From: a bacterium
Lineage (GTDB): Bacteria; UBP15; UBA6099; JAJRTR01
Direction of reading: 5' to 3'
NCBI GenBank assembly: GCA_024278215.1
Contig: JAJRTR010000064.1
Location: 1 to 60,133, forward strand
DNA length: 60,133 nucleotides
The position numbers and the translations under genes are program-made. Positions 1-60,133 of this stretch are shown here, one piece after another (positions within the stretch are counted from its first letter, which is position 1; each line of letters begins with the position of its first letter). The notes below the pieces were generated by a model. That model was not told the DNA's origin. It was given only the letters and a program-made list of their open reading frames with translations, and searched no databases.

Positions 1-2
1 AA

Positions 3-497
3 GCCGGCTTCAGCTCGGACATTATACTGGGCGACATGGACAGCGTGAGCGACGAGTTGCTCACCACCGGCGCGCTCCTGATCGTCCATGCCTACGAGGG
101 CGGCAACGCCCCGGGCCTCGAGCGGCTCCGGAAACTCGGTGTCGATGCGACTGTGATTCCCTCGATAGGCACGAGCGAAGACCTCGCGCTGCTGCTGGCC
201 CACGAAAAGGGCGCCGAACTCATTGTCATTGTCGGCAGTCATTTCAGCATGGAGGATTTTCTCGCGAAAAACCGCGGCGGCATGGCCAGCACTTTCCTGA
301 CTCGCTTGCGTGTCGGCTCGGTGCTTGTAGACGCCAAGGGCGTGAGCAAACTTTACCAGAATAAACTTAACACGAGCCTGCTGCTGTACCTCGTCGTGGC
401 GGCACTGTTCCCGGTAGCGGCAATCTTCTTTGTGTCGCCCCTGGGCCCGCTCGCACAGCAGTTCCTGAGGCTGATCCGGTTGTTTTTCAACTTCTGA
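3..497 (+). CDS. SteA-like membrane-anchored protein (COG4825), 5' truncated by window edge
   Basis: The frame is open to the left edge: the codons before the first ATG (position 36) read AGFSSDIILGD and run straight into MDSVSDELL, so the gene begins outside the window. The motif DIILGDMDSVSD, the stretch GTSEDLALLLAHEKGAELIV and the block GGMASTFLTRLRVGSVLVDA match what I know of the SteA/COG4825 family. These proteins carry a thiamine-pyrophosphokinase-like fold and a C-terminal membrane anchor, and are linked to cell division in actinobacteria. A hydrophobic helix follows (about LLLYLVVAALFPVAAIFFV), then a short tail. Its role here (envelope or division) is inference. The next gene starts 43 bp downstream on the same strand. 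Confidence 0.75.
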   Translation, partial: AGFSSDIILGDMDSVSDELLTTGALLIVHAYEGGNAPGLERLRKLGVDATVIPSIGTSEDLALLLAHEKGAELIVIVGSHFSMEDFLAKNRGGMASTFLTRLRVGSVLVDAKGVSKLYQNKLNTSLLLYLVVAALFPVAAIFFVSPLGPLAQQFLRLIRLFFNF

Positions 498-540
498 CCG
501 GCTTCAGTTGTTTTGTGAAATGTAACGGTACTGCTAACCG

Positions 541-1929
541 ATGAAACATGATTATATAGAGAAATCCGACTCGTCCGCGGCGCAGAGCCGCGCCCTTGCG
601 CAGGCGCTACGCGGCAGACACTTCGATATTTATAACCCTGGACTAGCCGCCAGAAGCCTCGTGCGTTTGTTTCCACTTGTTCCCGATGCCGCACTCGCCG
701 CGGCGGCCCGCCTGGCGATGGGCAATATCGGTATTTCGCAACAAGCCGCGCACAAGATCAGCACGGGCACCATGGCCGCGTGGGCTGCCGGCCTGTACCC
801 GAAACGCAAATATAATACTATCCTTATCGGCGCGCCCAGCGGCGGTGTCAGCCACATCGGCTCGATCCTCGACGCGCCCTTTCTCACATCTCATTTCCTT
901 TTCTGCTTCAGCGACCTGCGCAATATCGACGACATGAACGCCACGCTCGCGACCGCGAAAAGACTGGCGCGCATCATCGCCCGCCGCAACCCCGGCATAC
1001 ATCTGGTGGCCCACTGCGACCCGATACACGACCGACCGGTTCTCATATTCATAAATCACATTCGCGCAAAACTGCTTTCGGTCCCGCGGGTTTATGAAAA
1101 CTTCATCGCCGAACATCTCGCGCCCGCCGGCACTCTCGCTCTCGTCAATTGCACATACCCGTGGTTGCAATACAGAATAAGTCCGCGCTTCACGTTCCAG
1201 GTGGGCGGTCTCGGTGGCGTACCGGACACCGAGTACATCGAGGGCAGCGAGCGCGTCGACAGGTACTTGAGAAAACATGGCATTACCAAGCAGCGCGGCG
1301 GATGGCGTCTGCGCGTCGGGCGCTACCAGCTCGAGCGGCTGCCCGAGTCCGAGTGGGGCTCGATGCCGCGGTTCAACGACTCGGTTCGTGAGTTCGCGCG
1401 GCGCGGCGGCTACAGAGTCCTGACACTGACAGCCGATCACCCGGACAAATTCGGAGAACTCGCCCTCGAACTGCACATGGAAGCGTCGCGGCGCGACGGC
1501 GTCGAGCCTGCTTACATCTTCGCCGATTGCTTCAACCAGCTCGATCCGGCGGCCAACCTCAAGTCGCGCCTCCTGCCGCTGTGGCTGCCGTATTATTGCG
1601 ACAATTCATTCGCCTATGCCGAAAGGATGCTGAGAAAAGTGACGCCGGACACACTCGCGCTGCTGACTCTGCACCCGTCGTTCGCCGCTCCCTTCGACAT
1701 GCGGCCGCTCGACGACTGGCTCGAACTCTTCACCCGCGCGGGAATACCGCCACGTCTCATCGGGGTGGACAGACACCGCTTCCCGCACGACATCAGCAAC
1801 GTACACGACTTCGGACGCCAGCTCCGCAACTTCGTCCGCACACACAACGACCCTGTCCGCGCCCGTCTCGACTCCGGCACACTCGCCGACGCGGCGCAAC
1901 GCATCGGAATTGTTGTCGACGAACAATGA
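541..1929 (+). CDS. Conserved-looking hypothetical protein, 462 aa
   Basis: I do not recognise this protein. It has no signal peptide and no clear membrane segment. The sequence includes a glycine-rich turn (LIGAPSGGVSHIGSILDAP near residues 98-115), a VNCTYPWLQYRISPRFTFQVGGLGG segment mid-protein, and several Cys/His/Asp residues (AHCDPIHDRP, FADCFNQLDP). Codon use and GC-rich third positions match the neighbouring genes, and the overlapping antisense frames are clearly shadows. It follows the SteA-like gene by 43 bp and may be co-transcribed, so it could be a cytoplasmic partner or simply a neighbour. No function is proposed. Confidence 0.7.
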   Translation: MKHDYIEKSDSSAAQSRALAQALRGRHFDIYNPGLAARSLVRLFPLVPDAALAAAARLAMGNIGISQQAAHKISTGTMAAWAAGLYPKRKYNTILIGAPSGGVSHIGSILDAPFLTSHFLFCFSDLRNIDDMNATLATAKRLARIIARRNPGIHLVAHCDPIHDRPVLIFINHIRAKLLSVPRVYENFIAEHLAPAGTLALVNCTYPWLQYRISPRFTFQVGGLGGVPDTEYIEGSERVDRYLRKHGITKQRGGWRLRVGRYQLERLPESEWGSMPRFNDSVREFARRGGYRVLTLTADHPDKFGELALELHMEASRRDGVEPAYIFADCFNQLDPAANLKSRLLPLWLPYYCDNSFAYAERMLRKVTPDTLALLTLHPSFAAPFDMRPLDDWLELFTRAGIPPRLIGVDRHRFPHDISNVHDFGRQLRNFVRTHNDPVRARLDSGTLADAAQRIGIVVDEQ

Positions 1930-1939
1930 AAGCGGGATT

Positions 1940-1968
1940 AAAAAAAAGGCCCCCTTTGTCGAGGGGGC
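1940..1968 (-). terminator. Rho-independent terminator, strongest on minus strand
   Basis: There is a perfect 7-bp stem, GCCCCCT (1949-1955) and AGGGGGC (1962-1968), with loop TTGTCG. On the minus strand it is followed by eight T residues (the A-run at 1940-1947), a classical intrinsic terminator. It would end minus-strand transcripts coming from the LbtU/DUF4198 operon. On the plus strand it lies 20 bp after the 462-aa gene, so it may act in both directions. Confidence 0.75.
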
Positions 1969-2001
1969 GAGTTTATATATGGAGGCATAAAAAAAACCTG
2001 A

Positions 2002-2063
2002 GAGTCAATTGCAAAATTATGTTTGAAGCCGACCGCGGCAGAACAGAATTTTGCAAGCGACTC
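2002..2063. repeat. Family A terminal-inverted-repeat element, internally deleted copy (62 bp)
   Basis: The left end reads GAGTCAATTGCAAAATTATG and the right end AGAATTTTGCAAGCGACTC. These match the two different termini of the full 178-bp family A copies at 11242-11419 and 55502-55679, with the centre missing. The remaining gap sequence 2064-2216 holds nothing I can identify. Confidence 0.7.
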
Positions 2064-2216
2064 ATTTGTAAGGCGCGTCCGGGTTTTGAGTGGCAACCCC
2101 AATATATGGCGGCACACTTTTTTGCAGACCGGTGCGTGGGAAAACGCTTAAGAGCGTGGTTCTATGTGCTGCTTCGAGTGTTTTCCATAATAATTCCACC
2201 GGTCGGCAATCCCTAC

Positions 2217-3368
2217 TTAAAAGCCGACAGCGAGTTGAGTTGTCAGTGCCTGACGCCGCCTGACGCCTGAAGGCGAGAAATCACTGTCGAATGTTCCATA
2301 CAGATATTCGGCGGAAAGCATTGTATCATCACCGATGGTCCATGAACAGCCCAGACCGTACTGCGACTTCGGGAAATCCGCGTATTCGCTTGTTCCTTCA
2401 TACTTTAGAGCGAGTTCGAACGACTCGCCGAACACTCTGGCGACTTCGAGATTCCATGCGGCGGGCCTGTCGCCGGAGCCGTCGGCATCCACATCGAGGT
2501 CCCGCGCGTCGAAACGCCCGAGCGCACCGATATACTCGCTGTTCGCGCTCCAGGAGCCTGCCGACCAGTCCATGTCAAGCCCGAGCCCGCCGACCCTTTT
2601 GTTGAGTATCGCACCGGTCCCGCCGAGCAACTCGCCGTCGGTATCGGCGATGTCGGAATAGTATTGCACACTGAAATCGAGCGCTCTGTTTTCAGATGCT
2701 GTCACGCTGAAATCGAGCCGCAGTCCATAGTCATTTATATTATCGCTCGCCGCGACGCGGTCCACATCGCCGTTGGCAATCGCAAATGTTAACTGGAACG
2801 CTGAGGTCGGATGCGCGGACACCTGCAAGCCGCTCTGCTGCGTCTCTCCAAGCTCATGTGTCAACGGGTCGCTAATGAAATGAGTATCGAATGTGCCGAA
2901 CGGCATATAGAACCGGCCCGCTGTCAGGTCGAACCTGTTTCCTGCCCAGGTGACGCTTCCCTCATCCACATCGATCGGTTCCGTGTCGTCTTCTTCCCAG
3001 AGCAGAACGATGTTGCCTGTCAGCCTGTCGTTTATCGCAGCCTCGAGTCCGAGCCCGAGTGTCGCCAGCACAATATCCGAATTCTTCGCTGTGCCGCCGC
3101 CATAAAGCTTTTCCCCGGCATACGACGCCTCGACTTCCAGCACACCCGACAGTGTAATCCTGTCTCCAATATTCGTCTGCCCCTCTTTCTCAGCAGCTTC
3201 GCCCGGAATCACCACACCGGACTTTTCGAGAAGTTCCTCCAGCCGCTCGATCCGCTTCTCCAGCGTCCTTACGTGATCGTCTGTCGCGTCGCCGTATGCA
3301 ATCACGGGCGAGACACACAATATCACAATCATGCAAAGTGTATAAATCGCGTTATTTCTCTTTTTCAT
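2217..3368 (-). CDS. LbtU-type outer-membrane porin
   Basis: The start at 3368 (MKKRNNAIYT) is chosen because GGGGAG lies just upstream and a signal peptide follows directly (TLCMIVILCVSPVIAYG); a longer frame to 3449 lacks these. The mature protein begins with a short coiled coil (RTLEKRIERLEELLEKSG). It then has alternating beta-strand sequence typical of a porin and ends in a terminal phenylalanine (LTTQLAVGF), the usual outer-membrane insertion signature. The layout and motifs such as LTAGRFYMPFGTFDTHFISDPLT resemble the LbtU siderophore porin family. The adjacent upstream gene encodes a DUF4198/NikM-like periplasmic protein 109 bp away, suggesting a two-gene metal or metallophore uptake operon (inference). 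About 383 aa. Confidence 0.75.
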   Translation of the reverse strand: MKKRNNAIYTLCMIVILCVSPVIAYGDATDDHVRTLEKRIERLEELLEKSGVVIPGEAAEKEGQTNIGDRITLSGVLEVEASYAGEKLYGGGTAKNSDIVLATLGLGLEAAINDRLTGNIVLLWEEDDTEPIDVDEGSVTWAGNRFDLTAGRFYMPFGTFDTHFISDPLTHELGETQQSGLQVSAHPTSAFQLTFAIANGDVDRVAASDNINDYGLRLDFSVTASENRALDFSVQYYSDIADTDGELLGGTGAILNKRVGGLGLDMDWSAGSWSANSEYIGALGRFDARDLDVDADGSGDRPAAWNLEVARVFGESFELALKYEGTSEYADFPKSQYGLGCSWTIGDDTMLSAEYLYGTFDSDFSPSGVRRRQALTTQLAVGF

Positions 3369-3476
3369 AACTCCCCTCTCCATATACTTGCAACAACCGG
3401 ATTCCCGGAGGCACCGTCTTCCGGAAACGATGTCCTGTGCCGCAATCACATTTTCCTTTTATTTCACCGGTTCGCA

Positions 3477-4244
3477 CTATTTCATGTCCGTGACATGGAC
3501 CCACATCAGCGCGCCGATCTCTATCGGCTTATCCTTGCCGTCCGGGCCCTTCATCGTCTTGTCGGATTCGCTCAGGGCCGCGAAAGCCCACCATCCCGCG
3601 CGCGGCATCGCATAGGCGAACACTCCGTTCCCGTCCGCCTTGATAACCTGTGTCACAAACGGTCCCGAAGGCGCAGTAATTTTTCCGCCCTTGTTGTAGT
3701 ACTCGACCTCGATCTCCGCATAGGGTACAGGCTTTCCGTCGAGCTTGACGATTCCGCGAAAGAGATTCCCCGTCCACAATCCGTAGGGGCGCACCAGCGG
3801 AACTATCTCCGCCTTGAGCCCCACTTCCGCGTCCCAACCCAGTTCAAGCCCCATTGCGTTCACAACAACTTTTGTATAATGGACAATGAAGGTATCTTCG
3901 GACGGTTCCCAGTATGGCGACGGTTCCACATAAAACACATGGTCGCCCGGCCTTTTTATTTTGTAATCAGCCCTGAATGTCGAATAACCGCCTTTTTTTA
4001 CAGGAACAAGCGAATCGAGAAGGTTCGTCTTTTTCCCTCTTGCAAGTACCCCGAACTGAACAGGTTTCTCCATATTCATCAGTGGCCCGGCAAAAGGATG
4101 GAAAAACAGAATATCCAGAGTAATGTTCTTATTGCCTTCCGCCGTCACGATGTCCGTGGATGGAATAATACCCTGGAAGTGCGCCTCAGCTACCCCCACT
4201 GCCAATAAAACCATCATACTTGCCAACACTGCTATCCTCTTCAT
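3477..4244 (-). CDS. DUF4198 (NikM-like) periplasmic protein, possible metal uptake
   Basis: This is a 255-aa protein with a clear signal peptide ([21 protein letters not shown]) and a mature N-terminal histidine (HFQGIIPS), as is usual for DUF4198/COG5266 proteins, which often bind a metal through that residue. The motifs [15 protein letters not shown] and [21 protein letters not shown] are diagnostic of the family. Relatives act as the periplasmic component of nickel/cobalt uptake, or sit next to TonB-dependent and porin-type receptors. It is first in the operon with the LbtU-type porin and lies behind the palindrome at 4318-4342. The exact metal is not shown by the sequence. Confidence 0.8.
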
Positions 4245-4317
4245 GCAATACCTCCCTTTTTGGACTGGTGGCCGAGCGAGAACCTGCTCCTGCCGGATGT
4301 GCGCAAAGCGCCCGTTG

Positions 4318-4342
4318 TGTTACGTTTGTGTAAAACATAACA
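4318..4342. promoter_or_regulatory. Palindromic operator candidate upstream of the DUF4198-porin operon
   Basis: The arms TGTTACGTTT and AAACATAACA form a 10-5-10 inverted repeat with a single mismatch. It lies 74 bp upstream of the DUF4198 start in an otherwise unremarkable 200-bp gap. Position and symmetry suit a dimeric metal-responsive repressor; no particular regulator family is established. Confidence 0.45.
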
Positions 4343-4445
4343 TCCACCGGCTATTGTAACCGGCAAAACCCGCAAAATCAATGGTTACGAAAATATTTTT
4401 CGTGTGATCCGCCTGTCATGCCGCAATCGGGGGTTAGTGTGTGTA

Positions 4446-5807
4446 TCAATACAACTGCAGGATGCCGATGCTGAATTCGTCGCGGTCGAAGATATCCTCG
4501 ACGCCCAGCATGAGATAGCCGTTGTCGGTCACAGGATAGCCCGCGCGAAGGTTAAGTTGCAGATTGTTGGGGTCGAACAACTCGCCGTTGTAGAAGTACT
4601 TTTTCATTTTATATTCGAAGCTCATACCAAGTTTGCTGTCTTTCAGGCCGAAGCGATACCACAGGTCGGGTTTGCCGCCGTTGATGCCGAACTGTAAGTT
4701 TGTCGTCTTGTCTTCGCCGAGATTGTCGAATCCCAGGAGATAGAAGACATCGGATTTGGGTGGGAAAATACGCACATTCATGTTTGCTCGGTAGAGGTCT
4801 TTTTTCGTGTTGTAGCGGAACTCGAAGTCGGGTTTGAATTCCGTGTCGTTGATGGATTCGAGCATACCGGTGAAACTGCTGATCGCCCTGTCCGCGTTTT
4901 CCATAGTCGATTTTGTGCTCTTTATTGTACCGCGGATATCGTTGATGACTTCCTCGTCGGAAGTGATTTTATTGATGGAATCCGTGATACTTTGGATATT
5001 GGCCATCGAGACGTCGAGTTTCGCCACGATCTCCTTGAGTTGTTTTTTGACCTCTTCGTCGCCGATGACGTCGTTCGCGTTGCCTATGACTTTATCCACA
5101 TCGAGTATCACTTCGTTCGCGTTGCTCAGAAGCACGTCCACCTGTCCGGCGGAGCCTTTCAATTGCTCGGTGATATCCCTGATGTTCCGTATGGATGCGT
5201 CGATATTGTCCTTGTTGTCGTAGCCGGTCTGGTTGAGGAGTTTCGCCAGTTCGTAGGCTTCCTCCGTGGTTTTCCGGACATTCTCGGTAATATCGAGAAT
5301 ATTCTTTTCCAGCGTGTCGTTCTGGACGATGCCCTTGACCTCCGCGAGTATGTCGTTCAATTGCAGAAGCGCGCGTTGCGCTTCGTTCATGATTTCCGGT
5401 ATCGAAGCCGGCGACTGCGTGTCCTCGATAGTTTCGCCCGGCTGGTAGTATTCGAACGGCTGCTCCGGATTCTCCGGTTTAGTGATATTGAGTATATTAT
5501 CCTGGAGGAAGCCGATGCTGATAGCGAACTGTGAATGTTTCAGTATCTTCTTGCCCTCATCGATTCTCAGGTGGAGGACGGCTTTGCCGTCGGGGCGCAG
5601 GGAGATGTCGCCCACGGAGCCTATCTTGACGCCTGAAAGCCAGACGGCGTCGCCCTTGCCGAGCCCCTGTATGTTATCGTAAACGACATTGAGTTCGTAG
5701 CTGTTTTCGTCGGAGTAGACAAAGGTTTTCAGCCTGCTGTATGCTGTAACGAGAACAGCAACGGCGATAATGATGCCCACCCCGACTTTGAAATATTGAG
5801 AGATCAT
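4446..5807 (-). CDS. mlaD: MlaD-family (MCE domain) lipid transport protein with C-terminal barrel-like domain
   Basis: The start at 5807 forms an ATGA overlap with the mlaF stop, which fixes it over a frame that runs seven codons longer. Residues ~5-25 are one membrane anchor (FKVGVGIIIAVAVLVTAYS). The MCE domain follows (YDNIQGLGKGDAVWLSGVKIG, the usual gly-rich turn). After it comes a ~180-residue helical coiled-coil region rich in I/V heptads and Asn/Asp. The last ~130 residues are alternating aromatic/polar strands (WYRFGLKDSKLGMSFEYKM, LQLNLRAGYPV, YLMLGVEDIF) ending in LQLY, which looks like an outer-membrane beta barrel. MlaD proteins carry phospholipids between the membranes with the MlaE permease and MlaF ATPase encoded just upstream. 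E. coli MlaD is about 180 aa; this one is ~453. Confidence 0.88.
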   Translation of the reverse strand: MISQYFKVGVGIIIAVAVLVTAYSRLKTFVYSDENSYELNVVYDNIQGLGKGDAVWLSGVKIGSVGDISLRPDGKAVLHLRIDEGKKILKHSQFAISIGFLQDNILNITKPENPEQPFEYYQPGETIEDTQSPASIPEIMNEAQRALLQLNDILAEVKGIVQNDTLEKNILDITENVRKTTEEAYELAKLLNQTGYDNKDNIDASIRNIRDITEQLKGSAGQVDVLLSNANEVILDVDKVIGNANDVIGDEEVKKQLKEIVAKLDVSMANIQSITDSINKITSDEEVINDIRGTIKSTKSTMENADRAISSFTGMLESINDTEFKPDFEFRYNTKKDLYRANMNVRIFPPKSDVFYLLGFDNLGEDKTTNLQFGINGGKPDLWYRFGLKDSKLGMSFEYKMKKYFYNGELFDPNNLQLNLRAGYPVTDNGYLMLGVEDIFDRDEFSIGILQLY

Positions 5808-6559
5808 GTCCCCGCCCCCTTTTCGCAACTGCCCGTGTGCATCGCGTCCATGAACTCGCGAAGATGCGGATTCGTATCTGATTTCAGTATCTCTTTTGTT
5901 CCTTCGACAATAATCTTTCTGTCGTGGATCATATACAGCCTGTCGCCGGCCATTTCGACAACGCCCATATCGTGTGTGACGACAATGGAAGTCGTTTCAT
6001 AGCGCGCGCGCATTTTCAATATAAGTTTCGTGACAGTGGCGGTGAGTATCGGATCGAGGCCGGTGGTGGGTTCGTCGTAGAGTAGAATTTTCGGATGCAG
6101 CGCGATAGCTCGCGCGATGCCCACTCTGCGCCTCATGCCGCCGCTTAGCTCCGATGGCCATTTTTCCTCGACACCATCGAGCCCGACCGCGTCGAGCCTG
6201 TCGGCCACTATCTCACGTATCTCTTTTTCGCTCTTTTTCGTGTGCCGCCGCAGCGCGAAGGCCACGTTCTCGCGCACATTCATCGAGTCGAAAAGCGCGC
6301 CTTCCTGAAACACCATTCCCATATATTTCCTGACCGAATTCATACTTGTGTCACTCAGCGTGTCGGTCCTTGTGCCGTTTATGTGTATCTCGCCGCCCTG
6401 GACGGGTATCAAGCCCATAATCGCACGTAGCAGAGTGCTCTTGCCCGTGCCGCTGCCGCCGATAATCGTCACTATCTCGCCCTCGTCGATGTGCAGGCTT
6501 ATGCCGTCAAGCACCCGGTTGCGCCCGAAAGCGATTGTCAGATTGTCTATTTCTATCAT
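5804..6559 (-). CDS. mlaF: MlaF-type ABC transporter ATPase
   Basis: This is the ATP-binding subunit of the Mla phospholipid transporter. It has Walker A GGSGTGKST near residue 35, the ABC signature ELSGGMRRRVGIARAIA, Walker B ILLYDEPTTGLDP and the switch histidine in VVTHDMG. The first ATG, MIEIDNLTIAFG at 6559, is preferred over a TTG-initiated extension to 6598 because it gives the normal ~251-residue length. The stop overlaps the mlaD start by 4 bp (ATGA), implying translational coupling. An 85-bp gap with a small hairpin separates it from mlaE. Confidence 0.9.
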   Translation of the reverse strand: MIEIDNLTIAFGRNRVLDGISLHIDEGEIVTIIGGSGTGKSTLLRAIMGLIPVQGGEIHINGTRTDTLSDTSMNSVRKYMGMVFQEGALFDSMNVRENVAFALRRHTKKSEKEIREIVADRLDAVGLDGVEEKWPSELSGGMRRRVGIARAIALHPKILLYDEPTTGLDPILTATVTKLILKMRARYETTSIVVTHDMGVVEMAGDRLYMIHDRKIIVEGTKEILKSDTNPHLREFMDAMHTGSCEKGAGT

Positions 6560-6617
6560 AATTTCACTTTGTTGCGTTACAAGCTGGAACGGTCGCAACC
6601 TGCACAGGTGAAATAAC

Positions 6618-6640
6618 GCGGGTTAACGATCAGAACCCGC
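6618..6640. other. Intercistronic hairpin between mlaE and mlaF
   Basis: The perfect stem GCGGGTT (6618-6624) and AACCCGC (6634-6640) has a 9-nt loop. Part of it (GGTGAAATAACGCGGGTTAA) resembles the family C hairpins found elsewhere in the window. There is no T-run, so it is more likely an mRNA stability element or repeat remnant than a terminator. Confidence 0.4.
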
Positions 6641-6644
6641 CGTC

Positions 6645-7424
6645 TCAGAACAGCATCAGGTCAAGCACATAATTCAGCGCGAATATCGCGACCATACCGT
6701 ACACCACGGCGTTTGTCGTCGCGCGGCCCACACCGAACGCGCCGCCCGTCGTGAACATGCCCTCGACACAACCCACCAGCGAGATGGCCACGGCGAAAAC
6801 ACCGCTCTTTATCAGCGCGGCGGTCACATCGGATGTTTCCACGAATTCGGGAATAAACTTGTAATAGGACGCCCATTCTATCGAGCCGCCGCTCACGAGG
6901 TTGGCGATCCAGTATCCCGCCATTATCCCCTCAAGACACGCGAGAACCGACAACACGGGAATCATGATGAACAGCGCCGTCATTCGCGGCACAACGAGGT
7001 ATTGAACAGGATTCGTCGCGAGCGAGCGCAAAGCGTCTATCTGGTCCGTGACCTTCATCGTGCCGAGTTCCGACGCGATAGACGACCCCACACGACCCGC
7101 CATAACAACCGCTGTCAGCATCGGCCCCAGCTCGCGCACCATTACATAGGCTATGCCGCCACCCACAAAATGGAGTGTGCCGAAACGCATCGCCTGCGTC
7201 GTGATCTGAAGCGACAGCATCATACCCGTGAATCCCACCACAAGGAAAACTATAGGGATCGAATTTATTCCCATATTCGACATCTGGAAAATGGTCAGCC
7301 GCCAGTCGACTGCAAGCCGCGCAAGGTAGTAAATCGTCGTCGCAAACATGACGCCCACCTTGCCGACATACTCGACAGGGCCGATCAGCCACTCCGGAAT
7401 AAAGTCCTCGAGCCGTTCGTTCAT
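6645..7424 (-). CDS. mlaE: MlaE-type phospholipid ABC permease
   Basis: This is a 259-aa integral membrane protein with an amphipathic N-terminal helix and about five membrane segments. Hallmark MlaE stretches are VMVRELGPMLTAVVMAGRVGSSIASELGTMKVTDQIDAL and the C-terminal VGCVEGMFTTGGAFGVGRATTNAVV. The family pairs with MlaF and an MCE protein to move phospholipids between inner and outer membranes. It is the first gene of a three-gene minus-strand cluster mlaE-mlaF-mlaD; no mlaB or mlaC is visible here. Confidence 0.9.
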   Translation of the reverse strand: MNERLEDFIPEWLIGPVEYVGKVGVMFATTIYYLARLAVDWRLTIFQMSNMGINSIPIVFLVVGFTGMMLSLQITTQAMRFGTLHFVGGGIAYVMVRELGPMLTAVVMAGRVGSSIASELGTMKVTDQIDALRSLATNPVQYLVVPRMTALFIMIPVLSVLACLEGIMAGYWIANLVSGGSIEWASYYKFIPEFVETSDVTAALIKSGVFAVAISLVGCVEGMFTTGGAFGVGRATTNAVVYGMVAIFALNYVLDLMLF

Positions 7425-7616
7425 ATCAAAATATTATCCATTTAACAGACTTATTTTTTTCTATTATTGTTGTAGAGGGGATATTTGTAATTTCACTTTG
7501 ACCCGGCAACAGGTATTATGCCCGGGAAAAGAGCAATAGAAAACACTATTTCCCGGGGCCGAGGTCCGCAATTGGCTCATAAAGTATGCAAAAAACATTA
7601 TGGGTGAAATATTAAT

Positions 7617-8633
7617 TCAGAACGTCACGTGGTGTTTGAAGAATTCCTTGAATTCTTTAAATTCGGCGAGTATTTTGCGAAGGCCGTGTATGACGGAGAG
7701 TTCGGGGTTTTCGATCATGTTTATTTTCATTTGCAGTTTTTCTTCGAGATAGGGTTCGAGTCCTTTGAGCCGGGCGGTGCCGCCTGTGAGGAACATGCCT
7801 CTGAAGAAGATGTCTTCGTAGAGTTCGGGCGGTGTCTGTTCGAGCACTTCGACGACGCCGTCGAGAATCGGTTCTATGGCCTGGCGGTTGAACTCGGCGA
7901 GTGAGCTGAAGGGGATGCGGACTTCCTTGAAGCCGGATTCGCCGGATTCGTGTTTGCGTTTTATCAGCATGTTTCCTTCGTTGGTTTTATCTACGCCGGC
8001 CTCGATCTTGGCTTTTACGGCGTCTTCCCGGCCGCACAGGACGCCGAATGTCATTTCCATGACGCGATGGATGGTTGCGGAGAGGTCGTCGCCGCCGATC
8101 TGGAGTGTTTTGCCGACGATGATTTCGTTGGAGGCGAGAACGGAGATGTTTGTTGTGCCTGCGCCGATGTCGACGACGAGGCTGCCGCGCGGGTCGTTCA
8201 GGTTGCCGGCTATGCCGACGTAAGACGCGAGGTTGCAGGGCACGAGATATATCTGGCCCGCGCCGGCTTCGCGGCCCGCGTCGCATAGCGCGCGTTCTTC
8301 CACGGAGTTGAGTTCGATGGGTACGGCGGCGACGATCATGGGACGCAACATGCGGGGAGGACGCATACCGTGCGAGAAGACGCGCCGGAGATAGAATTTC
8401 GTGGCGGCGTAGTCGGCGATGGCACCGCGCATTACGGGGCGCACGATGTCGTAGCCGGTGCCGAGTTTTCCCACGCGCTCCGCGGCTTCTTTGCCTGTGT
8501 AAGTGACACGGTTGTTTTTCGCGTCGGCCACCATGACTGTGGGCTCGTTGTAGCATATACGGCCAACTGTCGCGAGTACGGTTTTCCCCGTCCCGAGGTC
8601 CAGTCCGAGCCTTGGTATTATGTGTGGCAGCAT
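7617..8633 (-). CDS. mreB: MreB-family actin-like cell-shape protein
   Basis: The 338-aa protein has the actin/HSP70 nucleotide-binding signatures of MreB: phosphate-1 LGLDLGTGKTVLATVGR followed by NEPTVMVAD, phosphate-2 LVVDIGAGTTNISV, and adenosine motif MFLTGGTARLKGLEPYL. The conserved RPVMRGAIADY block is also present. MreB forms membrane-associated filaments that organise side-wall peptidoglycan synthesis. It lacks mreC/mreD neighbours and the C-terminus ends in a charged FKEFKEFFKHH tail, so it could be an MreB paralogue rather than the only copy. It is divergent enough from textbook MreB (DLGTG rather than DLGTAN) that I keep the family name with some caution. Confidence 0.8.
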   Translation of the reverse strand: MLPHIIPRLGLDLGTGKTVLATVGRICYNEPTVMVADAKNNRVTYTGKEAAERVGKLGTGYDIVRPVMRGAIADYAATKFYLRRVFSHGMRPPRMLRPMIVAAVPIELNSVEERALCDAGREAGAGQIYLVPCNLASYVGIAGNLNDPRGSLVVDIGAGTTNISVLASNEIIVGKTLQIGGDDLSATIHRVMEMTFGVLCGREDAVKAKIEAGVDKTNEGNMLIKRKHESGESGFKEVRIPFSSLAEFNRQAIEPILDGVVEVLEQTPPELYEDIFFRGMFLTGGTARLKGLEPYLEEKLQMKINMIENPELSVIHGLRKILAEFKEFKEFFKHHVTF

Positions 8634-8650
8634 CTTTGCTCCATGCGGTC

Positions 8651-8681
8651 GTTAACCCGGATTTCTCACCAGGAAATCCGG
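8651..8681 (-). repeat. Family C hairpin repeat
   Basis: Read on the minus strand: CCGGATTTCCTGGTGAGAAA followed by TCCGGGTTAAC, a stem-loop shared with copies at 8809, 13470, 14543, 37395 and 49993. It lies in the gap between wecB and mreB, with no T-run. Confidence 0.6.
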
Positions 8682-8765
8682 AAAATCGCGATAACGCCTA
8701 TTATACTGCGTTGCAGCGGCGATTCGGGATCGGTCACATACTAACAGTATGCTCCCTCACCACTC

Positions 8766-8838
8766 ACTTGCCACGCCTTGTATTATAAGGCATTCTCCCG
8801 ATTTCTGGCCCGCATTGGTGAAATATGCGGGTTAAGTG
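8766..8838. repeat. Composite short repeats: CTTGCC-CGCC motif plus family C hairpin
   Basis: CTTGCCACGCCTTGTATTAT (8766-8785) recurs as CTTGCCGCGCCTTGTATTAT at 13241. GCATTCTCCCGATTT recurs at 13453. The hairpin CCCGCATTGGTGAAATATGC... (8809-8835) recurs almost exactly at 49993. The same pieces occur in the same order at both 8.7 kb and 13.2-13.5 kb, so this is an interspersed mosaic repeat. Confidence 0.6.
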
Positions 8839-8881
8839 TCCGGAATTGCGGGGGAAAAGCCCCTGTGAACCATCAGCATAA

Positions 8882-10093
8882 TTATAACTCGAATTCGGCG
8901 GGAGGTTTGGAATTTATTCCGAAATGGAATAGAAGCGCGTCCGCGATGCGCCCGGCAGCTTTTCCATCGCCGTAGGGATTAGCCGCGGTTGCCATCTGTT
9001 TGTAGAATTGCGCGTCTTCGAGCAGTCTGACGGATTCCGCAACTATCTTTTCCCTGTCCGGGCCTGTCAGGCGTGCCGTGCCGGCTTCCACCGCCTCGGG
9101 CCGCTCGGTGCATTTTCGCAGCACGAGCACCGGCGTGCCCAGCGAGGGCGCTTCCTCCTGGATTCCACCTGAATCGGTGAGTATGAACTTCGCTCTTTTC
9201 ATAAGGAAGACAAACGGCAGGTAATCCTGCGGCCCTATCAGGTGTACCCGGGCGACAGAGCCGAGTATTTCATGCGCCGGTTCGCTCACATTCGGGTTGA
9301 GATGGACGGGAAACACGATATGCACGCGCGGTTCGCGTTCGACGATGTCTTTGAGGGCCAGGCAGATGTCTCTCATGGGACGGCCCCAGTTTTCGCGTCG
9401 GTGCGCCTCGACGAGAATCATCTCGGCGTCGTCCGGGACATCATCGAACATTCCTTCGGGTGGCGGCATATCCGACACGCGCAGAAGCGCGTCGATAACC
9501 GTGTTTCCGGTGACATATATTTTTTCGGGCGGAAAGTTTTCTTTTATCAACTGCGCGCGGGCGGTGGCGGTCGGCGCGAGGCAGACTTCGCACAGCGTGT
9601 CGATGAGGTGGCGGTTCATTTCCTCGGGATAGGGGTTGTACCTGTCGCCGGTGCGCAGGCCGGCCTCGACATGTCCGACCTCCACACGGGCGTAATAGGC
9701 GGCCAGCGCGCCCGCGAACGATGTGGTTGTGTCGCCATGCACGAGAACGATGTCGGGTTTCGACCCGGCGAATACTTTCTCCATGCCTTCAATGATGCGG
9801 GTGGTGACCTGCGTGAGAGTCTGGCGCGCGCTCATAATGTCCAGATCATAGTCGGGATCGAGGCTGAAGAGGCGGAGCATCTGGTCGAGCATCGACCTGT
9901 GCTGCCCGGTGACGACGAGCGTGTGGTCGATCTCGGGGCGCGCGAGTAGTTCGAGCACGACCGGCCCCATCTTGACCGCTTCGGGCCGGGTGCCGAAAAT
10001 CGAGCATACTTTCAGCTTCCCGCTCGGCGGTCGCCCGGCGGGATTTTTCGCATCGGAATTGTTTTCAGGAGTGGAACAGTTGTTATCAGTCAT
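8882..10093 (-). CDS. wecB: UDP-N-acetylglucosamine 2-epimerase (non-hydrolysing)
   Basis: The enzyme interconverts UDP-GlcNAc and UDP-ManNAc for surface polysaccharides. Signatures: SIFGTRPEAVKMGPVV at the N-terminus, VVTGQHRSMLDQML, VHGDTTTSFAGALAAYYARVEVGHVEAGLRTGD, EEMNRHLIDTLCEV, VEAHRRENWG and ILTDSGGIQEEAPSLGTPVLVLR. Its 403 aa length is about normal, with a disordered Asn/Pro-rich extension of ~26 residues at the start. It follows the wecA-like gene by 5 bp, so the two form an operon making a polyprenyl-linked surface glycan. Confidence 0.93.
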   Translation of the reverse strand: MTDNNCSTPENNSDAKNPAGRPPSGKLKVCSIFGTRPEAVKMGPVVLELLARPEIDHTLVVTGQHRSMLDQMLRLFSLDPDYDLDIMSARQTLTQVTTRIIEGMEKVFAGSKPDIVLVHGDTTTSFAGALAAYYARVEVGHVEAGLRTGDRYNPYPEEMNRHLIDTLCEVCLAPTATARAQLIKENFPPEKIYVTGNTVIDALLRVSDMPPPEGMFDDVPDDAEMILVEAHRRENWGRPMRDICLALKDIVEREPRVHIVFPVHLNPNVSEPAHEILGSVARVHLIGPQDYLPFVFLMKRAKFILTDSGGIQEEAPSLGTPVLVLRKCTERPEAVEAGTARLTGPDREKIVAESVRLLEDAQFYKQMATAANPYGDGKAAGRIADALLFHFGINSKPPAEFEL

Positions 10094-10098
10094 AGTAA

Positions 10099-11160
10099 TC
10101 AGCGGCCGGACTTGGCGTATCCCCGGCTATCAATGTTTTTTTTTGCGATTCTGCGGGCGACCACCAGCAGGAGGATCATAACGCCGACGGAGAGCAGAAG
10201 GAAGAGCGCGAGTGCCCATGCTTTGATGAGCGCGAGCGACACGATGCTGAGCGCGAGCGTGATAAGGTAGCAGATGACGACGACGCTGCGATGATGCAGC
10301 CCCAGGTCGAGCAGCCTGTGATGAAGGTGTCCCCTGTCCGCCGCCGCCATGATCGGCTGGCCCTGCCTGTACCTGCGGATGATGGCGAACGAAGTGTCGA
10401 AGATCGGAATGCCCAGCGCCAGCACGGGGATCACGAGCGTCACGGCCGTCGTGCTCTTGAACGCGCCCACTACAGCGATGACCGCCGCCATGTAGCCCAG
10501 AAAATACGCGCCGGAGTCGCCCATGAATACCTTCGCGGGATAGAAATTCCAGCGCAGGAAACCGCCCGTGACGCCTACCATGATTATCGCCAGAATCGCG
10601 CTCGTGTGTCGGTCCAGGTGGATCGCCACAAGAAAAAATGTTATCGACACAATACATATTATGCCCGCGGCGAGTCCGTCCAGCCCGTCGATCAGGTTCA
10701 CAGCGTTCGTGATTCCTATAATCCAGAAAACGGTGATGATATATGATAACCACCATAATTCCCTGAAGGATATCTGGCCGCCGCCGAACGGGTTTGTGAT
10801 GTATTCGATGCGCACGCCGAGGCGATACGCGACGGATGCGGCAACGATATGGATGAACAGTTTAAACCAGCTGCGGAGCCCCTTCACATCGTCGAAAACG
10901 CCAAGAAGGAACATAATAGTCGCGCCCGCGACGATTCCCGCCCATGCGTCGATCTTTCCGTAGTAGAACAGCATTGCGACGATGAAACCAAGGAACATCG
11001 CCGGGCCGCCGAGCCGGGCTGTGGCTTTTTTATTGACTCGGCGCGGACTCGGATTGTCCACTACTTTGTGTCTGAACGCCAGGCGCACAAAAGCCGGAGT
11101 GCTCAGCATTGTTACGAGTAACGCTATGAGAAAAACCGTTATGAATGTTCCGATTTGCAC
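10099..11160 (-). CDS. wecA: WecA/TagO-like undecaprenyl-phosphate HexNAc-1-phosphate transferase
   Basis: This is a 353-aa polytopic protein of the MraY/WecA (PNPT) family. Visible features are RVNKKATARLGGPAMFLGF near the N-terminus, the catalytic Asp-rich loop FLLGVFDDVKGL, AVNLIDGLDGLAAG, KVFMGDSGAYFLGYMAAV and the cytoplasmic DRGHLHHRLLDLG histidine motif, separated by about ten or eleven hydrophobic helices. It loads a HexNAc-1-phosphate onto undecaprenyl phosphate and starts a surface glycan. HLHH marks the WecA branch rather than MraY. The start is a GTG at 11160. Confidence 0.92.
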   Translation of the reverse strand: MQIGTFITVFLIALLVTMLSTPAFVRLAFRHKVVDNPSPRRVNKKATARLGGPAMFLGFIVAMLFYYGKIDAWAGIVAGATIMFLLGVFDDVKGLRSWFKLFIHIVAASVAYRLGVRIEYITNPFGGGQISFRELWWLSYIITVFWIIGITNAVNLIDGLDGLAAGIICIVSITFFLVAIHLDRHTSAILAIIMVGVTGGFLRWNFYPAKVFMGDSGAYFLGYMAAVIAVVGAFKSTTAVTLVIPVLALGIPIFDTSFAIIRRYRQGQPIMAAADRGHLHHRLLDLGLHHRSVVVICYLITLALSIVSLALIKAWALALFLLLSVGVMILLLVVARRIAKKNIDSRGYAKSGR

Positions 11161-11241
11161 TTAAAATAGTCCGGTCCACGATCCACTGAAGCATATTTTA
11201 CATAATCACGACGCTAATGTCATGCGCGCCCGTAATTTATT

Positions 11242-11419
11242 GAGCCAATTGCAAAATTCTGATTCGGCTGCAGTCGGCTGCTATTGTCAATAGTTGCGTT
11301 GTCGGCACAAAATCTTCCTCGACGTACTCTGCAAGTACGCCTGTGGGGATTTCGCACCTCCGCCTTGCTCTGAACAATTTCGCTCGACCTCGCTTCGAAT
11401 ATAATTTTGCAACTGACTC
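11242..11419. repeat. Family A 178-bp repeat with terminal inverted repeats, full copy
   Basis: The left end GAGCCAATTGCAAAATTCTG and right end ATAATTTTGCAACTGACTC are inverted relative to each other (about 18 bp, imperfect). The core includes AAAATCTTCCTCGACGTACT and CCTCCGCCTTGCTC, shared with 51156-51331 and, inverted, with 55502-55679. The copies are the same length (178, 176, 178 bp). No coding capacity is visible, so it resembles a MITE-like non-autonomous element. Confidence 0.75.
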
Positions 11420-11487
11420 TATTATATGTAACGGTTTTATTCAATACATAATTTCGGCGCAAAGATTGCCGCGGCACAACGAGCAGG

Positions 11488-11516
11488 TTGATAGATAATC
11501 CGTTATCCATTATGAT
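11488..11516 (+). promoter_or_regulatory. Sigma-70-type promoter for the ACP / Re-citrate-synthase-like operon
   Basis: TTGATA (11488-11493) and TATGAT (11511-11516) are separated by exactly 17 bp and lie ~70 bp before the ACP start. Both hexamers match the consensus at four to five of six positions. Confidence 0.55.
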
Positions 11517-11585
11517 AATCATACATCGCAGTAGCAGATTCTAAGGAATCCTCACTGAATTTTCATTTGCAAAGGGGGGTGTTTT

Positions 11586-11834
11586 ATGACGGACAGCGTT
11601 AAAACAAGGTTGATCAAAATCGTGTCGGAAACTCTGGAAGTGCCGGTGGAAGAGATAAAACCGGAACACAGATTTGTCGAGGACCTCGATGCCGAATCGA
11701 TACAGAGCATCGAGTTGATGGCGGCGTTCGAAGAGGAATTCGATATCGAAATGGACGAAGACGAGGCAATGGAAGTCAAGACCGTTGGCGAGGCGATCGA
11801 GTTTGTCGAGAAATGTATCAGGGAGCAGAAATAA
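11586..11834 (+). CDS. Acyl carrier protein
   Basis: This 82-aa acidic helical protein has typical ACP spacing: TRLIKIVSETLEVPVEEIKPEHRFVEDLDAESIQSIELMAAFEEEFDIEM. The phosphopantetheine-accepting serine is Ser38 in DAESIQ, where most ACPs have D-S-L, so Asp-Ser-Leu is replaced by Glu-Ser-Ile. It carries acyl chains as thioesters. It is not in a fatty-acid cluster here: its stop overlaps the ATG of the Re-citrate-synthase-like gene by one base (TAATG), so the two are translationally coupled. That pairing suggests a dedicated carrier, but its substrate is unknown. A strong ribosome site (AGGGGGG) precedes it. Confidence 0.85.
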   Translation: MTDSVKTRLIKIVSETLEVPVEEIKPEHRFVEDLDAESIQSIELMAAFEEEFDIEMDEDEAMEVKTVGEAIEFVEKCIREQK

Positions 11835-13216
11835 TGAAGAAATATGAACTGAAGAATTTGGCCGAACCGAATCTTATGGAAGATATATTCGACTATGACC
11901 TTGCGCCGAAGATAACATTCGACGGCCCGATAATCGAGGTGATCGACGGCGAGGAAGTGCGGTTCGACCCGGGCGATGTCATGAAGCGCGACATAGTGAT
12001 AACGGACACGACGTTCCGGGACGGACAGCAGGCACGCAGACCCTACTCGGTCGAGCAATGTGTGACGCTCTTCAAGCTGCTCTCGCGTCTGAGCGGCCCG
12101 CGCGGAGTCATTCGCCAGTCCGAGTTTTTTCTCTACAGCGAGAAGGACCGCGAAGTTGTCGAGAAATGCAGGGCGCTCGGTGCGCGGTTCCCGGAGATCA
12201 CAGGCTGGATCAGGGCCAACAAGGGTGATTTCAAGCATGTTAAGCGGATGGAGCTTAAGGAAACCGGACTGTTGACGTCCAGCTCCGACTACCACATTTA
12301 CAATAAAATGAAGACCGACCGGGCGGGTGCATTCAAAAAATATATCGAAGTCGTTGAAGCGGCTGTCGAGGCGGAAGTAAGGCCCAGATGCCACCTCGAA
12401 GATGTAACGCGCGCGGACATCGGCGGTTTTGTCATGCCCTTCGTGCAGAAGCTGGCGGAAATAGCGGATCAGGTTCCTGAAGAACTGAAACCCAAGGTCA
12501 GGCTCTGCGACACCATGGGCTTCGGCATCAGCTATCCCGGTGCCGCGCTGCCGCGAAGCGTCCCGAAACTTATCCACCTGATAACCACCGAGGGCGGTAT
12601 ACCCCCCGAAAGGCTCGAATGGCACGGCCATAATGATTTTCACAAAGCGCACATAAACGCCGCGACAGCATGGCTCTATGGCTGCAACGCCGCGAATACA
12701 ACACTTATCGGGTTCGGCGAACGCACGGGCAATCCGCCGCTCGAGGGCGCTGTTTTCGAATATATCGCCCTCAAGGGCAGCCTCTGCGGCATCGACACCC
12801 TGGCGATTACTGAAATAGCGCAATATCTACGTGATGAATGCCGGATGGATATCCCGGCGAATTATCCGTTTGTGGGGCTCAAGTTCAATGCCACCAGCGC
12901 CGGCATTCACGCCGACGGACTCAGCAGCGACGAGCGCATCTACAATATTTTCAACACCGGCAAACTGCTCGGACGACCGCCGCATGTCACCATCAACGAC
13001 AAGAGCGGCATCGACGGTGTCGCCCTGTGGGTGAACAATTTCCTCGGGCTCACGGGCGACCGGAAGATAAGCAAGATCAAGATGGCGAAAATCGGTCGCT
13101 GGGTTGTCGACCAGTACGACAAAGAAGGTCGCATCACTTCCATCAGCGACGAGGAAATGGCCGAACAGGTGAAGAAATATTTCCCCGAGCAATACGCGAA
13201 AGTCGCCGGAGAATAA
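11834..13216 (+). CDS. HMGL-family acyltransferase, Re-citrate-synthase-like
   Basis: The ATG at 11834 overlaps the ACP stop, giving ~460 aa. It is a DRE-TIM metallolyase-fold enzyme (homocitrate/isopropylmalate synthase superfamily): the metal and acceptor motif is DTTFRDGQQARRPYS, and the second metal site is LEWHGHNDFHKAHINAA. The N-terminal pattern (AEPNLMEDIFDYDLAPKITFDG), GVIRQSEFFLYSEKDREVVEKC and GFGERTGNPPLEGAVFEYI recall the Re-citrate synthase group of clostridia and sulfate reducers, which makes citrate from oxaloacetate and acetyl-CoA where the normal GltA is missing. No LeuA-type C-terminal regulatory domain is present. Re-citrate activity is inference; homocitrate- or isopropylmalate-type activity is the alternative. 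Confidence 0.7.
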   Translation: MKKYELKNLAEPNLMEDIFDYDLAPKITFDGPIIEVIDGEEVRFDPGDVMKRDIVITDTTFRDGQQARRPYSVEQCVTLFKLLSRLSGPRGVIRQSEFFLYSEKDREVVEKCRALGARFPEITGWIRANKGDFKHVKRMELKETGLLTSSSDYHIYNKMKTDRAGAFKKYIEVVEAAVEAEVRPRCHLEDVTRADIGGFVMPFVQKLAEIADQVPEELKPKVRLCDTMGFGISYPGAALPRSVPKLIHLITTEGGIPPERLEWHGHNDFHKAHINAATAWLYGCNAANTTLIGFGERTGNPPLEGAVFEYIALKGSLCGIDTLAITEIAQYLRDECRMDIPANYPFVGLKFNATSAGIHADGLSSDERIYNIFNTGKLLGRPPHVTINDKSGIDGVALWVNNFLGLTGDRKISKIKMAKIGRWVVDQYDKEGRITSISDEEMAEQVKKYFPEQYAKVAGE

Positions 13217-13387
13217 GGGAAGATTATTTGTTTCCTTTCACTTGCCGCGCCTTGTATTATAGTATCCTACGACTGAAATGCTACGCAGGATGGTAAAGAA
13301 ATGCTGAAAAGAGATCGGTGAAAGCTGGAGCTACCAGTTACAGGCGTTTCCAGGGTAGACCTTTGGGACGATGAAACTCTGTGTGCC

Positions 13388-13424
13388 GTGCTCAAACCGC
13401 ATTTGTTTGGGCACGAAAATGCGG
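13388..13424 (+). other. Structured RNA segment with two overlapping stems upstream of pta
   Basis: Stem 1: GTGCTCAAAC (13388-13397) with GTTTGGGCAC (13405-13414), 10 bp with one G-U. Its 7-nt loop plus one base, CCGCATTT (13397-13404), is perfectly complementary to AAATGCGG (13417-13424). The stems are either mutually exclusive or a tight pseudoknot. The segment lies 103 bp before the pta ATG. Confidence 0.4.
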
Positions 13425-13469
13425 CCTGTTTGGTTCCGGCTTTGCCGGGTTAGGCCTTCTCCCGATTTT

Positions 13470-13500
13470 CCGGATTTCTTTGTGAGAAATCCGGGCTGAA
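13470..13500 (+). repeat. Family C hairpin repeat
   Basis: The hairpin arms GGATTTCT and AGAAATCC are separated by TTGTG and followed by GGGCTGAAG. It is nearly identical to 14543-14568 and to the minus-strand copy at 8651-8681, and lies 27 bp before the pta start. Confidence 0.6.
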
Positions 13501-13526
13501 GCGTACCAGACTGGAAAGAGCTAATT

Positions 13527-14531
13527 ATGTCCGAAGATATATTCACCAGACTCGAGAACAGGGCGAAAGAGATCGGAGCCCGGATCGTTTTCCCCGAGGG
13601 CGAAGACGACAGGATATTGCGCGCGGCGGCGGCGCTCGATAAAAACGGCATCGCAAAGCCGATCATTCTCGGCGACCCGGCGAAGATCGAGTCCGCCGCT
13701 TCCGCCTGCGGAGCCGACATCAGCGGCATCCCGACAGCCTTCCCGAAGGAATCGGACAGGCTGGAGGAGATGGCGGAGGCATACTGCGCAATGCGAAGCA
13801 GGATGAAGGAAAAGATAGCGCTGCGCCTGATGAAGAAGCCCTTGTTTTTCGGGGCCATGATGGTGCGGATGTGCGAGGCGGACGGCATGGTGGGCGGTGC
13901 GTCATGTGCGACTACTTCAGTGCTCCAGGCCGCCGGACTCGCTATCGGCTACGAGGAGGGTGTCCCATGCCCTTCGAGCGTAATGCTGATGAAGATACCT
14001 CGTTTCCTCGGCGGCGGCGACAAGTTTATTGCCTTCGCCGATCCTGCCGTCACCGTCGATCCTTCACCTGAAGAGCTGGCGGCCATCGCTGTGCAGAGCG
14101 GCTGCACCTTCAGGCGTATACTTGGCGAGGAACCTGTGGTGGCGCTGCTGAGTTTTTCGTCGAAAGGCTCGGCCGCGCACGCGCATGTGGACAAGGTGAA
14201 GAAGGCGACGGAACTCGCGCGTGGAATGGGCGCGGACTTTCCGATAGACGGCGAGTTCCAGGCCGACGCCGCGCTCGTGCCGCGCGTTGCCGCCAGGAAA
14301 ATCAAAGAGGAAAGCGAAGTGGCGGGCCGTGCCAACGTACTTGTCTTTCCCGATCTTAATTCGGCAAATATAGCATATAAACTTACACAATACCTTGCGG
14401 GCGCGCGGGCCATCGGTCCCATTCTGCAAGGCTTCCGCAAACCGGTCAACGACCTCTCCCGCGGCTGCACGGTGGACGATATTGTCCAGGTGGCTATCCT
14501 CACGTCGGTGATCGCCGGTGGCGCACACTGA
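13527..14531 (+). CDS. pta: Phosphate acetyltransferase
   Basis: The enzyme converts acetyl-CoA and phosphate to acetyl phosphate and CoA, or the reverse. The 334-aa protein is the short Pta form without the N-terminal regulatory domain. Motifs: RIVFPEGEDDRILRAAAAL, EADGMVGGASCATTSVLQAAG, ALLSFSSKGSA and the C-terminal LVFPDLNSANIAYKLTQYLAGARAIGPILQGFRKPVNDLSRGCTVDDIV, which binds CoA and phosphate. Phosphotransbutyrylase is less likely given the DLNSANIAYK block. No acetate kinase gene is adjacent. It follows the Re-citrate-synthase-like gene with a 310-bp gap, so separate transcription is possible. Confidence 0.92.
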   Translation: MSEDIFTRLENRAKEIGARIVFPEGEDDRILRAAAALDKNGIAKPIILGDPAKIESAASACGADISGIPTAFPKESDRLEEMAEAYCAMRSRMKEKIALRLMKKPLFFGAMMVRMCEADGMVGGASCATTSVLQAAGLAIGYEEGVPCPSSVMLMKIPRFLGGGDKFIAFADPAVTVDPSPEELAAIAVQSGCTFRRILGEEPVVALLSFSSKGSAAHAHVDKVKKATELARGMGADFPIDGEFQADAALVPRVAARKIKEESEVAGRANVLVFPDLNSANIAYKLTQYLAGARAIGPILQGFRKPVNDLSRGCTVDDIVQVAILTSVIAGGAH

Positions 14532-14542
14532 CGGCGGATTCC

Positions 14543-14568
14543 CTGGATTTCTTTGTGATAAATCCGGG
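14543..14568 (+). repeat. Family C hairpin repeat after pta
   Basis: CTGGATTTCTTTGTGATAAA plus TCCGGG forms a short stem-loop directly after the pta stop. It may act as an mRNA 3' end or be a dispersed palindromic repeat. Confidence 0.55.
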
Positions 14569-14709
14569 TCCCCGAACCGAATTTTTCATTGGGCATAGCG
14601 TTTGAAGCCAGTGATTTGTGCTATTATATATGTACGTGGGCGCAAGCCGCGGGTCAGGTGTGTCCGCTTGTGTCAATGGAAATACAATTGGCTCCATAAA
14701 GACAAATTT

Positions 14710-17700
14710 ATGAACAATAACGCTGATTGTAACAATAAATCGTGCATTCCCCGCATTCGATTATTCGGATGTATGTTTTATGTTATTGCGGCGGTGTCGG
14801 CGCTGGTTTTTATTATCGCGGCCACAGCAGCGCCCGCCTTCGCATCGCGCCCGCCGACTCCCGAAGAGATTGAAAAATATACGCAGGACGGTACACTCGC
14901 CGAGCGCGTCGAGTTCATGAAGAACCTCGGCAACTACAGAATGGATAAGCAGCTTGCTGTCCGGAATTATTACAAACTTAAATACAAGTATGACAGGATG
15001 GTGGGGAACCCGGTGCCGCTGCAGGCGCCGCCGCCCGCGTGGAAGGGGATGCCGACGACGGGAACGGTGAAGGTTCTGATCCTTGCGATCGAGTTCGCAG
15101 ATTACGTGCACAACAACGACAAAACCGAGCTCGAGACGGAAATATTCGGCGCGGGCGACCCGGCGGACTATCCCTATGAGAGTCTCACGAATTATTACGA
15201 CAGAGCGTCCTACAGCCAACTGGATATTCAGGGCAATGTGCTGGGCTGGACGGCTTTCCCGGCCAATCGGGATACTTATGGCACGACGACCGCCGACCGG
15301 GAAAGTATGATAATGAGCGCTCTCGACTACTGGGACGGCGTGGGGCACGATTTCACACAGTACGACAACGACGGTGACGGGAAAATCGACTATTTCGCCG
15401 TTATCTGGGCGGGTCCGAATACCGGCTGGAGCAGTTTCTGGTGGTCATATAAAACAAACTGGAATGTAAATCCCACATACACAATCGACGGAAAAACGCT
15501 TGGTACTTATTCGTGGAATTATGAGTCGAAATACGAGGAACCGAACCCGCCGGGCGATTTCAAACCGCGAACGCTGATACACGAGACGGGCCACGCGCTG
15601 GGACTGCCGGATTACTATGATTATGACGTGGACACGGGGCCTGACGGCGGTGTCGGCAACTTCGACATGATGGACGCCAACCACGGCGACCACAACGCTT
15701 TCAGCAAATTCGTGCTCGACTGGATCACGCCCGTCGTTTATGCCGGCGGAACAGGTTCCATATCGTTGCGTGCTTCCGACTCATACCCGGACGCGGCGAT
15801 AATTATGCCGGAACTGCAATCCGGCGAACAGTTCGGCGAGTACTTCATTGTGCAGAACCGCGAGCAGAACGGAAACGACGACGGCATCTATGGTCAGGGC
15901 CTTGCAGTCTGGCATGTCGACGCCCGTCTCAATACCGCCGGAACGGATTACGAATACGACAACTCTTATACCGAACACAAGTTGCTGAGGCTTATGGAGG
16001 CCGACGGGCTCGAGGAGATCGAGGCGAGCGACAGCAGTTCTTATGACGCCGGTGATTTCTACGTCGCGGGCAACGAGTTCAGCTCGACCACCGTACCGAC
16101 AAACGCGCGCTACGACGGGACATCGTCGGGTTTTTCGCTTTACAATCTCTCCGCCGCGAGCACGACGATGACGCTCGACTACAGCTTCGACGATACACCG
16201 CCGGCGGACATCGCGACTGTCAGCGACGGCACGGGTGCGGACATCGACACTGTGGAATCACTCGACACGCTGTCGGCGAACTGGAGTGCTTCGTCCGACG
16301 CCGAGAGCGGCATACAGAAATACTGGTATGCTGTCGGGACGACGGCGGGGTCGGCGGACTTCGTCGACTGGACGGACAACGCGACCGCCACTGCCGTCAC
16401 CCGCGGCGGCCTGTCGCTCGCGGACGGCCAGGCGTATTTTTTCACGGTCAAAGCGCAGAACGGCGCGGGGCTATACAGCAACGCGACGGATTCGGACGGC
16501 CAGACGGTCGACGTTTTCACTGTCGTTTCCGTCACGCAGGTTTCGACGACGACGATAGATGTTAAGTACACAAAAGAAGTGGACTCGAGTCCGACGGCGG
16601 TGGATACGAATAATTACAGTGTGGACGGCGGCGTCGGGAATCCGACCGGCGCTGTGGCGCAGAGCACGGACACTATCCGCCTGACGACAGCCGAAATGGA
16701 CCCGTGCACACCTTATGTGCTGACGATCACCGGCGTGCTCAGCGATGCCGGCGCCGGCCTGTACGCCGGTTCGTCGCCCGCCGATGTCGACACGATGAAC
16801 ACGCTTATCAGCAGCAATGTCGCTACAGATACGACATGGACGCCCGCCGGCGGCCCCTACTGCGTCACTACGGATATAAATGTTTCCAGCGGCAACACAC
16901 TTACGATACAGGCCGGAACAACCGTATATTTCAAACCGGACGTCGGCGTGGACCTGACTGTGTTCGGAGAAATACAGGTGCAGGGGACAAGCGGTTCGCC
17001 TGTCGTTTTCACCTCGGCGAAGGCAACGCCCGCCGCGGGCGACTACGGGAGTATTCAACTGTCGTCTTCGTCGTCCGCCGGTTCGTCCATCTCCGGCCTG
17101 CACGAGTCTTACGCCGAATATGGGATGTATGTGTTCGGAGTAGCGCCGAATATTACAGAAAGCGAATTCTCGAACTGCCTGCAATCGTGTGTGACGCTGG
17201 ACGGCTCGAACGCGGTCGTATGGAAAAACACGTTTTCAGATTGCGGCGCGGGGACAAGTTCATGTGTGACCACCAGGGAAAGCAGTGAGGGGTATATAGT
17301 CGGCAACAACTTCAGCGGCGGCGACAGAGGCGTGAGCGTACGCTCATCATCATATATCATCGCCAATGATTTCGACGCTATGAACACGATAGGGCTTGGA
17401 ATAAGCGCGGGCGGCGGAGCCGCGATCATAAAAGAGAACAACTTCAGGGGGGCCACCTACGGGATATATACCTGGGCGGACGGCACCGACGCCGACGCGA
17501 CGCATAATTACTTCTCGGGCAACACGGTCGACACATTCGCCGACAGCGGTTGCAGTCCGGCCTGTACTATCGACAACAGCTATCCGCTGACGGATATGAT
17601 CGACGAATTTTTCGGAGTTACAGACCTTGTTTTGAAGTTGAGCGCGAGCTACACGGTGGACCTGCCGGAAAGCATCGCCGCGAGCTCCACTCTATACATC

Positions 17701-20700
17701 CAGGTGGACGGCACCGACGACGATACAACTACAATCAATTCTTTCCTGACCAGCGTCACCAGCGACTCGGACCCGGACGGTATTTATGTCGAACTTACCG
17801 AGACCGGCGTAAACACAGGCATCTACAGGGGCACGGCGGTGCTTGCCGCAGCGTCGGACCAGTCGGCGAACGAAATATTCGCTGTGGACGGCGATACTGT
17901 GACAGTCGGCGTTGTCAGAGACGGCGGCGCGACGAGCGATTCCGCTGTCGTCGCTTCCGATCTGACGCAGCCGACCGACATCGCTTATGTATACGACGGC
18001 CCCGGAGCGGACATCACTTGGGCAAGCAGTACGTCGGTATTATCCGCCAACTGGGCCGCCTCGAGCGATCCTGAAACCGGAGTCAGCGCGTATTTCGTGG
18101 CTATCGGCACGACCGCCGGCGCTACCGATGTATTCAACTGGACGAGTGTCGGCACACAAACATCGACTATCGTCGGCGGACTGTCTCTCGCGCAGGGCCA
18201 GACCGATTATGTGAGTGTTAAGGCGCGCAACGGCGCAGGTATGTATTCCAATGTCGCCACGTCCGACGGCCAGACTGTCGACAACACCGCTCCGGGCGAT
18301 ATAGCATCCATAAATGACGGACTGTCGGCGGATATCGATTACTCGTCGTCGACTGTTTCCCTGTCCGCCAACTGGGCCGACGCGGTCGATGCCCAATCCG
18401 GCGTTTCAACATACTGGATCGCTATCGGCACAGCCTCCGGCGCGGTCAATATTCTCCCATGGACGGACACCGGCGCAACCGCTACTTCCACTACTGTCTC
18501 CGGCATTTCAATCACGCACGGCAACACATATTACTTCCAGGCCGCCGCGCGCAACGGCTCGGAGATGTTCGGCAACGCCATAGTGTCCGACGGTGTTCTC
18601 ATCGACACGACGGCACCGACCGATATTGCAACCGTCAACGACGGCGCGGGCGCGGATATCGCATGGTCTACCTCGAGCACGACCGCTTCCGCCAACTGGT
18701 CCGATTCTTCAGACGGAGAATCCGGAGTGGCTTCGTATTATTACGCGATAGGCTCCGCCGCCGGTGCGACGGATGTTGTCGACTGGACGGATAACGGAAC
18801 CGCAACAGACGTCACCCGCGCCGGGCTTGCCCTCTCGGATGGAACTACATATTACTTCTCGGTCAAAGCGCGTAACAATGTAAGTATCGACACGTCCGTC
18901 ACTTCGTCCGACGGCTGGACGGTGGACACGACGCCACCGACGGCTGTCGCAACCGTCAATGATGGCCCGGGCGCTGATGTCGACTGGGGGAACTCGACTT
19001 CAACGATTTCAGCCAACTGGAGCGCGGCGTCCGATCCGCATTCGGGAATCGCAAGGTATTATTACGCTGTCGGCACAATCGCCGGCGCGACGGATGTCGT
19101 CGGCTGGACCGACAACGCGACGGCCACTTCCGTCACACACAGCGGGCTGTCACTCACGGAAGGAAACACATATTACTTCGCGGTTAAGGCCGAAAACGCG
19201 GCCGGCCTCGTTTCATCCGCCGTCGACTCGGACGGACAGACGATAGATGTCTCCGCGCCGACCGCTGTCGCGACTGTCAACGACGGCACAGGTGCGGACA
19301 TCGCGTGGTCGACGGCGACGGCATCGCTTTCCGCGAACTGGTCGGAGGCGGCTGACCCGCAGTCGGGGATACTCGCCTACTGGTACGCTGTCGGCACGAC
19401 CGCCGGCGCGACGGATGTCGTCGACTGGACGGATAACGGCGCGGCCACTTCCGTCACGAAATCCGGACTCGCGCTCACCGAGGGCCAGGCGTATTACTTC
19501 GCTGTGAAAGCACAGAGCGGCTCGCTCGCGTTCAGCAGTGAGACATACTCGAACGGCCAGAAAGTGGACTCGCAGCCGCCCGCCGATGTCGCAAATGTGA
19601 ACGACGGCACTGCCGCAGATATCGATTACGCGACTTCCCCGACACAGCTTTCGGCCAACTGGAGCGGCACGACCGACGATGGAACGGGCGTGGCCGCCTA
19701 CTGGTATGCAATCGGCACGACCGCGGGCGCGACGGACGTTGTCGGCTGGACGGACATCGCTTCGGATACGTCCGTGACCCGCACCGGCCTTACACTGACA
19801 GAGGCGCAGGCGTATTACTTCACAGTGAAAGCCGAAGACGGTGTGGGGTTCGAGTCGACACCTGTGTTTTCCGACGGCCAGACGGTGGACACGACGTTTG
19901 CCACGCAGTCGGACTGGAGCCCCGCGAAGGGTGCGACGATAACGGTGACGACCCCGACTATTACATTCACTACGAGCGAAAACGCATACTGCCGGTGGTC
20001 CGACACAGACCAGGCATACGCGGACATGTCCGGCGACTGCACAGGCGACGGGACAACCAGCCAGTCGTGCGCGGCGTCGGCTCTCCCGCAGGGAAGCGCG
20101 TCCGTTTATATCTCGTGCAGCGACATGGCGGGCAATGAAGACACCGCGGGAACAAACGAAGAAATAAGCTATTTCGTCGACTCGATCCTGCCCGCGCAGA
20201 GCGGCTGGAGCCCGGCGGATGGCGAAACGATTGCCACGACGACTCCGTTAATATCTTTCACAACAGACGAAACCGCCGGCTGCCTGTGGTCCCTCTCCGA
20301 CCAGGCCTACGGTGATATGAACCCGGCGAACACCTGTTCCGCTTCGGCAACTGTTTCGCATTCATGCGCGGTCACGGGCCTTGTCGAAGGTGCGCAGAAT
20401 GTGCACATAGCCTGCGCCGACACGAGCGGCAACGAAGACTCGGCATCAACAAATACCGACCTCGGTTACACCGTCGACATTACACCGCCCGACCAGTTGT
20501 CGTGGGTTCCCGCGAAGAGTTCCACGCTGACGGCGACTTCACAGGACATCGTCGCGACAACCGACGAGCAATCGAATTGCCGCTGGGCGCTCACCGACCT
20601 GGCTTACGGCGATATGGCCGTCGGAAACGCCTGCACAGGCGATGGAACGGCTTCGCATACATGCCCGGCGACCGGCTTCGATCAAGGATTCGAGATTGTG

Positions 20701-23700
20701 TACATCGCGTGCGCCGACGAACACGGCAACGAGGACACAATCGCGACGAACGAGCAGGTCAACTACTTTGTCGATTCCCTGACTCCCGTTCAGAGCAACT
20801 GGAACCCGGCGAAAGGTGCGACGATAACAACGACAATACCGATCATCACATTCGACACCGACGAAAACGCCACCTGCCGCTGGTATATACTGGACGCGGC
20901 CTATGGCTCGATACCGCCCGGCAACACCTGCGACGGCGGCGGGACGTCCGCGCAAAGTTGCGGCACGGGCGGCCTTAGCGAAGGTGCCGCCACGGTTTAT
21001 ATCGCTTGCATCGACGAAGCCGGAAACGCCGACACCGATTCGACAAATCAGGATATTAACTATTTCATCGACATGACCCCCCCGGCGCAGAGCGGCTGGA
21101 ACCCGGCGGACTCCGCGACTATCGCATCCACAACGCAGGCGATATCTTTCACCACCGACGAAAACGGCGCGTGCCGCTGGTCGCTTACCGACCAGGCCTT
21201 CGCCGACATCGACACGGGCAACGCCTGCGCAGGCGCGACATCCACCGCCCACGTATGCACCGCCGCCGGCCTTGTCGAAGGTTCGGAATATATCTTCATT
21301 TCCTGCACCGACGAATACGGCAACGCCGACACTGCGGGCACGAACGACGCTCTGAATTACACAATCGATCTGTCGCCCCCCGTGCAGAGCGGCTGGAGCC
21401 CGGCGACCGGAACATACATTACAACTTCGTCGCAAACGATAACCTTCACAACGGACGAGAACGCCGATTGCCACTGGTCGCTCACCGACCAGGCTTACGC
21501 CGATATGGGCGGCGACTGCGCGGGCGACGGCACCACCGGCCAGTCGTGCGCCGCGACCGGCCTGTCGTCCGGCCCCGAAGTCGTTTATATCGCCTGCGCC
21601 GACACATACGGAAACGAAGACACGGCAGACACAAACAAAGAACTCGCCTACACGGTGGACACAACCGCGCCGTCCGATATTGCGACTGTTTATGACGGCG
21701 ATACTATCGGGGTGGACATCGACACGACAGAATCGGGCGTCGAGCTTTCCGCCAACTGGACGGCATCCGCCGACGCCGAATCAGGTATTGCGAAATACTG
21801 GTATGCTGTCGGAACCACCGCCGGGGCAACCGATCTCGTCGGCTGGACCGACAACGGCGCGAGTACTTCTGTCACAAAAACCGGTCTCGCTCTCGCCGAC
21901 GGGCAGACATACTACTTCACAGTGAAAGCGGAAAACGGCGTCGGCCTGCAATCGACGCCCGCAAACTCGGACGGCCAGACTGTCGATATCCTCGACCTTA
22001 CACCGCCCGCCGATATCGCTTCTGTTTATGACGGACCCGGACCCGGCGCTGACATCGACTTCGCGTCGTCCACAACGCAGCTTTCGGCGACCTGGTCGGA
22101 CTCGACCGACGCCGAATCGGGCATCGCGGGCTACTGGTACTCCATCGGCACGACATCCGGCGCAAGCGACACCGTAGGCTGGACATACGCCGCAACGAGT
22201 GCGACCTCAACCGTTGTAACAGGTCTCACACTCGCGGACGGCGCGACTTATTATGTTTCCGTCAAGGCGCTCAACGGTGTCGGCCTGTTGTCGAATGTCG
22301 CGACATCTGACGGGCTCACAATCGACGCGACACCGCCCGCGGACGTTATTGTCGACGACGGCCCCGGCACCGACATCGACTTCGCGTCGTCCACCACGCA
22401 GCTATCGGCAAACTGGTCGGCCTCGACCGACGCGCAGACCGGTATCTCCGCGTACCTGTTCGCTGTCGGCACTTCCGCGGGCGCAACGGACACCATCGAC
22501 TGGACCGGCAACGGCACCGACACTTCGGCGGTTGTCACGGGCCTGACACTCACGGAAGGAACAACATATTATTTCACTGTGAAGGCGGAAAACGGTGTCG
22601 GTGTGTTCTCGACCGCCGCGAATTCAGACGGCGTCACGATTGACGTTTCGCCGCCCGTGCAGAGTGCGTGGTCGCCCGCGGACGGTTCGACTGTTACAAC
22701 CACTTCGCCATCGATCACTTTCACAACCGACGAAAACGCCACCTGCCGCTGGTCGCTCACAGACCTCGCGTACAGCGATATGAACGCGGGCAACGCCTGC
22801 TCCGCCTCGGAAACAACAAGTCATACTTGCGCCGTGTCCGGGCTGCCGGAAGGCGCGAATACTATATATATTTCCTGCGCCGATTCAATCGGCAACGAGG
22901 ATACTACATCAACGAATGATCAACTGGCATACACTGTCGATACCACTCCGCCCGTGCAGAGCGCATGGTCGCCTGCGGACGGTTCGACAATAATTACCGA
23001 CGCGCCCTCGATAACATTATCGACCGACGAAAACGCGACATGCCGCTGGTCGCTCACAGACCTCGCATACAGCGATATGTCCGCGGGCGACGACTGCGGC
23101 GGCTCCGGCATCACCGCGCACACGTGCGCCGCATCCGGACTCGCCGAAGGCGAGAACTCCATCTATATCGCCTGCGCAGACACGCCGGGCAATGAAGATT
23201 CGATCTCGACCAGTACGCAACTCGACTACACTGTCGACACCACGCCGCCCGCGCGGAGCGGCTGGAGCCCGGCGACGGGAACTTACATCACAACCACATC
23301 GCCGACGATAACATTCACTACTGACGAGGCCGCCACCTGCCGCTGGTCGCTCTCCGACCTGGCTTACGGCGGCATGTCCGGCGACTGCACGGGCGACGGC
23401 ACAACAAGCCAGTCGTGCGCCGCGACCGGCCTGTCGTCCGGCCCCGAAGTCGTTTATATCGCCTGCGCAGACACGCCCGGAAACGAGGACACGGCGGCCA
23501 CAAACGACGGCCTCGCCTACACGGTGGACACAACCGCGCCGTCCGACATTGCGACCGTATACGATGGCGATACTATCGGGGTGGACATCGACACGACGGA
23601 ATCGGGCGTCGAGCTTTCCGCCAACTGGACGGCCTCGACCGACACCGAATCGGGAATCGCGAAGTACTGGTACGCTGTCGGAACCACCGCGGGCGGAACG

Positions 23701-25350
23701 GACCTCGTAGACTGGACGGACAACGGCGCGAACACTTCTGTCACAAAAACCGGCCTCGCACTCGCCAACGAACAGACGTATTATTTCACGGTAAAGGCGG
23801 AAAACGCCGCCGGTCTGCAATCGACGCCCGTAAACTCGGACGGCCAGCAGGTCGATATACAGGACACGACCGCGCCGACGGATGTCGCATGGGTTTATGA
23901 CGGAACCGGTGCGGACATAGATTATTCGAGTTCGACCGCCATGCTTTCCGCCAACTGGGCGCCCGCCGCCGACTCCGAATCCGGCATCGCGGGCTACTGG
24001 TACTCCATCGGCACGACGTCCGGCGCGAGCGACACCGTAGGCTGGACTTACACCGGGACGAGCGCGACATCATCGTCAATAACCGGTCTCGCACTCGCCG
24101 ATGCGCAGACTTATTACATTTCTATCAAAGCACAGAACGGCGTAGGGCTTGTGTCCGCGGGCACAGGAATGTCGGACGGCGTGACGATCGACACCACGCC
24201 GCCGTCGCAGATCACGAATGTGAACGACGGAGCCGGCGCCGACGTGGAATATTCATCCGAAGAATCAACGCTGTCCGGCAACTGGGACGCGGCGTCCGAT
24301 GCGCAATCGGGCATATCGAGATACATATACGCCATCGGCACAGCAGCAGGCGCGACAGATACTGTCGGATGGACGGACAACGGCACAAATACTTCATTCA
24401 CCAAAACCGGCCTCACCCTCGAGGACGGACAGGTTTATTACATTTCCGTAAAAGCGGAAAACGGACTCGGGCTCGAATCCACTCCCGCAAACTCCGACGG
24501 AGCGATGAAAGATTCGTCGCCCCCGAACGATGTGACGCAGGTAAACGACGGCACCGGCACAGACATCGACACAATAGAATCGACATCCGAACTTTCCGCC
24601 AACTGGTCGGCGGCAACAGACCCCCACAGCGGCATAGCGACTTATTACTATGCGATCGGAACAGGCACGACGATGAATAATATTGTCGATTGGACAGATG
24701 CGGGCGCGACAACTTCCGTCACGGTTTACGGTCTTGGCCTTATGGATGGAGAGACTTATTATTTTTATATCAGGGCGGTAAACAGCGCCGGTCTCGAATC
24801 CGAACCATTCTCCTCCGATGGAGTGACTGTCGACGTGCCGGATACCGGATTCCAACTCGGCACGGGCTGGAACCTGATGGGTATTTCTTTGCAGAATGTT
24901 ACAATAGACCTCGATGAAATGGCGTCCGGCGCGAGCGGAACGGTCGAATTCGAAGTCGCGGCAATCAGCGGCAGCGCTGTGAGCTACATTACGGACCAGT
25001 CGAGTTTCAGCGCTTCCTTCACCGGCGGCTACTGGATATTCAGCGACACGGCGCTCGAATACAGCAGCATCAGCGGCGACACGTACACAGGAGCGAGCTA
25101 CGACATCAGTCTTACCGGCGGCTGGAACACCTTCTCGAACCCCTACGATCAAGCACTCGAGTGGTCGGACACTGGCGCGGCACTCGACTGCGGTGCCCCG
25201 GCATCGTTGCCGCCCATTTACGCCTACGACAACGGTACCGGTTCTTATATTAAGGTCGAACCCGGCTCCGGCACGCGCATCTCACCCTGGAAGGCCTACT
25301 GGATCGAAGTCGATTCTTCCTGCACCCTGACAATAAGCAATCCACAATAA
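14710..25350 (+). CDS. Giant secreted M6-family metalloprotease with 23 adhesive-type repeats
   Basis: About 3,546 aa from the ATG at 14710 (MNNNADCNN); the frame runs 36 codons further upstream but without a signal-like start. A membrane/signal segment (FYVIAAVSALVFIIAATAAPAFA) precedes an immune-inhibitor-A-type M6 domain with zinc motif HETGHALGLPD at residues ~291-301 and FDMMDANHGDHNAFSK downstream. Then: fibronectin-like repeat A1, an Ig-like segment, a right-handed beta-helix-like region (~17.0-17.6 kb), repeats A2-A7, six cysteine-bearing Ig-like repeats B1-B6 (four Cys each, xCRWSLTDQAY), A8-A10, B7-B9, A11-A14, and a C-terminal GWNLMGI/GWNTFSNPY domain (~24.85-25.35 kb). It is likely surface-bound or released and acts on external protein or carbohydrate-rich matrix. 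There is no neighbouring inhibitor or transporter. Confidence 0.88.
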   Translation: MNNNADCNNKSCIPRIRLFGCMFYVIAAVSALVFIIAATAAPAFASRPPTPEEIEKYTQDGTLAERVEFMKNLGNYRMDKQLAVRNYYKLKYKYDRMVGNPVPLQAPPPAWKGMPTTGTVKVLILAIEFADYVHNNDKTELETEIFGAGDPADYPYESLTNYYDRASYSQLDIQGNVLGWTAFPANRDTYGTTTADRESMIMSALDYWDGVGHDFTQYDNDGDGKIDYFAVIWAGPNTGWSSFWWSYKTNWNVNPTYTIDGKTLGTYSWNYESKYEEPNPPGDFKPRTLIHETGHALGLPDYYDYDVDTGPDGGVGNFDMMDANHGDHNAFSKFVLDWITPVVYAGGTGSISLRASDSYPDAAIIMPELQSGEQFGEYFIVQNREQNGNDDGIYGQGLAVWHVDARLNTAGTDYEYDNSYTEHKLLRLMEADGLEEIEASDSSSYDAGDFYVAGNEFSSTTVPTNARYDGTSSGFSLYNLSAASTTMTLDYSFDDTPPADIATVSDGTGADIDTVESLDTLSANWSASSDAESGIQKYWYAVGTTAGSADFVDWTDNATATAVTRGGLSLADGQAYFFTVKAQNGAGLYSNATDSDGQTVDVFTVVSVTQVSTTTIDVKYTKEVDSSPTAVDTNNYSVDGGVGNPTGAVAQSTDTIRLTTAEMDPCTPYVLTITGVLSDAGAGLYAGSSPADVDTMNTLISSNVATDTTWTPAGGPYCVTTDINVSSGNTLTIQAGTTVYFKPDVGVDLTVFGEIQVQGTSGSPVVFTSAKATPAAGDYGSIQLSSSSSAGSSISGLHESYAEYGMYVFGVAPNITESEFSNCLQSCVTLDGSNAVVWKNTFSDCGAGTSSCVTTRESSEGYIVGNNFSGGDRGVSVRSSSYIIANDFDAMNTIGLGISAGGGAAIIKENNFRGATYGIYTWADGTDADATHNYFSGNTVDTFADSGCSPACTIDNSYPLTDMIDEFFGVTDLVLKLSASYTVDLPESIAASSTLYIQVDGTDDDTTTINSFLTSVTSDSDPDGIYVELTETGVNTGIYRGTAVLAAASDQSANEIFAVDGDTVTVGVVRDGGATSDSAVVASDLTQPTDIAYVYDGPGADITWASSTSVLSANWAASSDPETGVSAYFVAIGTTAGATDVFNWTSVGTQTSTIVGGLSLAQGQTDYVSVKARNGAGMYSNVATSDGQTVDNTAPGDIASINDGLSADIDYSSSTVSLSANWADAVDAQSGVSTYWIAIGTASGAVNILPWTDTGATATSTTVSGISITHGNTYYFQAAARNGSEMFGNAIVSDGVLIDTTAPTDIATVNDGAGADIAWSTSSTTASANWSDSSDGESGVASYYYAIGSAAGATDVVDWTDNGTATDVTRAGLALSDGTTYYFSVKARNNVSIDTSVTSSDGWTVDTTPPTAVATVNDGPGADVDWGNSTSTISANWSAASDPHSGIARYYYAVGTIAGATDVVGWTDNATATSVTHSGLSLTEGNTYYFAVKAENAAGLVSSAVDSDGQTIDVSAPTAVATVNDGTGADIAWSTATASLSANWSEAADPQSGILAYWYAVGTTAGATDVVDWTDNGAATSVTKSGLALTEGQAYYFAVKAQSGSLAFSSETYSNGQKVDSQPPADVANVNDGTAADIDYATSPTQLSANWSGTTDDGTGVAAYWYAIGTTAGATDVVGWTDIASDTSVTRTGLTLTEAQAYYFTVKAEDGVGFESTPVFSDGQTVDTTFATQSDWSPAKGATITVTTPTITFTTSENAYCRWSDTDQAYADMSGDCTGDGTTSQSCAASALPQGSASVYISCSDMAGNEDTAGTNEEISYFVDSILPAQSGWSPADGETIATTTPLISFTTDETAGCLWSLSDQAYGDMNPANTCSASATVSHSCAVTGLVEGAQNVHIACADTSGNEDSASTNTDLGYTVDITPPDQLSWVPAKSSTLTATSQDIVATTDEQSNCRWALTDLAYGDMAVGNACTGDGTASHTCPATGFDQGFEIVYIACADEHGNEDTIATNEQVNYFVDSLTPVQSNWNPAKGATITTTIPIITFDTDENATCRWYILDAAYGSIPPGNTCDGGGTSAQSCGTGGLSEGAATVYIACIDEAGNADTDSTNQDINYFIDMTPPAQSGWNPADSATIASTTQAISFTTDENGACRWSLTDQAFADIDTGNACAGATSTAHVCTAAGLVEGSEYIFISCTDEYGNADTAGTNDALNYTIDLSPPVQSGWSPATGTYITTSSQTITFTTDENADCHWSLTDQAYADMGGDCAGDGTTGQSCAATGLSSGPEVVYIACADTYGNEDTADTNKELAYTVDTTAPSDIATVYDGDTIGVDIDTTESGVELSANWTASADAESGIAKYWYAVGTTAGATDLVGWTDNGASTSVTKTGLALADGQTYYFTVKAENGVGLQSTPANSDGQTVDILDLTPPADIASVYDGPGPGADIDFASSTTQLSATWSDSTDAESGIAGYWYSIGTTSGASDTVGWTYAATSATSTVVTGLTLADGATYYVSVKALNGVGLLSNVATSDGLTIDATPPADVIVDDGPGTDIDFASSTTQLSANWSASTDAQTGISAYLFAVGTSAGATDTIDWTGNGTDTSAVVTGLTLTEGTTYYFTVKAENGVGVFSTAANSDGVTIDVSPPVQSAWSPADGSTVTTTSPSITFTTDENATCRWSLTDLAYSDMNAGNACSASETTSHTCAVSGLPEGANTIYISCADSIGNEDTTSTNDQLAYTVDTTPPVQSAWSPADGSTIITDAPSITLSTDENATCRWSLTDLAYSDMSAGDDCGGSGITAHTCAASGLAEGENSIYIACADTPGNEDSISTSTQLDYTVDTTPPARSGWSPATGTYITTTSPTITFTTDEAATCRWSLSDLAYGGMSGDCTGDGTTSQSCAATGLSSGPEVVYIACADTPGNEDTAATNDGLAYTVDTTAPSDIATVYDGDTIGVDIDTTESGVELSANWTASTDTESGIAKYWYAVGTTAGGTDLVDWTDNGANTSVTKTGLALANEQTYYFTVKAENAAGLQSTPVNSDGQQVDIQDTTAPTDVAWVYDGTGADIDYSSSTAMLSANWAPAADSESGIAGYWYSIGTTSGASDTVGWTYTGTSATSSSITGLALADAQTYYISIKAQNGVGLVSAGTGMSDGVTIDTTPPSQITNVNDGAGADVEYSSEESTLSGNWDAASDAQSGISRYIYAIGTAAGATDTVGWTDNGTNTSFTKTGLTLEDGQVYYISVKAENGLGLESTPANSDGAMKDSSPPNDVTQVNDGTGTDIDTIESTSELSANWSAATDPHSGIATYYYAIGTGTTMNNIVDWTDAGATTSVTVYGLGLMDGETYYFYIRAVNSAGLESEPFSSDGVTVDVPDTGFQLGTGWNLMGISLQNVTIDLDEMASGASGTVEFEVAAISGSAVSYITDQSSFSASFTGGYWIFSDTALEYSSISGDTYTGASYDISLTGGWNTFSNPYDQALEWSDTGAALDCGAPASLPPIYAYDNGTGSYIKVEPGSGTRISPWKAYWIEVDSSCTLTISNPQ
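16195..24840 (+). repeat. Tandem protein-domain repeats in the M6 protease (14 type A, 9 type B)
   Basis: Type A repeats (~105 aa) follow the pattern DIATVNDGTGADID, LSANWS, YYYAIGTTAGATDVVDWTD, TYYFSVKAQNG, SDGQTVD. Type B (~98 aa) follow PPVQSGWSPADG, FTTDENATCRWSLTDLAY, CAASGL, YIACADTPGNED. Order: A1, other domains, A2-A7, B1-B6, A8-A10, B7-B9, A11-A14. The block B6-A8-A9 (21370-22310) and B9-A11-A12 (23250-24180) are close copies about 1.87 kb apart at nucleotide level. Confidence 0.85.
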
Positions 25351-25380
25351 ACACAATTTCATTGCCGCGCCCTGCACTTT

Positions 25381-25453
25381 TTCTGTTCCTTCCAGTGAAT
25401 TATTTTCTATTGATCAAAATTATAAGGTGCGGCGGGGTATGGTGACCCCGCCC
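25381..25453 (+). repeat. Family B fragment with GC-rich hairpin, possible terminator of the protease gene
   Basis: TTCTGTTCCTTCCAGTGAAT plus TATTTTCT is shared with 47089 and, inverted, 53943. It is followed by hairpin GGCGGGGT (25431) / ACCCCGCC (25445-25452) with loop ATGGTG. The same arm-and-loop design (loop ACGGTG) occurs in the full family B copies. There is no clear T-run, so termination is only possible. Confidence 0.55.
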
Positions 25454-25543
25454 TTCTTCCGCCGAATTTATTGCGTATGCGTCCCTCTTCTCTCTTTTAA
25501 CTATCTGAAGATTAGTGTCAATCAGGAAAATATTTACAGAATC

Positions 25544-25572
25544 TTGACCAATCGGTCAAACAGGGCTATAGT
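25544..25572 (+). promoter_or_regulatory. Sigma-70 promoter overlapped by a TetR-type palindrome
   Basis: The -35 TTGACC (25544-25549) and -10 TATAGT (25567-25572) are 17 bp apart. The -35 is one half of the perfect inverted repeat TTGACCAATCGGTCAA (25544-25559), a layout typical of TetR-family repressor sites. It lies ~75 bp before the radical SAM gene. No TetR gene is in the window. Confidence 0.6.
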
Positions 25573-25646
25573 AGGATCGGGAGCAAGGCAAAAAAACAAA
25601 TTATCAGCAATTGAAAGTTTGTCAAACAACGAAGGAGTGATGGCGG

Positions 25647-26987
25647 ATGAAGATAATGGACAAAGAGCTCAGGCAGGATTTCGAGGAAAGAGCAAAGTGG
25701 ATCGTGAACCTGGTCCGGAATAGAAAACAGAAGCTGGAAAATATCGAGTTTAGTTTTTACAGGCGGAAACCGGGGCACCCCGACTGGAATGTTGTCGAGA
25801 AAAAGGCGCGCTCTCTGGCCGACCGCGCGCTCGAAGTTAGCGAGGTGGATTCCGGTTCTCCCGCAGAAACGATTTCGGAAGCGAGGCGCGTTTCGGACGC
25901 ACTTTCACTTACCGCGAAAAAAATGGTGACGAACTACAGGCGCCTCAAGAATGGCAGCAGCCTTCTAATCCCTCCGTATTTTATCTGGACTATGCACAAT
26001 ACTTGCAACTTCAGGTGTTCCTACTGCGACAATCACAGGGCGCAGCAATATTTCAACCTTCCGAACGAGGGCCGGCTGGATACGGAAAAGGGCAGGGAAC
26101 TGCTGCGCATCGCCCGCAAGGATGTAACCGGCATATACTTCTGCGGCGGCGAACCGACTATCAGGAACGACCTTCCCGAGCTGGTCGATTACGCGCATTC
26201 CATAAACTACTTTCCGCTTATGATCAACACGAACGGAAGCAGGCTACATAAACTTATAACGCAGGAGAAAAGCAGGAAGTGGCTCAAGCAGATGGACATC
26301 ATCATCGTCAGCCTCGACGCGCTGGCCCTGGATCTTCTCGCGGGCACGTGGGGTGTGAAAAAAGATGTTTGCGAGCAGGTGATGGTGAACATACTCGCGC
26401 TGCGAATGTTGCAGGAGAAGGTGCGGTTCAAGCTGATCGTGAATACGGTTATCACGCCGGATACGGTCGGCGAGGCTGCCTCGATACTCGACTGGGCAAA
26501 CGACCTTGGGATATGGTATTCGCCTGTACCTGTTAACTGTGGTCCGGACGTAAATTCGAGCCTGAAGGATGATCCGGAATACAATAAGCTTTGCTCTAAA
26601 ATCGTTGAAAGAAAAGAGCGGGGATACAAGATACTTGGATCGAAAAAATTGATTAAGATGCTTATCTACGGCGATGACATCGAGTGTTTTCCGACACTCA
26701 AGCCGCATATCGACATCGACGGCAGCCTGATATGGCCCTGCAAAGGTGTCGTAAGTTTCGATCTGGTGAAAATAAATGTGCTCGACTACAAATCGCTGGA
26801 CGAAGCGTATCATGCGGCGAACAAGATGATAAGCGTCGACAATATTCACGGCCACGGACCGGGTCAGTGCGGTGCGGATTGCAACTGGATGCAGAACTAT
26901 GTCAGCAATGTAATCGCGAAGGGCCTGAAGGAGCCGCTGGACGGACAAATCCTGAGGGAGATCGCCGAGTTCGTCGGTGTGGTATGA
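25647..26987 (+). CDS. Radical SAM protein
   Basis: The 446-aa protein has the canonical CxxxCxxC cluster motif in TMHNTCNFRCSYCDNHRAQQYF (Cys near residues 117-124) and the SAM-binding GGE motif in GIYFCGGEPTIRNDLPELVDYA. LMINTNGSRL and IIIVSLDALALDLLAGTWG are typical barrel strands. An N-terminal helical region (~95 aa) has no family I know. The C-terminal third keeps Cys/His residues (FPTLKPHIDIDGSLIWPCKG, GHGPGQCGADCNWMQNYV) that could bind an auxiliary iron-sulfur cluster, as in SPASM-like proteins. The substrate is unknown. A GGAG ribosome site lies ~12 nt upstream. Expression is probably under a TetR-type repressor. Confidence 0.88.
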   Translation: MKIMDKELRQDFEERAKWIVNLVRNRKQKLENIEFSFYRRKPGHPDWNVVEKKARSLADRALEVSEVDSGSPAETISEARRVSDALSLTAKKMVTNYRRLKNGSSLLIPPYFIWTMHNTCNFRCSYCDNHRAQQYFNLPNEGRLDTEKGRELLRIARKDVTGIYFCGGEPTIRNDLPELVDYAHSINYFPLMINTNGSRLHKLITQEKSRKWLKQMDIIIVSLDALALDLLAGTWGVKKDVCEQVMVNILALRMLQEKVRFKLIVNTVITPDTVGEAASILDWANDLGIWYSPVPVNCGPDVNSSLKDDPEYNKLCSKIVERKERGYKILGSKKLIKMLIYGDDIECFPTLKPHIDIDGSLIWPCKGVVSFDLVKINVLDYKSLDEAYHAANKMISVDNIHGHGPGQCGADCNWMQNYVSNVIAKGLKEPLDGQILREIAEFVGVV

Positions 26988-27047
26988 GACGGATAAAAGG
27001 CGCAGTTTCTTGTCGCGCCGGCAGCGACAACTTTCCGGTCGAGCCCC

Positions 27048-29150
27048 TCAGTCGCCCTTGATGACGACTTCGTGGAAGGCGGCGACACCGGTGTAGAGGT
27101 CTTTTATCTGCTTGAGCAGGGCCAGCCGGTTTGCGCGCACTTCGGCGTCCTCGGACATAACCAGCACATTGTCGAAGAAGTAATGCGCCGGTTTTGTCAG
27201 GTCGTAAAGCGCCTCGATCTTCTGCCCGAAAGCTTCGGTACCGGCCCGTGCAATTTTATCAGCCACCGATTTATATGCCTCGTACAGTTCTTTCTCCGGC
27301 ACCTCGCCAAGTTTGTCCGGATCGACTTCTTTTGTTTTGAAGTCGCCGCTTTTCGCCGACTTTTTCTGTATGTTTGAAACACGGGTATAAACCTCGTGCA
27401 TATCTTTGAATTCCTGAGTGTCCCTTGCAACCGCGAGAGCGGACGCCATGAGCCGCGCGTGATGCAGCGAGGGCGCGCCGGGAAGGTTCACCGCGTTGAC
27501 AACATCGTAGTCGAACCCGAGTGATTCCATGAAACCGTCGAAGCGGCCTTTGAAGAAGTCGAGGAGTTCGCCGCCGACTTTTGCACACTGATCCCGTGGG
27601 ATTATGTCTGTGTTGTACTGCTGAATCGCGAGATTTATGAGCGCGGGCAGTGGAATACTGAACTTACGGTCTTCGAGAATCCTGATGACGCCGAGGGCCT
27701 GCCGCCTTAGCTGGAAAGGATCGGCGGATCCCGTGGGCTGGAAGCCGATTGCGAAGAAGCCGGAAAGCGTGTCCATCTTATCCGCGACGGCAACGAGCGC
27801 GCCGGGCAGAGTCAGCGGCAGGTCGCCGCCCGCGAAACGCGGCATATAATGATCTTCTATTGCCTGCGCGACCGCCTCCGGCTCGCCTGCTTTCAGCGCA
27901 TAGTACTTGCCTACCGTGCCCTGTATATCCGTATATTCAAAAACCATTTGAGTTGTCAGATCGGCCTTCATGAGCCTTGCCGCCCGACGCGCCGTTTCGA
28001 TGTCCGCCTCTCTTGCGCCGAGCATCCCACCCAGTTCTTCCACAAGCGAGATCACGCGCCCGGTCTTTTCGAGAAGGTTGCCGAGTTTCTGCTGGAAAGT
28101 TATGCGGCTGAGCTTTTCAACACGTTCGGGGAGCGGTACGCGAAGGTCGGTTTCATAGAAGAATTGCGCGTCCTTGAGGCGCGAGATAAGCACCTTTTCG
28201 TATCCTCTTTGTACGATTTCATTATCTGTCAGCGGAGCGTTCATCACATTGATAAAACGTGGCAATACCTTCCCGGTGTTCCTGTCGAATATGGGGAAGT
28301 AGTGCTGATTTTTTTCTATACATATTGTCAGGACCTCTTTGGGCAACTGTGTAAATTCTTCCGGGAAAACGCCTGAGCCGACATAAGGATATTCCACAAG
28401 GTAGTTGACTTCTTCGAGCAGTTTGTCGGTTATATGCGGTTCTCCGTCGGCAAGGCGCAGGACCTCGTCGCGAATCATTTTTCTGCGTTTTTCGTGGTCG
28501 GGCATGACGCCGGCGGCTTCGAGTTTGTCGAAGTATTCGACAGTCGAATTGATTTCAATCGGGTCGTCGCCGAAGCAGCGGTTGCCGTAGGTCAGATTGC
28601 CGCAGGGGATGCCTTCGATATCGACGATTATCGGCTTGCCTCCGAAGAGGAAAAGCAGCCGGCGGATCGGTCGCGCGAACCGCAGTGTGCGCACGTCCCA
28701 GCGCATACTTTTAGGAAAGTGAAGTGACACTATCAGCTTATGCATCAGGCCGGAGATCACATCGCAAGTCGGTTTTCCCGTGTCTTTTATCAAGGCGAAA
28801 ACGTATTCGCCTTTCGGAGTATTTTTCACAGTGAGATCGGAAGTGGACACTTTTCTGGAAGCGGCGAATTTTTCTGCGACGGCAGTCCAGTTGCCGTCAG
28901 CGTCGCGTGCTATCTTCGCGGGAGGCCCCTTTATCTCGGTTTCGACATCTTTTTGCCTGGCGGCGACATCGTTTGCAATCAGGGTGAGGCGGCGCGGTGT
29001 CGAATAAGTTTTCACAGCGCCGGTCTCGATACGGTTTTCTTCGCAGAATTCGTTGAACAGAGCCACCATATTATTCATTGCCGGTGCAATGTATGATGAA
29101 GGTATCTCTTCACAACCGATTTCAATAAGCAGGTCTTTTTCCGTACTCAA
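27048..29150 (-). CDS. glyS: Glycine--tRNA ligase beta subunit
   Basis: The 700-aa protein is the beta chain of the alpha2beta2 bacterial glycyl-tRNA synthetase. Signatures: LLIEIGCEEIPSSYIAPAMNNM, TYSTPRRLTLIANDV, KSMRWDVRTLRFARPIRRLLFLFGG, EVLTICIEKNQHYFPIFD, LISRLKDAQFFYETDLRVPLPERVEKL and ITFQQKLG. The C-terminus is helical with the VMSEDAEVRANRLALLKQIKDLY anticodon-binding stretch. Translation starts at TTG (29150) with GGAG eight bases upstream. It follows ppdK by 21 bp. The catalytic alpha subunit glyQ, often directly upstream of glyS in other genomes, is not here, so it must be elsewhere. Confidence 0.95.
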   Translation of the reverse strand: MSTEKDLLIEIGCEEIPSSYIAPAMNNMVALFNEFCEENRIETGAVKTYSTPRRLTLIANDVAARQKDVETEIKGPPAKIARDADGNWTAVAEKFAASRKVSTSDLTVKNTPKGEYVFALIKDTGKPTCDVISGLMHKLIVSLHFPKSMRWDVRTLRFARPIRRLLFLFGGKPIIVDIEGIPCGNLTYGNRCFGDDPIEINSTVEYFDKLEAAGVMPDHEKRRKMIRDEVLRLADGEPHITDKLLEEVNYLVEYPYVGSGVFPEEFTQLPKEVLTICIEKNQHYFPIFDRNTGKVLPRFINVMNAPLTDNEIVQRGYEKVLISRLKDAQFFYETDLRVPLPERVEKLSRITFQQKLGNLLEKTGRVISLVEELGGMLGAREADIETARRAARLMKADLTTQMVFEYTDIQGTVGKYYALKAGEPEAVAQAIEDHYMPRFAGGDLPLTLPGALVAVADKMDTLSGFFAIGFQPTGSADPFQLRRQALGVIRILEDRKFSIPLPALINLAIQQYNTDIIPRDQCAKVGGELLDFFKGRFDGFMESLGFDYDVVNAVNLPGAPSLHHARLMASALAVARDTQEFKDMHEVYTRVSNIQKKSAKSGDFKTKEVDPDKLGEVPEKELYEAYKSVADKIARAGTEAFGQKIEALYDLTKPAHYFFDNVLVMSEDAEVRANRLALLKQIKDLYTGVAAFHEVVIKGD

Positions 29151-29171
29151 GGGGAAAACTCCAATCAGAAA

Positions 29172-31877
29172 TTATTCGTTTTTCGAGGGTGAAGTTTCGG
29201 CGGCGGCCAGCCTGTCGCGGATCGAAGCCTGAGCGGCGGCGAGACGCGCGATGGGCACGCGGTAGGGCGAGCAACTTATGTAATTCATGCCGAGCGAATG
29301 GCAGAAAGCGATAGTGCGTGGTTCGCCGCCATGTTCGCCGCACAGCCCAATAGTAAGGCTGCTGTTCGCCTTGCGGCCGTCGTGAGTTGCGATGCGAACA
29401 AGTCTGCCCACACCGTCCATATCTATAGTTTCGAAAGGATTCTCGTCGAGAATGTGCTGGTCGTGGTAGTAGTGAAGGAATTTGTGTTCGGCATCGTCGC
29501 GGCTGAAGCCGAAAGTTGTCTGTGTCAGATCGTTAGTGCCGAAAGAGAAGAAGTCGGCTTTTTGCGCGAGCGCACCCGCGGTAAGCGCCGCGCGGGGAAT
29601 CTCGATCAGAACGCCGATCCGGTAATGAAGCGTCACGTTCTTTTCTTCCATAAGTTTGCCGATCAGGTTGTCGAGGCGTTCCCTGATCCATTCGAATTCC
29701 CTGACGTGGCCGACCAGTGGGATCATTATTTCCGGGCGTGTTTCTATGCCTTCGGTAATCAGTTCGCAGGCGGCTTCGACAACCGCCCTGACCTGCATCT
29801 CGATAATTCCCGGGTTGATAATGCCGAGACGGCATCCCCTGAGCCCGAGCATAGGATTTATTTCCTGGTGTGAGAGAACCCGTTTTAGCAGCCGTTCTTT
29901 GCGGCGGAGTTCCTCGCCGGCTTCGCCCTGGCTGCGCATGACGGCAACTTCTTTGGTAAGTTGTTCGGCGTTTGGAAGAAATTCGTGCAGAGGGGGGTCC
30001 AGCAGACGGATAGTGACGGGTTTACCGTTAAGCGCCCTGAAAATTTCGAGAAAATCATTGCGCTGGAATTCTTCGAGTTGCACCAGCATGCGGTCGCGTT
30101 CTTCCGAGCTTTCCTCGAGTATGAGGGTGCGCATGGCGGGCAGCCGGTCTGCAGCCATAAACATCGCCTCGGTGCGGCACAGGCCGATGCCTTCGGCTCC
30201 GAACTCGATGGCACGCTGTGCATCTTCGGGTGTGTCGGCGTTCGCCCTGACTTTCATCGTCCTCATTTCGTCGGCCCATGAGAGCAGCACCCTGAATTCC
30301 GTACTGATGCTGGTCTTGCGCATGGGGACGGTACCGAGGAACACACGACCGGACGAGCCGTCGATAGTGATGATATCGCCGCGTTTTATTGTGAGGTCGC
30401 CAACCCTGATCTCGCCACGGTCGATGTCGATATTCATGCTTTCACAACCGGTGATGCACGGTTTGCCCATACGCCTTGCGACAACGGCGGCGTGGCTCGT
30501 GACACCGCCGTGCCCGGTGAGAATCCCGGTGGCGAGTTCCATAGCTTCCACGTCGTCAGTAATCGTTTCGGCTCGCACGAGAATGGCCTCGCGGGATTGC
30601 TTGATGTATCGCGCGGCTTCTTTTATATCGAAGACGACAGCGCCCGAAGCGCCGCCCGGCGACGCGGGCAGACCCTTCATAATGCTGCGCATCTGCACTT
30701 TGGGATCGATGAAGTTGTGAAGTATCTGGTCGAGTGATTCCGGCTCGATGGAGAGCACTGCTTTTTCTTTTGAAAGCAGGCCCTCATTCACCATATCGAC
30801 AGAGATTTTTATCTTTGCCTGCGCGGTGCATTGTGCGGTGTGCGTCTGGAGAATATACAGCTTTCCGCTTTCTATAGTGAACTCGATCTCCTGGGCTTCC
30901 TGAAAGTGATGTTCAAGTTTTTCGGCGACCTTTTCCAGTTCGCTGTATACAGGGAACAAGTCGCCCTGGAGTTCGCTGATTTTTTTCGGAGTGCGTGTGC
31001 CCGCCAGCACGTCTTCGCCCTGAGAACGCAAGAGGTATTCACCGAAAAGCTGTTTCGCGCCCACGATAGGATCGCGAGTGGTGACAACGCCCGATGCCGA
31101 CCTGTCGTCGAGGTTGCCGAAAACCATGCCCTGGACGATGACTGCCGAGCCCAGGTCATGCGAGATGCGCCGCAGGTTCCTGTACACTACCGCGCGTGGA
31201 TTTTCCCACGAACGTATTACAGCGACAATCGCCTCTTTCACCTGGTCGTATGGATTATCAGGGATGCTGCTCCCTGTTTCTTTGCGTATGATTTCACGAT
31301 AGTTGTCGGCGAGTTTGCGGTGGTGGTTCGAGTCGAATTCTTCTTCCGAGAACATGCCGGCATGGTTGAGCATGTCCTGTGTAGCTGCATCGAATTTGTA
31401 GGGTTTTATGCCGAGCACAGTCTCGCCGTACATGCGGGTGAAGCGCCTGTAGCAGTCGAAAACGAAATACTCGCTCATGCCTTCGTCCAGCAGGCTCGCT
31501 ATCACTTCGCGGTTCATTCCCACGTTGAGGATTGTGTCCATCATGCCGGGCATCATGACCGACGCGCCGGACCTTATGGACAGCAGGAGCGGGTTCCTGC
31601 TGGCGAACCAGCGGTCCATCGTGTTTTCAATTCTGGAAACTTCGGAACGCACCTCATAGAGCAGTTCCCTGATATCGATGTTTCCTTTGAGAATATCGAA
31701 GCCGGCATCGGTGGGAATGATAAAACCGGGTGGCACGTTGAGGCCCAGGGCCGTCATTTCAGCAAGGCTCAGCCCCTTCATCCCAATGCGGTGCAGGTCG
31801 TCGCGCCCGCAATCTTCGAATCGAACGATTACTCCGATGACTTGCCTCGTTTCTCCTGCTGTTTTATCTTTTCCCAC
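29172..31877 (-). CDS. ppdK: Pyruvate, phosphate dikinase
   Basis: 901 aa; interconverts pyruvate, ATP and phosphate with phosphoenolpyruvate, AMP and pyrophosphate. N-terminal ATP-grasp-like part: GMKGLSLAEMTALGLNVPPGFIIPTDAG, SIRSGASVMMPGMMDTILNVGMN. Phosphohistidine domain: GILTGHGGVTSHAAVVARRMGKPCITGCE, with the active histidine in TSHAAVV. C-terminal PEP-binding barrel: GIGLCRTEAMF, NPMLGLRGCRLGI, FSFGTNDLTQTTFGFSRDD and catalytic Cys in IGLCGEHGGEP. The apparent start is GTG at 31877, overlapping mazG by 49 bp; a later ATG at 31781 would remove part of the conserved N-terminus. It is central to gluconeogenic or PPi-linked glycolytic flux. Confidence 0.95.
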   Translation of the reverse strand: MGKDKTAGETRQVIGVIVRFEDCGRDDLHRIGMKGLSLAEMTALGLNVPPGFIIPTDAGFDILKGNIDIRELLYEVRSEVSRIENTMDRWFASRNPLLLSIRSGASVMMPGMMDTILNVGMNREVIASLLDEGMSEYFVFDCYRRFTRMYGETVLGIKPYKFDAATQDMLNHAGMFSEEEFDSNHHRKLADNYREIIRKETGSSIPDNPYDQVKEAIVAVIRSWENPRAVVYRNLRRISHDLGSAVIVQGMVFGNLDDRSASGVVTTRDPIVGAKQLFGEYLLRSQGEDVLAGTRTPKKISELQGDLFPVYSELEKVAEKLEHHFQEAQEIEFTIESGKLYILQTHTAQCTAQAKIKISVDMVNEGLLSKEKAVLSIEPESLDQILHNFIDPKVQMRSIMKGLPASPGGASGAVVFDIKEAARYIKQSREAILVRAETITDDVEAMELATGILTGHGGVTSHAAVVARRMGKPCITGCESMNIDIDRGEIRVGDLTIKRGDIITIDGSSGRVFLGTVPMRKTSISTEFRVLLSWADEMRTMKVRANADTPEDAQRAIEFGAEGIGLCRTEAMFMAADRLPAMRTLILEESSEERDRMLVQLEEFQRNDFLEIFRALNGKPVTIRLLDPPLHEFLPNAEQLTKEVAVMRSQGEAGEELRRKERLLKRVLSHQEINPMLGLRGCRLGIINPGIIEMQVRAVVEAACELITEGIETRPEIMIPLVGHVREFEWIRERLDNLIGKLMEEKNVTLHYRIGVLIEIPRAALTAGALAQKADFFSFGTNDLTQTTFGFSRDDAEHKFLHYYHDQHILDENPFETIDMDGVGRLVRIATHDGRKANSSLTIGLCGEHGGEPRTIAFCHSLGMNYISCSPYRVPIARLAAAQASIRDRLAAAETSPSKNE

Positions 31878-32215
31878 ATTTCGATTATTTCTTTTTCATC
31901 CTTGACTTTCACATCGCCGAATACGTGCGGGTGGCGTCGCACTATCTTCTCGCCCACTTCTTTCATCACTTCGTCGAACGTGAACCGACCGTCCTCTTCG
32001 CCCACTTGGATCAGCATCAGCAGTATAAGCATCACATCGCCGAGTTCCTCGCGCATGCCCGTGTCCGACCCGCGCTCGATCTCCACGATCGCTTCCTCGA
32101 CTTCTTCACGCAGGAACGGCGCGAGCGTCTCCATTGTCTGGCGCCTGTCCCACGGACAACCGTTTTCTCCGCGTAGCGTTCGTATCAGACCCCTGAACTT
32201 TTCAAATTCGCTCAT
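31829..32215 (-). CDS. mazG: MazG-type nucleoside triphosphate pyrophosphohydrolase
   Basis: The protein is 128 aa from ATG 32215 (MSEFEKFRGL), with GAGGGA just upstream; a longer frame to 32284 is less likely. MazG motifs: RGENGCPWDRRQTMETLAPFLREEVEEAIVEIE with the E-x-x-E-E metal ligands, ELGDVMLILLMLIQVGEEDG and the ending RRHPHVFGD. It is a single-domain form, about half of E. coli MazG, and hydrolyses non-canonical or excess NTPs. It is the first gene of the mazG-ppdK-glyS cluster. Confidence 0.92.
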   Translation of the reverse strand: MSEFEKFRGLIRTLRGENGCPWDRRQTMETLAPFLREEVEEAIVEIERGSDTGMREELGDVMLILLMLIQVGEEDGRFTFDEVMKEVGEKIVRRHPHVFGDVKVKDEKEIIEMWEKIKQQEKRGKSSE

Positions 32216-32361
32216 TCCCTCGCCACATTCCCCGGAGATGTCAAATAAGTAATATAGTTTATATACCTCAAACAAACAATTCAATATTGGAGATCATGAG
32301 ATTGCCATGTTGTTGTGAAAACAGTGGTAAGCTATCCTGCCCGAATTTATTGCACCTGGCT

Positions 32362-32910
32362 CTACCTGATTCTTTTATCACCGTATTCGTCATTCATTCG
32401 TTTCTTTACGGCTTTATAAAAATCTTTCATGTTCGGTTCCGCCAGCTTTCCGATGAACGGAACAACTATTTTGACTGCTTTCTGCACAAGCCTGTCGGGC
32501 AGGCCTGGAAGCCTCTTAAGTGTAATATCGAATGTGCCGTCGATTACAACTTTTGTCCCTTTCTCCTCTTCATAGTAATAGGTAAAACCCGAACTATGGA
32601 CATATTCCGTGAAGTAATCGGTAATAACCTTCCATTCGATGATTTTTTTCTCGTGGTCGCAGATCATTTCCTCATGCCAGCGCAGCATTTTGGGTTTTAT
32701 CACCGGCCTCGCTATTGCAGGAATCGCGCCGTCTCCATGGAAACGAAGCAGGAAAAATTCACGACCGTCCTCGAGCATCTCCTGCTTTTTGGTTTTTATC
32801 TTCGTCACGTTAGGGACATATTTCTGAAGCGGGTCGAAGTCTTTCGAGGTTGCTTCAAAAGTGACATCGAGAGGATAAGGAAAATGTTCGATAAGCTTGA
32901 ATTTATACAT
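32362..32910 (-). CDS. SRPBCC/START-fold protein (DUF2505-like)
   Basis: 182 aa from ATG 32910 with a perfect GGAGG ribosome site. It shows the SRPBCC pattern: N-terminal strand (YKFKLIEHFPYPLDVTFEATSKDF), long curved sheet (KKIIEWKVITDYFTEYVHSSGFTYYYEEEKGTKVVIDGTFDI) and a C-terminal helix (FYKAVKKRMNDEYG). It has no signal peptide. The fold holds hydrophobic ligands such as lipids; the ligand here is unknown. DUF2505 is the closest family I can suggest. It lies alone between mazG and the zinc peptidase. Confidence 0.65.
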   Translation of the reverse strand: MYKFKLIEHFPYPLDVTFEATSKDFDPLQKYVPNVTKIKTKKQEMLEDGREFFLLRFHGDGAIPAIARPVIKPKMLRWHEEMICDHEKKIIEWKVITDYFTEYVHSSGFTYYYEEEKGTKVVIDGTFDITLKRLPGLPDRLVQKAVKIVVPFIGKLAEPNMKDFYKAVKKRMNDEYGDKRIR

Positions 32911-33029
32911 GCGGCCTCCAGATTCCAAAAGGCAACCCAATGTGCCTGAAAGTTGAAATCGCTATGGTAAATCTTACCATCCGCTGGGTGTCCCGGACAA
33001 TTTATCTCCCGGCTACGGTGTTGCGTCTA

Positions 33030-34754
33030 TTATTCTTCGCCGATGAGATTGTCAGCTATCTTCAGCCGGCGCTCCATCCGCCTGACAAACATTTTATAAT
33101 TCGCGTTTTCGTAACCCGCAAGCTGCGCCATTTCGTCCGCATTATGCTTGCCGCCTTCCAGCCACAGCCTGGTCTTGAGCAGTTCGCCGGCACCCTTGTC
33201 GGTAAACCATTCCGGCCCGAATTTATCACGCATCATTTCGTTCAACTGGGCAGCGAGCATGAATGCCCTGGCATAGTCGGCCGAATAGAAAAACGAGTCT
33301 ACATCCGTGCGATACCTCAGCGCTTCCGTGTCAGTGAGCGGGAACCCGTAGGCGTCGCTGAAAAGGTCCTGGTACACCTTGTGCGGATCATCTGTCTGAC
33401 CGCTGTAGACGCCCCTGTAAATTTCCGGCGAACCACCGTGCAGTATTGTTTCATAAATAAGTTTTGCGCGGTTGTAGCGTCTGACCATGTAAACATCCCA
33501 GAACACGCGGTTGCGGATCAGCAAGCCCATGTCTTTGTCGGTCATCAGCGGCACACGGTCTTCAGGTTTCTGGAACCGGTTGTATTCCTTCACCAGTTCC
33601 CTGTATCTGACCAGCCAATCATACTCGCCCCAGACCGTCTCGAAAAAAATGGCGAATCCTTCTGTGACGGCGTTATCGCCCAGTTGCTGGAACTCCCATG
33701 TTTTAGTGGTAGTATTGGCGAAGTGGAGCGCGTGGCCGCCTTCGTGGAAGAAAGTCTCGAAGTCCGATATGCCGCCGGAGGGCTTGACGGTTATGCGGAC
33801 ATCGCTGGGGACGGTGATGGAATAGCACGCCGCGCGCGGCACCTTTTTGGGCCTGATCTCGTCGTCGATTTTTATTGTGTCGCCGGACGCCGTCGTCAGG
33901 TCCAGTCCCATGCCTTCGATAAAATACATGAACGTGGGTATCACGAGTTGCGCCGGGAAAAATTTCTTGAGATGCGGCACCGAAGCAAGGAACTGTATGT
34001 CCGCCCTGCTGAATTCCGACACCGGGATGCCCATCGCTACATCCACTTCCTCCGCGAGCAGTTTCCTGTACAGATCATCATATTTTTCATAGAACTTTTC
34101 CGACATCGCCAGCAGATTCTTCAGGTCTACATGCCTGTATTCCTCTGATAGCGACACATAATCCGAGTAGCCGATTTCCTTTGCAAGTTCCTGCAATCGC
34201 TCCTCCTGCCTGGAATATATCGGGTTGATAGATTCTTTCCAGACCCGGGCCTGCGCGGCCTGGAGTTTCTGGCGTCGTTCCGGGTTTGTTTCCTGCGCCA
34301 TCAATACATGAATCTGTCTGTAGGGCACAGGTTTCTTTTCCCAGTCGAGTGTAACGGTCGCGTTCGCTTCCTCGTTATTTATCTCGTCGTCGAAATGCGC
34401 GGTGTCCAAAGCCATATATTCCAGCATCATAGCGTTTTTCATGAACTGCAGTGCGCGCCGATCGTCGTCACCCAGAGACTTGTCTTCCATCAGCGAAGCA
34501 ATTTTCGCGATTGTTTTCTTTGAGAAAAGGTCTTCGTGTCCCGCATAGCTTTCGGCGAAAACACTTCGCTCACCCTGCGTGCGGACGAACCAGCTCAGCA
34601 ACGACTGTACCGTATACAGCGAACTAACCGTGTGCCTTATCTTCAAATAGTCTTTGTCCTTTATCTCCGCCGCCGCCGGTGCACATATCGACATTCCGGC
34701 AATCGCCAGAAACGCAAACAAAAGTATCCCGCTCAGTGTTTTCCTTGTTGTCAT
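33030..34754 (-). CDS. Secreted M3/M2-like zinc metallopeptidase
   Basis: 574 aa from ATG 34754, supported by GGGAGGG upstream and a signal peptide (GILLFAFLAIAGMSICAPAAA). The longer open frame to 35312 overlaps the SIS-isomerase gene and should be discarded. Zinc motif: FETFFHEGGHALHFANT, HExxH as HEGGH, with a downstream glutamate in AVTEGFAIFFETVWGEYDW. The helical architecture and motifs resemble the M3/M2 oligopeptidase and peptidyl-dipeptidase clan. It probably trims peptides in the periplasm or outside. M2-like (angiotensin-converting-enzyme-like) versus M3 cannot be settled by eye. Confidence 0.8.
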   Translation of the reverse strand: MTTRKTLSGILLFAFLAIAGMSICAPAAAEIKDKDYLKIRHTVSSLYTVQSLLSWFVRTQGERSVFAESYAGHEDLFSKKTIAKIASLMEDKSLGDDDRRALQFMKNAMMLEYMALDTAHFDDEINNEEANATVTLDWEKKPVPYRQIHVLMAQETNPERRQKLQAAQARVWKESINPIYSRQEERLQELAKEIGYSDYVSLSEEYRHVDLKNLLAMSEKFYEKYDDLYRKLLAEEVDVAMGIPVSEFSRADIQFLASVPHLKKFFPAQLVIPTFMYFIEGMGLDLTTASGDTIKIDDEIRPKKVPRAACYSITVPSDVRITVKPSGGISDFETFFHEGGHALHFANTTTKTWEFQQLGDNAVTEGFAIFFETVWGEYDWLVRYRELVKEYNRFQKPEDRVPLMTDKDMGLLIRNRVFWDVYMVRRYNRAKLIYETILHGGSPEIYRGVYSGQTDDPHKVYQDLFSDAYGFPLTDTEALRYRTDVDSFFYSADYARAFMLAAQLNEMMRDKFGPEWFTDKGAGELLKTRLWLEGGKHNADEMAQLAGYENANYKMFVRRMERRLKIADNLIGEE

Positions 34755-34828
34755 ACAGCCCTCCCCGGAGTTCGTTTTTCTTTTTGCATATATATATAAT
34801 ATCTTTATTCTTTTATATCCAACCTGTT

Positions 34829-35425
34829 TCAGTCGTCGCGCTTTCTTGATTTTCTGCCCAGCGCGCCGCCTGGATGACAGAAAGCAAAATCCGCCGGGCC
34901 GAACCCTTTCGCGCGTGACACAGCCACCGCGAGCGCGTCGCCCAGCGCAAGTGTCACCGTCGAACTGGATGTCGGCGCAAGCCCCAGGTGATCCGCTTCG
35001 CGCTCTACTCCTATATCCAGCACAACATCCGCGCACAGTCCAAGTTCCGAATGCCTGTTGCCGGTCATTGCGATAACTATGTTGCCCATCTGTTTCGCAA
35101 TGCCCGCCGCGGCAACGACTTCGGTCGTTGCTCCGCTGTTCGAGATCGCTATGACGACATCGCCCTTCGACATCATGCCCGAGTCGCCGTGCAGCGCTTC
35201 TGTCGAGTGCATAAAGATAGATAGTGTGCCGAGGCTGGCCATTGTCGCGGCGATCTTTTTCCCCACATGCCCCGACTTGCCTATGCCGGTGACAATCACT
35301 CTGCCTTCGCATTTTTCAATGATTCCGGCGGCGGTTCCGAAGTCCGCGCTCAGCCTGTTTTTAAGTTCTTTCAGGGCATCTATTTCATATTGCAGTACTT
35401 CCAGACCCCATTCGAGATAATCCAT
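34829..35425 (-). CDS. SIS-domain D-arabinose-5-phosphate isomerase, no CBS domains
   Basis: 198 aa from ATG 35425, which overlaps the preceding stop as ATGA. The SIS fold is clear: RVIVTGIGKSGHVGKKIAATMASLGTLSIFMHSTEALHGDSGMMSKGDVVIAISNSGATTEVV, then the family-specific LAPTSSSTVTLALGDALAVAVSRAKGF and DFAFCHPGGALGRK. These place it with KdsD/KpsF, converting ribulose-5-phosphate to arabinose-5-phosphate for Kdo. Normal KdsD (~325 aa) continues with two CBS domains; here the frame stops eight residues after GGALG and no CBS sequence follows in any frame, so this is a minimal SIS-only form. It was selected over a 293-residue frame that starts inside the next gene. Confidence 0.82.
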   Translation of the reverse strand: MDYLEWGLEVLQYEIDALKELKNRLSADFGTAAGIIEKCEGRVIVTGIGKSGHVGKKIAATMASLGTLSIFMHSTEALHGDSGMMSKGDVVIAISNSGATTEVVAAAGIAKQMGNIVIAMTGNRHSELGLCADVVLDIGVEREADHLGLAPTSSSTVTLALGDALAVAVSRAKGFGPADFAFCHPGGALGRKSRKRDD

Positions 35426-36261
35426 CACTCGACCTCCGCCGCCGCCGCTGCAGGTTCGACGACTCGGCCCGCGAGATACCACCTGACTGCGAAAAGAACC
35501 ACAAGCGCGGCAAGCGGCCCGAGCACCGAAACCACTCCCGCCGCAATCGTCGTGTTCCATGCGGCAAGATACAGCGTGCCCGCTGCCGCGATTATCACCG
35601 CGAGCCCCATTACCTTCAGTCGCAGCAGCGCGACAATCAGCAGCGCGACAAGCGCCACACTCGCACGTCCCATTATCACTATCATGTTCGACATAGTGAA
35701 ATCTTTCCACAGAACGGCCGTAAGAAATATTCCCAGTGAAAACGAGAATGTCAGAATATAAAGATATATTATTATCCTGATCGGTTCTGAGACACCAGCG
35801 AAAAATGTTGCCGGCGCCTTTTTACCGCCGCCGCTGCCGCCGTAACAGTAGGACGACCATATTGTGAGCGCACTTGTCGCAAGCAGAATGTTGATGCCGA
35901 GAAACTCGACCGCGCGTTCCATCGGCCAGAGCGGCCAGTAGTAGCCGAAGACCGGGAGAGCGTCGGCGCTGCCGAGTTGCGCAAACTCCAGCGAACTCTC
36001 CGGTGCTACATAAAGAATCACAAACCGAATGAGGAAAAACGCGGAAGCAAGGGCGAGAAAATGTGCGAGCATGGCGTTGCCGGACAAGCGGTCGAGATTC
36101 TGTTTGAACCTGAAGCCGCCGGAATAAAAAGCCGCAACAGCCAGCGGCGACGCTGCCAGTGCGAAAACGATGACGATCTCAAGCCGCTGGGTTCTGACAA
36201 AAAGCCAGCCGATAGCGAATATGTAGACCGACAGCAAAATTGCAAAATTAAAGTTTTTCAA
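35425..36261 (-). CDS. Polytopic membrane protein of unknown function
   Basis: About 278 aa if translation begins at TTG 36261, where GGAGG lies 12 bases upstream and the reading frame enters the first membrane segment (NFAILLSVYIFAIGWLFV). A longer frame to 36330 overlaps coaE by 83 bp with an unlikely Arg-rich leader. About seven membrane helices are visible. The centre has a hydrophilic Gly/Lys loop (YGGSGGGKKAPATFF). It is coupled to the SIS isomerase by ATGA and to coaE by close spacing. I do not recognise the family. Its position suggests envelope biogenesis, which is inference. Confidence 0.6.
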   Translation of the reverse strand: MKNFNFAILLSVYIFAIGWLFVRTQRLEIVIVFALAASPLAVAAFYSGGFRFKQNLDRLSGNAMLAHFLALASAFFLIRFVILYVAPESSLEFAQLGSADALPVFGYYWPLWPMERAVEFLGINILLATSALTIWSSYCYGGSGGGKKAPATFFAGVSEPIRIIIYLYILTFSFSLGIFLTAVLWKDFTMSNMIVIMGRASVALVALLIVALLRLKVMGLAVIIAAAGTLYLAAWNTTIAAGVVSVLGPLAALVVLFAVRWYLAGRVVEPAAAAAEVE

Positions 36262-36865
36262 TATTCCGCCATGCCTCCTCGACCTGGCTGCGGGTCTGCG
36301 ATTCCGTACCGCTGTTGTCGATGACAACATCCGCGAGTTTTTTCTTTTCTTCCTGGCTCATCTGCGACCTGATGCGTGCTTCGGCGCGCGCGCGCGTACA
36401 GTTGTCGCGCCGCATAATCCGCTCGACAAGCTGTTGCTCCCGCGCAATAACAAGCCAATTCTCATGGGTCGATTTATCCATGCCGCTCTCGAAAAGAAGC
36501 GGCGCCTCCAGCACGACAATATGCGCCGCGGACCCGGCAATACGCCGCGCCGTCTCGCGTCCGATAATCGGGTGCAGAAGGCCGTTAAGCCATATTCTTT
36601 CCGATTCGTCGTTGAAAACAATATCAGACACAGCCTCGCGGTTAAGTGTTCCGTCGCTGCTCAGCACCCTGCCGCCCCAGCGCCCGACAATACGCTCGAG
36701 ACCTTCCGTGCCGGGCTCGACTACTTCGCGGGCTATCACATCAGCATCTATAACGTCCGCACCCAATTCCGTCAGCGTCCGCGAGACAAGGCTCTTTCCG
36801 CTTCCTATCGTGCCGGTCAATCCTATCAGGAATTTATCTCTCTTCGGTATATTCACTTCGTACAA
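36248..36865 (-). CDS. coaE: Dephospho-CoA kinase
   Basis: 205 aa. Last step of coenzyme A synthesis, phosphorylating the 3' hydroxyl of dephospho-CoA. P-loop IGLTGTIGSGKSLVSRTL, then ELGADVIDADVIAREVVEPG (CoA/acceptor site), GTLNREAVSDIVFND, HPIIG and VVLEAPLLFESGMD. The family-typical lid EQQLVERIMRRDNCTRARAEARIRSQM and VIDNSG near the C-terminus are present. The start may be TTG 36865 or a GTG nine bases later. Confidence 0.93.
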   Translation of the reverse strand: MYEVNIPKRDKFLIGLTGTIGSGKSLVSRTLTELGADVIDADVIAREVVEPGTEGLERIVGRWGGRVLSSDGTLNREAVSDIVFNDESERIWLNGLLHPIIGRETARRIAGSAAHIVVLEAPLLFESGMDKSTHENWLVIAREQQLVERIMRRDNCTRARAEARIRSQMSQEEKKKLADVVIDNSGTESQTRSQVEEAWRNIEKL

Positions 36866-37089
36866 TTATCATTTATTCACCTTTTATAAGTCAAGTACAG
36901 GTGTATGATAATGAAGATGGTTTCTGTTGTTTTGAACCATCGCAATGTGAAACAACGCTTCCGGCATTGCCCAATCATGAATCCATGATGTAGAATATAG
37001 GATATTCACCTGGGCGCATGGTTGCAGACGACTTCTGATGAATAATGCGGATCGGGTGTGTGAATTCAGGATAAGCAGGTCGATAAACC

Positions 37090-37395
37090 ATGATGGAAAA
37101 GATCAAGCTGGTGCTCCTGAGCTATGATAAGGAGAACATGGAAATCGAAGTGGAAGAGATTCAGCCTGGAAAGAAACCCATCCGCGGCATAAAAAAAGGC
37201 ATGACCGTCAACGAGTTTAAAAAATTCGTTCGAAGCAAGTTCGGCAATAAAGTCGAAATCGTAAACAAGATAAAAAAGAATCGTGAACTCATCGGTGGCG
37301 GAGCACAGCCGGGATATGAAGAAAAAGTCCAGGACGACCGCTACAACATGAAGGACATCCGCGAAGCGATGAAAAATCGTGACATGTGCGATTAG
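37090..37395 (+). CDS. Small Lys/Glu-rich hypothetical protein
   Basis: 101 aa, strongly charged (IKLVLLSYDKENMEIEVEEIQPGKKPIRGIKKGMTVNEFKKFVRSKFG). It ends with a Lys/Asp-rich helix (YNMKDIREAMKNRDMCD). The ribosome site is weak. It is the only plus-strand gene in an otherwise minus-strand block, with the coding bias of its region. The antisense frame is poor. No family is recognised. Confidence 0.5.
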   Translation: MMEKIKLVLLSYDKENMEIEVEEIQPGKKPIRGIKKGMTVNEFKKFVRSKFGNKVEIVNKIKKNRELIGGGAQPGYEEKVQDDRYNMKDIREAMKNRDMCD

Positions 37396-37420
37396 CAGCA
37401 TTGGTGAAATATTGCCGCTA
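37395..37420 (+). repeat. Family C-like hairpin after the small gene
   Basis: GCAGCATTGGTGAAATATTG followed by CCGCTAAG is a variant of CCCGCATTGGTGAAATATGC found at 8809 and 49993. It lies between two convergent genes and could serve as a transcript end. Confidence 0.45.
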
Positions 37421-37438
37421 AGCCGCGAGATAGTGTGG

Positions 37439-39844
37439 TCACGAGGTCCTGAGAGTACCGCCCGCTTCGTCGCGAACAAAAAATATTATCTTCTCCATAA
37501 TCGGATTAACTTCTTCGTCTGTCAGGGTGCGGTCCACCGCCCGGAACTCCAGCGCGAATGTTACACTCTTTTTGCCTTCGCCGATCTTTTCTCCCCTGAA
37601 CACATCGTAAACATAAGCTCTTTCGAGAAGGTCCGAGCCGTACCGGCAGATAATTTCTTCGATCGACCGGGCAGCAACATTTTCCGGCACAATAACGGAT
37701 ATGTCACGGGCCAGAGCCGGATGCCGCGAGATCGCCTCGTAGCGCGGTTCACGGTCCAGAATCGCTTTCAACGGTGCTATGTCGACAGTCGCAACGGCAG
37801 TGACGTGGCGGATATCGAAATTGGCGCATATTTCCGGATGCACCTCGCCCAGTTCGCCTATCTTCTCTTTACCCAGATATATCTCCGCGCTCCTGTTAGG
37901 ATGATAAAGCACATTGTCCGCCGGTCGGAATGAGGGCGTCTCAGGTGTCACACTATCAATAAACTGCTCGATTATTCCTTTTATAACATAATACACCGGA
38001 AGCTGGAAATTATAGTCGGTCTTTGTGGGAGTGCGCAGGCTCCGCCCGCAAACACCGATGCAGAGCGCATCCTCCTCGGCGGGATTCTCCGGGTCCATAA
38101 ACACTTTGCCGAGTTCGAACAGTTGCAGAGGCACATCGGGTGAGTTTGCCCTGTTGCGCGCAATCGTTTTGAGCATATTGGGCACGAGAGTGGGCCGCAG
38201 ATGCGTGTGATCCTCGGTCAGTGGATTTAATATCGGCACAGCAACCGGTGTCTTATCGGGCCAGATACGGGTTAGTTCTTTAAGGTTGGTGAAGCTGAAA
38301 GTGATGGTTTCGCTCAGTCCGCATCCTGCCAGAATCTCGCGAAGTTTTCGGTTGCCTGCCTGGTTCGGTGTCATTACAGCGCGGTGAATCAGTGTTTTGG
38401 GCATGACCGAGGGAACACGATTATATCCATAAATACGCGCAATTTCTTCAGCCAGGTCTTCCCATATAGCGATGTCGAATCTGTGGCCGGGCGCTGTTAC
38501 TTTAAGAATTTTTCCTTTTTCAGGCTTTTCAACAACAAAGTCGAGTCTTCTCAGGATACCTTCCATCTCGGACGGTTCAATATCGGGTGAGATGAACTTC
38601 TGTACCTTTGCTGGATTCAGTGAAATCTTTTTCGGTTTCACGGGTTTGGGATATTTGTCGATAAGTCCGTCGAGGGGTGTTCCCCATCCCATTTTTGCAA
38701 TGAGGTATGAGGCGTAATCGGAACACTTGACTGTAGTATCAGGGTTAACGCCTTTTTCAAATCTGACAGAAGCTTCAGTACGCATATCAAGCCCGGTAGC
38801 TGTTTTTCGCAGGTTTCGAGGCTGAAAATGAGCCGATTCCAGCAGCATGTTTACAGTATCGCCTTCGATCTCCGTCTCAGCACCGCCCATTACGCCCGCA
38901 ACGGCCACAGGACGTGTCTTATCCGCTATCACCAGCATATATGGGTCGAGGAGTCTGTCCGTATCGTCGATTGTCTTGATTTTTTCGCCTGCGATGGCTC
39001 TGCGAACCACTATGGCCCGTTTCTGAAGCGTATCCAGGTCGAATGCGTGAAGCGGCTGGCCTGTCTCGATCATCACATAATTTGTAACATCAACTATACT
39101 GTTTATGCCCCTCATGCCGCTGCATACAAGTCTACGGCGCATCCACAACGGCGATTCCTCGATCCGCACATTTCGTATCACACGCCCCGAATAGCGCGGA
39201 CACAGCATCGGGGCCTTTATCGTTACCGAAAAATCAATATCCAGCGGTTTCGTTTCAAGTTCAAAATCGAACACATCCTTTTTTATCGGGCGATCCAGCA
39301 CCGCCGCCAGGTCTCTCGCTATACCCAGCACGCACAGGCAGTCGCCTCGATTCGCTGTCAGGTCGAACTTAAAGACTTCCTGTGTTATCCCGATTGCATC
39401 GGGTACACAGTCACCAACCTTTGCGCTTTCGGGCAATGGCAGGATAACTTCCGCATTGTCCGAATACTCGACATCCGCCTCGGACAGGATTTTCGCGTCG
39501 GATGTCTCGCCCCCGAATTTCATCGACTCCAGTTTCATGCCGTCCGGCAATATGAAGCCTTCGTAACCTATCGGAATAATTTCACCCACACGAAATTCTC
39601 TCAAGTTGGTCAGCACGGTATTGCCGCGCGTATCGTCCTCGACGGTCAGAATCCAGAAACCCGGCTTCGCAGGGTGCTCCGACACGTTTGTAACCCGTCC
39701 TACATACGAATTCTCATACCCGAATCGTTCAGGGTATATTTCACCGACTTCAAGACCGGCCATAGTCAGCTTGTCGGCCACTTCCTCGATGGGGATATCC
39801 TCGAAGTCCACATATTCTCTCAGCCATTCAACTGGAACCTGCAT
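37439..39844 (-). CDS. pheT: Phenylalanine--tRNA ligase beta subunit
   Basis: 801 aa, full length. Domain order is normal: N-terminal MQVPVEWLREYVDFEDIPIEEVADKLTMAGLEV, an EMAP/tRNA-binding region (VGRVTNVSEHPAKPGFWILTVEDDTRGNTVLTN), B3/B4 editing core (GIARDLAAVL, LVCSGMRGINSIVDVTNYVMIETGQPLHAFD, AVAGVMGGAETEIE), B5 (FDIAIWEDLAEEIARIYGYNRVPS), and the C-terminal FDX-ACB anticodon domain (ISRHPALARDISVIVPENV to FALEFRAVDRTLTDEEV). It pairs with PheS, encoded upstream with an 88-bp gap. Confidence 0.95.
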   Translation of the reverse strand: MQVPVEWLREYVDFEDIPIEEVADKLTMAGLEVGEIYPERFGYENSYVGRVTNVSEHPAKPGFWILTVEDDTRGNTVLTNLREFRVGEIIPIGYEGFILPDGMKLESMKFGGETSDAKILSEADVEYSDNAEVILPLPESAKVGDCVPDAIGITQEVFKFDLTANRGDCLCVLGIARDLAAVLDRPIKKDVFDFELETKPLDIDFSVTIKAPMLCPRYSGRVIRNVRIEESPLWMRRRLVCSGMRGINSIVDVTNYVMIETGQPLHAFDLDTLQKRAIVVRRAIAGEKIKTIDDTDRLLDPYMLVIADKTRPVAVAGVMGGAETEIEGDTVNMLLESAHFQPRNLRKTATGLDMRTEASVRFEKGVNPDTTVKCSDYASYLIAKMGWGTPLDGLIDKYPKPVKPKKISLNPAKVQKFISPDIEPSEMEGILRRLDFVVEKPEKGKILKVTAPGHRFDIAIWEDLAEEIARIYGYNRVPSVMPKTLIHRAVMTPNQAGNRKLREILAGCGLSETITFSFTNLKELTRIWPDKTPVAVPILNPLTEDHTHLRPTLVPNMLKTIARNRANSPDVPLQLFELGKVFMDPENPAEEDALCIGVCGRSLRTPTKTDYNFQLPVYYVIKGIIEQFIDSVTPETPSFRPADNVLYHPNRSAEIYLGKEKIGELGEVHPEICANFDIRHVTAVATVDIAPLKAILDREPRYEAISRHPALARDISVIVPENVAARSIEEIICRYGSDLLERAYVYDVFRGEKIGEGKKSVTFALEFRAVDRTLTDEEVNPIMEKIIFFVRDEAGGTLRTS

Positions 39845-39932
39845 TTCTTATCTCCAATGTATCTTTTTCCGACGCTGTTTGTTTCCTGCATTATTCGAAG
39901 CTCCGACCCGTTACTTGTACGTCATAATCAGG

Positions 39933-40955
39933 TCAGAATTGCTTCAGGAAGCGCATATCGTTTTCATAAAGAAGCCTGATGTCGTCGATGGAATATTTAA
40001 GCATGGCTACCCTGTCGATGCCGATGCCGAAAGCGAAGCCGCTGTATTTTTTCGGGTCGAATCCCGCATTTTTCAACACCTGTGGATGCACCATGCCCGC
40101 GCCGAGTATCTCGATCCAGCCGGTTCTTTTGCAGAGCCCGCAACCTTCGCCACCACAAATAATACATGATATCGCCACTTCGCAACTTGGCTCGGTGAAG
40201 GGGAAATAGTCGGGTCTGAAACGGGATAGAATGTCTTTACCGAATATTTCTTTGTTAAAAGCCTCGAGAGTGGCTTTGAGATGCCCCATAGTGATGTCTT
40301 TGTCGACAACAAGGCCCTCGATCTGGTGAAAAACGGGTGAGTGGCTTGCGTCTGTAGCATCGCGCCTGAACACGCGCCCCGGAGCGACAATCTGCACGGG
40401 AGGCGCGCCCATTTTTTCCATTACCCGAATCTGTACGGGTGATGTCTGGGTTCGCAGCAGGCGGTTTTCCCCCAGATAGAAGGAATCCTGCTCATCGCGT
40501 GCCGGGTGTTCGGAGTGGAGGTTGAGGGCCTCGAAGTTGTACCATTCCGTTTCGATCTCAGGACCCTCGACAACGTCGAAACCCATGGCGATGAAAACAT
40601 CGGTTATTTCGTGCCAGACACGGGTCAGAGGATGCAGGCGGCCAGTTGGAAACCGGAAGCCGGGGAGTGTAATATCCAGGCTTTCAGCACTGATTTTTTT
40701 CTTCAGGGCTTTCTCTTCAAGTTCTTTCTTTTTTTCTTCTGTCGCGTTTATGAGCCGTCCCTTGAGCTCATTCAGTGCTTTCCCGAACGCCTTGCGTTGC
40801 GAATGCGGCATCTCCTTGAGAGTTGCCATCTGTTTGCCGATCTCACCTTTTTTTCCGAGGAAGCGGACCTTCACATCCTGAAGTTCACTATTCGAGTCGG
40901 CGGCCTGAATGGCTGCTACGGCATTTGCTTCGAGTTTTTCGAGTTCTTCGTTCAT
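39933..40955 (-). CDS. pheS: Phenylalanine--tRNA ligase alpha subunit
   Basis: 340 aa, normal length. An N-terminal coiled coil (residues ~1-90) is followed by the class II catalytic core: RLHPLTRVWHEITDVFIAMGFDVVEGPEIETEWYNFEALN, HPARDEQDSFY (motif 2 region), GRVFRRDATDASHSPVFHQIEGLVVD and the motif 3 arginine in YSGFAFGIGIDRVAML. A Cys cluster (CIICGGEGCGLCKRTGWIEI) may be a zinc site, as in several PheS. Upstream, no leader peptide or T-box is visible. Confidence 0.95.
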   Translation of the reverse strand: MNEELEKLEANAVAAIQAADSNSELQDVKVRFLGKKGEIGKQMATLKEMPHSQRKAFGKALNELKGRLINATEEKKKELEEKALKKKISAESLDITLPGFRFPTGRLHPLTRVWHEITDVFIAMGFDVVEGPEIETEWYNFEALNLHSEHPARDEQDSFYLGENRLLRTQTSPVQIRVMEKMGAPPVQIVAPGRVFRRDATDASHSPVFHQIEGLVVDKDITMGHLKATLEAFNKEIFGKDILSRFRPDYFPFTEPSCEVAISCIICGGEGCGLCKRTGWIEILGAGMVHPQVLKNAGFDPKKYSGFAFGIGIDRVAMLKYSIDDIRLLYENDMRFLKQF

Positions 40956-41617
40956 AACAATTACTCCGAAATTGTATGTGCATCAGGTTGTATGCACGAA
41001 ACGTAAAATGTTTTCAGTAGCAACAACCTCACGATGTTATTTGTCTGAAAACTGCGCCCTTCCGTAAAATCGCACCTGAATTCGCGCAGGCCGAAGCTGC
41101 GCTTTAAACATAAACCACGATTGTATATTCCCTTGATTACAGAGTCAAGGAAGGTGCTGATTTTGCAATTGGCTCTTCTCTATAATTCTCAATGGGGTTT
41201 CCCTCAAGCTACAGTGCATCAAAGATGTGTCAAATACGGCATAAGCGGAAATTTATATTTTATTTTTACCTGATACCGCCCTTACACTTCTATAGTTCAA
41301 CACGAAGTTGACACGACTGTAGTGGATTTTAGCCGCATATATTATAATTGGTGAAAGGTGAATTTTTTTTCAGGATTGCTATAGCTATTGCGCATTTTTG
41401 TGCAGATGTTTAAAGTAGGTTATGAAATTCAAGGCACTGTATTGTACGAAGAACCAGTAAAACATGGCAAAAGGGTGTTTTTTTACCAATCATTTGCATC
41501 GAAAAGAGACGATTGTAAATGAATGGGTAACAACCCTGGGAAAACCGGTGAAGCTGGCACACATATTGTAGTAATAATATGCCACAGTAAAAATAAAAAA
41601 TGTTAAACAGGATAATC
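40956..41617. other. AT-rich intergenic region and probable 5' leader of the large secreted gene
   Basis: About 660 bp. It holds a solitary family A end (ATTTTGCAATTGGCTC, 41160-41175), a TTGACACGAC motif (41308-41317) shared with family B ends, and a strong stem-loop (41490-41522). It also has paired GGGT (41473-41476) and ACCC (41533-41536) just before the downstream gene. No gene is recognised in either strand. Confidence 0.5.
41473..41536 (+). other. Candidate structured 5' leader element
   Basis: TCATTTGCATCG (41490-41501) pairs with CGATTGTAAATGA (41510-41522), 12 bp with one bulge and one G-U, around the loop AAAAGAGA. An outer GGGT/ACCC pair encloses it. It ends ~80 bp before the start of the 1,401-aa secreted protein. 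It resembles no riboswitch class I can confirm. Confidence 0.3.
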
Positions 41618-44600
41618 ATGAGACGAAAACTGAATATCAGGCAACCTGACATAGAGAATGCCTCCGACAGGAAAGTCATAATTCCCAGAGGTAAATTTTA
41701 TTGCATAGCGATAGCGGTGCTCCTGGCTGTGGCAGTGAGCGGCGCGACGGTGTTTGCGAATATCGTGGAATGGGATTCGGTCAACGGCGGCGGCGCCGAT
41801 CTGACAGCCGGCGGCACAAACTATCTGAGCGGCAGCATCGGCCAGCTTGTTGTCGACGCGAGTTCACCCGCCGCAGACGATCTGAAAGACGGCTACCGTA
41901 TAGCGATTCCCGAGGCTGCGGCTATCGAATGTCGAAACGCGGGCGCGGCCTGCACCGGCACATGCTACGGCCCGGCAAATAAAACATTCACGTTTTACAA
42001 TACGATGGGCGGCGGAACTGTGGGGTCGCCGACTGCGTTCAACTCCGGCTCGACGCAATATTATCTGTACCTCTGGCAGACAAACAACACATACAGTTAC
42101 AGCACAATACTGGGAGGCAACGACTGGAGCGACACGGCGGCGCTGTGCGAAGGCGGCGCGTGCGACAAAAGCGGTACATCAATGACAATCGACGCCACGT
42201 CGACAAGCAGCACCTGGTACTTTATAGCGAAGAGCTTCAATGGCGGACAGTGCGCGACAGGCGCGGGTTCGTGTGAAGGGCTGACGACTTACAACACGGT
42301 TGAGATCGGGCCGATCCAGTATGATGAAGACGCCGCGATCGCCGGTTCTCTCGGCGCGGTTACCGTCTCGAACCAGGCTAATGGAACCCATGTGGACGGT
42401 AATGGTTTCGACATCGACATGAGCGGTATTGTTACGACGGGCTGTTCCGCGACGACCGGCTGTCAGTACTGCGTGGCTAATGATGGAAGTTGCGACACCG
42501 AATGGGCAGCGGCAACTTACGCGGCAGGCGCGTGCGACCAGAACACGGTAACCTGCACAGACGGCGATACGGAAACAATAAATATGAGGGCCGTGGACGG
42601 ACTCAGCAACTACACGGCGGGAACAGAGATAACACGAACATGCGACGCCGCGGCGCCGTCCGTCACACAGGTACTGCCGGACTCGGACACATATACAAAT
42701 TCCACAAACATCACGAGCGGCGACGTGACTTGCAGCGACGGTACAGGCGTCGGACTGCACGCAACACCTTATGACGTGCAGTATTGCAAAAGCAATGTGG
42801 CGAAAACAGACTGCGACGACGCGACCGACACATGGAGCGATTCCGGCACAATCGGCTACACAGCCACAGCCAACCAGACGGTCAACAGTGCCGACGATGG
42901 ATACTATTTCTGTTTCAGGGCGAGATGCAGGGATGCGTTCGCTCACGAATCTTCGTGGATGTACTCGATGGACGCGCCGGCAGGTTGCATTTTCATCGAC
43001 AGGCAGGCACCGCCCAACCCGACAGTCTCCGGATATGACGACTCCAACAAAGGCGTAGCACTTGTTTCAGGCAACGGCTATCCATATGACGCGCCCAGCG
43101 GACCATATTTCGAATGGAACGATCCGACAGACGCTCCGGCGTCACCCGCGAACTCGGGAATAAAAGGTTACTATGTGTATTTCGGGACAAACAGCAGTTT
43201 CGACCCGGTTACCTACCAGGCGGCGGCCTCACCCAACACCTTTACAAACTCGACCTCGCTGACAAATGGAACAACTTATTATCTCAGGATAAAAACAGAA
43301 GACAACGCGGGCAATATCTCGACCGCGGCAACATTGTTCACCTATACGTACACGAGCGGCGCATACCTGCGGGCGACGGCGGTAGATGCGGACGCGACCT
43401 CATACGGTGGCGACCTGGGAACAACCGACGGCTCGGCCTCGGCGGCATCGACGACATTGCTCGACGGAGTGCTGAACCCGGACGGCACCGAATTCGAGAT
43501 AGTGCTGGTACAGCTTTACGACGAAGCCGACTCGATGATAACAAACGGAACACTGGCCACAAGCACAGTCCAGATATCGCTGGGTTCCGATGGAACAAGC
43601 CTTGTCGACAGTAGCGCGTATATCGACTCGACGGGCCTGACGGGAGCAGGAGCCACGGGGCCCGGCGTTACATCCGTCACAGGCAACCTGGTTGCCGGTG
43701 AAGGCTGGATCAAGATAAAAGCAACAGCGGCGGCGTCCGAAGCGATTTATGTCGAGGCCGCGCAAGCCGGCACCTCATCCTTCTCCGGAACAGGAGGCCG
43801 CAACCAGCGTGCCTATGTCCTGATACGTGATAAAACCGGATTCGGTGAAGGCATCGACACAGTTACCGACATGATGTCGCCGATAGCGGGCGGAACGGTC
43901 ATGCACCCGGTGTGGAGCCACGGGGGCACAGAGATCGTCGTTGCGGCCAGGACAGCGGCGGCAACAGGCTGGAACCTGTGGTTGATCGACTGGAACGGCA
44001 GCAGCTGGGATGCCGCCATAAGGCTGACCAATAATGGAATGTGTGTGCAGCCGATGGCCAGATATACATTTAACTCGGACGACAGCAAGGTAATATTTAC
44101 CGGCAGGGACGGATGTACGACCTCCGACGCGCCCGAAATGTACGCCGTTAACGCAGATGGTTCAGACAATGCCGATACGCTGGCAACTCTCGACTCGGAA
44201 AACAAACATATTTCAAATAAAACAGGTGGCACACCCTACTACTGGTGGGATGCCGAATGGAATGTCAACGCGGGTCCGTATGCCGACCAGTTGCTCGTTT
44301 CACTGGTAGACTTTTCCAACGTCGACCTGGAACTCTACTTCATGAACGGAGTAAAAACGGGCGGCCTATACCTCGAAGACAGCGTCGGCACAACATTTAC
44401 AAAGGTAACGGATTTCAATAACGCGAATTCATGGTCTTTTCACGGCTCGATGTCGGCCGACGGTACAAAAGTCACATTCGCCGTATGGGACTGGGGCACA
44501 ACCAGCTCGGATATGTATGTGACAAGCATCTATTCCGTCGATCTCACAGTAGCGACTTTACCGGTAACAGGTGTAGGGCCGGGAGTGGAACTGGTGCAGT

Positions 44601-45823
44601 CATGTTCCGCATCCTCATGTCCCAACGGCGCGGGGCTGTTCCCTTCATACACAAACGACGGCACAATGGTATCATATATGACAGATGATCTTACCGGATC
44701 GACCTTCGACATGCGCAACTTGATCAACGCGGGCTCCACGCTCGGCGGCGACATTACAACCGACTTCTTCACCGGTGCCAATTTCGACAATTATGTCGAG
44801 TACCTCGGCGACGGCATATACAGTCCGCAACTTCTTGGACAGAGCGAAAACAATGAGTTCGGACTCGTCCAGTGCCACGGCGCGGGATGCCCGCAGTCGA
44901 CAAACGGAAACCTGTTCGCCTATATAACACTCGACCCGGGCGGGACAACAGACGGGAAGCTTAAATTCCTGGAACTTTCCGACGTAAGCACAGTATCCAG
45001 CAACGGCGGACTGCTCTTCTTCCAAGGCTCTGTCAGTGCGGTTATTCCTCCCGGAGCAGTCCTGAGCGACGAAGTGAAACTGCAAGTTACAGCGCCCGGC
45101 TCGGCACCGAGTTCGCCCGACGGCAAAGACGTGCTCGTCAGCACAGGCGAGGCCCGCGAGTTCTTCCCGGACGGCGTCAAATTCAACAAAGACATCCTGA
45201 TGGTTTTCCATTATTGCGACCAGGACAACGATGGTATGCTCGACACCAATCAGGACGCAAACTGCACAGGAGGCGGGAACTCCGCGATAGACGAAAACGA
45301 TCTTTATGTCTACTTCTGGTGTGAAGACAGCGCACTGGGATGCACACAGGACGCATGGAACAAGCTCGACGGCTCGATCGATCCGACAAACGACACGATC
45401 ACAGTAGCAATAAACCATTTCTCGAAATATGACGTGTGGGCACTGATGAACGGCAGATACGCGCCGGCGGCATTCGTCGAACTCAACCTTGTGGACCTCC
45501 ACACATATCCCAATCCCTGGAGAACAGGTTACGGAAATGTCGAATTTTCTGTCTCCAATTCCAGTACGTACAATGCAGGAAACATCTCAGTCAGTGTGTC
45601 GATATACGACATCAGGGGCAAACTCGTGAGGACAATAAACGAGTTCTGGTCCGGCACCCTGCCGAACAACACCGCCGGAACGGGCCTGATGGTCGCGCAA
45701 TGGGATGTTAGGAACAACGCGGGCAGGCAGGTGGCGTCCGGCATATATCCTTATGTATTAAGGATAAGCGACGGACAGAATTTCAATAAGACATACACCG
45801 GAAAACTGACGGTTGTCAGATAA
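41618..45823 (+). CDS. Large secreted protein with beta-propeller, ZU5-like and FlgD/type-A C-terminal domains
   Basis: About 1,401 aa from ATG 41618, preceded by CAGGA; another ATG at 41600 has no ribosome site. A signal segment lies near residue 30 (FYCIAIAVLLAVAVSGATVFA). Then: a cysteine-rich Thr/Ser-rich region, a fibronectin-like block (GIKGYYVYFGTNSSFDP, TTYYLRIKTEDNAGNIS), and TolB-like propeller motifs (HPVWSHGGTEIVVAAR, FNSDDSKVIFTGRDG, FHGSMSADGTKVTFAVWDWG). A ZU5-like stretch follows (GSVSAVIPPGAVLSDEVKLQV). The C-terminus (DLHTYPNPWRTGYGNVEFSVS to ASGIYPYVLRIS and YTGKLTVVR) is FlgD-Ig/type-A sorting-domain-like. It is likely surface-displayed; the following gene encodes a PorV-like protein. 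Confidence 0.82.
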   Translation: MRRKLNIRQPDIENASDRKVIIPRGKFYCIAIAVLLAVAVSGATVFANIVEWDSVNGGGADLTAGGTNYLSGSIGQLVVDASSPAADDLKDGYRIAIPEAAAIECRNAGAACTGTCYGPANKTFTFYNTMGGGTVGSPTAFNSGSTQYYLYLWQTNNTYSYSTILGGNDWSDTAALCEGGACDKSGTSMTIDATSTSSTWYFIAKSFNGGQCATGAGSCEGLTTYNTVEIGPIQYDEDAAIAGSLGAVTVSNQANGTHVDGNGFDIDMSGIVTTGCSATTGCQYCVANDGSCDTEWAAATYAAGACDQNTVTCTDGDTETINMRAVDGLSNYTAGTEITRTCDAAAPSVTQVLPDSDTYTNSTNITSGDVTCSDGTGVGLHATPYDVQYCKSNVAKTDCDDATDTWSDSGTIGYTATANQTVNSADDGYYFCFRARCRDAFAHESSWMYSMDAPAGCIFIDRQAPPNPTVSGYDDSNKGVALVSGNGYPYDAPSGPYFEWNDPTDAPASPANSGIKGYYVYFGTNSSFDPVTYQAAASPNTFTNSTSLTNGTTYYLRIKTEDNAGNISTAATLFTYTYTSGAYLRATAVDADATSYGGDLGTTDGSASAASTTLLDGVLNPDGTEFEIVLVQLYDEADSMITNGTLATSTVQISLGSDGTSLVDSSAYIDSTGLTGAGATGPGVTSVTGNLVAGEGWIKIKATAAASEAIYVEAAQAGTSSFSGTGGRNQRAYVLIRDKTGFGEGIDTVTDMMSPIAGGTVMHPVWSHGGTEIVVAARTAAATGWNLWLIDWNGSSWDAAIRLTNNGMCVQPMARYTFNSDDSKVIFTGRDGCTTSDAPEMYAVNADGSDNADTLATLDSENKHISNKTGGTPYYWWDAEWNVNAGPYADQLLVSLVDFSNVDLELYFMNGVKTGGLYLEDSVGTTFTKVTDFNNANSWSFHGSMSADGTKVTFAVWDWGTTSSDMYVTSIYSVDLTVATLPVTGVGPGVELVQSCSASSCPNGAGLFPSYTNDGTMVSYMTDDLTGSTFDMRNLINAGSTLGGDITTDFFTGANFDNYVEYLGDGIYSPQLLGQSENNEFGLVQCHGAGCPQSTNGNLFAYITLDPGGTTDGKLKFLELSDVSTVSSNGGLLFFQGSVSAVIPPGAVLSDEVKLQVTAPGSAPSSPDGKDVLVSTGEAREFFPDGVKFNKDILMVFHYCDQDNDGMLDTNQDANCTGGGNSAIDENDLYVYFWCEDSALGCTQDAWNKLDGSIDPTNDTITVAINHFSKYDVWALMNGRYAPAAFVELNLVDLHTYPNPWRTGYGNVEFSVSNSSTYNAGNISVSVSIYDIRGKLVRTINEFWSGTLPNNTAGTGLMVAQWDVRNNAGRQVASGIYPYVLRISDGQNFNKTYTGKLTVVR

Positions 45824-45947
45824 TAAATAACCGGCTGTTATGATCTCATGTGGATTTATTTGCAAGTAGTAAAACAGGAGAATTTGTTTGTAAAGAACGT
45901 GATCGGGGTATAAAGAAGTAGGGATTACCTCAAGAGGGGATATAGAT

Positions 45948-46856
45948 ATGAATGTAAAGAAAACGATTAAAACAGTGTTATTCGCAGCCTTTGCGCTGGC
46001 GATTCTGCCGGTGATAAGTTATGCGACAGGAACAACAGGCGCGACATTTCTCAACGTGGGAGTGAGCGCGCGGTCGGAAGCCATGGGCGGCGCATATTCG
46101 GCAATAGCGGACGACGCCAGTGCCGTCACGATAAACCCCGCTGGAATGGTTCAGGTCAAAAAGAGCCAGGTCTCCGTAATGCACAACGAGTCACTCCTGG
46201 ACATCAACCAGGAATACTTCTCTTACGTGACCAACTGGGGAAATAAAGCATTCGGCACGAATCTTATATATGTGGACTATGGCACACAGATGTTCAAGGA
46301 TGAAAACGATGCCGGCACCAGCACATTCAAACCCAAGAGTTACGCGCTGTCATTCGCATATTCAGCTTATGCGAGCAAAGTGCTTTCCTATGGCGTAGCG
46401 ATCAAATATGTAAAAATGGACATCGGCGTTGACAACTATGAAGACTCGACATTTGCCGTAGACCTCGGCCTGCTCTACAAACCACATCCCAAAGGATGGC
46501 GTATGGGCGCTGTTCTCTCACATCTCGGCGGAGGCCTTACCCTCTACAAAGAAGAAGACCCGCTGCCACTCACATTCAAAATCGCCACCGCCTATGAATG
46601 GGACAATATACCCCTCCTCGCTTCATTCGACTGGTACATGATCAAGGAAGAGAACCCGGAATACCACTTCGGCGCGCAATACACAATCTCCGATATCGTG
46701 CCTGTCAGACTGGGCTATTCCTCGCAGAGCGATCTCGACAACGGCTTCTCTTATGGAATCGGCCTTGTGCAGGACCAATTCGCTCTTGACTATGCGTTTA
46801 TCCCAGCCGGCGAAATGGACGATACACACAGGTTCTCACTATTGTTTAATTTCTGA
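45948..46856 (+). CDS. PorV/PorQ-family outer membrane protein (UPF0164-like)
   Basis: 302 aa with a signal peptide (VLFAAFALAILPVISYA). The hallmark N-terminal block GATFLNVGVSARSEAMGGAYSAIADDASAVTINPAGM is diagnostic of the FadL-like PorV/PorQ group. The rest is alternating strands ending in RFSLLFNF. In Bacteroidota, PorV takes type IX secretion cargo at the outer membrane. Here it lies 124 bp after a gene for a protein with a type-A-like C-terminal domain, so the pair may form a cargo and receptor unit. No PorU sortase is in view. Confidence 0.85.
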   Translation: MNVKKTIKTVLFAAFALAILPVISYATGTTGATFLNVGVSARSEAMGGAYSAIADDASAVTINPAGMVQVKKSQVSVMHNESLLDINQEYFSYVTNWGNKAFGTNLIYVDYGTQMFKDENDAGTSTFKPKSYALSFAYSAYASKVLSYGVAIKYVKMDIGVDNYEDSTFAVDLGLLYKPHPKGWRMGAVLSHLGGGLTLYKEEDPLPLTFKIATAYEWDNIPLLASFDWYMIKEENPEYHFGAQYTISDIVPVRLGYSSQSDLDNGFSYGIGLVQDQFALDYAFIPAGEMDDTHRFSLLFNF

Positions 46857-46953
46857 TAACAAACTGACTTGACGCTTTTAACATACGAGCCAATTGCAAA
46901 ATTATCGCGGTTATCAACAGGAATTGCGTGTGTGAAATCGTGAAACAACATGG

Positions 46954-47131
46954 TGTCGTGTCAACTTTGTATCGACGTTTTGAGTGGGCGCGGTCACCGT
47001 ACCGCGCCTGAGCATATATTACGCATAACTGTTTGTACGACCAAAAGTTGAGGCGCGGTACGGTGACCGCGCCCTTGTTCTGTTCCTTCCACTAAATTAT
47101 TTTCTTACATCTTTTCATCATTGACACGACA
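46954..47131. repeat. Family B 178-bp repeat with double GC-rich hairpin
   Basis: The ends are TGTCGTGTCAA (46954-46964) and TTGACACGACA (47121-47131), perfect 11-bp inverted repeats. Inside are two arms that each fold (GGCGCGGT...ACCGCGCC, 46987-47008 and 47052-47073) and are also reverse complements of each other, so they can make one long cruciform. An inverted copy is at 53915-54090, with a degenerate copy at 51375-51561 and a fragment at 25381. It is non-coding. Confidence 0.75.
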
Positions 47132-47254
47132 ATTTGGAATTTCAGTCATACGATACCCAAAAAATGTTTTGAGCACAGTACCTGTAGTAATGAGTACACC
47201 TAAGTATAGGTGCCGTCATCTGCATGTACTATTATCATACCAAAATATATGGAC

Positions 47255-47306
47255 TTTTCCACAATCACATGTTGATGTTTTCTACTTATTCACATAGTTT
47301 TCCACA
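47255..47306. other. Cluster of three DnaA-box matches (candidate DnaA-binding region / origin)
   Basis: TTTTCCACA (47255-47263), TTATTCACA (47286-47294) and TTTTCCACA (47298-47306) all fit TTWTNCACA, on the same strand, in 52 bp of AT-rich non-coding DNA. No dnaA, dnaN or rnpA neighbour is present, so origin status is only a hypothesis. Confidence 0.4.
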
Positions 47307-47571
47307 TTGCTGCGACCGAAAAGTATGCTTTTCGGTATAAAGTCATGTAAAACAGCACTTTAGAGCATACCCTGAAATCACTCCGTAAACTATGGGTAAG
47401 TATAGGTAAGCAATATGAATATCCGGAGCAGACAAACCCGCATTCTTTGATTGTGTCGGTGTCGTGTCAACGATTCCAGCCCACATTGGGGTTTTCTCGG
47501 AAGATCGGATTTATCACCAGGACAAGAAACGGTATTGATAAAGAGAAGAAGAAATGGAGTTGGATGCCGGG

Positions 47572-48555
47572 TCAGATCGACTGGCTGAAGTTGAAGAGTT
47601 TGCCTGCAATTTCGCGAAAATCGTCGCTCGCTTCGACAGTGTCCACCCATCGCCTGGGCAGCGACCATGTGCCGTTCCATGCGCCGGAGATGGCGCCTGC
47701 AACCGCGCCGGTTGTGTCTGTGTCGCCGCCGCCCATGACAGCGGAGATAACAGTTTCCTCGAAATTTTCAGGTGTTTTCAGGAAGCAGTAGACGGCGCTT
47801 GCTACTGTCTCGACGACATAGCCGCTTGTGCCGAGTGTCTGGAGTGCCGTGCCGCAGTGCAGATTCTCTTTTAATAATTGTTTCGCGCGTTTGAGATTGT
47901 CGGCGACCTTGCACGGGCCGATGAATTCGATGCAGCGGTCTATCAGCTCTGGTTTCGCTTCGACGAAATCGGGCTGTACGACACCTGTTGCGATAAAGAA
48001 ATTCACTGCCCTGCTGCCGGCAATCGCTTCAGGGTTATTGTGCGTGATGACGGCGTCGTTTTTTGAATCTTCACGGAGGAGATCGAGTTTTTTATGATCG
48101 AGAAGTCCGATGGGGGCGCAGCGCATGGCCGTGCCGTTGCCTGCTGCGTTCTCGCCGGTTTTGCCGCTTTCGCGCCAGTCGGAGCCTGCTTTAAGGCGCA
48201 GAATGGACTCGGCGGTGGCGCCGCCTATACCACGCAGGTCGCCCGAGTCGAACCAGCGCACATACCATTTCGCCGCTTCCCGCGCTGAAAACCTGCCTTC
48301 ATTTCTCTTTATGCTCATGGCGAGATGCAGTGCCATTTTTGTGTCGTCTGTCCACTGGCCCGCCTTCAGGCCGCGCCTTGTATCGGGCAGAAAATCCCTG
48401 ACCCTTCCGCCCAGTTTGCTCATGATCCATGTCGGCCGCCAGCCCTCGAACGGCATTCCAAGCGCGTCGCCTATCGCAAGACCCAGCAGGCATCCCTCGA
48501 ATTTGGAAGAATCCGCTTCCATTCGTCTGAACTCCTCTGAATATTCTTTCAACAT
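47572..48555 (-). CDS. ADP-ribosylglycohydrolase family protein
   Basis: 327 aa. Motifs of the ARH/DraG metal-dependent hydrolases: FEGCLLGLAIGDALGMPFEG at the N-terminus, GQWTDDTKMALHLAMSI (metal-binding WTDDT), GNGTAMRCAPIGLL, ITHNNPEAIAGSRAVNFFI and the C-terminal VISAVMGGGDTDTTGAVAGAISGAWNG (second metal site GGDTDT). The family removes ADP-ribose from proteins or DNA, or acts on related substrates. There is no toxin or transferase gene next to it. It is transcribed alone toward the DnaA-box region. Confidence 0.9.
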   Translation of the reverse strand: MLKEYSEEFRRMEADSSKFEGCLLGLAIGDALGMPFEGWRPTWIMSKLGGRVRDFLPDTRRGLKAGQWTDDTKMALHLAMSIKRNEGRFSAREAAKWYVRWFDSGDLRGIGGATAESILRLKAGSDWRESGKTGENAAGNGTAMRCAPIGLLDHKKLDLLREDSKNDAVITHNNPEAIAGSRAVNFFIATGVVQPDFVEAKPELIDRCIEFIGPCKVADNLKRAKQLLKENLHCGTALQTLGTSGYVVETVASAVYCFLKTPENFEETVISAVMGGGDTDTTGAVAGAISGAWNGTWSLPRRWVDTVEASDDFREIAGKLFNFSQSI

Positions 48556-48756
48556 TGTTATAAACTATTGATTATAATTAGTCATTTTTGATATTGCACG
48601 TTTTCATATCAAAAATCAAAAGGAGCTTGTTTTCCCGCTATGGTGCCGGAGAATACATAGCGAAAAAAATGTTATCAGTTATAATGGTAATGCGTATTTG
48701 AAGTTTTTTTTATTATTGATAAGAGCCCGAACATATCCGACGAAGGTAGACATACT

Positions 48757-49830
48757 ATGAAAAATCATCTTAACACATGCACCATTTTACTTGTTTCAGC
48801 CGTGATTTTGGCAATGACATTCCTGCCGGTAATCCGAGCCGCCGCCGTTCAAGGCGCCTATGACAACACCCCCGACCCGAAAACACACCGCCTGTGTACG
48901 GAGGCGGCACATCCGGATAGCGCCGCCGACATAAAGAACATTCACTGCGCGCTCGAACTCGGCTGGTTCTCCGACATACCTCCCGACCCGGCCAAAGATA
49001 CTATTATTGTCGCCGCATACAACCTCGAGCGCGGACTCAAGCTCGACAACCAGATTCGCCTGTTCAAAAAGCATCCCGTGTTGAAACGAGCGGACGTTCT
49101 TCTTATCAGCGAATCAGACCGTGGCTGTCCGCGCACGAATTACCGCAATGTCAGCCGCGAACTTGCCGCCGCCATCGGCATGAATTATGTCTACGGCGTC
49201 GAGTTTATCGAACTGCCGGGAAATGCCGCTTCCGATAAAAACACGCGCAAAGCTCCCTGCGAACACGGCAACTCGATCATGAGCAGGTATCCGCTGTCGA
49301 ATGTACGCGAGATACGACACAGGAAATCGGCAAGCTGGTACATACCGCCGGAAAAAAGAGGTAAAGGAAGCCAGCCCCGGCTGGGCGGAAGGATGGCGAT
49401 TGCGGCAGATATCGTCATTGCCGGCCGGCCCGTGCGATTCTATGCCGTGCATTTTGAAAGCGGGTTTAACGATGACGACATCAGGGCCGACGAGGCGGCG
49501 GAACTCATAGAAGACGCAGCCGGTTTCGACGGTCCGGTCATCATCGGCGGCGATATGAATACCGACATGTATGTGCTCGACCTCCATAACTCGGGCGGCA
49601 AAGACCCCACCGTCAGGGAATTCTTAGCCGCCGGTTATGAAGACACTCATGCGGGCCTGTCCCTGAAGAAGCGCGGCACAACAAGAAATGAATATGGAGT
49701 GCGCGCTGTCATCGACCTCTTTTTCGTGCGCGGCGTGTCGGTCCTCAGCAGCGGAATTTGTCCCGGCAAACACTGCGATTCGCTAAGCGATCACCTGCCC
49801 ATATACACGGAATTGAAGTTGAAGAAATAA
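48757..49830 (+). CDS. Secreted endonuclease/exonuclease/phosphatase (EEP) family protein
   Basis: 357 aa with a signal peptide (MKNHLNTCTILLVSAVILAMTFLPVIRAAA). EEP signatures: IIVAAYNLERGLKLDNQI, DVLLISESDRGC (Glu ligand), EHGNSIMSRYPLSNVREI, RFYAVHFESG, GPVIIGGDMNTD (Asp/Asn pair) and the C-terminal CDSLSDHLPIYTEL (catalytic SDH). The fold serves nucleases, sphingomyelinases and inositol phosphatases, so the substrate is open; the secreted location favours extracellular phosphodiesters. It stands as a single gene. Confidence 0.87.
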   Translation: MKNHLNTCTILLVSAVILAMTFLPVIRAAAVQGAYDNTPDPKTHRLCTEAAHPDSAADIKNIHCALELGWFSDIPPDPAKDTIIVAAYNLERGLKLDNQIRLFKKHPVLKRADVLLISESDRGCPRTNYRNVSRELAAAIGMNYVYGVEFIELPGNAASDKNTRKAPCEHGNSIMSRYPLSNVREIRHRKSASWYIPPEKRGKGSQPRLGGRMAIAADIVIAGRPVRFYAVHFESGFNDDDIRADEAAELIEDAAGFDGPVIIGGDMNTDMYVLDLHNSGGKDPTVREFLAAGYEDTHAGLSLKKRGTTRNEYGVRAVIDLFFVRGVSVLSSGICPGKHCDSLSDHLPIYTELKLKK

Positions 49831-49978
49831 ATAAATACTTAACGACTGAACGGAAACCTGCTCCTGTCGAAATATGCGTAAGGAAGGTATTCCCTGTAAT
49901 CAACAGCATCAAGTAAAGGGTCTGGAAAATAAGCCGCATTTTCGGTTTTAAGTGTCGCGGGTGCAGGCACGTGGGTTT

Positions 49979-51088
49979 CTACTTCTTATTGGCCCGCATT
50001 GGTGAAATATGCGGGTTAGCTCTTTTATAAATGTGGATTATCTTCTGGTAGAGTTTCACGAGAACGACGGTAGTTCTTCCCCATGAAAAATTGTCAAGCA
50101 GATGTTGTTTAAGTCCGGGGTCGGGCTCGGCGTCTTTGCAGTGCAGCACGGCGTCGAATATCGAGGCGATGTCTTCGGGATCGCAGTAGTTGACGCTGTT
50201 GCCGAGATAAGACCATGTCGAGCCGCGGCTGGTGGCGACGATGGGAAGTTCACAGAGTGCGGCGGTTATATAGGCCATGCCGGGCAGTTCGAAGCTGCTC
50301 GGAAGGGCAAAGAATTTTGCCGCTTTATATGCCGATTTCAGCATTGCCTGGTCGAGTTTGTCGATGAATGTTACTTTCTCATGTGCCATGTCTTTGCAGT
50401 GATCGACATATTCCAGGTCGCCGTCCATGGCACCGACGAGCACAAGTGGAATATCGAGGTCACGGGTTATGTCGATCAGCAGGTGCTGGTTCTTGCGGGG
50501 GCTCAACTGCCCGACGCACAGGCAGAATTCGTCGTCGCCGTACTTTTCACGAAACGGCCCGGGTTTGCCTACGCCGAGAAACAGGTCGATGCCGATAGGC
50601 AACTCGACTATGCGGCCCTTCTTTATATCGTAGTCGCGCCTGAGCTGGAGCGATTCGCATTTGCCGGACGATATCACCAGCGCGGCGTTTTCGAGTATGA
50701 ATTTCTGCTGACGCAACCTGTCGGACAGCATTTTTTTCTGATAATAAAATGTGGAAAGTTTTTCTTCTCTTACATCGGGTTTTTCTTTGCCGTTGGCTCT
50801 GTGGAGGCTTGCGAGATCGAAATGGATAGGGAACTCTTCGTTCCAGTACAGAGGAGTTGCAATTACAGGTTTTCCCAGCCTTGCAGCTATCCGGCTGACA
50901 GCGTGTGTGCGGTCTGAGAGTCCGAACAGATGCACGAGATCGTATTTCTTCAAATCCTGTACATCGTCGCCCAGCGTGTCTACCTTGACCCCGCTCTGCT
51001 TGAGATACTTCGCGAAGTACATCATGATATCGTACTCGTCGCGCGTACCGTCACCTTTATAAAATCCGTACTGCAGGCCAACCCTCAT
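49979..51088 (-). CDS. GT4-like glycosyltransferase
   Basis: 369 aa, GT-B fold. VGKPGPFREKYGDDEFCLCVGQLSPRKNQHLLIDI marks the nucleotide-sugar domain; ALPSSFELPGMAYITAALCELPIVATSRGSTWSYLG is the usual E-x7-E-type donor region with a degenerate second half. The N-terminal domain starts with LQYGFYKGDGTRDEYDIMMYFAKYL. The last 13 residues (ANPHISPMRANKK) are encoded by a family C hairpin repeat (49993-50019), so the normal end was probably altered by repeat insertion. It likely adds a sugar to a surface polymer. Confidence 0.82.
   Translation of the reverse strand: MRVGLQYGFYKGDGTRDEYDIMMYFAKYLKQSGVKVDTLGDDVQDLKKYDLVHLFGLSDRTHAVSRIAARLGKPVIATPLYWNEEFPIHFDLASLHRANGKEKPDVREEKLSTFYYQKKMLSDRLRQQKFILENAALVISSGKCESLQLRRDYDIKKGRIVELPIGIDLFLGVGKPGPFREKYGDDEFCLCVGQLSPRKNQHLLIDITRDLDIPLVLVGAMDGDLEYVDHCKDMAHEKVTFIDKLDQAMLKSAYKAAKFFALPSSFELPGMAYITAALCELPIVATSRGSTWSYLGNSVNYCDPEDIASIFDAVLHCKDAEPDPGLKQHLLDNFSWGRTTVVLVKLYQKIIHIYKRANPHISPMRANKK
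49993..50019 (+). repeat. Family C hairpin inside the 3' end of the glycosyltransferase gene
   Basis: CCCGCATTGGTGAAATATGC plus GGGTTAG is almost identical to the intergenic copy at 8809-8835. It is translated on the minus strand as ANPHISPMRAN. Confidence 0.7.
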
Positions 51089-51155
51089 AATACGTTATAC
51101 TCTCCCCCAATAAAACATCATAAGAATAGCAGCATGAATTTCAAACTTCAATAAA

Positions 51156-51331
51156 GAGCCGCCTGTAAAAGTCTGTTCTATTGCGGTCGGTTGCATTTGT
51201 CCGGAGCCTTGTCGTCGCCGCAGAATCTTCCTCAACATACTCACGGGTATGCCTGTGGGGATGTTGCGCCTCCGCCTTGCTCCGATCAATTTCGCTTGCC
51301 CTCACCAAGAATATGCTTTTGCGATCGGCTC
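51156..51331. repeat. Family A repeat, degenerate full-length copy (176 bp)
   Basis: It is collinear with 11242-11419: GAGCC at the left, then CAGAATCTTCCTCAACATAC, GCCTGTGGGGATGTTGCGCC, TCCGCCTTGCTC, and GGCTC at the right. It is diverged by many substitutions but has the same length, so it is an older insertion. Confidence 0.65.
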
Positions 51332-51374
51332 AAAATAGTGCCTGAACGCCCCCCCGAACCCCGATCACAACTGG

Positions 51375-51561
51375 TGACATGTCATACTTGTAAATGCGCA
51401 AAATGTGTAGACAAGGGCGGGGGCACCGCATAAGCCTGAGCATATTTCTCGCGAAAACGGTTTGTACAGGCACAGGTTGAGGCGGGGTACGGTGCCCCCG
51501 CACTACACTTTCATCGTTTTTACGCTAACCCATCTTGCGCCTTTTCTTTATTGACAGGATG
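51375..51561. repeat. Family B repeat, degenerate copy
   Basis: Left end TGACATGTCAT, right end TTGACAGGATG. Internal GC-rich arms (GGCGGGGGCACCGC around 51416-51429 and GGCGGGGTACGGTGCCCCCG at 51481-51500) and GAGCATATTTCTCGCG match 46954-47131. Confidence 0.6.
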
Positions 51562-51621
51562 CTGTCGCATGTAATAGTGCGCTATTGTGCTGTATTACAC
51601 TGCGTTGGGGAGGGCAAACGG

Positions 51622-53640
51622 TTATAGAAATTTAAACTTATGGAGCTTGTGTGTGCTCATTTCAAAGATGTCAAAGCTCCTGTTTCCGTGGGGGATTATT
51701 CTCGACATCGAATGAAAACTACTTCTATACAAATTGTTGTTTTCACATGTATCAAATGTATTGAACACCGAAATCAACTCTCCGGTCAGGGCACTGAATA
51801 TCGCAACCATGTTGTGTCTCTGGTTTTGATCTGTCTTCGATTTCCATTCATCGAGTTTTGTACTAAATAATAAAGATATTATATATTCCGGCGACATTAT
51901 TTCATAATATCCTGCCCAGTATCCTGTTCCAAGACAAGCAAGCGGGAAGGTGCGTAAAACCACATGATCTTCGGAAAACACGATTATTGTCTGATCCGCC
52001 TGAAGAGCATAAAAACATTTCTTCTTGTCATCGTACAAGACATTTATAGGGCTGTCAAAAACCAGAGGATATTGACCGCCTAATAAACCATGACGTCCTG
52101 TATCCATGTCAATGATGAAAATCTTTCCGGTTGAAGGGTCCGGAATCAATAGGTTGTTTTTATATATTCCAGGTATAATGAAAATGTTTAAAGGATTTTC
52201 TTTACGGTTAATTCTCGCGAGTTCGCGTTTCGATGTGCCATCCATATCGTGATAATCTATGATTGTATCTGTTTGTGAAGCACTTGATCTTAGTGATATA
52301 ATGCCATCTTTCAGACATCTGATAAAAAACACCTGACTGTCAAATTTTGATGTAAATTCCTGATATGAATCTCCATAGCCTTTTATTATATCGCCATTGT
52401 TATAGAATACGCCGTAAAATCCACCATCCTCCTGTCTGTCTACCGCATATAGATCGTTGTTGTAAGGTATAATTGTTTCTGAATGTGCCAGTATTCGCAT
52501 TTTTCGCGTTGCAATTGTTCTGATAGAACTTTCGAGTTTGTTTTGCATCGTGAAAAACGTCTTGTGCGTGGAAAAAGTCTGTAGGCATTGTTCTATAACA
52601 GGTTCTACAACTTCGGAGTTTATCTCGACTGCCGCCATGGCACGTTTGAAAATGGTATGTCTGAAGGAACCCGGCATTTTGCTTTTGTATTCCGGAGGCC
52701 ATGCGTCGGGATGAACCGGGCAGCCGGTCGCGACACGGGCTATGAACTGAGCCTCCGTAAGTGGTTTTTGAGAATCGAATGTGTCCCTGTGCGTCATGCC
52801 GGGGCTTTTATCTCGAGCTTCTTTTATGTCGAGTTCAGATATCGAAACAACAGAGAATGAACAGGTTGTAAAATCCGTCATAATCATGTTACAGTCCGGT
52901 CCACGGCTCTCCCGGAATTCGGTACGTGCATTGTCCAATGTGAAACTCTTGAGCAGTTGCCCGTCAAGCCGGTAAAGGCAGGCGCCGGCCTTTTCCGTCG
53001 ACACGAGCAAGCAGCCTCCGCATGCGTAATGCACAGCATGGAATGCTCCTGTTTCGGGTGTCGGCTCAATGATGTTCTCAATGAAAAACAGACTGTCGAG
53101 AATTGCGATTTGCCCACTTGCCGTCTGGACAGCGAGGAACTCGCCTGTTGATATAATATACCCTGGATATTGCAGTTGTGTTCCATGCATCCCGAATGGA
53201 TGAACGACATATTCCAATGTATTTCGATCGTTGAAAATCACAAGGCTCTCATTTTCACGATCCGTAACGATCAGTGAATCATGAAAGAACGCGACGCCGT
53301 ACGGTTCGGTTAAGATTTCCTGTCGCGCTTCATCTTCGCCGAAAGTCTCAAGAAGCTTCAGGTCTGAAGCTCGAAATATCTGTATGCGCCTGTTCCACCT
53401 GTCTGTCACAAAAATACGCCCGTCCGGGCTCACGGCAGCGTCTGTGGGATATATAAATTGCCCGGATGCACTGCCGTATCCTCCGGCTGATGTGATGAAT
53501 TCTCCATCGGAGTCGCATTTAAATATCATATGCGCAGTTTCGTCAACGAGGATAAAACCGCCATCACCATTGGGCCGACATACCGCAGGCAATTTTATTT
53601 CGATATTATCCGGAGTGTTTTCTATATCAATTACTTTCAC
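51622..53640 (-). CDS. NHL-like beta-propeller protein
   Basis: 672 aa starting at GTG 53640. The N-terminal ~230 residues carry propeller blades of NHL type: GGYGSASGQFIYPTDAAVSPDGRIFVTDRWNRRIQIFR and TEPYGVAFFHDSLIVTDREN. The rest is a second, poorly conserved repeat region (SSIRTIATRKMRILAHSE, LLIPDPSTGKIFIIDMDTGRHG, YALQADQTIIVFSEDHVVLRTF). There is no signal peptide or membrane helix, unlike most NHL proteins. The base composition is noticeably more AT-rich than its neighbours and it is flanked by repeats on both sides, suggesting acquisition. The function is unknown; such proteins usually bind partners or act as peptide-sensing or quinoprotein-like scaffolds. Confidence 0.7.
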   Translation of the reverse strand: MKVIDIENTPDNIEIKLPAVCRPNGDGGFILVDETAHMIFKCDSDGEFITSAGGYGSASGQFIYPTDAAVSPDGRIFVTDRWNRRIQIFRASDLKLLETFGEDEARQEILTEPYGVAFFHDSLIVTDRENESLVIFNDRNTLEYVVHPFGMHGTQLQYPGYIISTGEFLAVQTASGQIAILDSLFFIENIIEPTPETGAFHAVHYACGGCLLVSTEKAGACLYRLDGQLLKSFTLDNARTEFRESRGPDCNMIMTDFTTCSFSVVSISELDIKEARDKSPGMTHRDTFDSQKPLTEAQFIARVATGCPVHPDAWPPEYKSKMPGSFRHTIFKRAMAAVEINSEVVEPVIEQCLQTFSTHKTFFTMQNKLESSIRTIATRKMRILAHSETIIPYNNDLYAVDRQEDGGFYGVFYNNGDIIKGYGDSYQEFTSKFDSQVFFIRCLKDGIISLRSSASQTDTIIDYHDMDGTSKRELARINRKENPLNIFIIPGIYKNNLLIPDPSTGKIFIIDMDTGRHGLLGGQYPLVFDSPINVLYDDKKKCFYALQADQTIIVFSEDHVVLRTFPLACLGTGYWAGYYEIMSPEYIISLLFSTKLDEWKSKTDQNQRHNMVAIFSALTGELISVFNTFDTCENNNLYRSSFHSMSRIIPHGNRSFDIFEMSTHKLHKFKFL

Positions 53641-54147
53641 TTATTTATCCGATCTCTTCAGGTGGGTATGTACTTGACTCAACCAGGCCCAACACATAGT
53701 CCTTACTGTGATGGACTATGATAGAAGACTACTATATCTTATATCAGGGTGTTTATGTACATACCCTCATTTAAGATTATTAACAGAACTTTGTGCGTTT
53801 TTGAAACATGTGCAGAATTTCAAGGGGGGACACGAACCGGAATTATAGCATTTATTATTTTGAATTGCATACGTATAGTTACGATTATCATGTACAAGGG
53901 AAAGAACACTTTATTGTCGTATCAACGATGAAAAGACGTAAGAAAATAATTTAGTGGAAGGAACAGAACAAGGGCGCGGTCACCGCAGCGCGCCCCAACT
54001 TTTGGTCGTACAAACAGTTATGCGTAATATATGCACAGGCGCGGTACGGTGACCGCGCCCTCAAAATGTCGATACAAAGTTGACACAACACTATGTTGTT
54101 TCACAATTTCATATAGGAAATTCTGCGCATGTTTCAAAACGCACAAG
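53641..54147. other. Low-GC intergenic region carrying a 363-bp inverted-repeat element
   Basis: From 53787 to 54149 the region is bounded by near-perfect 33-35-bp inverted repeats and encloses a family B element. The left part (53641-53786) has no identifiable feature. Confidence 0.6.
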
Positions 54148-54149
54148 TT
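53787..54149. repeat. 363-bp element with 33-35-bp terminal inverted repeats, nested around family B
   Basis: Left arm 53787-53821 (AACTTTGTGCG, TGAAACATGTGCAGAATTTC). Right arm 54117-54149 (GAAATTCTGCGCATGTTTCA, CGCACAAGTT). They match except for two single-base length differences and one substitution. The right arm overlaps the stop codon of the VWA gene at 54148-54150. It contains no open frame of note. Confidence 0.7.
53915..54090. repeat. Family B repeat, inverted copy nested in the 363-bp element
   Basis: The ends are TGTCGTATCAA and TTGACACAACA. The GC-rich arms lie at 53972-53995 and 54038-54060. About 90% identical by eye to the reverse complement of 46954-47131, including TTCTGTTCCTTCCACTAAAT. 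Confidence 0.75.
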
Positions 54150-55467
54150 AAATGTGGAAATCGAGTTTGAAGACGCGGATTGTGTCGAAGTGGCTGACAA
54201 TGCGTTCGAGGTAGTTGAAGAGAATGCCCTTTTCCGTGCGGTCGATTGTGGCCTGCTGGAGGGCTTTGTCGATGAGTCCGACTGCGTTGCGGAAGTCTTC
54301 CTCGGTATCGAGACCAAGGTTGCGCAGACCGAGTTTGTCGGTGCTGTAGTCGGGAAAACGGATGGTGACGGAGTCGCCGGGGTCAGGTCCTATGTGTACG
54401 TAGCGATCGTTGGTCGTGTAAATTCTGGCACCTTTTTCGACCATCCTTTTTGTGATGGCGGCGGCGAGTTCTTCGAGAACATCGGGCATGGCGTGTTGCG
54501 CGAAGTTTATGTGCCTGCCGCCTGTGCCCGCGGCAATCTCCTCGTAGACGGGGAACGGCAGTTTTGTGTAGCGGTTGTTGACGCAGAGGGCGAAGAGGGT
54601 GGCGCCGGCATCGTTCAGCGCGGCGATTATTTCGGTGCGCATATTGCCATAGTCGTCGTGTGCTTCGCTGTCTGTGAACATGACGATCATTTTGGCGGCA
54701 TCGGGGCGGAAGGGCTGTTCATCGAGCGCGTTGCGGATGGCGGTCAGAGCGTTTTTTGTCTGGCCGCTGAAGTAGATAGCTTCCAGGTCGTCGGCGAAAT
54801 CGCCGGCGGATTCTCTAAGAGGCCCCGACGGCTGTGAGGTGCGCTCGAACTGCTGGACCCCGAACATCGGGATGATGCCGCGGTCGCGCAGATCGTTATA
54901 CAGCAGATGCGCGTTGTGTGCCAGAATGCGCACGTCTCTTCGCATCCACCTGTTGCGGTCGATGACAAAAATCACATCGGCCCTGTTGTGTTCGTGCGTC
55001 GCGCCGGGGAACGGAGCAATGCGCTTGTAGGAAGTGAGCAGGGGTATCGACCTGTGTTTCGATGTTGCGACAATCTGGTCGATGTTGCTGATGAGCGCTT
55101 CAATTTCTCCCTTTATCGCATTCCTTTCGGCGGGCATGATCTGTAGCAGGTCTATGCCGTAGTGCATCCTGATGAGCAGGTGGATGATGTCGTTGAGCGC
55201 GCCCTCGCGTGTTTTGAACAGGTCGATTTCTTCGTAGACATTCGACAGCACATCTTCCGCCGCGCCGATTTCTTCCCGCAGGCCGTCAAGGTGCGCGCGG
55301 CTTAGCTGCACATGCGTGGGCAGTTTTTCCACCTGATATATAAGCTGCTGTTCGATGTCTTCCGTGCGTTTGCCGCGCGTCTTGCGTTTGACGACTTTGC
55401 GCAGTACATCGGGGTTCAGCATTACCGCCGGGAGCGGGCCGGATGTCTGCCACTGTGATGATTCCAT
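54148..55467 (-). CDS. Flagellin-like protein with a von Willebrand A domain in its centre
   Basis: 439 aa. Residues ~57-146 resemble the flagellin N-terminal D1: LSRAHLDGLREEIGAAEDVLSNVYEEIDLFKTREGALNDI (flagellin: ISLLQTAEGALNEI), then ERNAIKGEIEALISNIDQIVATS (flagellin: EIDRIADTT). Residues 163-345 form a VWA domain: VIFVIDRNRWMRR (MIDAS DxSxS degraded to D-R-N-R-W), FSGQTKNALTAI and MIVMFTDSEAHDD. Residues 356-432 match a flagellin C-terminus: VHIGPDPGDSVTIRFPDYSTDKLGL, NAVGLIDKALQQATIDR, GILFNYLERIVSHFDTI (flagellin: IGAN.GQ, LGALQNRLE.TI). There is no signal peptide, as for flagellins. No flagellar genes are near. It may be an exported filament protein or a re-used flagellin scaffold. 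Confidence 0.72.
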   Translation of the reverse strand: MESSQWQTSGPLPAVMLNPDVLRKVVKRKTRGKRTEDIEQQLIYQVEKLPTHVQLSRAHLDGLREEIGAAEDVLSNVYEEIDLFKTREGALNDIIHLLIRMHYGIDLLQIMPAERNAIKGEIEALISNIDQIVATSKHRSIPLLTSYKRIAPFPGATHEHNRADVIFVIDRNRWMRRDVRILAHNAHLLYNDLRDRGIIPMFGVQQFERTSQPSGPLRESAGDFADDLEAIYFSGQTKNALTAIRNALDEQPFRPDAAKMIVMFTDSEAHDDYGNMRTEIIAALNDAGATLFALCVNNRYTKLPFPVYEEIAAGTGGRHINFAQHAMPDVLEELAAAITKRMVEKGARIYTTNDRYVHIGPDPGDSVTIRFPDYSTDKLGLRNLGLDTEEDFRNAVGLIDKALQQATIDRTEKGILFNYLERIVSHFDTIRVFKLDFHI

Positions 55468-55501
55468 GAATACATTCTAACTTAAAAATGAGTTTTTAGT
55501 A

Positions 55502-55679
55502 GAGGCAATTGCAAAATAATGTTCGAAGCGAGGTCGAACGAAATTGATCAAAAGCAAGGCGGATGTGCAAAATTCCCGCAGGCGTACTTATATAGTAGGC
55601 TGAGGAAAATTTTGCGCCGACAACGCAGCTATTGACAATTGCAGCCGACCATAGCCGAATCAGAATTTGCAATCGCCTC
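55502..55679. repeat. Family A 178-bp repeat, full copy in inverted orientation
   Basis: It begins GAGGCAATTGCAAAATAATG and ends CAGAATTTGCAATCGCCTC, the reverse arrangement of 11242-11419 with the same length. It fills most of the 284-bp gap between the VWA and M50 genes; the remainder holds nothing recognised. Confidence 0.75.
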
Positions 55680-55751
55680 ATTAACATACAAATAGAAATT
55701 TTACGCGAAACGGCAAAGGATTAAACACAGATATTTGGAGATACAGAGCAA

Positions 55752-56954
55752 TCACAAAGCACTGATATTGGTGATGCCGATGGGGTTGGGCATAAAAGAG
55801 AGGAAGAAAATAATGAGGCAGCAGATGCCGAGCGCATAAGACAACTTTGTCAGGGGTTCGTATTCGTTCATCGTTTTCGGGTAGCCGCGGCGAGTGATGA
55901 AAAAGCCGATAATCGCCCAGATCAGCCAGCCCGGCCAGGCGATGGAAGAGAGTATGCCGCCCGGGTTGCCGGGGCCGCTGTAGAGCATCGAAAACCCCGC
56001 GGCGCCCGCAACGAAAAGCACGGCGATGAGAACTTTATTGATAATCGAGTGTGCCCTGTCGCCAAGTAGCGCCCGCACGATGTGGCCGCCGTCGAGCTGG
56101 CCCATGGGAATCAGGTTGAGACTGGTCACAAACAGTCCCACCCATCCGGCGAACGTGAGAGGGTGCATGTACATCTCCTTGCCGGCAGGCACGTGCACAA
56201 GTATATCCGACAGCGCTTTGAACAGGATTGATTCGCCGAAGAACATTACCGTTCCGTCGCCGCCTGCGGTGAACATGGTTGTCGGAACAACCGGTGAAAG
56301 GTGGAGGCCGATGATGAGTATCGGTATTGTGACAAGAAAACCGATAATCGGCCCGCTCGCGCCCAGCGCCACAGCGGCGTTCCTGTCGGGTGTTGGAGAT
56401 TTTATGCGGATCACCGCCCCCATAGTTCCTATGATCGACGGGAAAGGTATAAAATATGGCGGTGTGGCATCGATACCGTTTTTCATCGAAGTTACTTTGT
56501 GTCCCATCTCATGCGAACCGAGTATCAGCATTATCGCGATGGAAAAACTTAACGCGCCATACCATGGATTCGACATCAGCCCTTTCTGCACCATCGCAAT
56601 TGAATAGCTGTAGCCGGCGGCTGTAGTCGAAAGGAAAGTGACGGCCAGCAGGAGCCATGCGATGACTGCTTCGCGGCGGCTTTCCCTGTCCTTCCTTGTC
56701 CTGGCTTGCAGGAGCACACAAATTTTCCTGCCGCCTCTCTGCTTCAGGTAGGGGTTGTAACCCAGCGACTGGAACTCGTGCGCGATAGTCTGGAAATCGC
56801 TTTTCATTCTTGTGTATGCGAAGCGGATTGTGTTTCCGGAAATAGTGAAACCCTCGACATCGAAGTACTCGTCGATAAGTCGGCGAACCATGAAGTAGCG
56901 TTCTATGTCCGGGGCCGGCACCCCGGCTGTTGTGTTTGTATACCTGTCGTCCAT
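55752..56954 (-). CDS. Site-2 protease (M50) family membrane metalloprotease
   Basis: 400 aa. An N-terminal cytoplasmic domain (~100 residues) precedes a polytopic membrane core. The zinc motif HEMGH lies in MLILGSHEMGHKVTSMKNGI; the second site is NLIPMGQLDGGHIVRALLGD. PPYFIPFPSIIGTMGAVIRI and GASGPIIGFLVTIPILIIG are hallmarks of the EGY1/S2P-like prokaryotic group lacking a PDZ domain. It likely cleaves membrane-bound substrates within the bilayer, with possible roles in stress signalling. About seven membrane helices; a single gene, transcribed with the minus-strand block. Confidence 0.88.
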   Translation of the reverse strand: MDDRYTNTTAGVPAPDIERYFMVRRLIDEYFDVEGFTISGNTIRFAYTRMKSDFQTIAHEFQSLGYNPYLKQRGGRKICVLLQARTRKDRESRREAVIAWLLLAVTFLSTTAAGYSYSIAMVQKGLMSNPWYGALSFSIAIMLILGSHEMGHKVTSMKNGIDATPPYFIPFPSIIGTMGAVIRIKSPTPDRNAAVALGASGPIIGFLVTIPILIIGLHLSPVVPTTMFTAGGDGTVMFFGESILFKALSDILVHVPAGKEMYMHPLTFAGWVGLFVTSLNLIPMGQLDGGHIVRALLGDRAHSIINKVLIAVLFVAGAAGFSMLYSGPGNPGGILSSIAWPGWLIWAIIGFFITRRGYPKTMNEYEPLTKLSYALGICCLIIFFLSFMPNPIGITNISAL

Positions 56955-57058
56955 TCCAAATACATTATATTATCGACGCAGTGAAATAACCACATGTTTT
57001 TGCGGGTGCGCGGGGCATAAATACTTTATCTCGAAATCGCACTCAAGGGTCTGAACTG

Positions 57059-58864
57059 TCAGTTGTGCCCATACATTTCTTCGATCAGGTCTTTGTATTT
57101 CTCGAATACGATTTTCTTTTTCACTTTCAGCGTTGGTGTCAGTTCGCCCGAGTCGACTGTGAACTCGTGGTCGATAATCCTGAAATCTTTTATCGTTTCA
57201 TAATGGGGTATCGTCTTGTTCTTTTCCTCGACAGCTTTCCTTATTGTTTCTACGACGAGAGGATGCCGGGCCGTCGGCCGGCTGGCTTCGCTCCGGAGTT
57301 TGTGTTCATCCGCGAATGTCTCAAGTTCCTCACTGTTGACTGTAAACAGGGCCGTGAGGTACTTTTTGCCATCGCCGGTGATGACCGCCTGGCTGACAAG
57401 CGGGATCGAAGTGAAAAGATGTTCCAGTTTCTGCGGCGTAATATTCTTGCCTCCGGCGGTGATAAGAAGGTCCTTCTTGCGGCCCGTGACTTTCAGGTAG
57501 CCTTCCGCGTCGAACTCGCCTGTGTCGCCCGAAAGAAACCAGCCGTCCCGGAAGGCGGCCGCTGTCGCATCGGGATTTTTGAGGTATCCTTTGAAGACGT
57601 TCGGTCCCTTGATCATGATCTCGCCGTCGTCGGCGATCTCGACATCGCAATGCGGCATGAGTTTGCCGACTCTGCCGATACGTATCTCATCGGGCGGAAT
57701 GACGACGGCAGGTGCGCTGGTTTCCGTAAGCCCGTATGCCTGAATCATCGGCATGCCCGCGGCGCAGAAAAACGACTGCACTTGCTCGGACATCGGCGCG
57801 CCGCCTGAGCCGACCCACCGTATCCTGCCGCCGGCGACCGCCCTGATTTTTTCGAACACCAGGATGTCCGCGAGTTTCTTTTTCAGCGCGAGTCCCGCAG
57901 GCACGGGCTTTTTTCGACATTCGAGTTCGAAATGTTCTCGGCCCACATCGAGCGCCCAGGCGAATATTTTCTTTTTCAGCGGCGGCTCGTCCTTGATCTT
58001 CGCCTGCACTTTTTCGTAGATTTTTTCATATACGCGCGGGACGCCGATAAGTGTTGTCGGTCTGACTTCGGGCAGGTTTTCCGCCAGCGAATATACGCTC
58101 TCGGCGAAATTCACCACGCCGCCGACATTCAACGACATGTAGAAAACCATCCGCTCGAGCGCGTGCGCAAGGGGCAGGAAAGAGAGTGATTCGTCGTCGT
58201 CGTTGACTATGTTCATCTCGCCCGCGACATCACTGACATAGAGGGCGTTGCCGTGTGTGAGCATCGCGCCCTTGGGCGGTCCGGTCGTGCCGCTCGTGTA
58301 GATATACGTCAGCAAGTGTTCCGGGGCCAGCGCGTCGAGCCGTTGTCTGCGTTCGGCAACAATATCTTCACTCGCCTCTTCGCCCATTTTCAGAAAATCG
58401 TCGAAGCCCATCACCTTTTCGTGCGGTGCGACGCCTTCCATGTCGTAAACGATAATGTTTCTTATCTTCGGCAGCCTGTCGAGTCGCGCGAGCACCTTAT
58501 CGAGTTGTTTTTTGTTTTCGGCGAAAACCATCGGCACCTCGGCATGATCGAGCACATAGGCGACATCGTCGGGCGGCGAGGTCGGATATGCGGCGGTTGT
58601 CACGCTGCCCGCGGATATGATGCCGAGATCGGTGAATATCCATTCGACGCGGCTCTCGCTCAGGATGCCGACCGCCTCCGAGTCATTCACGCCGAGCTTT
58701 ATCAGAGCGCGGGCCGCCGCCTCTGTTTTTGTTTCCAGTTCTTTCCATGTGACAGGGACCCATTTGCCGCCGGCCTTGTGGCGCAGGAAGGTCCTGTCGC
58801 CGTATTTCTCAACCTTGTCGAGAAACATGTGATAAATACTTTTATACTTATGCCGATATGCCAT
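57059..58864 (-). CDS. fadD: Long-chain acyl-CoA synthetase (AMP-forming)
   Basis: 601 aa from ATG 58864 (AAAGGTGA upstream); a longer frame to 58909 is less likely. Adenylate-forming signatures: LLTYIYTSGTTGPPKGAMLTHGN (P-loop), MPMIQAYGLTETSAP (A5), GWFLSGDTGEFDAEGYLKVTGRKKDLLITAGGKNITPQKLE (A7-A8 hinge) and the C-terminal lysine region LTPTLKVKKKIV. It activates fatty acids to acyl-CoA; the layout is the FadD15-like bacterial type. The gene stands alone. A role in fatty acid use, or in loading chains for membrane lipids, fits the Mla and ACP genes, but there is no direct link. Confidence 0.92.
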   Translation of the reverse strand: MAYRHKYKSIYHMFLDKVEKYGDRTFLRHKAGGKWVPVTWKELETKTEAAARALIKLGVNDSEAVGILSESRVEWIFTDLGIISAGSVTTAAYPTSPPDDVAYVLDHAEVPMVFAENKKQLDKVLARLDRLPKIRNIIVYDMEGVAPHEKVMGFDDFLKMGEEASEDIVAERRQRLDALAPEHLLTYIYTSGTTGPPKGAMLTHGNALYVSDVAGEMNIVNDDDESLSFLPLAHALERMVFYMSLNVGGVVNFAESVYSLAENLPEVRPTTLIGVPRVYEKIYEKVQAKIKDEPPLKKKIFAWALDVGREHFELECRKKPVPAGLALKKKLADILVFEKIRAVAGGRIRWVGSGGAPMSEQVQSFFCAAGMPMIQAYGLTETSAPAVVIPPDEIRIGRVGKLMPHCDVEIADDGEIMIKGPNVFKGYLKNPDATAAAFRDGWFLSGDTGEFDAEGYLKVTGRKKDLLITAGGKNITPQKLEHLFTSIPLVSQAVITGDGKKYLTALFTVNSEELETFADEHKLRSEASRPTARHPLVVETIRKAVEEKNKTIPHYETIKDFRIIDHEFTVDSGELTPTLKVKKKIVFEKYKDLIEEMYGHN

Positions 58865-59313
58865 GCTGTCACCTTTCTGACGGTTATAAAGGTTGCGGCT
58901 GATAAACAAGGCGGAAAACTTTTAATATGCTGCCGATATGCCGTGTGTCGCCGGTTGCCGCCGTATGAAAAATGTATGGCTGAAACTTATATCTGGAAAT
59001 TATACCGCTTAAGGCAATATGTGTATAGATGGGTTTGTAAAAGGTATTGTCGTGTCAACAAAGAAAAAAATGTATCTGTCCGCAGGTAACTGTTCGCAAC
59101 GGTACATCAGAAATTCCTGGAATGCAACGACTGTGTCGTTGCAACGGTGAAGAAGTCGCATTTCGCAAAAACTGGCGTTTTTGTATTCCAAACTTTTCCG
59201 ATAGCGCTGATAAGGCGCAAAAATAGAGATTATCATTCTGGGCGAAGCGAAGAATCTCCGGTTGCATAAAGGGGTTTTAGCGTAAAGACACCGTGAACGG
59301 TTATGAAGTTTTA
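58865..59313. other. Intergenic region with several short repeats
   Basis: 449 bp. It holds a TTGTCGTGTCAA motif (59047-59058) identical to a family B end and the hairpin GCAACGA (59124-59130) / TCGTTGC (59136-59142). It also holds a copy of the widespread CATTCTGGGCGAAGCGAAGA repeat (59234-59253). No gene recognised. Confidence 0.6.
59229..59262. repeat. Widespread 'ILRFAQND'-type interspersed repeat
   Basis: The plus strand reads TATCATTCTGGGCGAAGCGA then AGAATCTCCGG. The minus strand would translate as EILRFAQNDN, a peptide signature I know from spurious frames in many unrelated bacterial genomes carrying this short intergenic repeat. Confidence 0.6.
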
Positions 59314-59940
59314 TTATTTCAACGCCTCGATAAGCTTCGTGACGGCATCCGCGACATCGTCGCTTTCTGTGATCGCGGAGACGACAGCCGCGCGCGTGAG
59401 TCCCGCGGCATTGAGTTCCGCCGCCTGCGCCGGGCCGATGCCGCCGAGCGGGAAGACCGGAATCGACAACTGATCGGCGACTTTTTTGACTTCGTCCACA
59501 CCGACCGGCGTGCGTGGCGCGGACGAGGAAGCTGTCTTGTAAACGGGACTGTATGTAATGAAGTCCGCGCCGTCTTTTTCAGCTTTTAAGGCTTCCGCCG
59601 GGTCATGGGCCGAATAGCCGATGATACCGCCGTCGAAAAGCCGCCGCCGGGCGGCGGGCAGAGCCATCGTGGCTTTCCCGATATGCACACCTTCCGCGCC
59701 CACCTGCACCGCGATGTCCGGTCGACCGTTGAGCAGCAGCATACAATTATATTTCCTGGTGATCCGCCGCAGTCTTATGGCATTAGTGATATAATCATCG
59801 TCGGCTATCATATACGGGCGATACTGCACAAGCCGCACACCGGCCGCCGCCGCTTTCTCGACTATCTCCTCGACCGGCCTGCCGCCGTTTCGTTCGTCGT
59901 CCGTTATAAGATAAAGGTTTACGTTGTCTACTGCGCCCAT
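59314..59940 (-). CDS. thiE: Thiamine phosphate synthase
   Basis: 208 aa from ATG 59940, with GGAGA upstream. TIM-barrel ThiE motifs: LYLITDDERNGGRPVEEIVEKAAAAGVRLVQYRPYM, CMLLLNGRPDIAVQVGAEGVHIG, IIGYSAHDPAEALKAEKDGADFITYSPVYKTASS and IPVFPLGGIGPAQAAELNAAG. It joins HMP-PP and HET-P to give thiamine phosphate. QYRPY replaces the usual QLR-K stretch, and SAHD replaces SVH, so a TenI-type or variant enzyme is possible. No other thi genes nearby. Confidence 0.85.
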   Translation of the reverse strand: MGAVDNVNLYLITDDERNGGRPVEEIVEKAAAAGVRLVQYRPYMIADDDYITNAIRLRRITRKYNCMLLLNGRPDIAVQVGAEGVHIGKATMALPAARRRLFDGGIIGYSAHDPAEALKAEKDGADFITYSPVYKTASSSAPRTPVGVDEVKKVADQLSIPVFPLGGIGPAQAAELNAAGLTRAAVVSAITESDDVADAVTKLIEALK

Positions 59941-60012
59941 TGCAAAATCTCCATACTGCAAATTATTTTTTCTTTTAACTGTGCTTTCCGAAGTGATAAC
60001 GCAGACAATATA

Positions 60013-60133
60013 TTATAACTGGACAGTACCAAGTTTACCATCAAGCTGCAAGGCGAAAGTCAGGTAATCTACCAGGGTCGGCGTTTTCGAGGATGAATAA
60101 CGCAAGGTCGGCCTGATTATCCCCGGCAAAGAG
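60013..60133 (-). CDS. Possible 3' end of a protein-coding gene cut by the window edge
   Basis: On the minus strand one frame is open from the right edge to a TAA at 60013-60015, ending VDYLTFALQLDGKLGTVQL. A second frame is open to a TGA at 60041-60043. Either could be the end of a gene outside the window, or repeat DNA. Too short to call. Confidence 0.2.
   Translation of the reverse strand, partial: SLPGIIRPTLRYSSSKTPTLVDYLTFALQLDGKLGTVQL

What the first reader, a model, noticed from the sequence alone, without database searches (positions are those of the whole stretch)
41618..46856. Cargo-receptor pair: FlgD/type-A C-terminal domain next to a PorV-like protein
The 1,401-aa secreted protein ends in a domain of the type-A sorting/FlgD-Ig kind (YPNPWRTGYGNVEFSVS to GKLTVVR). 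It is followed directly by a PorV/PorQ-type barrel. In Bacteroidota, PorV receives type IX cargo through such domains. The pairing outside an evident Bacteroidota context may be a reduced or separate secretion route.
Basis: partly seen in the sequence, partly recalled or inferred. Interest (0 to 1): 0.55.

Follow-up and report, generated by a model that had tools for sequence, protein, structure and literature searches.

The report
Surface protein with dedicated membrane receptor
In an uncultured bacterial lineage far from the Bacteroidota, large exported proteins carry a docking tail like that of the type IX secretion system, and each is encoded next to its own private outer-membrane receptor although the usual export channel was not found, which suggests a stripped-down or separate version of that system.

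Summary
Window 41618-45823 encodes a secreted 1,401-aa protein whose last ~100 residues form a type-A/PorU-like C-terminal domain (CTD). A PorV-family barrel (45948-46856, 185.5 bits against a 90-bit cut-off) follows 124 bases later on the same strand. The genome is a 4.5-Mb MAG; order-mates include GTDB UBP15/UBA6099. It has four good CTD genes (one more weak), and three of its four PorV-family genes lie directly downstream of one. Across seven genomes of the order, 20 of 21 evaluable PorV genes have a CTD gene immediately upstream. No full-length SprA was found in any of the seven. They do have shorter barrel-like proteins related to SprA over about 220 residues; one is encoded directly after the cargo-PorV pair in sister genomes. 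GldL and GldM models find nothing convincing, but had no positive control. Over 76 CTD-PorV pairs, partners co-diverge within genomes (r=0.79, p=0.0002). In Bacteroidota, type-A cargo shares a single PorV; one-to-one partners are known there for type-B cargo and SprF. I read this as a new variant: cognate type-A CTD/PorV pairs in a SprA-less lineage. The route across the outer membrane is inferred, not shown.

The parts
41618..45823 (+). Secreted 1,401-aa CTD protein (cargo); hydrophobic signal-like N-terminus, fn3-like and ZU5-like stretches below Pfam cut-offs, C-terminal type-A-like domain
   Evidence: signal peptide judged by eye
44990..45229 (+). ZU5-like stretch of the cargo (15.8 bits, cut-off 21)
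45506..45820 (+). C-terminal Ig-like domain, type-A/PorU-like, seven predicted strands, ends TGKLTVVR
45948..46856 (+). PorV/PorQ-family outer-membrane barrel, presumed dedicated partner of the CTD

Best explanation
The pair is a cognate cargo-receptor unit of type IX ancestry. Inferred steps: the giant protein is exported by Sec; its type-A-like CTD binds the loops of the PorV-family barrel encoded directly downstream; it stays on that private partner as a one-to-one outer-membrane anchor, as PorU is thought to do on PorV (recalled) and SprB on SprF, instead of being handed off by one shared, recycled PorV. Shown: the CTD resembles the PorU CTD, the partner is PorV-family, the two are adjacent and such partners co-diverge, and the arrangement recurs three times in the genome. 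Inferred and weaker: since no full-length SprA was found, one of the shorter SprA-related barrel-like proteins (linked to the pair in sister genomes, unlinked on contig C137 here) serves as the outer-membrane passage.
For: PorV family, and PorV the only PDB sequence hit. CTD profile and model both match the PorU CTD best. Own genome: three CTD-PorV pairs (C34 = window, C193, C117). Order: 20 of 21 evaluable PorV genes have a CTD gene directly upstream; G024+G033 (no SprA) 10 of 13; weak or divergent SprA 12 of 17; full-length SprA 34 of 59. Pairs per CTD gene: 20 of 41 in the order, 10 of 17 in G024+G033, 12 of 101, and 34 of at least 469 in SprA genomes. Within-genome co-divergence of partners r=0.79, p=0.0002, 76 pairs. 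Cargo-PorV-short SprA gene order in G001 and G004 (L054, L056) and partly in G006 (L057); PorV-short SprA in G002 (L058). A second cassette, CTD protein then short SprA-like protein without PorV, in G001, G003, G004, G006. Short family versus ten full-length SprA: E 6e-12 over SprA 563-781; reversed, shuffled and PorV controls E >= 0.18.
Against: No binding or export is shown. The window CTD alone misses the FlgD_ig and Por_Secre_tail cut-offs. Two of the order's cassettes carry a short SprA-like gene, but in the window's own genome these genes are not linked to a CTD-PorV pair. hmmscan of the short proteins lists no SprA model at E <= 0.1, and their predicted structure failed (pLDDT 31), so barrel size and a pore are unknown. 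Genomes with full-length SprA also hold short relatives, so these may do something else. One pair type lies in an ftsEX operon in all seven genomes, which fits an envelope role as well as export. Co-divergence can arise from duplication of whole pairs. In the order's genomes tested alone (G001, G004; four pairs each) it is not significant.
Confidence: 0.5

Rival explanations
1. Periplasmic docking without export: the CTD protein stays in the periplasm and is tethered to the inner side of the outer membrane by its PorV-family barrel.
For: No full-length SprA and no GldL/GldM found. The C117-type pair precedes ftsE-ftsX in all seven order genomes, with M23 (seen in L072) and S41 peptidase genes further on, a setting for wall remodelling at division.
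Against: In Bacteroidota the CTD is bound by extracellular loops of PorV inside the SprA pore (PMC10994853, passages read), so a periplasmic mode would need a new interface. Short SprA relatives are linked to CTD genes in two cassettes.
Confidence: 0.25
2. A complete but highly diverged T9SS: SprA, motor and ring exist but fall outside the models.
For: Two C25 proteins and SprA-domain proteins are present. GldM rang in none of 60 genomes, not even the ten with full-length SprA, so that model may simply be blind outside Bacteroidota.
Against: The same SprA model finds 1,879-2,400-aa SprA in ten other genomes, yet in seven genomes of this order finds only about 100-residue matches. CTD genes number 5-8 per genome against 11-76+ in SprA genomes.
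Confidence: 0.13
3. Ordinary neighbours: a FlgD-type Ig domain as a structural module beside a FadL-type transporter, with no functional tie.
For: FlgD_ig and TodX/FadL models give weak matches too.
Against: Adjacency at 76 of 110 evaluable PorV genes; within-genome co-divergence; PorU CTD and PorV are the best PDB matches.
Confidence: 0.05

Closest known systems
Type A CTD and PorV carrier of the Bacteroidota type IX secretion system (PorU-PorV, RemZ-PorV)
   Same: CTD fold and terminal GK-hydrophobic motif, PorU CTD as best match, PorV-family barrel
   Different: Each CTD gene of a pair has its own adjacent PorV gene; in Bacteroidota all type-A CTDs are recognised by the one PorV shuttle (PMC12618676, abstract and passages read). 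No full-length SprA, and no GldL/GldM detected.
Type B CTD with cognate PorP/SprF carrier (SprB-SprF)
   Same: Cargo gene with a dedicated outer-membrane carrier directly downstream; one-to-one pairing; large proteins
   Different: Here the CTD is type-A/PorU-like and the carrier is PorV/PorQ family, not PorP/SprF.
SprA (Sov) translocon
   Same: Shorter proteins in the order share about 220 contiguous residues with SprA and end in F like outer-membrane barrels
   Different: 1,127-1,858 aa for the five copies in the window's genome instead of about 1,900-2,400; pore and lateral gate unknown

Membership tests
Type IX secretion system | Full-length SprA/Sov translocon | tested here: not met
   TIGR04189 above cut-off in 0 of 7 order genomes, while 10 of 60 genomes in the same search are above it
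Type IX secretion system | GldL/GldM (PorL/PorM) motor | tested here: inconclusive
   GldM 0 of 60; GldL none above cut-off in 60; no positive control rang
Type IX secretion system | PorK, PorN, PorT and other subunits | not tested
Type IX secretion system | PorU sortase (C25 protease with CTD) | tested here: not met
   Two C25 proteins, PorU model 139 and 130 bits against 420; no CTD reported on either
PorV/PorQ family | NF033709 subfamily cut-off (90 bits) | tested here: met
   185.5 bits, model 1-326 of 326
T9SS PorV proper | NF033710 equivalog cut-off (250 bits) | tested here: not met
   87.3 bits
Type A sorting domain (TIGR04183) | Curated cut-off 23 bits | tested here: inconclusive
   23.7 bits in the genome search, 16.1 with hmmscan
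Type A sorting domain (TIGR04183) | Seven-strand Ig-like sandwich | tested here: inconclusive
   Seven strands in a pLDDT-64 model; PorU CTD best by Foldseek, Z 9.0 among ties by VIA-align
FlgD Ig-like domain (PF13860) | Gathering score 27 bits | tested here: not met
   18.7 bits for the window protein; the C193 paralogue reaches 39.2
SprA family (short proteins) | Homology to SprA | tested here: met
   hhalign 97% probability, E 6e-12 over SprA 563-781; controls E >= 0.18
SprA family (short proteins) | 36-strand barrel with lateral opening | tested here: inconclusive
   AlphaFold model unusable, pLDDT 31

The most novel reading that the evidence does not exclude
A motorless type-IX-like export route: short SprA homologues act as outer-membrane passages, and each of a handful of giant CTD proteins is carried and then permanently held by its own PorV-family partner. 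Either this is an ancestral stage of type IX secretion before the shared PorV, full-length SprA and rotary motor, or it is a reduced descendant, and one such pair has been recruited to the ftsEX division operon.
Probability: 0.28. Interest if true: 0.85.

Novelty: new variant of a known kind. Interest (0 to 1): 0.6.

Why it matters
A review seen here describes type IX secretion as specific to Bacteroidota (PMC7463736, abstract and passages seen), with one shared PorV for all type-A cargo (PMC12618676). If type-A CTDs pair one-to-one with private PorV proteins elsewhere, with or without SprA, then carrier specificity came before the shared shuttle or evolved in parallel with it. What the minimal working set is, and what the motor adds, becomes directly testable. 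It also means that 'type A sorting domain' labels outside Bacteroidota should not be read as evidence for a full T9SS.

Tried and rejected
Structure of the short SprA-like protein (five sequences): pLDDT 31, discarded. PDB sequence searches with it, alone or as a profile, found nothing. hmmscan of these proteins gives only weak phage-tail and DUF2460 matches below cut-off and no SprA; I kept the SprA relation because profile-profile comparison with reversed, shuffled and PorV controls supports it. The first hhalign setting (-M first) gave no match; only the 50%-gap setting did, with query and template swapped agreeing. VIA-align ranks other Ig-like domains level with or above PorU, so the fold alone does not separate type A from other Ig domains. 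A first look upstream of PorV hits ignored strand and was redone. One search has 113 PorV hits from 22 genomes: 110 evaluable; three have under 300 bases upstream in the fetched stretch and were set aside. PorV genes found only by the NF033709 model (own C117, C55) are not in that count; of these C117 has a CTD gene upstream and C55 does not. The ten SprA sequences are the longest ORFs of ten fetched stretches, and the short-family alignment uses 16 of the 28 ORFs extracted. CTD counts for some SprA-bearing genomes are lower bounds because only 76 candidates per genome were scored. G001, G003, G004 and G006 share one genus, so rows are not independent.

Literature: searches for PorV or type IX with non-Bacteroidota or candidate-phylum terms found no paper; some searches listed papers that I judged off the point from titles and abstracts; one search matched an unrelated gene name. 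'Not in print' is not claimed beyond these searches of an open-licence library. Papers read in passages: PMC12618676, PMC10994853, PMC7463736.

Full report
What is there. The two genes are as described: a 1,401-aa secreted protein (41618-45823) and, 124 bases later on the same strand, a 302-aa barrel protein (45948-46856). The barrel is a clear PorV/PorQ-family member (NF033709 185.5 bits, cut-off 90), and its only PDB sequence match is F. johnsoniae PorV (E 1.6e-9). The cargo's own CTD scores below the FlgD_ig and Por_Secre_tail cut-offs and straddles the TIGR04183 cut-off. A profile of 12 CTDs from the order matches the CTD of PorU best (E 2.4e-11), through to the last strand where FlgD stops short. 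The AlphaFold model of the CTD is modest (pLDDT 64, seven strands) and has the PorU CTD as first Foldseek match; by VIA-align it ties with other Ig domains.

Where it is. The window is contig C34 of a 4.55-Mb assembly, 95% complete. The 60-genome search set holds six other genomes of the same order and none marked as same class or phylum. Named order-mates are UBP15_UBA6099, ADurb.Bin236, DeMMO6_30, USMO_maxbin.112 and USCA_metabat.19. That these stand for GTDB phylum UBP15 rests on one record title.

Pairs. The genome has PorV-family genes on C34, C193, C117 and C55 and CTD genes on C34, C193, C117 and C126 (E at most 1e-16) plus a weak, not quite terminal one on C98. Three PorV genes lie directly downstream of a CTD gene; C55 does not. 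Over the 60-genome set, 22 genomes have PorV relatives at E at most 1e-10. Testing the ORF just upstream of each with the CTD profile: seven order genomes 20 of 21 evaluable; G024 and G033 (no SprA) 10 of 13; G035, G044, G045 (weak or divergent SprA) 12 of 17; ten genomes with full-length SprA 34 of 59. Set against all CTD matches, that is 20 of 41, 10 of 17, 12 of 101, and 34 of at least 469. So where SprA is full length most CTD proteins have no private PorV, and where it is missing about half or more do. Partners co-diverge: over 76 pairs, within-genome distances of PorV and CTD correlate at r=0.79 (permutation within genomes, p=0.0002). Alone, G051 r=0.92, p=0.0001; G035 p=0.012; G024 p=0.012; G007, G031, G001 and G004 (four pairs each) not significant. 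Duplication of whole pairs would also give this.

Other parts. The SprA model finds full-length proteins (1,879-2,400 aa) in 10 of 60 genomes, all of which also have PorV relatives, but in the seven order genomes only matches of about 100 residues, mostly in proteins of roughly 1,060-1,250 aa. A profile of these proteins finds five in the window's genome (C137, C86, C51, C186, C109) and several matches in each order-mate. By hhalign they share SprA 563-781 contiguously (E 6e-12); reversed, shuffled and PorV controls give E of 0.18 or more; similarity nearer the C-terminus is weak, 0.005-0.016. Genomes with full-length SprA also hold short relatives, so the short family is not simply a truncated SprA of this order. 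In G001 and G004 the order is cargo, PorV, short SprA-like; G006 shows the same with the last gene cut by the contig end; G002 has PorV then short SprA-like without cargo. The named record L105 shows all three genes (alignments A2, A4, A5). A second cassette, a propeller-Ig CTD protein then a short SprA-like protein, occurs in G001, G003, G004 and G006. In the window's genome the C137 copy is not linked to the pair. Two C25 proteins are present, at 139 and 130 bits against the PorU cut-off of 420. GldM rang in none of 60 genomes and GldL in none above cut-off, neither with a positive control, so absence of a motor is not shown.

How it most likely works. In F. johnsoniae the type-A CTD binds extracellular PorV loops inside the SprA pore and PorV carries it out through the lateral opening (PMC10994853, passages). 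All type-A CTDs there use one PorV, whereas type-B cargo uses cognate SprF-like carriers encoded directly downstream, thought to remain with the cargo (PMC12618676, passages). The present arrangement combines a type-A/PorU-like CTD and PorV-family carrier with the one-to-one genetics of type B. I therefore propose a permanent, private anchor. The passage across the membrane is the open step; the short SprA-like proteins are the best candidates by gene linkage and homology, but no structure supports a pore. The ftsEX linkage of the C117-type pair in all seven genomes keeps a periplasmic, envelope-bound role alive.

Verdict. Observation confirmed; interpretation partly supported. Not a canonical T9SS by the tested parts; a new variant of the CTD/PorV part of that system, with the mechanism inferred.

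Noticed in passing
L021:142-5055 (own contig C117); same in L068, L069, L070, L072, L073, L199: One CTD-PorV pair lies directly upstream of ftsE and ftsX in all seven genomes of the order, with an M23 peptidase (seen in L072) and an S41 C-terminal processing protease further on where the contig reaches.
   Followed up: partly
L189:5362-11426, L190, L191, L192: A CTD protein of about 850 aa with PQQ-propeller and Ig-like domains is followed directly by a short SprA-like protein of 1,115 aa, with no PorV between.
   Followed up: partly
L138:6898-12474 (own contig C51): A 1,858-aa short-SprA-family protein sits next to what look by eye like flagellar hook-associated, FliW and flagellin genes.
   Followed up: no
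L064:6799-8592 and L020:5395-6975: Two PorV-family paralogues carry long C-terminal extensions (597 and 526 aa in all), one lysine-rich, of unknown role.
   Followed up: partly
14602-25350: A 3,582-aa ORF with M6-peptidase-like, NosD-like and fibronectin type III stretches lies between a phosphate acetyl/butyryltransferase gene and a radical-SAM gene.
   Followed up: partly
4446-8633: MlaD, ABC ATPase and MlaE genes followed by an MreB-like gene, all on the minus strand.
   Followed up: partly
L021:9294-11357, L021:11431-16797, L017:9485-17866: Several giant secreted proteins end in a similar tryptophan-glycine-aromatic motif near the C-terminus that is not the PorU-like CTD.
   Followed up: no
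L204:766-4333 (G033): In a SprA-less genome outside the order, a CTD-PorV pair is followed by an 890-aa porin-like protein, another candidate membrane partner.
   Followed up: partly

Follow-up and report, generated by a model that had tools for sequence, protein, structure and literature searches.

A REP dimer inside a TIR element: family B, a candidate two-layer mobile repeat in a bacterium of the phylum UBP15

In a bacterium of the phylum UBP15, a 178-nt element with inverted ends and two GC-rich palindromes separates a UPF0164/PorV-like gene from a convergent ADP-ribosylglycohydrolase gene. This raises the question of what kind of repeat the element (family B) is, how it may have spread, and whether it affects the genes beside it. 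The whole stretch of DNA that was analyzed, 60,133 nt of contig JAJRTR010000064.1, is referred to as the window. Our best explanation, to which we assign a probability of about 0.75, is that family B is a two-layer non-autonomous mobile repeat, in which a REP dimer (REPIN) sits in a TIR element that is itself nested in two other families of repeats, D and E.

Copies in the window and across the genome

Copy 1 occupies positions 46953 to 47132 of the plus strand (profile match 46946-47134), and its 11-bp inverted ends are TGTCGTGTCAA at 46954-46964 and TTGACACGACA at 47121-47131. The ends enclose the palindrome GGCGCGGTCACCGTACCGCGCC at 46987-47008, which is a minus-strand unit reading GGCGCGGTACGGTGACCGCGCC, and its inverted partner GGCGCGGTACGGTGACCGCGCC at 47052-47073 on the plus strand, 65 bp away. 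The left part of host repeat E, common to other E copies, adjoins copy 1 at 46905-46952 (plus strand); the right part is absent. Copy 2 is inverted (53914-54091, minus strand; ends at 53915 and 54090), is 95% complementary to copy 1 over 148 nt, and has palindromes at 53973-53994 and 54038-54059, the first of the pair with two mismatches. It lies between both halves of E, with the right part at 53850-53913 and the left part at 54092-54123 (both minus strand). Comparison with other copies indicates that copies 1 and 2 have each lost their outer GTAG tags through small deletions, and both look immobile. Copy 3 (∼51370-51560, plus strand) retains a GTAG tag at 51407-51410 and a good palindrome at 51481-51502; its other palindrome, at ∼51416-51437, is decayed. 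The fourth site, 25366-25477, consists of a right-arm fragment of the TIR element that includes the final bases of a palindrome (25366-25412, plus strand) and of a separate REP palindrome at 25431-25452 (plus strand), and it is not a single simple truncation. The initial annotation had described the inverted ends, the two palindromes and these four sites (46954, 53915 inverted, 51375 decayed and a fragment at 25381), and all are present as placed. The window contains six such palindromes with up to four mismatches, as compared to a mean of 0.08 in local shuffles, and relative to shuffles the folding energy of the 178-nt element is lower by 9.4 sd as RNA and by 8.7 sd as DNA.

The window also holds other repetitive sequence. 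Two more short intergenic repeat families, one with the palindrome CCCGGATTTCTTTGTGAGAAATCCGGG and one with GCATTGGTGAAATATGCGGG, occur at 8651-8700, 13451-13495 and 14537-14568, and also at 8793-8834 and 49977-50018. A 3582-aa open reading frame with repeated units of ∼107 and ∼99 residues spans 14602-25350.

The source genome is a draft metagenome assembly of 4.55 Mb in 207 contigs (95% complete). A search with a 206-bp stretch found the element at no fewer than ∼43 places, in at least 71 matching pieces, and a search with a REP-dimer consensus added places (e.g., on contigs C139, C192 and C84); the counts from both searches are lower bounds. An iterative profile search on the first set of loci returned 62 non-overlapping stretches, and the DNA examined contains 102 palindrome units. 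The proposal that the element is an interspersed repeat is borne out, and additional copies are plentiful. A draft genome in 207 contigs might suggest that a few copies of one locus were multiplied as an assembly or duplication artefact. However, the copies differ from each other by 5-30%, they lie in different gene neighbourhoods, and a looser palindrome pattern matched the genome 66 times and its reversed control not once. So many diverged copies with flanks of their own already refute an artefact, the probability of which we consider negligible.

Outside this genome, the element had no match in six other genomes of the phylum or in 34 genomes from elsewhere in the domain, and Rfam yielded no family in the window. 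The exact core palindrome gave single matches in six unrelated organisms among the GTDB genomes and none in viral contigs. An inverted pair on an Opitutia contig (L142), GTAGGGCGGGATCTCCGGATCCCGCC..GGCGGGGTACGGTGACCCCGCCCTAC, was considered and rejected, as it is a REP of like style but a different element.

A head-to-head palindrome pair, its folds and its gene context

The core of family B consists of two palindromes, GTAG-GGCG[C/G]GGTCACCGTACC[G/C]CGCC, arranged head to head. All 35 doublets have the minus unit followed by the plus unit at a start-to-start distance of 63-67 bp, nearly always 65 or 66. Of the 102 units, 44 have an exact GTAG no more than 12 nt away on the outer side (directly at the stem in 25 and 5 nt away in 19), and none has one on the inner side. 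Units without it often carry GCAG or GTAT, or have lost the tag, and about half of all units bear the GTAG/GYRG tag at one end only. The best units read, from the outside inwards, GTAG-GGCGGGGTCACCGTACCCCGCC, or GTAG-ACAAG followed by the stem.

Head-to-head GTAG REP dimers that act as a unit are called REPINs (PMC3733652, PMC2817692, PMC3116915), and published REPs of the same style include GTAGGGTGGGTCTTGACCCACC and GTAGGGcGGGTAAGCGgAGCGCACCCgCC (PMC2817692). Family B resembles them in its short palindromes with many intergenic copies and GTAG on the outer side, its inverted doublets of one orientation with fixed spacing and a conserved spacer, its homodimers and heterodimers, and its complementary stem variants. 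It also matches the head-to-head arrangement and the 3′-end distribution of REP dimers (PMC3733652), lying between convergent or co-directional genes. Unlike the published dimers, that of family B is mostly carried inside a TIR element, about half of its units have a lost or altered tag, no RAYT flanked by its REP was found, and its stem sequence is its own.

The palindromes can pair locally as two hairpins or with each other as one long stem, as the initial annotation stated when it called the structure bistable; nothing, however, shows a regulated switch between the two. Such alternative folding is already a recorded property of REP dimers, which may form either two separate folds or a single large stem-loop (PMC3733652). 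Across 35 copies, 85.4% of cells are paired in the local hairpins and 83.9% in the long stem. At the diagnostic positions, pairing within each hairpin is kept in 30/35 and 31/35 copies (pair 7-20: 15 CG and 15 GC; pair 74-87: 19 GC, 10 CG and 2 GU), as compared to only 24/35 and 21/35 for the long stem. Six of the 24 fully classifiable dimers are heterodimers, in which the hairpins are paired at the diagnostic position and the long stem is broken there. Since the hairpins are better kept at the diagnostic pairs and since heterodimers occur, the hairpin units have the better support as a conserved feature. The long stem is lower in energy in 33 of the 35 copies, by 15 kcal/mol on average, and arises because the units are inverted copies of each other. 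The covariation between arms that had been suggested as a check does exist, and the compensatory C-G/G-C change rests mainly on one stem pair, pair 5 (56 GC and 29 CG of 108). At stem pairs 1-7, G.T and A.C are equally frequent (31 each), and RNA-level selection in the form of a G.U preference was not seen in this test, which is a weak one as the units lie in both orientations.

Gene context was derived from a simple codon-based gene call, which is not a validated gene finder, and two loci that had been listed twice were counted once. Among 26 distinct copies with both neighbours, 14 lie in convergent, 11 in co-directional and one in divergent gaps (convergent versus divergent, p = 0.001), and the copies avoid promoter regions. 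At L005, L008 and L011, the called gene on the left stops no more than 3 bases from the element edge, so the TAG at the element end may serve as a stop codon. An effect on transcript ends, which had been raised in the initial annotation, is at most plausible, given that the copies lie at gene 3′ ends. This location, the strong GC hairpins and one terminator-like site at 47052-47073 could also be read as a host-maintained bidirectional terminator or mRNA 3′-end stabiliser, with the hairpins under selection. That reading is very improbable in our estimation. The terminator scan was at chance level (one found against 0.7 expected), the T-run is weak or several bases from the stem, and the stem changes have no excess of G.T over A.C. 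Moreover, none of the six other genomes of the phylum has the element, many copies are decayed, and promoter avoidance is equally expected for a tolerated mobile repeat.

The TIR element and its host repeats

The carrier of the dimer is a TIR element with the ends GTGTCRTGTCAAC..GTTGACAYGACAC and with arms of several sequence types. A typical copy has 13-bp ends and a flanking TA; solitary ends are common, as are forms with internal deletions. With its GTGTCRTGTCAAC ends, its lack of coding capacity and a full length of ∼160-205 bp, the element has the properties of a MITE (70-300 bp). Among 36 two-ended elements, TA flanks the left end in 26, the right end in 20 and both ends in 12, and the flanks that differ from TA are mostly one transition away (TG, CA). 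RUP and NEMIS/Correia are MITEs of the IS630/Tc1-mariner type, which are small, non-coding and intergenic, with short TIRs and TA flanks. Family B is comparable to them in these general features. In contrast to these MITEs, it carries a REP dimer and is found in an assembly without an IS630-type transposase.

Each of the host families, D (ends CTGAACTTGTGCGTTTTT and AAAAACGCACAAGTTCAG) and E (left end GGTTATCAATAGGAATTGCGTATGTGAAATCGTGAAACAACA, right end TAAAGTGTTCTTTCCTTTGTACATGATAATCGTAACTATACGTATGCAATTC), holds the TIR element at a single fixed position. Unoccupied hosts exist for both. Copies of D without the element are found at about ten places (L155/L089, L156, L160, L165, L170, L171, L172, L174, L175, L181 and L152), and one such copy of E is found at C170:3579. 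At the TA site, occupied E copies have two TAs and the unoccupied E copy a single one; the unoccupied D copies mostly read otherwise. A duplication of TA upon insertion has been demonstrated for ISY100 (PMC2170065). In family B, the TA could instead be the outermost bases of the TIR; element-free D copies read TG or other letters there. L152 belongs by its letters to the occupied D lineage. At the point where occupied copies have TTCTAC-TA-[element]-TA-CCTTTTAT, its sequence is TTCTAC-TA-C-TA-TCTTTTAT, and this single instance could be the footprint of an excision. Nesting goes one level deeper at L070:250-620, where a family B element is split by an unrelated insertion with inverted ends of its own (GTGTGCGACA.AAAAGTGGGTT / AACCCACTTTTATGTCGCACAC).

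Dimers within longer palindromes have been described before, in Anabaena variabilis (GTAG-15) and others (PMC3733652). Family B resembles GTAG-15 in having its GTAG REP dimer enclosed by a longer palindromic repeat. Target palindromes without the REP were not found for GTAG-15 (PMC3733652), whereas the family B carrier sits in two other repeat families with unoccupied copies.

Do the dimer and the TIR element represent two layers or one? The whole ∼180-bp element could be a single MITE with internal palindromes, of which the likeness to REPs is convergent and which no Y1 transposase ever moved. In nearly all full copies the dimer is at a constant place between the arms, and no cognate RAYT was found. 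We examined dimer-less TIR elements as possible empty REP sites and rejected them; they look like deletion derivatives, with differing breakpoints, and L122 keeps a CCTGCAC remnant. Against a single MITE, dimers or single units with GTAG/CTAC edges occur in other contexts. One right-hand context, CTACACYTTTTCCG, is common to L031, L049 and L073, in which one side of the context differs, and another, CTTCYGCCGAATTYATTGCGTATGCG, is common to L038 and the unit at window position 25431. In addition, an outer GTAG tag on an inverted doublet is the defining plan of a REP. Although the independence of the REP and TIR layers rests on a few copies, we regard the single MITE as unlikely and favor a REP dimer within a TIR element.

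Candidate mobilising enzymes and the meaning of family B

On the two-layer reading, the inner layer is a head-to-head GTAG REP dimer. The analogy with REP/RAYT systems suggests that a Y1 (HUH) REP-associated transposase, working on single-stranded hairpins, spread it. The TIR element forms the outer layer and was probably mobilised in trans by an IS630/Tc1-mariner-type DDE transposase with TA target duplication. The TIR element would have taken the dimer to many intergenic sites and, inside D and E, would have been amplified further within larger units. Copies 1 and 2 would then be decayed passengers without REP tags in intergenic DNA adjoining gene 3′ ends, which presumably no longer move, and any effect on neighbouring transcripts would be a side effect of the hairpins.

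The genome encodes six Y1_Tnp genes. None is flanked by the family B REP or TIR (the REP was searched for in 1.5-kb flanks), and their flanks contain no GTAG hairpins. The draft assembly contains no IS630-type DDE_3 domain and no TIR pair enclosing a transposase that could be an autonomous partner, and three DDE_Tnp_1 genes, which are without family B ends, were rejected as mobilisers. Because no Y1, DDE_3 or DDE_Tnp_1 gene matches the REP or TIR, we infer RAYT and IS630-like mobilisation from the anatomy only. Published REP families can be without a RAYT in some genomes, so the lack of a cognate RAYT lowers the claim of mobilisation and not that of the anatomy. The mobilising enzymes may have been lost, may lie in assembly gaps or may be of another type.

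Two other repeats accompany the Y1 genes. A family of ∼190 bp with the ends GAGCCAATTGCAAAATT..AATTTTGCAATTGGCTC adjoins three of the six on their 5′ side (L085:1915-1976, L086:1869-2050 and L090:1900-2009), also occurs in the window at 11235-11420, 51151-51331 and 55497-55683, and may be the repeat that those Y1 enzymes act on. At L088:641-1941, a Y1 gene is flanked on both sides by the repeat GTGTGCCGTGCTCAAACC..TTTGTTTGGGCACG in a REPtron-like arrangement; this repeat recurs elsewhere in the genome, including window positions 13380-13417.

A bolder form of the two-layer reading is that the REP dimer and the TIR element are a co-evolved composite, in which Y1 chemistry on single-stranded hairpins and DDE chemistry on double-stranded ends let the layers spread each other through successive host repeats. 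We give this a slim chance.

Family B itself is new, while its kind, a REP dimer and a TIR mini-transposon, is well known, and it leaves existing knowledge of REPs unchanged. What it adds is the extension of GTAG-type REP dimers to a little-sampled phylum (seven genomes) and a readable stratigraphy, a REP dimer in a TIR element in older repeats with unoccupied hosts, which allows the transposition events to be put in order.
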